This document shows positions 1 through 29,628 of a stretch of 29,628 bases of DNA, one piece after another. The stretch is from a virus. The position numbers and the translations under genes were made by a program. Within the stretch, counting starts at the first letter, position 1; each line of letters starts with the position of its first letter. Where the stretch lies: positions 1-29,628 of IMG/VR virus record IMGVR_UViG_3300030380_004077. One strand, written 5' to 3'. Under the pieces are notes generated by a model that saw only the letters and a list, made by a program, of their open reading frames with translations, searched no databases and was not told the origin of the DNA.

Positions 1-16
1 GTTTAAGTTGCGATGG

Positions 17-81
17 ATAACTAACGTTCGCTGGATTGATCACCAGCGGAGGAAATGAGTGGTTAGGTGGGAGTTAGTTAT
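17..81. other. Candidate structured RNA/DNA element: 9-bp closing helix with an internal hairpin
   Basis: The sequence ATAACTAAC (17-25) is perfectly complementary to GTTAGTTAT (73-81). Inside it, 27-34 pairs with 43-50 (TTCGCTGG with CCAGCGGA, one G-T wobble) around an 8-nt loop. About 22 nt (51-72) stay unpaired. The element lies 10 nt before the terminator stem at 91-110, so a plus-strand transcript could end as a small structured RNA. I checked it as a tRNA and as a hammerhead ribozyme and neither consensus fits. It could also be a DNA-level signal or the 3' part of an RNA starting left of the window. The pairing is read directly; any function is inference. Confidence 0.3.
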
Positions 82-90
82 AATAAGAAA

Positions 91-117
91 GGGGATTCGT
101 AATGATCCCCTTTTTTT
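91..117. terminator. Rho-independent terminator, strongest on the plus strand, probably bidirectional
   Basis: A GGGGAT/ATCCCC stem (91-96 with 105-110) with an 8-nt loop is followed on the plus strand by seven T residues (111-117). Read on the minus strand, the same stem is followed by the weaker U-rich run TTTCTTATTAT. It lies 18 nt past the stop of the last minus-strand gene, so it would close the late operon. Its better U-tract on the plus strand suggests that it also stops transcripts arriving from the left. Confidence 0.65.
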
Positions 118-134
118 ATTTTCTATAGTTTATA

Positions 135-1118
135 TTATAGTTTAATTTTTAAATCACCAGCAGATGTTTTATACACATCACCAGTAGCTAATCCGCCTGT
201 ACCAGCTGCACTATCATTAGCAAAAGTAGGAACAACCATTCTTATTCTACCTGCAAAAACTGCAGATAATGAATGGCCTGGGTCTACATAATGACTACCA
301 GTTTGTGAGTCTATAAACTTATGAGCATATATTTCACCAATACCAGACATTTCTTGGTTGCTGTTATTTATATTAATACCATTTATAGTATCAGTATTAT
401 TAGCAACTATAGTTCCTGTTGCAACAACACTTTCTACAGTTAGTTTACCGTCTTTATCAATACTAGCAACTTGTGAAGTGCCTGAAAAAAACTTTATATC
501 TTTACCATCATCAGCATCAGCATCAGCTTTTAATATTAAATCGCCATAAGATGTTATTTCAGAATTTGTTTCTGCTAATGGATCCCCTAGCTGTATATTG
601 CCCTTTACTTTTAATGATATGCTAGCTGAAGGATCTAAAAAATATGTGCTATCATTGCTGTCATATATTTTTTGTGCATATATGTCTGTAACACCTGATA
701 TTTCATTATTAGCCCCATTTAGTAATATACTACCAATTCTAGCTGTATTTGCTAAATGTATATCTTTCCATTCTTTTGTTGAACTACCTAAATTGTATGT
801 GTTTGTTACATCTGGTATTATATTAGAAACTATATCAGCTCCAAAAGCTACTGTATCTGTATCCGCATCTCCGAATGTTAAATTACCCGCTATTGTTGCG
901 TTACCTGTAACAGTAAGATTACCGCCTATAGTAGCATTACCACTTGTAGTAACTGTTGTGAATGAACCAGCGTGAGTGCCGTTAAGTATAAAATTTTTTA
1001 TACTACCTACAGTGTAGTTTCTGGTAACAAAGTTTGCATTTTCTGCACCGTCTGATCCGATTAATTTGTCACCTGCGGTTATTGTACCATCAGCTGCGAC
1101 TGTATGAATTCTTGGCAT
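135..1118 (-). CDS. Tail fibre/appendage-like structural protein with internal duplication
   Basis: This 327-aa protein is the last gene of the minus-strand run and starts 2 nt after the M15 peptidase stop. The N-terminal third has Thr/Gly-rich beta-repeat character (GNATIGGNLTVTGNATIAGN, residues 60-79), as in phage fibre shafts. Next comes SNIIPDVTNTYNLGSSTKEW (98-117), a motif I recall from marine phage fibre proteins. Residues 133-177 and 250-294 are diverged copies of one unit (E-[IM]-S-G-x-x-x-I-Y-A-[QH]-K, then a Y-[FV]-[LV]-D-P core). The C-terminus (FANDSAAGTGGLATGDVYKT, 299-318) resembles the short tail sequence that ends many Bacteroidota and marine phage appendage proteins. No enzymatic motif is visible. 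A virion surface role is likely; receptor binding is inference. Confidence 0.7.
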   Translation of the reverse strand: MPRIHTVAADGTITAGDKLIGSDGAENANFVTRNYTVGSIKNFILNGTHAGSFTTVTTSGNATIGGNLTVTGNATIAGNLTFGDADTDTVAFGADIVSNIIPDVTNTYNLGSSTKEWKDIHLANTARIGSILLNGANNEISGVTDIYAQKIYDSNDSTYFLDPSASISLKVKGNIQLGDPLAETNSEITSYGDLILKADADADDGKDIKFFSGTSQVASIDKDGKLTVESVVATGTIVANNTDTINGININNSNQEMSGIGEIYAHKFIDSQTGSHYVDPGHSLSAVFAGRIRMVVPTFANDSAAGTGGLATGDVYKTSAGDLKIKL

Positions 1119-1120
1119 AG

Positions 1121-1585
1121 TTATATTGTTTTATATTTTGTTTTATTATTTTCGTCTTTATATGCTAATAAACATCTATTTCTATTAGCATCTTCGTTCA
1201 CATAAGATACATGGACCCAATCCGGGTTATCAGAATTTCCAAATTCCCATATCATCTGATCGAACGATAAATTATTTTTTATGTATTCAAACATATCAGC
1301 ATTAGACATATAACCGTAATTATCATCAATATCCATCGCTCTACCTTCACAATGTTGTGATTTACTCGACCCACCGATTGCTTTATTTAATTCAGGTCCA
1401 CGATAGAATGAATTAATCTTTATAGGGCCGTTTACATGCTTTCTAAGAGGTTCAAATATTTTTTCTGCTAATAACTCCATATTAGTTAAATGAGCCTTTG
1501 TAGGGTCATTATTTAAACCTAGTCTTAAAGCAGTTATGCTATACACACCTTCTTTATATGTAACGTGTTCGCTTATGTTTTTCAT
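1121..1585 (-). CDS. Peptidase M15-like endolysin (cell-wall peptidase)
   Basis: This 154-aa protein carries the zinc-binding signature of the M15 (VanY/L-alanyl-D-glutamate peptidase) superfamily: S77-Q-H78-C-E-G-R-A-M-D85 supplies the first His and the Asp, and W123-V-H125-V-S supplies the second His. The preceding FYRGPELN (60-67) matches the conserved S-x-[YF]-R-x-x-x-x-N region of the family. W113-E114 lies where the catalytic acidic residue is expected. No signal peptide or TM segment is seen, so access to peptidoglycan would need a holin, and the candidate lies two genes upstream. A cytoplasmic endolysin is the simplest role; a virion-associated muralytic enzyme is possible. The start is supported by 4-nt spacing from the preceding stop. 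Confidence 0.85.
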   Translation of the reverse strand: MKNISEHVTYKEGVYSITALRLGLNNDPTKAHLTNMELLAEKIFEPLRKHVNGPIKINSFYRGPELNKAIGGSSKSQHCEGRAMDIDDNYGYMSNADMFEYIKNNLSFDQMIWEFGNSDNPDWVHVSYVNEDANRNRCLLAYKDENNKTKYKTI

Positions 1586-1589
1586 TTAA

Positions 1590-1934
1590 TTAATTTGTAG
1601 ATCTTCTTCTCAACGTGGGGACAACTACACCGTCAATAACATTTTGAACGGTTTCCACACTTACTTTTAGTTGCATGGATAAATCTGCTTGCCATGTAGC
1701 GACCGGTCTTCCGTCTTTTAATACTACAACAGCTGGTACAGATCTTATTGCTTGTTTTATACTTGGTTGTTGAGAATCAAAATCAACTTTTAAAATTTTT
1801 GCTCTTTTTAATTCGTCTACACCTTTCCAATCGTTTCTTGAATTCCAATTAGAATTCATATATAAGACAGTCATGTCTTGTGAAAATGAAAATGATGTAA
1901 ATAATAATAAGATTAAAGTGATTAGATTTTTCAT
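1590..1934 (-). CDS. Secreted thioredoxin-fold-like protein lacking CxxC
   Basis: The 114-aa product starts with a clear signal peptide (MK-N, hydrophobic LITLILLLFTSF, then SFSQ at 16-19) of the type common in flavobacteria. The mature part reads like a compact thioredoxin fold: a beta strand TVLYMNS (22-28), a strand ILKVDFD (47-53), the cis-Pro region S65-V66-P67 followed by AVVVLKDGRPVATW (68-81), and a C-terminal helix. The place where CxxC would lie reads NSNWNSRN (27-34), with no cysteine anywhere in the protein, so redox activity is not expected. It lies between the holin candidate (2-nt gap) and the M15 peptidase (4-nt gap). A periplasmic or envelope role linked to lysis or superinfection control is inference. 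The fold call rests on pattern only. Confidence 0.6.
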   Translation of the reverse strand: MKNLITLILLLFTSFSFSQDMTVLYMNSNWNSRNDWKGVDELKRAKILKVDFDSQQPSIKQAIRSVPAVVVLKDGRPVATWQADLSMQLKVSVETVQNVIDGVVVPTLRRRSTN

Positions 1935-1936
1935 AT

Positions 1937-2218
1937 TTATTTTTTTGTTAGCTCGTAAAGCTTTTCATCTATATTGTCAAGCTTTTCAGCGTTTTTATCA
2001 ACTTTCTCGTCTATATCAATTATAGTCGAACGAATTAATTCGTCTTTCAAATCGAACTCAGTTCTTGATATATCTGGTTCGGGTAGTTGCTTAGCAAGCT
2101 CTATATCAGCCTGTAGCGCAAAATAAGTTGCAGCCAAGGCGATAGCTCCGCCAACAATCATTCCGATAGTTTTGAGATCAAGTTGCACTTCCGTATTTTC
2201 TGATAATTTTTTTGCCAT
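1937..2218 (-). CDS. Small single-TM protein, holin candidate
   Basis: This 93-aa protein has one predicted transmembrane helix (about 17-36, IGMIVGGAIALAATYFALQ). It is preceded by a short polar N-terminus and followed by a charged, heptad-like helix (56-92, rich in D/E/K with spaced I/L), so it should be membrane-anchored with a coiled-coil tail. Its size, topology and position directly upstream of a signal-peptide protein and an M15 peptidase fit a holin or holin-like pore component. A membrane-anchored structural or spanin-like protein is an alternative. The start is MAKK at 2218; there is no Shine-Dalgarno sequence, and the upstream sequence is A/T-rich. Confidence 0.5.
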   Translation of the reverse strand: MAKKLSENTEVQLDLKTIGMIVGGAIALAATYFALQADIELAKQLPEPDISRTEFDLKDELIRSTIIDIDEKVDKNAEKLDNIDEKLYELTKK

Positions 2219-2250
2219 AACTATTAAGTTTCTATACTATATGTAATTAC

Positions 2251-2529
2251 TTATTTTTTGTTTCTTTTAACATTTTTTACTCTTCTTGGCTTACCTGCTG
2301 GTTGGCCTAGCCTTTTCTTTTCTCTTATTTTAGCTGCTTTTTCAGAAGCAGACATTTCACCAGCTGTTTTTACAGTTTTACTCGATACTCTTTTACTGGG
2401 TCTACAATATGGTGTACCGCGCTTTTCACCTTTACGTCTTCCGCAAGGCTTGCCCGTTCTTACATCAACCCATTTTTCTTTAAACCAACGTTTAAGTGCT
2501 GCACCTTTTTTAGTTTTTCTTACCGCCAT
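2251..2529 (-). CDS. Small basic protein with GKPCGR...YCRPSKRVS motif
   Basis: This 92-aa, strongly basic protein has Lys/Arg-rich ends and a central motif W15-F-K-E-K-W-V-D-V, G-K-P-C-G-R, Y-C-R-P-S-K-R-V-S-S-K-T. I recognise this pattern from small conserved proteins of marine phages and large DNA viruses; I believe Pfam groups it under DUF5872, but cannot verify that here. The two cysteines (C29 in PCGR and C43 in YCRPSKR) could form a metal- or disulfide-linked pair. The start overlaps the end of the preceding gene by 20 nt, implying coupled translation. Charge suggests nucleic-acid binding or neutralisation, for instance packaged with DNA. Function is unknown. Confidence 0.75.
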   Translation of the reverse strand: MAVRKTKKGAALKRWFKEKWVDVRTGKPCGRRKGEKRGTPYCRPSKRVSSKTVKTAGEMSASEKAAKIREKKRLGQPAGKPRRVKNVKRNKK

Positions 2530-2797
2530 GTTTTCTTTTTAATGCTGCTTTACATCTTTTAGCAATAGCTGCCTGTTGTGGTTTTTTACCAAACCTAGAT
2601 CTTTGCTCCATTACAGTTAATATTTGTATTTTACGAGCATAAGGTTTACTTATACGCTTTACTTTAGAGCACGTAGCTCTAGCATCTGCGGGTGTGGCAA
2701 ACTTTATACTTACAGTATCTTTTGGATTTTCATCTGTATATAAACGCCTGCCACTACCTTTAGGTTTTTTACCAGTTCCCTTTTTAGGATCAGCCAT
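2510..2797 (-). CDS. Small basic protein (KGTGKKPKGSGRRLYTDENP family)
   Basis: This 95-aa protein has the N-terminal motif G-T-G-K-K-P-K-G-S-G-R-R-L-Y-T-D-E-N-P-K-D-T-V, which I recall from small conserved proteins of aquatic viruses. A helical Lys/Arg/Gln-rich segment follows (A-R-K-I-Q-I-L-T-V-M-E-Q-R), with two cysteines, one in R-A-T-C-S-K and one in K-R-C-K-A-A-L. Its start codon shares one nucleotide with the previous stop (TAATG) and its end overlaps the next gene by 20 nt. The protein is positively charged throughout, which suggests nucleic-acid contact, but no catalytic motif is visible and its role is unknown. Confidence 0.75.
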   Translation of the reverse strand: MADPKKGTGKKPKGSGRRLYTDENPKDTVSIKFATPADARATCSKVKRISKPYARKIQILTVMEQRSRFGKKPQQAAIAKRCKAALKRKHGGKKN

Positions 2798-2931
2798 TAT
2801 TTTTTCTTCATAGGGCTATGTCCACAACCCATTTTTTTAAATTTTAAATGTGCTTCAAAAGTTTTTGCGTTTTTAACGCTACCATCTTTACAATACATTT
2901 TATGTGGTTTGAATTTTTTATCTTTTTTCAT
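2797..2931 (-). CDS. Tiny basic Cys-containing protein (44 aa)
   Basis: The product has 44 codons, starting with ATG at 2931 inside the ATGA overlap with the preceding stop and ending at TAA that overlaps the next start (TAATG at 2797). It begins MKKDKKFKPHKMYCKDGSV and has K-T-F-E-A-H-L-K-F-K-K-M-G-C-G-H-S-P near the end. Two cysteines and three histidines (HKMYC, EAH, CGH) could form a small metal site, though this is only a pattern. Its perfect packing between two other small basic genes, with no spare base, is the main support for it being real. Function is unknown. Confidence 0.65.
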   Translation of the reverse strand: MKKDKKFKPHKMYCKDGSVKNAKTFEAHLKFKKMGCGHSPMKKK

Positions 2932-3068
2932 TTTTTTGATTTTTTTGATTTATTACCCCAATTAGCGGCACCCACTTTTCTGCATTTTGCTATAGCTCCG
3001 CTAGCGTATGCAGAAGGAAATACACGATACCTTGCCTTTACTTTTTTATAACATGCGTCTTTTGCCAT
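2928..3068 (-). CDS. Tiny basic protein with PSAYASGAIAKCRKVGAANW motif (46 aa)
   Basis: The 46-codon product begins MAKDACYKKVKARYRVF and contains PSAYASGAIAKCRKVGAANW (18-37), followed by GNKSKKSKK. I recall nearly the same core (CxxKVKxRYxVxPSAYASGxxxKCRKVGAxNWGN) from many marine phage genomes, always as a small basic protein. It starts 2 nt after the giant gene's stop. Its 3' end holds two in-phase A_AAA_AAA heptamers (2940-2946 and 2931-2937) directly before TGA; slipping -1 on either would enter the next gene's frame. Cys6 and Cys29 are possible structural partners. The molecular role is not known. Confidence 0.75.
   Translation of the reverse strand: MAKDACYKKVKARYRVFPSAYASGAIAKCRKVGAANWGNKSKKSKK
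2931..2946 (-). promoter_or_regulatory. Tandem A_AAA_AAA slippery heptamers at a gene junction
   Basis: On the minus strand two A7 runs, at 2946-2940 and 2937-2931, each sit in the X_XXY_YYZ phase of the 46-aa frame, the second directly abutting its TGA stop. The downstream 44-aa frame is -1 to it and stays open from both heptamers. This would allow a 46+44 fusion of about 90 residues. ATGA stop/start re-initiation is a simpler explanation, and A-runs are common in AT-rich Lys codons. Confidence 0.35.
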
Positions 3069-3070
3069 AA

Positions 3071-6000
3071 TTATTTTTTAATTGATGCTGATGAATATCT
3101 CTTTACTTTCTTTTTTCTTTTTCTTTTTGGTTTTTCGGGTTGTTCCATATTTAATTCCCAATCGTTCCAACCTAAAAGCAATGCTGCTCTTTGCATATAA
3201 TTTGCATCATCACTTACTGCTGCTTCTATATTTTGTGCTTTTCTTATAGCTCTATCTAATGGAAAGTTAAATACAGCTGAACTAAATTGTGCACCGGCAT
3301 TTAAAGCAGGATTGTCTAAGCTAGGTTCAAACATGTTCTGCTTAGTAATATATTTACGAGTATAAAAAGAGCTTCTTAATTTTGAAACTTTTGAATACAA
3401 TGGTGGTGAAATAGTCAAAGCTTGCAATTCTGGATCTTGTTTGTTAGTAGCTATAGCTTTAGCGGTATTTTTAACCGCAACTGCGGCATTTCCATATAAA
3501 CCGCTACCTCTTAACAATGAATCTAACATACCCTCTGCAACTTTTACAGTTCTTTCTTGTTGTTTATCGTCCTCTTCGTCTGAAAATGCAGATATAAATA
3601 ATGCTTTTTGTAAAGAGTTAAATATGATATTTTGAATCATACCATAATAAGTAATCTTAGTTATTTTTTCTCTAGGGTCACCTCTGCCAGCTATCAAGTC
3701 TTGTAGGTTTCTTTTTATAATTCTATTATACTGCATTGGTGTATTAGCAAACGCTAACATAAATCTACCTAGGCTACTCGCTTGTTGTTCAGATATTCTA
3801 TCTGGTCTACTTGATTGTTGCGTTTCTTCTGTAATTTTCATAAAATCAGTAAACGCTTTTTCTTTTGCTTCTTTTTCAGAAAGCCCTTGCTTTTTATAAG
3901 TATTTAATCTATTTCTGTACATAGATGCACCACCTGTTGCAATTGCAAAACTATCAGCCATTCTTGTTAATACAAATCCTTTATTAAGCATTAAAGCTAT
4001 AACGCCTTGTACGCCACCTTTTTGCTGTGCTAATGCTAGTTCACTTTCATTTATATTTATTCTATTACCTCCTCTTCTACTTTGTAAGTATTGTGAATTA
4101 AATAAAGTATTAAAATCTGTCCAATATTGTTTTTGATTTGCAAAAGCTTTAGCCGCTTGTAGCGGGTTATTATCTTTAAAATTTAAATAGTTTATATTAG
4201 ATATAGTCTGCAATACAGCTGACCTAGTATTTAAAAACATAATTGCCCCAACAGAACCATTAACCCAGTCATTCCATTTTTCAACTGTTTCATTAGCACC
4301 CCATTTTCTATTTGAACCAGACTTCATTCTATCTAATGTTGCTTTTAAAGTTTTGACATATTTAGCGCCATATGCCGCTTCTAATTTAAATAAATTTTCT
4401 TTACTAAATATTTGATCAACATTTTTTTGCCAAACTTCTAGGTGCTTTGTTCTTTTAGTACCGTTTAATAATTCAACCATATCCATTGCAATATTACCAG
4501 CAACCCAACTTTCTTTAGGTTTTGCATAACCATCACCTTTAGTTATTTTTATTATTTCATTAGCAAACGTGTGTAAGTCAGCATTTTTATTAACTTCTTT
4601 TAGTAATTCACTTTTAACTTTTTTACTTATACCTGGAATTTCATAACCTAATTTATTCCACATATATACTCTTACAGCTTGTTCTTTTGTAAATACTCCA
4701 CCTTCAGTAAATTCTTTTAATGTTTTAGGAACATTACTTAATTGTTTTTTTATTGCTTTAAAATCATTTTTTAATGCCATTGCTTCATTAGTCATGGATT
4801 CTACAGCTTTATTATATGGATCATATAATGTTTTTTCATAAAACTCTAATTGCTTTTCTCCCTGTTTTCCTCTAGCTAATGTTTTGTGCATTAATCCTGC
4901 AAAATCTTCAGCACCCACAGGTATAAAATAATCACCAAAATCTGTTTTAGCTTGTTTACCCCTAGCCATTGCTGTTGCGGCACCAAATACAGATTCTTTT
5001 TTAATACCAGTAGATTTTTCTAAAAACCCATTAAATTGTTTTGAAATATCTTGTTTTGAAAATTTAGCAGTTTGTTTTTCTTTTATTTCTTTGCTTTTAT
5101 TTTCTTTTTGATTTATAACTTCAACAATATCTGATGTTCTGCCTTTAGAAAATTTTAATGCTACTCTACTTTGTTCTACAGATATAGGCAATGTTTTATT
5201 AAATCTTTTTATACCCTCTGCTCTTGTTACTTTACTAGCAACCATATCAGCTATAATATTAGCAGCATTTTTTTGAACAGTTACACTGTTCCTCCAAACT
5301 CCAGATGGAACACCTAAACCATATTCTTCTGCTTTAGAAATAATTTTACCATTTTTATCAAATGTTTTTATAGCATAGGGATTAACAGTGTTATTGCCAT
5401 ACGCTCTATTAAAAAGCCTGGCATCTATTGAAGGAATTTCTACATTTTTTTCACCTTTCTTAATTTTGTTAATAGCGTCTTGTATAATAGGTGGTAATTC
5501 GTAAGCTGCTTCCCATCTTTTCTCTCTTCCTTCTACTACATAAGTGCCATCAACAATTTTTCTAGTAGTTTCGCTTATAGCAGCTTGTCTGTATGATTTT
5601 TTAATCCACTCTTTTACTTGATTTTTTCCAGCTTCACTCATCGTGGCCATGTCCTGGATTAGCTTGTTAAATGAACCATTTTGTAATAAGTGTTCTAATC
5701 TAGTGTCTACTTTTTTAGTTCCTAATTCATGAAGTATAACTTTAGATAATTGTCTGTTTATTCCTCCGCTAGCATTTTGATTATACAATAAATCCCAAGC
5801 AGCTCTACTATCAATTTTATGTAACTTAATAGCGTTTTCAACATACCAGTCTATAACTTCTTTAGTTAATTCTTCTTTAGTAAAATTCTTCTTACTCAAG
5901 GCTTCCATTATTTTTGTATTGCCTCTTTCTTGAGAAGATTTACCATGTTTTACAGCGTCAGTAAATTCTTGTTTACCAAAAGCTTCTTTTACTATATTAC

Positions 6001-9000
6001 TTAATTTTTCTACATTCCAAAGATACCCTGCTTCAAGAAGAGTGAGAGTATAACCACTTCCTGCGACACCAGATAAATCTTCTCTACTAACTCTATAATC
6101 ACCTGTTAAAAGTTTTTGAGTTATTTTTTTAGGATCTTTTGATGATCTTTTTTTACCTTCAAATACATCTGGGGTTTCTTTATTAACTTGTCCGCCTGTA
6201 GGAGCTGTATTAGTTTTACTAACTATTATTTCTAAAAATGCTGGGTCAATACCTGAATCTTTTTTAGCGGCTTTTTTAATTAAATTTGTATGAGCTTTAT
6301 TTTGTGCAGGTCCATCTTTATAAAAACCTTTAGGCCCCATCCCCTCTTCTCTTTTGCCTTTTGCTTTTTCATTCCCATTTTTAGAAAAGAAAACGTCGTG
6401 TTCTTTTTGTGCTTTTTGAGCTATTTTTTCTTTTTCAGTTACAGAATATAGTTTTTTCTTTTTCTGACCAATTACAGCGTCAATCATAGCTTGATTGAAC
6501 AATGTTTTAATAAGTTTTGCTTTTGTGTTTTGAACTTTAAAAAATTCTTTTATTTTATTAGGGGATTCTTTTCTAGTATCTAACCTTTCATAAACAGTAA
6601 CACCATTAGCTAGATTTTCAGTATAACTTGCTTTACCTTCTTTAATAGCTAGCTCCATCATTTTTGTTTTTGTTGCTCTACTATAACCCTGTGAACCAGG
6701 ATTTTCACTATTATAGCCTGGGCCTCTTGCTTTCTTTAAATATTTAGACTTAGGATTTGCATCTGCTTCTTTTACAACAAATAATGGTTCTCTACCTAAT
6801 CTTTGTGAAAACTTTTCAGCTTGAGTATAAAATGATAAAGGAAAGCTTTTTGGATCTTTTATAATAGACATTATCCCATTAAGAAAAGCTTCATACTTTC
6901 CATCAGTTCCAATATCTAGTTTTTCTTTAAATTCTTCAAATAATTCTGTTTCTTTAGCTATTTCTTTACTTAATTGTTTTCTAAAATCTTTACTATCTGG
7001 TGGTAATTTTAAATCTTTTATTAATTTTTCAGAAATTCTTATAGCAGCATCAATAAATTCCTCTCTTAATACCGGTCCGTCTTCCTCTGACAATATTCTT
7101 TTACCATCTACTTTAAGGTTTCTTTGTATTTTAGAAGGTGTGCCATTACTAATTTGTGATACTTCACTTCTATTACCAAAGCTTACATCAATAGCGTCTT
7201 CAATATTTTGTTTTTGATCGGCTATATCGGTTATTTCTCTCCCTCTTTCTTTTAATTCTTCTGCACTTGTTTTTTGTAAACTTTTATTATATTCTTCTAC
7301 AAGTTTAGTACCTATTCTTCTGCCTAATATATTATCTAAGTAAGTGGTAAATTCTTGTTTTTTACCTGTAACAGGATTTTCTGGTTTATAATTTTTAGTA
7401 ACACTTCCAAATTGATCTATTAATTTACCTTCTACTTCAGCATTATTTTTAATAGCATTAACAGGAACACCCTTTTTAGCAGCCCATCTACCTAAAGCGT
7501 CTTTACCTGCAGCTATATATTGATCTCTAAATTTTTTAGTTTCTTCTACTGTTAAAGTATTATTTTTATATTTTACAGCTAGCTCACTAATAGGGCTAGT
7601 CACTTTTACAGCTTGTTTTAAAACTCCCTTTTTGTCACTTATTACGGATTTATCAAAAACAACAATACTTTCAACTTTTCCAGGAACTACTTGAGCTCCA
7701 TCCTGGTATCTAGCGGCTAAAAATCCTTTTTCAGATAAAGCTTTTGTTACTTTATTCATTGCTTCCTTTCCTATATAAAAATCAAACCTAGAATCAATCA
7801 ATTCATATAAAGAACCTTCCGATGTATCAATCTTTAATTCCTTCATTGTATTAATTAAATCTTGTTCAGAAGCAACTTTATTTTCATTTATGTAAATGTT
7901 TTTTACTTTTCCTCTATTCATTTTAGCATAGGCACTAGCTTCTCTTTTATTAGTAGCTAAATAAATCAATCCAGTTCTTTTTCCTAGCTCATTAAAAGAT
8001 CGAGGGCTTGCATTATAAACTAATAGCTCTTTTGCTTTACCACCTTTTGAAAACTGAGCTTCACCAGTTTCAATATTTAATCCTGCTAATTCAACTTCTT
8101 TTTCAAATCCTCTAAATTTTTCTTCTAATGCAAGCTGTAAATCTTCTTTGTTTTCTCCTTTTGCTTTTTTAATTTTAGCTCTTAGTTCAGTAGCGCTAAA
8201 TTGAGTTTCTAAATCTTCAACTCTTTTTATTTGTTCTTTAAAGCTTTGCTCAATATTTCTATTCATTAATTGATTGCCAGGTCCCATATCTCTGTTTTCC
8301 TGTATCTTAGCTTTTAGTTTTGCTACGCCTGTTTTCTTATCTGATTCTAATTCTATTTTAAAATCTTTTGAAGCTTTGCCTTCACCTCTAAGACCTTTTA
8401 CAGGTGCATCTTTAGATATTGCTTTAGCCGCTTCGATACCTAATGTTTCATTTTTAGAATAGCTTTTTATTAAATTAAATAATTGCTGGCCAGTTTCAAC
8501 ACCAATTTCAAGATTTTCAAATCCTTTTTTTCTCATGCCAGGAATAAAATCTAATAAAGATTTTCCAACATTTTCTCTAAAAGCAATTTCGCCAGTGGAT
8601 ATAGCCTCAGATAACGATGTTAGATACTCCTCGTAATAATCTTCTTTAGCTTTTTCTTTTCCCTTTTCATCATACCTGTAGTTGTCATCTATTCTATCTT
8701 GTACAACTTTTCTTTGCTCGGGTGTTAACTCGTTGAGGACATCGTCAATTATTTTAATACCTTCTGTGGTTACTTTACCTTCTTCATTTTTTAAAACATC
8801 TCTTAAAACATGGTGTAATACTTCGTGTTTACCTGATGTTATCGTTCTTGTTTGTAAAGCACGTTGTTTATTTATAACCATTTTTTGTGTAACAGGGTTA
8901 TAAAAAGCTAACTCTCCTCTTACATCTTGTGATTTTAATCCTGTGCCGTTATATATTTTTTGAAATTCTTTTTCTGATTGAGCTTGTTTAAGACCTTTGG

Positions 9001-12000
9001 CTTGGCCTGTAACTTTTAATATTTCTTTTGTAAAAGCAATATCTTCTTGATATCTTTTGTTTGTATAATCTTCTAAAGATTTTTTGATTTTTTTATAAGT
9101 TTCTCCTTCGGTTAAATCTTTATACTCTTCTTTTAATTGTTTTAATTGTTCTTTTTCTGCGTCTGTTTTTTCTGATTTAAAATTAAGCAAATTTTGTTTT
9201 GAACTATTACTCCACATTTTAGATAAATGTTCGTATGATTCTTGCCTTTCTTTTGCATCATTAAAAGCAACCTTAAATTCACCACTATTTAATAATTCTT
9301 GTATTTGTTGCGCTTTTAGCTGTTGTAAATTCATTAACTCCATTCCATCTTTACCTTCCGCTATTTTTCTTCCTCTAGCGCCTAAAGAATTAAGAACATA
9401 TATAGGGTTTACATTTGAAAATTTTCTGCTTTCTTTTTCAGTTAACTCTTCGCCTTTTAATAATTTTTGTCCAACGCCATTAGCTTCTGCCTCATTTACA
9501 AAATAGTGTTCATTACCTTTTTTTCCTTGCGCAGACTCTATTGTTTTTTTAGCGGTAACTAAAGCTAATTTATTTTCTAAAATTAATTTATTTGTTATAG
9601 CTTCGCTTGCTTGCTCTTTCGCTTCTTGCTCTGTAATTTTACCATTTTTTTGGTTTGATTCAATTTCATTTAATTTATTTTGATAAGCTTTATTAATATC
9701 TTTTTCTAATGTATTTTGTTTATATCTTTTATCGCCCTCAGTAAATTTATCAATCCTATTATGGTCAATACTATAATAATTTGCAGCTCCTTCAGATTTA
9801 GCATCTCTACCTTTCATTCTAAGAACGTCTTCACGCATACTATGATAAAGATTATTAAAACCCTTATTAGTCATTGGAATATTTTTTGTACCGCTAAGCA
9901 AGGTCATTTTAACAAACTCTGCTGTCCAGCTTTGTAAAAGCTTTTGACCAAAATAATTAGAATAATTAGGATCATTTTTATCAACTTCTAAAAGCTTCAT
10001 AAACTCATCAGAGTCTGTTAATAATTGTGCAAAATGATAAACAGTAGAACCTGAAGCAGAACCCGCAATTACATTAGTGGGATTCATATTATAATGTATC
10101 ATTTTATGAGTTGCTGGCATAAAAAACTTAGACTTAGGATCCATTAATCTACCAACTATTGCTCCTCCTATTTTATTACCACCGCCAAGCGCTCCACCAA
10201 ACAATGCACTCTGCTGTATTTGTTCTCTATTTTCATCTTTTAATAATGATAAAGACACAAATAAAGCTGCTTCATCAACTGCACCTAAAGTAAATTTAGT
10301 TGCCCCTCTAGTAACAGGGTTACTATATAATACACCTCCTTTTAAAGCTTTATCAGCTTTATTTATTCCTTTAGAAATTGCATTACCAGAAACTTTTCTT
10401 AAAGCATATATTTCTGCTGCAAACTTAGCTAAATCCATAAACCCATCACCAATATACCTGGCATCACCAAATCCTTCATATAGTCTTTCATCTGCTTGTT
10501 TTTGGTCTACATATTTAAGGCTAGTATTCTTATTTATAGCTGCATCAAAGAACCTTACTGCTTCTTGTTTACTTTCTAATTTTTCATTAAGCCCTAATGT
10601 TCTACCAAGATTATCTACAATACCACCAAAAAACGTATCTCTATCTGATTTTATAGGGTCAATATTCATGGCTACAGCTTTGCCAAATGCTAAATATTCT
10701 TTTAAAGCATTATTATACTTATTAGCATTAGGGGTCGTACCGGCTATAGTAGTTAAATTTTCAGGCAATTCATCATTTTCAAAAATACTTTTTAAATTTC
10801 TTAAGTCTGCATTAAAGTTAGTATCATCACCAACAAAATCAAGTATATTAGACATATACTTTTGTCCAGGATATTTAAAAGTTTGATTTTTAAAATTTGT
10901 TTCACCTATTCTTAATATGTCTGTATGAGCTGCTTTAGCCGCTGCTTTAAGATTGGAATAAGCTTTTGATAAACCAGTGTTCATCATATCTACTTCAGTA
11001 GTTTCTAAAATTTCTGTAGATCTTTCTTGAATTTCTCTAGCGTCAGCCGAAGCATCGTCTAAAGAAACTACGTTGCCTTTATTAGGACCCGATACTTCAT
11101 ATAATTTTTCAGGCGCATTGTCCATATAAGCTTGAAAAATAGGATTGTTTTCTAATTCTTTTCTTTTTTCTGGAGATGCTCCTTCATAATTTTTACGTAA
11201 ATCTGTAAAGATTTTTTCATTGGAAGATAGGCGCTTATTATAAACATCTTGCTCAACATGCTTATTAAACTTGTTTTGATCCCCAAACTTTACTAAATCC
11301 TCGCTGTTTTGTTTATCCGTTGAAAGATTGTCATAAATTGCTCTAAGTGTATTTATATTAAAACTTTTAGTTTTATATTTTTCATTTCTTACTCCACTTC
11401 CTTCATTATCATATGTAACAACAAAACGATTACCATCTCCAACTTCATTTAAATTTTCTTCGCTAAAAATATATGGATCACTTAATGCCCCAACTGACAT
11501 TCCCGCAACTTTATGTAAAATACTATTACCACCAAACTTTACTCTAGAATAAGGTTCGCTATATAATTCAGCATCATCATCGCCAAAATTATATTTTGTA
11601 TCGCTAAATTCAGGTTTTCCTGCGCTAAGCGTTGCAATAGGGTTTGTTACTAAATCAAAACCTTTTTTAATATCACTAAAGTCTATAGTGCTGGCTTTGC
11701 CTGCTATTTTTTCTAAATAAGGATTTGAAACTTCTGAAAAACCTGGCATTAATTCTTGAAGTAATTTATTTCTATTTAATAATTCAGATGGGTTTTGTGT
11801 TGCTGTAAGTAAACTAGCATATTTTTCAGGATCAGCTGCTATTTTTTTAGCTATTTCATCATAATTAAAATCACTTCCTGATGTAGTAGCAATATGATTT
11901 CTAAGTTTTTTTTCGTCTTCTTCATTTAATTCTGAAATAACATTTTCATCTTCATTTCCAAATTTTTTTCTAATATTATTAATTTTTTCTAATTCCAAAG

Positions 12001-12187
12001 AACCAGGATCCGAAGTGGAACCCGTACTGCTTGTGCTTTCCGACCCCGCAATCGCAGTCTCCTGTACAGGGCCGTTTAACTTTCCCACATTATCGTTTGT
12101 AGCTGGCGCTAATTCATAACCTGGGTAGTCTGATAATTCTTCTTCAGGGACATTATAAAAATTCCCTTCCCACTTAATTCTAAACAT
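3071..12187 (-). CDS. Giant polyvalent virion protein with zincin metallopeptidase and ADP-ribosyltransferase-like domains
   Basis: The 3038-aa product follows two internal-virion-type genes. H1121-E1122-V-L-H1125 is a zincin active-site motif; E1186/E1187 in the next acidic helix (YYEEYLTSL) could be the third zinc ligand. Residues 1388-1518 look like a polyvalent-type ADP-ribosyltransferase: V-Y-N1392-A-S, then Y1409-L-A-T, A-S-A-Y-A-K, and E1506-S-I-V-V-F near the end; the usual first-strand His is Asn. F-S-K motifs lie at 1379-1381, 2346-2348 and 2376-2378. Residues about 2375-2870 (AEDFAGLMHKTL, NTRSAVLQTISN, EETQQSSRPDRIS, FANTPMQY) recall the conserved C-terminal block of marine phage giant proteins. 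A hydrophobic stretch (YGMIQNIIFNSLQKALFISA) near 2850 may meet membrane. Most of the rest is helical and Lys/Glu-rich without recognisable domains. Ejection with the genome is inferred from position and size. Confidence 0.8.
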   Translation of the reverse strand: MFRIKWEGNFYNVPEEELSDYPGYELAPATNDNVGKLNGPVQETAIAGSESTSSTGSTSDPGSLELEKINNIRKKFGNEDENVISELNEEDEKKLRNHIATTSGSDFNYDEIAKKIAADPEKYASLLTATQNPSELLNRNKLLQELMPGFSEVSNPYLEKIAGKASTIDFSDIKKGFDLVTNPIATLSAGKPEFSDTKYNFGDDDAELYSEPYSRVKFGGNSILHKVAGMSVGALSDPYIFSEENLNEVGDGNRFVVTYDNEGSGVRNEKYKTKSFNINTLRAIYDNLSTDKQNSEDLVKFGDQNKFNKHVEQDVYNKRLSSNEKIFTDLRKNYEGASPEKRKELENNPIFQAYMDNAPEKLYEVSGPNKGNVVSLDDASADAREIQERSTEILETTEVDMMNTGLSKAYSNLKAAAKAAHTDILRIGETNFKNQTFKYPGQKYMSNILDFVGDDTNFNADLRNLKSIFENDELPENLTTIAGTTPNANKYNNALKEYLAFGKAVAMNIDPIKSDRDTFFGGIVDNLGRTLGLNEKLESKQEAVRFFDAAINKNTSLKYVDQKQADERLYEGFGDARYIGDGFMDLAKFAAEIYALRKVSGNAISKGINKADKALKGGVLYSNPVTRGATKFTLGAVDEAALFVSLSLLKDENREQIQQSALFGGALGGGNKIGGAIVGRLMDPKSKFFMPATHKMIHYNMNPTNVIAGSASGSTVYHFAQLLTDSDEFMKLLEVDKNDPNYSNYFGQKLLQSWTAEFVKMTLLSGTKNIPMTNKGFNNLYHSMREDVLRMKGRDAKSEGAANYYSIDHNRIDKFTEGDKRYKQNTLEKDINKAYQNKLNEIESNQKNGKITEQEAKEQASEAITNKLILENKLALVTAKKTIESAQGKKGNEHYFVNEAEANGVGQKLLKGEELTEKESRKFSNVNPIYVLNSLGARGRKIAEGKDGMELMNLQQLKAQQIQELLNSGEFKVAFNDAKERQESYEHLSKMWSNSSKQNLLNFKSEKTDAEKEQLKQLKEEYKDLTEGETYKKIKKSLEDYTNKRYQEDIAFTKEILKVTGQAKGLKQAQSEKEFQKIYNGTGLKSQDVRGELAFYNPVTQKMVINKQRALQTRTITSGKHEVLHHVLRDVLKNEEGKVTTEGIKIIDDVLNELTPEQRKVVQDRIDDNYRYDEKGKEKAKEDYYEEYLTSLSEAISTGEIAFRENVGKSLLDFIPGMRKKGFENLEIGVETGQQLFNLIKSYSKNETLGIEAAKAISKDAPVKGLRGEGKASKDFKIELESDKKTGVAKLKAKIQENRDMGPGNQLMNRNIEQSFKEQIKRVEDLETQFSATELRAKIKKAKGENKEDLQLALEEKFRGFEKEVELAGLNIETGEAQFSKGGKAKELLVYNASPRSFNELGKRTGLIYLATNKREASAYAKMNRGKVKNIYINENKVASEQDLINTMKELKIDTSEGSLYELIDSRFDFYIGKEAMNKVTKALSEKGFLAARYQDGAQVVPGKVESIVVFDKSVISDKKGVLKQAVKVTSPISELAVKYKNNTLTVEETKKFRDQYIAAGKDALGRWAAKKGVPVNAIKNNAEVEGKLIDQFGSVTKNYKPENPVTGKKQEFTTYLDNILGRRIGTKLVEEYNKSLQKTSAEELKERGREITDIADQKQNIEDAIDVSFGNRSEVSQISNGTPSKIQRNLKVDGKRILSEEDGPVLREEFIDAAIRISEKLIKDLKLPPDSKDFRKQLSKEIAKETELFEEFKEKLDIGTDGKYEAFLNGIMSIIKDPKSFPLSFYTQAEKFSQRLGREPLFVVKEADANPKSKYLKKARGPGYNSENPGSQGYSRATKTKMMELAIKEGKASYTENLANGVTVYERLDTRKESPNKIKEFFKVQNTKAKLIKTLFNQAMIDAVIGQKKKKLYSVTEKEKIAQKAQKEHDVFFSKNGNEKAKGKREEGMGPKGFYKDGPAQNKAHTNLIKKAAKKDSGIDPAFLEIIVSKTNTAPTGGQVNKETPDVFEGKKRSSKDPKKITQKLLTGDYRVSREDLSGVAGSGYTLTLLEAGYLWNVEKLSNIVKEAFGKQEFTDAVKHGKSSQERGNTKIMEALSKKNFTKEELTKEVIDWYVENAIKLHKIDSRAAWDLLYNQNASGGINRQLSKVILHELGTKKVDTRLEHLLQNGSFNKLIQDMATMSEAGKNQVKEWIKKSYRQAAISETTRKIVDGTYVVEGREKRWEAAYELPPIIQDAINKIKKGEKNVEIPSIDARLFNRAYGNNTVNPYAIKTFDKNGKIISKAEEYGLGVPSGVWRNSVTVQKNAANIIADMVASKVTRAEGIKRFNKTLPISVEQSRVALKFSKGRTSDIVEVINQKENKSKEIKEKQTAKFSKQDISKQFNGFLEKSTGIKKESVFGAATAMARGKQAKTDFGDYFIPVGAEDFAGLMHKTLARGKQGEKQLEFYEKTLYDPYNKAVESMTNEAMALKNDFKAIKKQLSNVPKTLKEFTEGGVFTKEQAVRVYMWNKLGYEIPGISKKVKSELLKEVNKNADLHTFANEIIKITKGDGYAKPKESWVAGNIAMDMVELLNGTKRTKHLEVWQKNVDQIFSKENLFKLEAAYGAKYVKTLKATLDRMKSGSNRKWGANETVEKWNDWVNGSVGAIMFLNTRSAVLQTISNINYLNFKDNNPLQAAKAFANQKQYWTDFNTLFNSQYLQSRRGGNRININESELALAQQKGGVQGVIALMLNKGFVLTRMADSFAIATGGASMYRNRLNTYKKQGLSEKEAKEKAFTDFMKITEETQQSSRPDRISEQQASSLGRFMLAFANTPMQYNRIIKRNLQDLIAGRGDPREKITKITYYGMIQNIIFNSLQKALFISAFSDEEDDKQQERTVKVAEGMLDSLLRGSGLYGNAAVAVKNTAKAIATNKQDPELQALTISPPLYSKVSKLRSSFYTRKYITKQNMFEPSLDNPALNAGAQFSSAVFNFPLDRAIRKAQNIEAAVSDDANYMQRAALLLGWNDWELNMEQPEKPKRKRKKKVKRYSSASIKK

Positions 12188-12204
12188 ATTATTATAATTT
12201 AATC

Positions 12205-14199
12205 TTAGGATTCTTTTCTATTATTTCTTCTTTCCTCAAGCTCTAGCATAGCTTTAAACCAATCTTGTCTATACAACTTAGGATATGATGTTGCACCGCC
12301 TTGCATAATATTTTGCATACCACCATATTGTTGTATTAAAGCGGCTCGTAACTCGCTTGTTTGAGGATTCTTAAGATAATTGGGGTTAGCTTCAAAATTT
12401 TGTTGTATACTTCGATATACCTGGTCTCTAAAGTAAGATGGATAAACAGCTTCTACATCTACATTTTGTGTAGCGGTTGTGCCGCCAATGTCTTTAAATA
12501 AGTTTTCCAAACCATTTAGCGTGAACACATTGTAATTATTAGTATTAACTTTTGGCGCGGCCACAACTCTTTCCGTTATAGGATTTCCATTTTCATCAAC
12601 TTCACCAGTTGGCTGATCTATAGTTTTAGCTTCTTGTTCGTATTCTATTTTTAATAAACCATTTGAAGATAATCGTGAACCTGTTATCGTTTTATTAACA
12701 GCATTACCATCTCCATCAAAAACTTTAATTTCATCAAAACCTAATTTATTTACATCAAGCTGCCTACTTCCTCCACCAGCACCAAGACCACTTGTGGATG
12801 CAGGAAGAACTAATGAAGGTAATTTTAATGTTTTATTTAATTGTTGTTGTGCAAACCTATTAGCAGTATTAACTTTAAACAAATCTTTATCAAATTGACC
12901 ACCAGTACCGCCAGTATCACCAGTAGGTGGAACATATGATTGGTTTAATAAACCTTTATCTACTATGCTTTTCTTAACACTTTCATGATATATTACAGCT
13001 TTTGTAATAGCTTGACCATCATGAATACTTTTTAATACTTGCTCAGGAGTCATTTTTTCCATTCCCACTATAGGCCTTGCCGCACCTGCTGTTTGAAGCA
13101 ATTTAAAATCATCACCTAATATAGCTTTAATTTTTTCAGTACCCATGTTCATATTGCTATTTAATATTAATTTTAGCTTACTATCATCAACATTTTGTAA
13201 AGTAGGCACTGTTCTTTTTAATATAGCTATTTCCTCTTGGCTAGTTAACTTGCCTTTTCCATGATTAGCATATAGTCCATTTAATTCACCAGTTATATCA
13301 GGCACTGATGTATATTCTCCATTTGCATTAGGTTGTATTGAAAGGCTATTTTCATTATAAAAGTTTGCGGTTCCTATTTGTTGTGAAATACCTGCGTCTA
13401 AATGATCTTCAGGGCTAAGAACTCGTGCATTAGGATCTGCATCAACTGTTGCTTTAGTTTTAACATTTGATGTTGACCTATTCATGTAGGTTTCAGCATT
13501 AGACCCCACAAGACTATGTCTTTCATCAATCCCCGCTCTCACTTGTTGAGTATTATTATTCATTATTTGAGATAACTCTGAAGAAGAATATGTATTTATA
13601 ATTTTACCGCTAGCATCTAAAATTTCAAGTTTTGAATTAAAACCTCTATCTATACCTTGCTCTTTATCTCCTTGTGAATAATAGGAAAAATTAGTTCTTA
13701 TTCTACCAGATTTTACAGCATTATGTATTTCTTCTAATTTACTATATTGAGCATCGCTCATGTCAGAATCTTTAGTAAGATTAAATTCTGGGTCATATAT
13801 TCTATTATACATTTCATTTAATGGAGTTACTTTATCAGTAAAATTATTTTGTAATTTTCTTAAATCCATATCTCCTAGCATTTGCCTGCCGCCTGAAAAT
13901 AATCCCGCTAAACCTTTACCACCTGGTTCTACTGCTAAAGCATCATCATAAAAATTTTTTAATGCAGATTCTACTTCTCCTCTGGTTTTTGTACTATTTG
14001 CTATAGCGGCTTCACCTTCTAATCGCATTTTTTCACCAGCTTCTTCAACCCCTTCTACGTATAGTTTATCAGCTTCAATTTTTTTCTTACCCATTTCTAT
14101 ACCTTCTTCAAAGCCTTTTTGAAATTTTTGTTCAAAAGCTTGAAAACCTGCCAAGTAATTTGGCGCGTTTATAAGTCTTGGATTTTCGTATGCTCCCAT
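12205..14199 (-). CDS. Probable internal virion protein (664 aa)
   Basis: The gene starts on the shared base of a TAATG with the Gly/Ala-rich protein upstream and ends 17 nt before the giant protein, so the three are likely co-translated and may act together. The N-terminus (about 15-100) is charged and helical (FQAFEQKFQKGFEEGIEMGK). The middle and C-terminal parts mix helices with Gly/Thr-rich linkers (PPTGDTGGTGGQ; GLGAGGGS). The end has a conserved-looking segment, A-V-Y-P-S-Y-F-R-D-Q-V-Y-R-S-I-Q-Q-N. No catalytic motif, signal peptide or TM helix is seen. Position between the small ejection-type protein and the giant protein, as in podoviral internal core gene sets, is the basis for the call. 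Confidence 0.55.
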   Translation of the reverse strand: MGAYENPRLINAPNYLAGFQAFEQKFQKGFEEGIEMGKKKIEADKLYVEGVEEAGEKMRLEGEAAIANSTKTRGEVESALKNFYDDALAVEPGGKGLAGLFSGGRQMLGDMDLRKLQNNFTDKVTPLNEMYNRIYDPEFNLTKDSDMSDAQYSKLEEIHNAVKSGRIRTNFSYYSQGDKEQGIDRGFNSKLEILDASGKIINTYSSSELSQIMNNNTQQVRAGIDERHSLVGSNAETYMNRSTSNVKTKATVDADPNARVLSPEDHLDAGISQQIGTANFYNENSLSIQPNANGEYTSVPDITGELNGLYANHGKGKLTSQEEIAILKRTVPTLQNVDDSKLKLILNSNMNMGTEKIKAILGDDFKLLQTAGAARPIVGMEKMTPEQVLKSIHDGQAITKAVIYHESVKKSIVDKGLLNQSYVPPTGDTGGTGGQFDKDLFKVNTANRFAQQQLNKTLKLPSLVLPASTSGLGAGGGSRQLDVNKLGFDEIKVFDGDGNAVNKTITGSRLSSNGLLKIEYEQEAKTIDQPTGEVDENGNPITERVVAAPKVNTNNYNVFTLNGLENLFKDIGGTTATQNVDVEAVYPSYFRDQVYRSIQQNFEANPNYLKNPQTSELRAALIQQYGGMQNIMQGGATSYPKLYRQDWFKAMLELEERRNNRKES

Positions 14200-14930
14200 T
14201 ATTGTGTATTTAAATATTGTTGATATTGTAGTTGACCTTGAACTGCACCTAATGCGCCACCTATATTTCCGAGCGCCCCTCCTAATAAAGAACTAGATTG
14301 GCCTTGTAGCTGATTTGCTTGCATCATTGCATTTTGTTGTAACCCAGCTAGTCTATTCAATTTCATCATATCTCTTTTTTCTTGCGCCCCGAACATGAAT
14401 GCTTTACCCTGCGCTTGTGCTAGTTGTACCCTACTAGCTTCTCTTAATTGTAATTGTTGCATTTGCATTTCACCTTGCGCTCTTAATCTTGTATTCTGTG
14501 CTTCTTGTTTTGCAATATCCGCGGCAATATTAGCTTTACTCCTTGATGCTGCTTGTGCTAATGCTGTAGCACCACCCGCACCTGCGCCGGTTGCCCTTAA
14601 GGTATCTAATGTTGTAGCTAAAGATAAATCTTGCTCTCTCGCTCTCATTTCGGATGCGGCAGTCGCAACTTGTAAATTTTCAAATGGATTTGAAACCATT
14701 GAACTTAAATCTTTAACGTCAGCATACGGATTTATTACATCTTGTCTGCCACGTTCTAATGACGTAATTTGTCTATCTAGCCTTGCAGCTTCTGCTCTTT
14801 GTCTACGCATTGCTTTTCTAGCAGATGATGCACCAATAAGGCCACCAATCAGGCTAACACCCATACCTATTAAAGAACCTCCGCCTCCTGCGAGAAATTT
14901 ACCAAATCCTGATTCTGCGAAATCGTTCAT
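14199..14930 (-). CDS. Gly/Ala/Gln-rich internal virion (DNA ejection) protein
   Basis: The 243-aa protein opens with a Gly-rich hydrophobic segment (FLAGGGGSLIGMGVSLIGGL, 12-31). A long charged helix follows (SARKAMRRQRAEAARLDRQI), then the motif NPYADVKDLSSMVSNPFENL (67-86), an Ala/Gly hinge (RATGAGAGGATALAQAA) and a long Gln/Ala coiled coil (to about 200). A second Gly-rich hydrophobic stretch (SSLLGGALGNIGGALGAV) lies near the C-terminus. I recall this architecture from internal proteins of marine podoviruses. It resembles T7 gp14/P22 gp7-class ejection proteins in kind, with two membrane-active ends and a helical core, but homology is not shown. Spacing is 6 nt from the tail gene. Confidence 0.65.
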   Translation of the reverse strand: MNDFAESGFGKFLAGGGGSLIGMGVSLIGGLIGASSARKAMRRQRAEAARLDRQITSLERGRQDVINPYADVKDLSSMVSNPFENLQVATAASEMRAREQDLSLATTLDTLRATGAGAGGATALAQAASRSKANIAADIAKQEAQNTRLRAQGEMQMQQLQLREASRVQLAQAQGKAFMFGAQEKRDMMKLNRLAGLQQNAMMQANQLQGQSSSLLGGALGNIGGALGAVQGQLQYQQYLNTQ

Positions 14931-14936
14931 AATTTT

Positions 14937-16214
14937 TTATTTTGATGATATTACAACCTCGCTTAAGATTGTAAATAATTCTTGTTTACTATTTTCTTTT
15001 GTTTCTAGCGTAGTATGTAAATACATTCCTTTTACACCTGATACTCCTGGTCCAAATAATATTTCATCTTCTTGAGCATCTATTGAAGCATTTTGTAATA
15101 CTGAAAAATACTTACCTTCTTTTTTCATAAACATTGATGGTAATATATTTATAAATTCATTATTGTTATTGTATCCAAAATTATACTCATATTTAGCTAT
15201 ATTTTCTGCTAAATCAGAATGACTAGATTCATCTAAATCTGTTTTAATATTATTAGCAGACCACCCTGTGGTACCTTCATAACCTAATGTTTTAAAAGTT
15301 TTAACTACTGATCCATCTATGTTCATTATTGCAGTTATACTAGATGCAGCTGCTGGTTGACTATAAAATACATTGTAATTTGTATTTTTATAATGAACAT
15401 ATATATTACCTTTATTGAAAGTATAAAATTTATTATTTAAAGTAAAACCGTTTTCAGGGTAATAACTATAAAAGCTAGTCCAACCTTTTGATGTTTCATC
15501 AAATGCAACGGTATTACCAGTTTGTTTTAAATGAAGAATATATTGATCTTTTACATTATCATACATTCCAATTAAATTCGTATTTGTTTTGAGATTATCT
15601 TTAAAGTAATCTCTCATGCCATAATTAGATATCTCAGTTAAACCATCTCTTGTTAATCTTAAAACAACACCTCGTTTTTTATCTGTAAAGTATTTTCTAT
15701 TTCCTTTAACAGCAAAACTTTCTGGATTTAAACTTATACCATATATACCTAAAAATGTTCTTACTTGGCCTATAACTATATTTGAAGCTGTGCTTAATGG
15801 TTGCCCCTCAGCTGTAAATATAAAATCTTTATTTATACCAGCGGCATTACATTTATCTTCTTGTAATATAAATAACTCTCTATCTTCCGCATGCAACTTT
15901 TGAATTGAACCGTCTGTTATATCTACGGCTTTAGTAATATTATCACCAATAGAAAATTGATTTAATTCATTAACACCAGTTTTAGCGTTATATATACCAG
16001 AATATATCATTGCATTTTTTCTATTAACAACAGTATATTCATCATTAACTAAATAAGCTCTAACCCCTTGATCCATAGCAGGCTCATTAAATCCACCTTT
16101 TATTCTGGATTCTTCTATATAAAATCTTTTTTGATTAGCATTACTTGTTTCTTCAAATTCAGCAGATTTTACATATATAGAGTTAAAATAACCTATTTCT
16201 TTTATTTCTGGCAT
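14937..16214 (-). CDS. Tail tubular/stabilisation protein, C-terminal-half-like (beta-propeller type)
   Basis: This 425-aa protein has motifs that I recall from the C-terminal portion of a large podoviral tail protein of marine phages: FYIEESRIKGGFNEP (near 32-46), NRKNAMIYSGIYNAKTGVNE, SIQKLHAEDRELFILQEDK, NPESFAVKGNRKYFTDKKRG, LTRDGLTEISNYGMRDYF and a W-T-S-F-Y-S-Y. Repeated short strands with Y/F-rich turns suit a beta-propeller or ring component. In the relatives I remember this part is fused downstream of the module carried by the 1223-aa neighbour; here it is a separate gene after a 33-nt gap. It starts at MPEIKE. The exact role (P22 gp10-like hub or tail tube B) is inferred. Confidence 0.65.
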   Translation of the reverse strand: MPEIKEIGYFNSIYVKSAEFEETSNANQKRFYIEESRIKGGFNEPAMDQGVRAYLVNDEYTVVNRKNAMIYSGIYNAKTGVNELNQFSIGDNITKAVDITDGSIQKLHAEDRELFILQEDKCNAAGINKDFIFTAEGQPLSTASNIVIGQVRTFLGIYGISLNPESFAVKGNRKYFTDKKRGVVLRLTRDGLTEISNYGMRDYFKDNLKTNTNLIGMYDNVKDQYILHLKQTGNTVAFDETSKGWTSFYSYYPENGFTLNNKFYTFNKGNIYVHYKNTNYNVFYSQPAAASSITAIMNIDGSVVKTFKTLGYEGTTGWSANNIKTDLDESSHSDLAENIAKYEYNFGYNNNNEFINILPSMFMKKEGKYFSVLQNASIDAQEDEILFGPGVSGVKGMYLHTTLETKENSKQELFTILSEVVISSK

Positions 16215-16247
16215 AATATTTATATTATTACATATTTTATGAGTTCT

Positions 16248-19200
16248 CTAACAATTATTAGGTTGGTCAACAAATTGTATTTTACCACCGCTAATTATTG
16301 TATGGAACCCATCAGACAGTGGATTTGTTATAACAGCCCCAGCACCAACAGACGTAGTTAACGCAGCATTTGAAAATACCTCATCGTTTACTTGTGGAGT
16401 TTGTGATGTTGAATTATTGCTAGTTGGTCTTTTAATATAAAAGTTTTGAAATGGTGAATTAGCATTTATAGTGCCACAAACACCTACTTCCCCGCCGCTA
16501 GCAAATAAAAAATCACCCCAAAACCATCCGCCTATTGTAACTTCGCAAAAAGCATCATCTGTATTAGATTGTGTAACACCACTATTATCATTAATCTCAG
16601 TAGTTATTTTATAAACTTTTCCAATTTCACTATCGGGAAAATTATGATTATTAGCGCTAACCGCTCCCGTACTACTATTAATACTAAATTTATTTTTATG
16701 TGTATTTGTGGTTTCATTAGCTCCTGTTGGATCAAATGTAACTTGCTTTATACTATGCGTTATGTTTATAGTGTTTTGTGTTGTATCTGAACTTCCATTT
16801 ACCGCTGATGTTGGGCTAAAAATTACACCCGATGAATTAAAATGTGTATGAGTCGCGGCCGCAGGCAATACTAGATCTGGCACTGAGTTTGTTAAATTTA
16901 CCGTAAAATCTTGTTCAACCGATTGATTAGCTGAATTAACAACTTTTATTCTTACTGTATATATATGACCGGATGTGCCATGATAAAATTTATTATTAGT
17001 AACTTTAATTTTAAAATTATTTCCATCTTCAGAAATACCAAAATGGCTATCCCCAGTTGTTTGTAAAGGAGGTGAAGTATTGCCATCTTCTAATACGCTT
17101 ACAATAGAATATGTTAAGCCGCTAGTAATTGCGCTGTTGTTTTGATCAAGCGTTTTTAGATTAGGCCCAATTGCTTGCCCGTTTGCACCTGCGTCTAACC
17201 CTTCAGCAAATGAAGTAGTGGTTGAGTCATCGTCAAATTTTATACTTGCTGGTTGAGCACTAGATCCGGCTAATATTTCAGTGTTTAATGTTGATATTAA
17301 ACCACAAGTTACAGTTTCATAATATAAATCTAATGAGCTTTCAAATGGTTTTGTTTCCCATACTGAAAACCCGGTAGTTCCACGAACTCCTAATGGTGAT
17401 TGGTTGTTTGCAGCAACAGGACCAATTGTAACACCAAACCCATTTGGTAATTCTGCTAATAGTGGATTTTTCTTATAATTATAAAAAGTTCGGTATGTAT
17501 GACCGCTTTCTTCTTGGGTACCGGTTGTACTAGCGCCAATAATGAAAAACTCTAAACCATGATCTATAGCTTTGCCAACGCTTATTATATCTACAAGTGG
17601 AAAATCGGACATTATATCTGCTAAACCACTATTAACTTTTGGAAATAAGCTTACATCAGTAGGAAATACAGAATTATCGTCTACAGATTCTTGCGTTGTA
17701 TCTCTAGGTACTTTATTTATGTTATCTCCGTGTAAAACTAGCCACGTTCTTTTATCTTCATTATCAAAAAACACTGCGCTATGAGCAGACTGAGTTTGAG
17801 CGTCAGGTATTCCACTTTTAGCTTCTGGTGCATATATATTATGATACTCTTGTTCATTTTGTTTTACAACAACCTTATAAGAATACCACCCAGTTGGATT
17901 ATTAAAACTATGTAACACAGAATTATTATCCCTATCAGATGATGGAATTTTTTTATTAAAACTTATTTCCATTACCTCCCCAGCAAAATTTGAATCTGTT
18001 TCACTAGTGTTTTTTGCTTTTACTTTTAATAAAGATTTGTTTACATCATCAGACAAAAATACTGGTGATTGTCTTCCGTATCTATCAATTAATACAATTC
18101 CAACCTGATATGTTCTTCTTGTTTTAATACTATGATAAGGATATTGTTTATCAAATAAAAATTCACTATCATTTTTAACACCTATTCCTAAATGATAATC
18201 AAAAGAATAATTTTCATCGCTATTATATGGTTTATTATTTGGATTTTCTTGATAATTGCCATAAACAATTCTATTACCAATTAATTCTTGTGCTTTTGCT
18301 TTTACAGGAACATTGTCATAAACTCTGGTTAATTGTCTTTCTGGTAATGTTTTATAAGGCAAAGATCCTTTATAAGTATATTCATATATTTTATCTGTTC
18401 CAACGCTACCATCTGTTATATCTAATTGCGCTAAGCTTTTTATATCAGGTCTATTAGATTCTTTTATTAATATTTCAATTTTATTAATTTCAAAATCTTT
18501 AGTAGGCTCGTCAGAAGGAAATTCAATTTGTAAGTTTACATGCGCAACATCATTAATAAAACTAGCTAACTCTGTGCTTTCTGCCGCTTCTTTTCGTTGA
18601 GTAGCCGTTAATCCAATACCATCATTTGTAGGTAATGATGAATTAGCTGTTTTTGTTGAGCCATTACCAGCGTAAGCCACATTGTATGTTTGAGGTATAA
18701 AACAATGCTGTGTAAATGGCGATATCAATGAATACTCACCATCTTTAAATTTAAATCTATATGCAAACCTAACAAACTTATCTCTTAATTTATCATTTTG
18801 ATTTAAAAAAGTTAATACTGTGTTTTGAGTTATATTTGTAATATTTGTATCAGAAGTAATTGTTAAGCCATCGGCACTTACCGCATCTACTTTACCTAAA
18901 AATGTAGAACCGTTATATATTTCTTGTCCAACATGAATGTTATGTTCAGGATCACTATCAGCAACAGTAGAACTTATCACTATAGTTTTTGTTGCAGTAG
19001 TTATTGCAGTTCCTAGTTTAGCTTGAACTTTTAATCTTTGCATGCCAGAATGGTTTGTGCCTGCAACTTGCCTTAAAACTTTAGGTGCTGTATATGGATA
19101 ATACTTTGCAACTGATATTTTATCTTCATTATCATAATAAGTATTATCTGCAATAGCGGTTATAGCGTTTATTTTTCTTGGCTGGTTTTTATTATCAGTC

Positions 19201-19919
19201 CAAAATAATAAATCATCAATTATGTTTACACCTGTTATTAAAAAATCAGAACTAAATTTTAAAAAATTAGTTGTATTATTTATTAATGGTATAGGCGCTG
19301 TATTTCCTTCTTGATAATAATATATATTATCTTTATGACCTGTATTACCTTTTACAAAATAATATATTGTATTTATTCCGCTTTTTGCTTCGCTATCGGC
19401 AAAATAACCAATAACAGTACCAACATCTTCGGTTATTAATAAGTCTTCTTCTCTTAATGTTAACACAACACTTGCTGAACCACCAATTGCAGGTGTACCA
19501 GTGTCTTTGCTTATTGTTATAGTATCACCAACTTTATACCCGGATGATGTTCCGCTAAATGTAACTTTAGTTACTGTTCCCCCGTCTATTATAATATTAA
19601 CGTTTCCGCCAACACCATTCCCGTTTGTTGTAAATCCAGAAGTAACATTAGGAACACCACTATATCCTGCGCCTGCAGCATTAGTTCCGTCTGTTGTGTT
19701 TGTAGTAACAACACCTATAGTTCTTTCACCAGATTTAAATGCACCTGTTGTATAATTTAATTTATTACCTAAAATATTTTGCACAGTACCTACATCAGAA
19801 CCTTCAGACTTGCTTATATGTATATTTTGTGCATCAAAATATTCTCCGTTTTTTACTAAACGAGCATCAAGGTCTTTGTTCATTTTACCTTGTAAAAAAG
19901 TATTTTTAGCTTCTGGCAT
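16248..19919 (-). CDS. Large tail protein (P22 gp10/stabilisation-type) with inserted beta domains
   Basis: This 1223-aa protein has the N-terminal signature NTFLQGKMNKDLDARLVKNG, then EYFDAQNIHISKSEGSDVGT and VQNILGN (to about 51), which I know from tail hub/stabilisation proteins of marine and Bacteroidota podoviruses. Residues about 80-160 are a Gly-rich insert (GAGYSGVP, IIDGGTVTKVTFSG, GYKVGDTITI) like modules found in phage appendages. The main body contains LPERQLTRVYDNVPVKAKAQ, DRYGRQSPVF and WYSYKVVVKQNEQEYHNIY. Residues about 932-1012 and 1060-1130 look like cadherin/Ig-like domains (YTVRIKVVNSANQSVEQDFTV). The C-terminus ends in a free Cys after a short domain (VNDEVFSNAALTTSVGAGAV). 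It starts 5 nt after the preceding stop. Confidence 0.7.
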   Translation of the reverse strand: MPEAKNTFLQGKMNKDLDARLVKNGEYFDAQNIHISKSEGSDVGTVQNILGNKLNYTTGAFKSGERTIGVVTTNTTDGTNAAGAGYSGVPNVTSGFTTNGNGVGGNVNIIIDGGTVTKVTFSGTSSGYKVGDTITISKDTGTPAIGGSASVVLTLREEDLLITEDVGTVIGYFADSEAKSGINTIYYFVKGNTGHKDNIYYYQEGNTAPIPLINNTTNFLKFSSDFLITGVNIIDDLLFWTDNKNQPRKINAITAIADNTYYDNEDKISVAKYYPYTAPKVLRQVAGTNHSGMQRLKVQAKLGTAITTATKTIVISSTVADSDPEHNIHVGQEIYNGSTFLGKVDAVSADGLTITSDTNITNITQNTVLTFLNQNDKLRDKFVRFAYRFKFKDGEYSLISPFTQHCFIPQTYNVAYAGNGSTKTANSSLPTNDGIGLTATQRKEAAESTELASFINDVAHVNLQIEFPSDEPTKDFEINKIEILIKESNRPDIKSLAQLDITDGSVGTDKIYEYTYKGSLPYKTLPERQLTRVYDNVPVKAKAQELIGNRIVYGNYQENPNNKPYNSDENYSFDYHLGIGVKNDSEFLFDKQYPYHSIKTRRTYQVGIVLIDRYGRQSPVFLSDDVNKSLLKVKAKNTSETDSNFAGEVMEISFNKKIPSSDRDNNSVLHSFNNPTGWYSYKVVVKQNEQEYHNIYAPEAKSGIPDAQTQSAHSAVFFDNEDKRTWLVLHGDNINKVPRDTTQESVDDNSVFPTDVSLFPKVNSGLADIMSDFPLVDIISVGKAIDHGLEFFIIGASTTGTQEESGHTYRTFYNYKKNPLLAELPNGFGVTIGPVAANNQSPLGVRGTTGFSVWETKPFESSLDLYYETVTCGLISTLNTEILAGSSAQPASIKFDDDSTTTSFAEGLDAGANGQAIGPNLKTLDQNNSAITSGLTYSIVSVLEDGNTSPPLQTTGDSHFGISEDGNNFKIKVTNNKFYHGTSGHIYTVRIKVVNSANQSVEQDFTVNLTNSVPDLVLPAAATHTHFNSSGVIFSPTSAVNGSSDTTQNTINITHSIKQVTFDPTGANETTNTHKNKFSINSSTGAVSANNHNFPDSEIGKVYKITTEINDNSGVTQSNTDDAFCEVTIGGWFWGDFLFASGGEVGVCGTINANSPFQNFYIKRPTSNNSTSQTPQVNDEVFSNAALTTSVGAGAVITNPLSDGFHTIISGGKIQFVDQPNNC

Positions 19920-19924
19920 ATGTA

Positions 19925-21022
19925 CTATTTAATTTGTTTAGATTTACCTTTCATTACTTGGTTCATCTGTTCAATTTTTAAATTTGATAATCTTAACTTA
20001 GCATTTCGCATTGCTGCTCTTCTTTCTTTTCTAAATCTATTAATTATAAATTCAGGAATATTAGCTTTAGCTGACGCGATAGCATGAGTTATATATTTAT
20101 ATATCGCATCTTCTGCAAATTTATGAACTTGCATTTCGTCATCAGTTCCTAAGCCATCTGAAACATACTTTAAAGTAATCAATCTCCCCGTCATGTCACT
20201 ACTAAAGTTAATAGTTCCACCGGCTTCATCTATTATAAAATAACCATTCTCCTGTGTAGTTTCAGGGTTTAATCCGTATCTAGCACCAGTAAGAGCCATT
20301 CTATCTATTCCGTCATCATATACACTATGATTTATTTGTGAATTAGGAACAGAACCTGAAATTTTAGTTGTATCAAATTCTTTAAATCTAGCGTCAGTAA
20401 CTGGCGTACCGGTTAAAGCATTATCTTCTTGATCATATAAATAATTAAAATCATCGTCTTGTAATAATGATTGAGAAGGTTTAGAACTAAATCTTGCAGG
20501 GTATATTAATCTTTCTACACCAAAATCATCAACCCACGATATGCAAGAATAGTTAACATAGTCGTGTGGCATAGGTACTGATAAACTAGGGCCTACTTCT
20601 ATTTCTTGAATTTTTTCAATCTTTAATATATCATAACTAAATTCTTGTATGCCTCGCTTTGCGTGGAACATTATATCAGTTTTTTTAGCGCTATCAATAA
20701 TTTTTCCATCACCAACATAAGCGACTAAATAGTTGTTTATAATATCATTTAAGGTTATATATCTATATTTACCTAGATTTTTTTTCTTTAATTCAACGGT
20801 AACTACATCTTGTACATTTAAATCTGAGGCAAATGTTAATACACCGTTAGCATAAGTAAACCCTGATGCCTGCTCTATACTATTAACGAATACTAAAAAT
20901 TTATTAGCATCAGAAGGTATAGGATCAAATGTTAAAGTAAACTGAGTTTTATTATTTGTTGTAGCAACAAATACTTGACTAGACTCGTAATATTGATATT
21001 GTGTTTCTTGTAGTAATGCCAT
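19925..21022 (-). CDS. Head-tail connector/tail adaptor-type protein with N-terminal beta domain
   Basis: The body of this 365-aa protein (from LNDIINNYLVAYVGDGKIID, near residue 90) matches a connector-region protein that I recall from marine podoviruses and crAss-like phages (AKKTDIMFHAKRGIQEFSYD, then IQEIEVGPSLSVPMPHDYVN). The first ~82 residues instead look like a small beta domain seen in tail fibre and adaptor proteins (TTNNKTQFTLTFDPIPSDAN, FLVFVNSIEQASGFTYANG, VVTVEL). The C-terminus is basic and helical (RFRKERRAAMRNAKLRLSNL). The start codon shares one base with the previous stop (TAATG). A structural role at the neck or tail is likely from order and similarity; the exact ring or adaptor identity is not resolved. 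Confidence 0.6.
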   Translation of the reverse strand: MALLQETQYQYYESSQVFVATTNNKTQFTLTFDPIPSDANKFLVFVNSIEQASGFTYANGVLTFASDLNVQDVVTVELKKKNLGKYRYITLNDIINNYLVAYVGDGKIIDSAKKTDIMFHAKRGIQEFSYDILKIEKIQEIEVGPSLSVPMPHDYVNYSCISWVDDFGVERLIYPARFSSKPSQSLLQDDDFNYLYDQEDNALTGTPVTDARFKEFDTTKISGSVPNSQINHSVYDDGIDRMALTGARYGLNPETTQENGYFIIDEAGGTINFSSDMTGRLITLKYVSDGLGTDDEMQVHKFAEDAIYKYITHAIASAKANIPEFIINRFRKERRAAMRNAKLRLSNLKIEQMNQVMKGKSKQIK

Positions 21023-21774
21023 TATTTAGTTATTTCAAGTTGTATTTTTTTATTTTCTTCATTCCCCGCCATTTGTATTAATGTAGGATCTTTTACTATT
21101 ACTCCAGCGTGAGCAAGTATTTTTATAACTAAATTAACTTGTTCAGATTTATGTAGCTCAAAATCATGAGCACTAGAAGCTTGATAGTTATAAGCGTTGT
21201 TATTTGTCCTTGTGAAACCCCATTTAGGTTCTTGCGGAATTTTAACATAATCTATCTGAGCCGACGTTAATGTTATAGGTAAAAATTTTATTTTGGTATC
21301 TATTGAATTATTAGAAGATACTGCTTGATTTGAAGTGCTTGCAGATGAGGATTCTAAATAATATACCGGATGATCTAAACTGGGTCTAGTTAATCTTGAA
21401 GCATTTATATAAGATAACTCGGATTTTTTAACTTCTTGTAAGTTAATTGTTCTATTACCTGATGTTATATTTATAATTCTATATAGATCAGCAGGTAATG
21501 TTGATATACCTGCATTAATACTTAAAGCTGCTTCTTTAGATAATATATCTATTTTTTCTTTTATGTTTCTTGGCAAATCTCCATATTCATCATTTACAAT
21601 AAAACTTTTTTTTCTATTCATTGCCCTATTGTAATCAAAAAATGATTTTTCAAGTAAGTCTAATTGTACTTGAGCACCTATTTTATTAAATTGGTCAGGT
21701 GTTAAATATCCCCTACCCTCTTTATTCATTATAGAAAGCACGGTTCTATATACTGCATTTACTGATATTGCCAT
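21022..21774 (-). CDS. Probable head-tail connector protein (250 aa)
   Basis: This 250-aa protein opens with MAISVNAVYRTVLSIMNKEG, then RGYLTPDQFNKIGAQVQLDL and LEKSFFDYN. I have seen this N-terminal pattern (VY-x-x-V-L-x-x-x-NKExRGYxTPxxFN) in marine phage genomes next to the connector-type protein that also follows here. The rest mixes beta segments (IKFLPITLTSAQIDYVKIPQ) and a C-terminal helix around EQVNLVIKILAHAGVIVKDP. No catalytic residues are evident. It follows a GC-rich hairpin in the 55-nt gap after the preceding gene and shares a TAATG with the next gene, so the two are probably translated as a pair. Confidence 0.55.
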   Translation of the reverse strand: MAISVNAVYRTVLSIMNKEGRGYLTPDQFNKIGAQVQLDLLEKSFFDYNRAMNRKKSFIVNDEYGDLPRNIKEKIDILSKEAALSINAGISTLPADLYRIINITSGNRTINLQEVKKSELSYINASRLTRPSLDHPVYYLESSSASTSNQAVSSNNSIDTKIKFLPITLTSAQIDYVKIPQEPKWGFTRTNNNAYNYQASSAHDFELHKSEQVNLVIKILAHAGVIVKDPTLIQMAGNEENKKIQLEITK

Positions 21775-21793
21775 AATTTTTTTTATATAATGA

Positions 21794-21816
21794 TTAAGCC
21801 GCGTATAGCGGCCTAA
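21794..21816 (-). promoter_or_regulatory. GC-rich hairpin in intergenic gap
   Basis: Read on the minus strand, TTAGGCCGC and GCGGCTTAA pair around the loop TATAC with a single mismatch (five G-C/C-G pairs in the core). It lies 13 nt after the upstream stop and about 20 nt before the next start. It lacks a run of T directly after the stem, so it is a weak terminator at best. An mRNA-stability or processing element is possible. Confidence 0.4.
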
Positions 21817-21829
21817 CCACTATAATTAA

Positions 21830-22618
21830 CTATTTAAGTTTTTTCTCAATTGTTTGAAAAACTTCAACACCTTCGTCTGTTTTAAACCAAGCAGCTAATG
21901 CTGAATATGGATTTTCATCAAACGGAACTGTTATTAGTTTTCTTCCCGTAGAACCCCACGTGAATGTTCTTTGATCAGATGATAAATTTATAATATTCAT
22001 TTCAACGGCTCTTATACCCATGTTTCTGATATTTATATTTTCATCATTAGCTAATTCTAAGAACAAAATAGGATTTGTCTTAGCAAATAGTAGTAGATCT
22101 CTTTTAAGCTCCTTAGAAGTCATCGTAGATACTTTATTTCCTAATTCAGTCCTTAATATAGCTTCAGCGTGATCAATTTCTATTGTTTGAGCAGTTGTTA
22201 AAGCTTCAATTTCTAATTCTATGATATCTAATTCATCTTCTGCAATTTGAACAGCATCATATTCTTGGAAAAGTATACCATTTTTTGGATGTAAAGCTAA
22301 AAATTTTTGTAACGTTTGTTTTTCTTTTGGAACAAAAAGTTGCCCATCTCTAAAGACAATATGACTTAATCTTTGAACGCCTTTCATTTCATCTGTAAAT
22401 ACTGTTTTTTGATTTTGACAATATTTAATTTCTCTTTCATAACCTTTTTCTTTATCAAAGATTAATATATTTCTACTATTTAGTATATATGTAATAGGTG
22501 TATTATTAATAGTTAATTGATATAACCTATCTTTATATTCTACTTTTTTTTGTTTTTTTAGTGGAGCAACCATTACTGGTTCTTCAGCAGCCACCACTGC
22601 TTTTTGTTTTTTTGCCAT
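21830..22618 (-). CDS. Conserved phage protein of unknown function following the capsid gene
   Basis: I chose MAKKQK at 22618 as the start (262 aa). An upstream in-frame ATG at 22666 would add 16 residues (MLRHPTFILTFLLYYI) but lies within the hairpin after the capsid gene and has no supporting context. Motifs in order: YQLTINNTPITYILNSRNIL, IKYCQNQKTVFTDEMKGVQR, LQKFLALHPKNGILF, an acidic AEDELDIIELEIEAL helix, MTSKELKRDLLLFAKTNPIL, and RTFTWGSTGRKL...VPFDENPYSALAAWFKTDEG. I recall this family next to phage structural genes; no enzyme signature is visible. Its placement suggests a capsid-associated or assembly role, but that is inference. Confidence 0.6.
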   Translation of the reverse strand: MAKKQKAVVAAEEPVMVAPLKKQKKVEYKDRLYQLTINNTPITYILNSRNILIFDKEKGYEREIKYCQNQKTVFTDEMKGVQRLSHIVFRDGQLFVPKEKQTLQKFLALHPKNGILFQEYDAVQIAEDELDIIELEIEALTTAQTIEIDHAEAILRTELGNKVSTMTSKELKRDLLLFAKTNPILFLELANDENINIRNMGIRAVEMNIINLSSDQRTFTWGSTGRKLITVPFDENPYSALAAWFKTDEGVEVFQTIEKKLK

Positions 22619-22644
22619 AATATAATATAATAAAAATGTTAAAA

Positions 22645-22678
22645 TAAAGGTAGGGTGCCGAAGCACCCGTTACCTTTA
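22645..22678 (-). terminator. Very stable UUCG-capped hairpin directly after the capsid gene
   Basis: The arms TAAAGGTA/TACCTTTA (8 bp) and GGGTGC/GCACCC (6 bp) are perfect, with a 2-nt bulge on the 5' arm and a TTCG tetraloop (minus strand). It begins 8 nt after the capsid stop codon, and the downstream minus-strand sequence is U-rich (TTTTAACATTTTTATT). This is the form of an intrinsic, perhaps leaky, terminator or 3' mRNA-protecting element, and would raise capsid mRNA relative to downstream genes. Confidence 0.65.
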
Positions 22679-22685
22679 ATAAATA

Positions 22686-24152
22686 TTAAGAATCAAATCT
22701 GATAAAGTTGTTTGCAGCTTGTACTACTAAACATCTTTCTGATAGATAGTGAATTTCCATTTTATCGAAACTTGAACTAGTTGGTCCACCAACTGATCCA
22801 GTAATCCATGTTTTCATTTTTCTATCATCAGCTTGAGAAGCTCTATATCTTACGTGCAAGAATGGTCTTCTTACATTTTGAGCTAATTGCTGATCATACA
22901 CTGAACTACTACCTGCTGGAAGTAATACTCCACTTAAACCACCTACGTGACCTCTTGTAGAAGCATCATTTAAATATTTCCAGTCAGTTTTGTAGAAGTC
23001 ATAAGACCCTCTTCTAAATCCTGTAAATCCAAGATTTAACGCCATGTCTTCAGAGTTATTAAATATTCCATAAGCAGTACCACCTTGAGTACCTGCAGAA
23101 AGACCCGCTAAGAAATCATCGATAAATAAGTTTGCATCTCTGTTTAGATATAACATATTTTCTTCGATAGCCCCTTGCTTATCTAATTCTTTTAACAATG
23201 CATCAAACTCGTCTAATGATTCAGCATTTGTTTCAGAACCACCTTGACCATCAAATTGATTTGTTGCTACCATACCTCTGTTGCCAATAGCTTGTAATAA
23301 ACCTTCAGAACCATCAATGTTATTACCAGTTAAATCGTGTAATTGCGAATCAGCAACTCCAGATCCTGTTGCTACTTTTTCCGCTTCAACCATTGTCATT
23401 TCTAAATAGTCTTCAAATCTAGCTCTTGTATCGCCAGAAGCTTTTAAGTACCATAAATAACCATTTTCACCTGACTCACCAGATACTTCAACCCACCCAA
23501 TTTGAGCTGTATCAGAACCGTTGATTGCAAAGTGATCTTTAATTATCATTGGTTTGTTTGTAAATGTTTTGAATTGAGGCTCTATAGATTCAACCATAGT
23601 GTCTGTTCCTTTTTGAAATTCAGAACCATAAACAAAAAACTTAATAGCTTTACTACCAGTTGAAGAAGTACCAGCTAAATCATTAACGTTTTCAGCGCCG
23701 TAAGGTGCGATTGTTAATGTATCAGTTGCAGCTTCTGCACCTACTTTAACCAAAGCTTTAAATACTACACCCTCTACAACAGCGACTACTGTAGCGTTTT
23801 TTCTAACTACATGAGCTTCTGTTACGTTTGGTGCATCAATATTTTTTATAGCCGTGATTACTCCGTCTTCTACATTAATAGTACCATTGTACGCTAAATG
23901 TAGTCTACCTTGCTCAGACCAAATAACTTGATCAGATTGCATAGGCATTTCAGCACCAGCCATAGCTAAAAATCCAGCTATTGTTCTGTTACCATATCTT
24001 TCAACTTCCTTTTCATATAATTCAGGAAGATATTGTTTAGCCCACCCGTCATTTTGAATATCAAGGTAATTACCCGTCAATGTCATTTTTGATTGGGCAG
24101 GGTTAACTATACTGCCAGCCACTGGGCCAGCAAAATTTACGTTTGTTGCCAT
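22686..24152 (-). CDS. Major capsid protein
   Basis: This 488-aa protein has the N-terminal segment WAKQYLPELYEKEVERYGNR (37-56), then GFLAMAGAEMPM and IWSEQGRLHLAY (77-88). I recognise this pattern from coat proteins of marine and Bacteroidota podoviruses. A beta-rich insertion (about 100-160, VVAVVEGVVFKALVKVGAE) precedes the main body (ARFEDYLEMTMVEAEKVATG; SLDEFDALLKELDKQGAIEE). The C-terminus contains KMEIHYLSERCLVVQAANNF. Length and order (portal, scaffold-like protein, this gene) fit a HK97-fold capsid protein; the fold is inferred, not shown. It starts 22 nt after the preceding stop with only an A-rich leader, and a strong hairpin follows its stop. Confidence 0.8.
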   Translation of the reverse strand: MATNVNFAGPVAGSIVNPAQSKMTLTGNYLDIQNDGWAKQYLPELYEKEVERYGNRTIAGFLAMAGAEMPMQSDQVIWSEQGRLHLAYNGTINVEDGVITAIKNIDAPNVTEAHVVRKNATVVAVVEGVVFKALVKVGAEAATDTLTIAPYGAENVNDLAGTSSTGSKAIKFFVYGSEFQKGTDTMVESIEPQFKTFTNKPMIIKDHFAINGSDTAQIGWVEVSGESGENGYLWYLKASGDTRARFEDYLEMTMVEAEKVATGSGVADSQLHDLTGNNIDGSEGLLQAIGNRGMVATNQFDGQGGSETNAESLDEFDALLKELDKQGAIEENMLYLNRDANLFIDDFLAGLSAGTQGGTAYGIFNNSEDMALNLGFTGFRRGSYDFYKTDWKYLNDASTRGHVGGLSGVLLPAGSSSVYDQQLAQNVRRPFLHVRYRASQADDRKMKTWITGSVGGPTSSSFDKMEIHYLSERCLVVQAANNFIRFDS

Positions 24153-24174
24153 TTTTTAATTAATTTTTTTTAGT

Positions 24175-25371
24175 TTAATAATTTTTTAACTTTAATTTTA
24201 GCTTAGAATTATCATCACCTGAAATAGCTCTTACTTTTATACCACCGGCATTAACAAATCCATCTGCAGTTTTGCGAGGATCCATATTAATATTTTTTGC
24301 GTCTGCTGTCATTTCTTTTACAGCGTCTGCTTTACCTTGTTGATAAAAATGAGTTGCTATTGAATCAGGATTAGAAGCAGTAAATAAAGCTTTATGGAAA
24401 TCAGCAGAGCCGGTAAGGAGCGAGTCCTGATTGACAAATTTATCAAAGACACTTGATATATTCTGCGATTTTACTTTATTAACATCTTTTACATTAAACC
24501 TATATTTTTTGTCTCCAACATTAAAATTAAAACCTTTAAATTCATTGTTAAAAACTCTACTAGTTTCTTTTGCAAAATGTGTTGTTTGCTTTTGTAATAA
24601 TTCATCAGCTTGTTTTTGCTCAGTATTATAACGATTAAAAAATTCTATTGCTTTTTGCTGTTCAGGTAATAACTTAGAACCCAACTTGACTTCTTTGTAA
24701 TATTTATCCTTCAACCCTGTCAAAAAGTCTTTAGCACTTGCAATCGCTTCTTTATGAGCTAATTTTTTTCTTTTAACATCTCTTTCTTCATCTATTTCTT
24801 CATCATAATCAAAATTATCTTCTATTAAAAAAGATATTTCATCATAACTGAGATGTGGTTTTGTTTGCTTATAGTATTCCCTTAATAAAGTATTTTCATC
24901 TACATTACTATAATCTGCATTTAATCTTGTATAATCTTCTATGCTTCCACCAGTTTCATTCATAAACTTTACTAACTCTTGAATATTTTCTGGTAAGTCT
25001 ACAGGCTCTTGTGTTTTTTCTTCCTGTAATATTTCTTCTTGTTGCGGTGTGGGGTCGGCAGCTTCAGGGCTTCCTGCCACTCCTGCCTCGTTAGGGTTAT
25101 CTGTTTCATCGGTTATTTCTTCTAGAATTACTTCTTCTTCGCGTACTCCTTGCAATTCCATTTCGGTTTCTTGCCCATCTTCTTCATTCTTGCTGCTTCC
25201 GCGTAGCACGCCATCTTCTGTTTTTTGTTCTTGAACGGCATCTTGTTCTTGGTTTTTAGTTTTACTTAAATCTAATTTAATGACTTCGTCTTTTTCAACT
25301 AATGTCATTTTTTCTTTTTGAGCTGGAGTCGTTACTTCGTCTTCCAACACTTTTGCTTTAATTTCTGCCAT
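24175..25371 (-). CDS. Capsid scaffold-like protein (acidic)
   Basis: This 398-aa protein sits between the portal and capsid genes. Residues about 30-125 are disordered and acidic (EEDGQETEMELQG, VREEEVILEEITDETDNPNE). From about 130 a helical domain begins (IQELVKFMNETGGSIEDYTR; PHLSYDEISFLIEDNFDYDE), then KRKKLAHKEAIASAKDFL. The C-terminus is basic and short (SKLKLKLKNY). Acidic disordered N-terminus, helical core and basic C-terminal tail are typical of phage scaffolding proteins, whose basic tail contacts the coat protein. No protease motif is visible, so a fused maturation protease is not supported. Spacing is 29 nt after the portal and 22 nt before the capsid gene. Confidence 0.65.
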   Translation of the reverse strand: MAEIKAKVLEDEVTTPAQKEKMTLVEKDEVIKLDLSKTKNQEQDAVQEQKTEDGVLRGSSKNEEDGQETEMELQGVREEEVILEEITDETDNPNEAGVAGSPEAADPTPQQEEILQEEKTQEPVDLPENIQELVKFMNETGGSIEDYTRLNADYSNVDENTLLREYYKQTKPHLSYDEISFLIEDNFDYDEEIDEERDVKRKKLAHKEAIASAKDFLTGLKDKYYKEVKLGSKLLPEQQKAIEFFNRYNTEQKQADELLQKQTTHFAKETSRVFNNEFKGFNFNVGDKKYRFNVKDVNKVKSQNISSVFDKFVNQDSLLTGSADFHKALFTASNPDSIATHFYQQGKADAVKEMTADAKNINMDPRKTADGFVNAGGIKVRAISGDDNSKLKLKLKNY

Positions 25372-25400
25372 AATAAAATATTATATAATTATTTAAAAAT

Positions 25401-27818
25401 TTATCTTGGATCAAATTGCTCTAATCCAAATCCACCTAAGTTATCCATACCCGCGGATTCAAAATTTTTAGGTGGTTTACCAGATTTTCTCTGGTCTATT
25501 AATTCACTTTGTTGCGATGCTTGTATTTTAGTTCGTTCGTCTTTACGATCTTCTTTAAACTTCTCTTTATTGTTAATTACATTAGATTCAGCTTCTTTAA
25601 GCTTCATATTTAATTCAAACTCAAATTGCATTAATTCTTTTTTAATAGCTGCTTCTCTTTCTAATTTTTGAATATCAAATTGAGATTGTGCTTGTGCAAT
25701 TTGGACTTTGCTTTCAGCAACACCTTGCTGTTTTTGTATTTCAGCCGCCGCTGCTGCTTGGGACGATTGTGCATTAGCTTCGGACTGTGCTTGTATATTT
25801 TGTTGTTGCACTTGCCTATCTCTATCAAATTTCTTTTTTCTTCTTACTTTTAATAATTGATTAGCAAGTTTTAAATTTCTAACTTCTCTAACATCAATAG
25901 CATCTTCAAGATCTATTTGCTGTTGTTGAATAGCCATTTGAATATTGTTTTCTAAAAGTTGTTTTTCTTCTACATCAGGGGCTAACTCTAAAAATATACC
26001 AAAGTCATGCGTATGCAATTCTTTTATTTCATTTAAATTACCTACATTAAATTTACCTAAGGATTGCATAAATTGATTATTTGTGTTAGAGTATTCTAAT
26101 ACATCTGCAATTCTTAAAGACACAGCTTCACCTGTTTTTAAAGTTAAATATAAACCACCTTGTAATATGTGTCTTGTTGCTGTATTACTATTAGCTGCTG
26201 CAATTTTTTGTAAACCAACTAAAGCATTTTTATCAGGTGCACTGCCGTCTCTTGCTTCATTTAATCCTGTAACATCTCTCATAAGTTGCAAATAATAGTT
26301 ATAGCTATTTATTAAACTAGCTATTTTATTATTGCCTCCACCTGTTCTTAATTCTTGAATAGGCACTCTACCTGGATTAACATCCCCGTCTTGCGTCATT
26401 GATCTACCTATGACACTACCAGTTTGAAAATACATATTCAAAGCCTCTTGCGGATTATAATTTGTGCCATTACCTAAATCCACTTCGGCAAGGCCGTCCG
26501 CATCTAAGTATACACCATCTGGTACTAGTCTTGAAAGAACTTGCTGTAATTTTAAATGCGTTATTTGAATCATGTCTGCGAATGATGTCATTCTTCCTAC
26601 TAATGATTCAGGCTTTCCTTTATATATTCTTGGAGCTACAATATTATAACTCATCTGTACTTTTGTAATATCCGACTTAGGACGAGTCATATTAATACAT
26701 TTTCTCCATTTTAACACTTCCCCGTGGCCTACAATTTTAGCTCCTTCGTATAAACACTCTATAGCCCTATTTACTTTTTCAAACCTAGGCTCACTTGATT
26801 CAGGAGGATTAAAGGTGTCATCTTTTTTAATAGCTTTTTGATAACCACTATTACCTTCTTTTATTTTATAAACTTGATTTTCAAAAGTTTTATATTCAAA
26901 AAATAATACATAAACGTAATTATTATCTGTTGAATTAACAGTTGAAAATTTATCACGTAATTTTGAAGAGCTAGAACCATAGCCTTCTATTTTCATTACA
27001 TCTTCATCTGTTAAATTAGGAAATTGTTTTTTAAGTTCTGGTATAGTTAATCTTTTAACTTCTCCTACATAATATAAATCATCAAAATATGGTGATTCTG
27101 TATATGAATATACTATATCAGCAGGATCTACATAATCAATTTTTATTCCTTCTGCGGTATTGAAACTATTTTTAACGCAACCTATACCTAACACAGCTAT
27201 ATCGTAATCTAATCTTTTTTTAAGTAAATGATATTTGTTTAAATCAAATACATTTGTTAAAGCTTGTTCTTGAGCAATTTCTATACTTTGCTTATAGTTT
27301 AATTGCATATGCAATTCTAATTCATCTTCAGACTCGGGTAAATTATTAGGATCATTATTAAATGTATTTAAACCCGTTTGTGCTTGTACATTTTGCTTGA
27401 ACTCAAATAGACGCATGTCTTCCAAATAGCTTTTAACATAGTTTGTTCTAGCTTCCGAAGCAACTCCATCAACTGAATACGCTTTTAAATTATAAGTTCT
27501 TTCTTGTATACCATTTACAACTATATCTACAAACTTAGGTATAATAGGAACAGGCTTCCAATCTAAATTAAGATATGACAAATCGCCATTAATTGATAAC
27601 TCGTTTTTATATTTTTCCACACTTTGTTCACCTCTTGCGTATAGTCTTAATCTATGAAATTGATCTCTATTTGCAAAATAACGTGCATCTGATCCGTCTT
27701 TTCTAAACCATTCTGACTCTATAGCATTAGCTACTTCAAGCCCGTATTCTTTGCTGGATTTCTCAACGTCGCTTACAGCTTGACTTGGAAAAATGCCTTT
27801 TTTTATTACTTTAGCCAT
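25401..27818 (-). CDS. Portal protein
   Basis: The 805-aa product starts exactly where the terminase stop ends. Recognisable segments include YLNLDWKPVPIIPKFVDIVV (near 82-101), IDYVDPADIVYSYTESPYFD (near 222-241), YVGEVKRLTIPELKKQFPNL, and DVTGLNEARDGSAPDKNALV (near 515-534), the latter typical of P22-like and other podoviral portal stems. From about residue 655 to 790 it is Gln/Ala-rich and strongly helical, resembling the long crown/barrel helices of podoviral portals. It would form the dodecameric ring for DNA packaging and ejection. Identity rests on the motifs and the order with terminase and capsid genes. Confidence 0.8.
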   Translation of the reverse strand: MAKVIKKGIFPSQAVSDVEKSSKEYGLEVANAIESEWFRKDGSDARYFANRDQFHRLRLYARGEQSVEKYKNELSINGDLSYLNLDWKPVPIIPKFVDIVVNGIQERTYNLKAYSVDGVASEARTNYVKSYLEDMRLFEFKQNVQAQTGLNTFNNDPNNLPESEDELELHMQLNYKQSIEIAQEQALTNVFDLNKYHLLKKRLDYDIAVLGIGCVKNSFNTAEGIKIDYVDPADIVYSYTESPYFDDLYYVGEVKRLTIPELKKQFPNLTDEDVMKIEGYGSSSSKLRDKFSTVNSTDNNYVYVLFFEYKTFENQVYKIKEGNSGYQKAIKKDDTFNPPESSEPRFEKVNRAIECLYEGAKIVGHGEVLKWRKCINMTRPKSDITKVQMSYNIVAPRIYKGKPESLVGRMTSFADMIQITHLKLQQVLSRLVPDGVYLDADGLAEVDLGNGTNYNPQEALNMYFQTGSVIGRSMTQDGDVNPGRVPIQELRTGGGNNKIASLINSYNYYLQLMRDVTGLNEARDGSAPDKNALVGLQKIAAANSNTATRHILQGGLYLTLKTGEAVSLRIADVLEYSNTNNQFMQSLGKFNVGNLNEIKELHTHDFGIFLELAPDVEEKQLLENNIQMAIQQQQIDLEDAIDVREVRNLKLANQLLKVRRKKKFDRDRQVQQQNIQAQSEANAQSSQAAAAAEIQKQQGVAESKVQIAQAQSQFDIQKLEREAAIKKELMQFEFELNMKLKEAESNVINNKEKFKEDRKDERTKIQASQQSELIDQRKSGKPPKNFESAGMDNLGGFGLEQFDPR

Positions 27819-29628
27819 TTATCGTATTATTTTTGAAACATTTCCTTTATTATTATATTTAGCAAAACTAAAATTAACTTTATTTTTTAATTCAATATTT
27901 GGGCGTGGCGTGTATAAATTTTTATTGCATGCCATTATTGCTAGCCCAGAACTTATCGCTGCATCAAATTTTGTTCTTTTATTTATATCAAATTTAGCCC
28001 AATCGCCTAATGTTATGTTAAAATACATATCTCCATATTGCCCGTTTTCTTTATGCCCAACATGATTATTAATATAACTTTCAATAGCAGCCGCGTGTGC
28101 CTGTCTAATATCTTCACTTGAGTTTGGTATACCGCCTATTTCTTTTTCTGCTACCGATAATCTATTCCAAACTTTATCAGGTCTATTCATTGAATAACCT
28201 CTATAACCTCTTCTTTTTAAATAATATAACAATCGAGGTTTATTATTTTCTGCAAGTATTGGCATACCATAAAATACTAATGCCATTAAAACATCTTCAA
28301 AAAATATTTCAGCTGTTTGTGGTCTTGCAATATATTCTAAAAAAAATTTATTTGGTGGAGCATTTTCCATACTAAATTTTGTAAGGCCGTGTAAAGATCC
28401 TTTAGATCCTTTACCATCTGTTGTGCCGGATATATCATAACTATCACAACCAAAAGCTCCAACATGCTCATTACCGGGATATCTAATTCCATTTTTAACA
28501 ATTAGTTTATTTTGTAAATTTTTATCGGGAACCCAACTTATATTAAATCTACCTTCTAAATTAGGTATAAATTCTACCTTTGTATCTTTTATTCCCGCTT
28601 GCCACGAAAAATTGCCACGAGTTGTAATACTAGAATGTCTAGCTTCTTCATTGTAGTCAATCTGTTCGTAAATCTTAGCAAGATTAAATATGCTATTGCG
28701 AGTTTCATCTCGGAAAGCGTGTTCTTCAGTTCTTGGAAATTGTCTATAAAATTCATTTAATGCGTCTTGATCTCCTTTTAAACCTTCTACTTCGTTTTCC
28801 CAGTGTTCAATAACTCCGACGTCAATAAGCTCTTTGTGGTTGTCTTCAATTGGTTTTTTGGGCGTATTGAATACAGGTAATCCATAAGAATCAATGAATC
28901 CTTCGAAGTTCCATTCCATAGGTATGAACAAACTATATAGTCCCGAGCGAGTCTGTCCATTGCGGTTTCTTTTTGTAACATCTGAGTCATTATATAATTT
29001 TTTAAAGTTTCCTCCGCCTTTATCTAATGAATTACTTGTTGAACCCATCATACACTTGCCAATAACTCTACTTCCTAATCTTAACGTTGTTTTCGTGACT
29101 CTCCAGTTGTTGAGTATGTTCTCGGGCCTCTCCCATTTTCCAGCTTCATCATGGACGAGTAATGCGAGTTTCTCTCCGTCGTAGGAGTTGTCTCCTGTAT
29201 TTTTCCAGTCGATGGTTGTGTCCAAACCCGTGAGCTCCTCGGTCCTTTCGTTCGCGAGTATCTTACGTCTGGTAAATTTACTTGCTGGTACACGGTAGGC
29301 CAATTCAGTTTTGGGACGATCCATACCGTCTTGTATTGGTTTAAAAAAGAAGGGGTAATTGACCGATATGGGTACCACTTTATCTGTAAACATTTTCTTT
29401 GCGTCAGCACCAGATTTGGATAATATTCCAAACCTAGAGTCTGAAGAGATGGTAGCTTGGTTGACAGCCTCTGCTGATGCCATGAATGAAAAGCCAGACC
29501 GTCTATTTTTGAGGTAGCACATTCCGTAGCATCTTGTATCTGCTTTGCAAGCTTCCCAGAATATAAAGAATAATCTGTTTGCTTCCCTGAAGTCTGGAGC
29601 ACCCACGTCGATTTTAGTCCACTGCAGG
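27819..29628 (-). CDS. Terminase large subunit (5' truncated by the window edge)
   Basis: The frame is open to the right edge (602 residues visible; numbering from the first full codon), so the true N-terminus lies outside. A P-loop-like segment reads KNRRSGFS (40-47) and lacks the canonical GK[ST]. Walker B is LALLVHD160-E161-AGKW, and GSTSN (195-199) fits the coupling motif. The C-terminal RNase H-like nuclease has candidate metal ligands D395 (and D398) in FGCDSYDISG, E460 in PILAENNK and D555 in RTKFDAAISS. It would cut and translocate DNA through the portal encoded next with zero spacing. A GTG at 29606 could be read as a start, but the frame continues upstream with LQWTKID. Confidence 0.9.
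   Translation of the reverse strand, partial: LQWTKIDVGAPDFREANRLFFIFWEACKADTRCYGMCYLKNRRSGFSFMASAEAVNQATISSDSRFGILSKSGADAKKMFTDKVVPISVNYPFFFKPIQDGMDRPKTELAYRVPASKFTRRKILANERTEELTGLDTTIDWKNTGDNSYDGEKLALLVHDEAGKWERPENILNNWRVTKTTLRLGSRVIGKCMMGSTSNSLDKGGGNFKKLYNDSDVTKRNRNGQTRSGLYSLFIPMEWNFEGFIDSYGLPVFNTPKKPIEDNHKELIDVGVIEHWENEVEGLKGDQDALNEFYRQFPRTEEHAFRDETRNSIFNLAKIYEQIDYNEEARHSSITTRGNFSWQAGIKDTKVEFIPNLEGRFNISWVPDKNLQNKLIVKNGIRYPGNEHVGAFGCDSYDISGTTDGKGSKGSLHGLTKFSMENAPPNKFFLEYIARPQTAEIFFEDVLMALVFYGMPILAENNKPRLLYYLKRRGYRGYSMNRPDKVWNRLSVAEKEIGGIPNSSEDIRQAHAAAIESYINNHVGHKENGQYGDMYFNITLGDWAKFDINKRTKFDAAISSGLAIMACNKNLYTPRPNIELKNKVNFSFAKYNNKGNVSKIIR

Follow-up and report, generated by a model that had tools for sequence, protein, structure and literature searches.

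A giant polyvalent-type phage protein combines a zincin domain with a recently exchanged, probably non-canonical ADP-ribosyltransferase-like cassette

The window, which is the whole 29.6-kb virus record analysed here, encodes a giant protein of 3038 residues. We consider it probable that this is a polyvalent-type protein of the virion module, in which a zincin cuts the giant itself, the payload region is exchangeable and an ADP-ribosyltransferase (ART)-like cassette is likely non-canonical. The polyvalent concept, of modular proteins proposed to be packaged in the particle and delivered into the host together with the DNA, and the hypothesis of self-processing by the MPTase were put forward by Iyer et al. 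2017 (PMC5512222), who had already reported large phage proteins in which zincin and ART domains are fused. Like those proteins, the giant is a multidomain protein encoded near virion genes, with a zincin-like MPTase, their commonest hub domain, and an ART-PolyVal-like domain. These two domains and a helical C-terminal module are present in one polypeptide, the gene directly follows the TerL-portal-MCP-ring-muzzle block, and the C-terminal model matches annotated polyvalent proteins in BFVD. The initial annotation, which had assigned the protein to the polyvalent type with a true zincin and an ART-like domain, is supported in this respect.

The giant gene terminates a podovirus head-tail module

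The giant (P0001) is a single ORF of 3038 codons on the minus strand. It covers 30.8% of the window, confirming the earlier estimate of about 31%. Its position after the muzzle genes fits the proposed assignment as a late gene. The TerL, portal, capsid, ring and muzzle genes lie upstream on the same strand, and the giant closes the module:

27819..29627, minus strand: terminase large subunit, truncated by the contig end (phrog_6681)
25401..27818, minus strand: portal (phrog_6547, E=3e-147)
22686..24152, minus strand: virion structural protein at the major capsid protein position (phrog_13704, E=5.5e-97; the Calle_1 homologue is annotated MCP)
16248..19919, minus strand: muzzle-type virion structural protein, N-terminal part (phrog_14478, E=3e-52)
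14937..16214, minus strand: muzzle-protein C-terminal part (PF25731, PF25729, phrog_14478)
14199..14930, minus strand: 243-aa protein with a hydrophobic Gly-rich N-terminus, homologue of a Gundel_1 'virion structural protein' (E=6e-7)
12205..14199, minus strand: 664-aa protein directly upstream of the giant, in the place of phi40:1 gp100 (MS/MS-annotated)
3071..12187, minus strand: giant polyvalent-type protein, 3038 aa, matching in position the giants of MW202828, elemoF gp18, phi40:1 gp101 and others

No sequence match was found for the 664-aa protein. The muzzle-type protein appears to be split between two genes (window 14937-19919; 1223 and 425 aa, both phrog_14478), while it is a single long gene in phi38:1 and elemoF. 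Downstream of the giant lie a Peptidase_M15 endolysin-like gene and a gene for a DUF5872 protein (window 1121-1585 and 2251-2529).

The window portal is nearest to that of MW202828 (53%), followed by Maribacter phage Panino (46%), Elemovirus (42%) and Cellulophaga phages. These relatives suggest a virus related to phages of marine flavobacteria, and probably a flavobacterial host. Giants end the corresponding module in MW202828 (3859 aa), Panino (1829 aa), elemoF (gp18, 3694 aa), phi38:1/phi40:1 (gp101, 1691 aa) and phi18:3 (gp123, 1935 aa); in the somewhat rearranged genome of Tenacibaculum phage Gundel_1, gp074 (2482 aa) takes this position. The window giant thus stands at a module position equivalent to that of phi40:1 gp101, phi18:3 gp123, Elemovirus gp18 and Gundel_1 gp074. 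A similar locus is known from crassvirus PhicrAss001, where the large cargo proteins gp45-gp50 are encoded beside the ring and muzzle genes (PMC10172136), and the window has crAss muzzle Pfam matches. The crassvirus giants, however, are related to RNA polymerase, a feature not detected in the window giant.

The C-terminal block is common to a large family of giants

When P0001 was scanned at full length, Pfam and PHROGs matches did not rise above chance level; the domain matches reported below were obtained by searching slices. The C-terminal part is the most widely conserved:

3188..4975, minus strand: conserved all-helical C-terminal block, residues 2405-3000 (82/82 relatives; AF2 pLDDT 77.5; BFVD matches)

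The block has 366 matches among viral contigs. We fetched 80 loci out of these 366 relatives and compared 82 giants. Every one of them contains the block at about residues 2400-3000, in agreement with the conserved C-terminus described previously. By simple BLAST, the zincin region was found in about 39 of the 82, and the remaining regions in few.

Foldseek comparison of the C-terminal model with BFVD returned many matches at E<1e-3 to proteins named large polyvalent protein, PolyVal ADP-ribosyltransferase or ART-PolyVal-like, with partial TM-scores of 0.27-0.58. The matches reach E=1e-13 beyond close homologues, align to the C-termini of polyvalent proteins and also include the Gundel_1 structural protein. 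Judged by the model, the block is structurally the C-terminus of large polyvalent proteins, whose C-terminal fold it shares. Unlike them (PMC5512222), it has no match to Pfam LPD38; this profile (PF18857) matched nothing in the window and, elsewhere, only the Panino giant (E=1.8e-5). The DNA methylase-helicase or RNAP domains of polyvalent proteins were likewise not detected in the window giant by the Pfam scan.

The zincin domain retains an intact metal site

8450..9091, minus strand: zincin-like metallopeptidase domain, residues 1033-1246 (family HMM, AF2 model, VIA-align)
8813..8827, minus strand: HEVLH, residues 1121-1125, two zinc-ligand His and the catalytic Glu (H, E and H invariant in alignment A7)
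8627..8629, minus strand: E1187 in DYYEEYLT, predicted third zinc ligand (invariant in alignment A7)

The HEVLH motif is located exactly where it had been placed by the initial annotation. Shuffled versions of P0001 contain on average 0.011 HExxH motifs. Among the 70 near-full-length relatives (≥1800 aa), 59 carry HExxH, compared to 0.32 expected from shuffles, and the family HMM of the domain matches 66. A combined alignment misaligned the short ART rows included in it, and alignment A7 was used instead. In its 32 rows H1121, E1122, H1125 and E1187 are invariant, within the family pattern ...ivIN...HExxH...EExLT.... The AF2 model of this part has a pLDDT of about 90 over most of the domain. 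By recurrence and motif the zincin assignment of the initial annotation is solid, and alignment and model together show an intact metal site. For the fold, the best zincin-type matches of the model in VIA-align are the N-terminal and catalytic domains of anthrax lethal factor, with Z-scores of 5.0-5.7 over about 160 residues, below the caution line of Z 8. These modest scores are consistent with the link between polyvalent MPTases and lethal factor drawn by Iyer et al. (PMC5512222).

Searching the PDB by sequence with the slices for zincin and ART yielded no meaningful match, and Foldseek found no significant PDB match for the whole zincin and ART model or for the C-terminal model. A scan of viral contigs with the zincin alignment returned only one known locus. 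The giant of MW202828 (L006) has two HExxH motifs, at residues 1615 and 2500. We also considered FS[KR] linkers as protease sites; they occur 5 times in P0001 against 1.3 expected, most relatives have no clear excess, and the idea was dropped.

It could be argued that the role of the giant, inside the virion or in an ejectosome, is purely mechanical and that its zincin and ART-like domains are non-catalytic structural leftovers. The C-terminus is indeed fixed and helical, its model gives a single weak VIA match to the PhiM1 ejectosome (Z 4.2), and the ART residues are degenerate. The zincin sites are also degenerate in some relatives: seven zincin-bearing giants have no standard HExxH, the first His being replaced by E or Q in six, with an HExxxH-like motif in one, so that proteolysis by the zincin is not indispensable. 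However, the catalytic residues are retained in 59 of the 70 relatives despite a sequence identity of only about 20-30% for most alignment rows, a pattern indicative of selection for a metal-dependent activity. We therefore regard a purely mechanical role as unlikely, and an active zincin that processes the giant as the better reading.

A comparable arrangement is found in the virion RNA polymerase of coliphage N4 (gp50), a giant ejected protein in which an HExxH domain precedes a large C-terminal domain of mostly helical structure (PMC12633501). The window giant resembles it in combining an HExxH domain with a helical C-terminus. It differs in that no polymerase domain was detected, and the RNA polymerase DxDxD motif is absent from P0001.

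The ART-like module is a rare cassette with replaced catalytic residues

8045..8365, minus strand: linker, residues 1275-1381, ending ...EAQFSK (kept in L003, absent from L002)
7613..8044, minus strand: ART-like cassette, residues 1382-1525 (PF18760; same left edge in the comparisons with L003 and L016)

The Pfam family ART-PolyVal (PF18760, Tox-ART-HYD2 clade) matches a slice of the giant at residues 1404-1513 with E=4.4e-5 and 24.7 bits, below its gathering score of 31.2 bits. The module proposed at residues 1388-1518 thus appears real at the superfamily level; its edges at the DNA level lie at about 1382 and 1525.

Within the family the cassette is rare. Just two of about 80 giants were found to have it: L094, at 57% identity, and L016, where the match is partial (about 87%) and lies at a contig end; a search of viral contigs with the ART alignment returned only L094/L099 and L016/L100, and the same search of genome contigs found nothing. 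A similar module occurs, more weakly, in the unrelated phage C75C1. The L094 copy is homologous but has no PF18760 match, and by BLAST L094 shares only this module and the C-terminal block with the window giant. Compared with L002, the window carries an extra 750 bp, flanked by DNA that is 91.0% identical on one side and 86.8% on the other. L003 has no cassette and retains the linker up to residue 1381, and the DNA similarity to L016 begins at the same base where the L003 match stops. Because L002 and L003 lack the module at sharp DNA edges and L016 and L094 share it, we conclude that it is a rare, sharply bounded accessory cassette that was recently exchanged. The pairing of zincin and ART as the hallmark, as in the initial annotation, is not supported, with the ART in only two of about 80 relatives and absent from a 91%-identical one. 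In L016 (7981-8221), the cassette abuts the middle of the C-terminal block at the contig end, which reflects either an insertion or a chimeric assembly.

The active-site triad given for polyvalent ARTs is H-Y-D (PMC5512222). In an alignment with the prototype RPP1, partly read by eye, it becomes N-Y-L in the window cassette: Asn replaces the strand-1 His, the middle Tyr is retained, and Leu stands for the Asp of GYDG. This alignment also places a Glu ahead of the last strand. The L094 copy reads N-F-G with Gln before the last strand, while RPP1 by the same reading is H-F-D. The AF2 model of the region, built from only two sequences, is mostly below pLDDT 60. Slice searches and structure predictions, of the kind called for earlier, yielded a PF18760 match and a confident zincin model, but no confident model of the ART. 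Since the strand-1 His and strand-5 Asp are replaced, in departure from the polyvalent ARTs (PMC5512222), the cassette is probably not a canonical ADP-ribosyltransferase; on these residues, a binding role or non-canonical chemistry appears more likely.

This bears on the proposal that the giant delivers an active host-directed protease together with an active ADP-ribosyltransferase at genome entry. In its favour, the cassette matches ART-PolyVal, keeps the middle-strand Tyr and has a Glu before the last strand, and polyvalent ARTs were proposed to modify host proteins in the manner of injected T4 Alt (PMC5512222). Against it, the canonical H and D are N and L in the window, the L094 copy has diverged at the same sites, and the cassette is rare and recently exchanged. 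Such delivery seems unlikely to us, and the delivered ADP-ribosylating activity of the initial annotation is not supported; a self-processing zincin with an exchangeable payload is more likely.

The region between zincin and C-terminus exchanges whole modules

7088..7570, minus strand: residues 1540-1700, no family found (the L003 counterpart is weakly sigma70 region 2-like)

The stretch between the zincin and the C-terminus is a payload region that shows exchange of whole modules. The window giant carries the ART-like cassette, and relatives carry HAD-phosphatase-like and zeta-kinase-like modules. A HAD-like motif, VFDFDDTLA, lies upstream of the C-terminal block in 26 of the 70 giants (for example at ORF residue 1963 of L043) and is absent in the window lineage. 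The giant at L005:5852-14425, a distant relative in the zincin region, combines a HAD-type DxD motif with a P-loop kinase-like insertion, and two other giants of the family match Pfam AAA_33 and Zeta_toxin. In the L003 giant (G002:C1:3655-3783), a weak sigma70 region 2 match (E=5.4e-4, below the cut-off) replaces window residues of about 1540-1700; the window giant itself has no match to this family.

A more far-reaching interpretation is that the payload region is a dedicated exchange zone, with swaps at fixed linker joints and interchangeable phage-delivered cargo, and that the cassette, with N-Y-E in place of H-Y-D, represents a new non-canonical ART subfamily. We find this doubtful.

Virion association is suggested by linked homology

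9188..12187, minus strand: N-terminal region (residues 1-1000), of a type common to 12 relatives and exchangeable with at least one other

The records of phi40:1 gp101 and phi18:3 gp123 state 'annotation based on experimental MS/MS proteomics analysis'. The giants of the phi40:1 type (phi38:1) and of phi18:3 are shorter than the window giant and have no HExxH, and the N-terminus of the window giant is of another type, with no detectable homology to the N-terminal core of these Cellulophaga phage giants. The connection runs through Gundel_1 gp074 ('structural protein'), which shares the C-terminal block with the window giant (E=9e-12) and whose N-terminal region matches phi38:1 gp101 (E=2.5e-17) and phi18:3 gp123 (E=4.6e-15). 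HExxH is also present in Gundel gp074 and elemoF gp18. An N-terminal profile built from the giants of cultured phages matches 22 members of the family, the best at 3e-28, and both of the other ART carriers (L016 and L094) are among them.

Synteny and linked homology thus suggest that the window giant resides in the virion; we infer its packaging only indirectly, because its N-terminus is of another type than that of the MS/MS-annotated proteins. This difference could also mean that the giant is a late non-virion protein that is never ejected and instead works in the producing cell, with head maturation and superinfection exclusion as examples of its role. But the N-terminal type of the MS/MS-annotated virion proteins occurs in family members that share this C-terminus, and the gene position is conserved; we think this scenario very improbable.

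Discussion

In the favoured model of a self-cleaving virion-module protein, the giant would be made with the virion proteins, would most likely be packed with the ejection proteins and would enter the host ahead of or with the DNA, with the fixed all-helical C-terminal block probably serving packaging or ejection. It may be threaded through portal and tail, as has been proposed for crassvirus cargo; on homology, delivery at genome entry is plausible. The most likely substrate of the zincin would be the giant, cut into functional pieces either at maturation or once inside the host, following the model of Iyer et al. 2017, and the payload modules would act in the host.

Polyvalent proteins with zincin and ART domains are already known. 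What is added here is a well-resolved case of module exchange and a probably degenerate ART, a caution that an ART-PolyVal-like match need not mean an active enzyme. The C-terminal block ties many giants of uncultured viruses (366 matches) to virion proteins from Cellulophaga and Tenacibaculum phages in culture. Through this link, laboratory phage-host pairs could offer a test of the polyvalent model, with its packaging, self-cleavage by the zincin and delivery of exchangeable enzymes.
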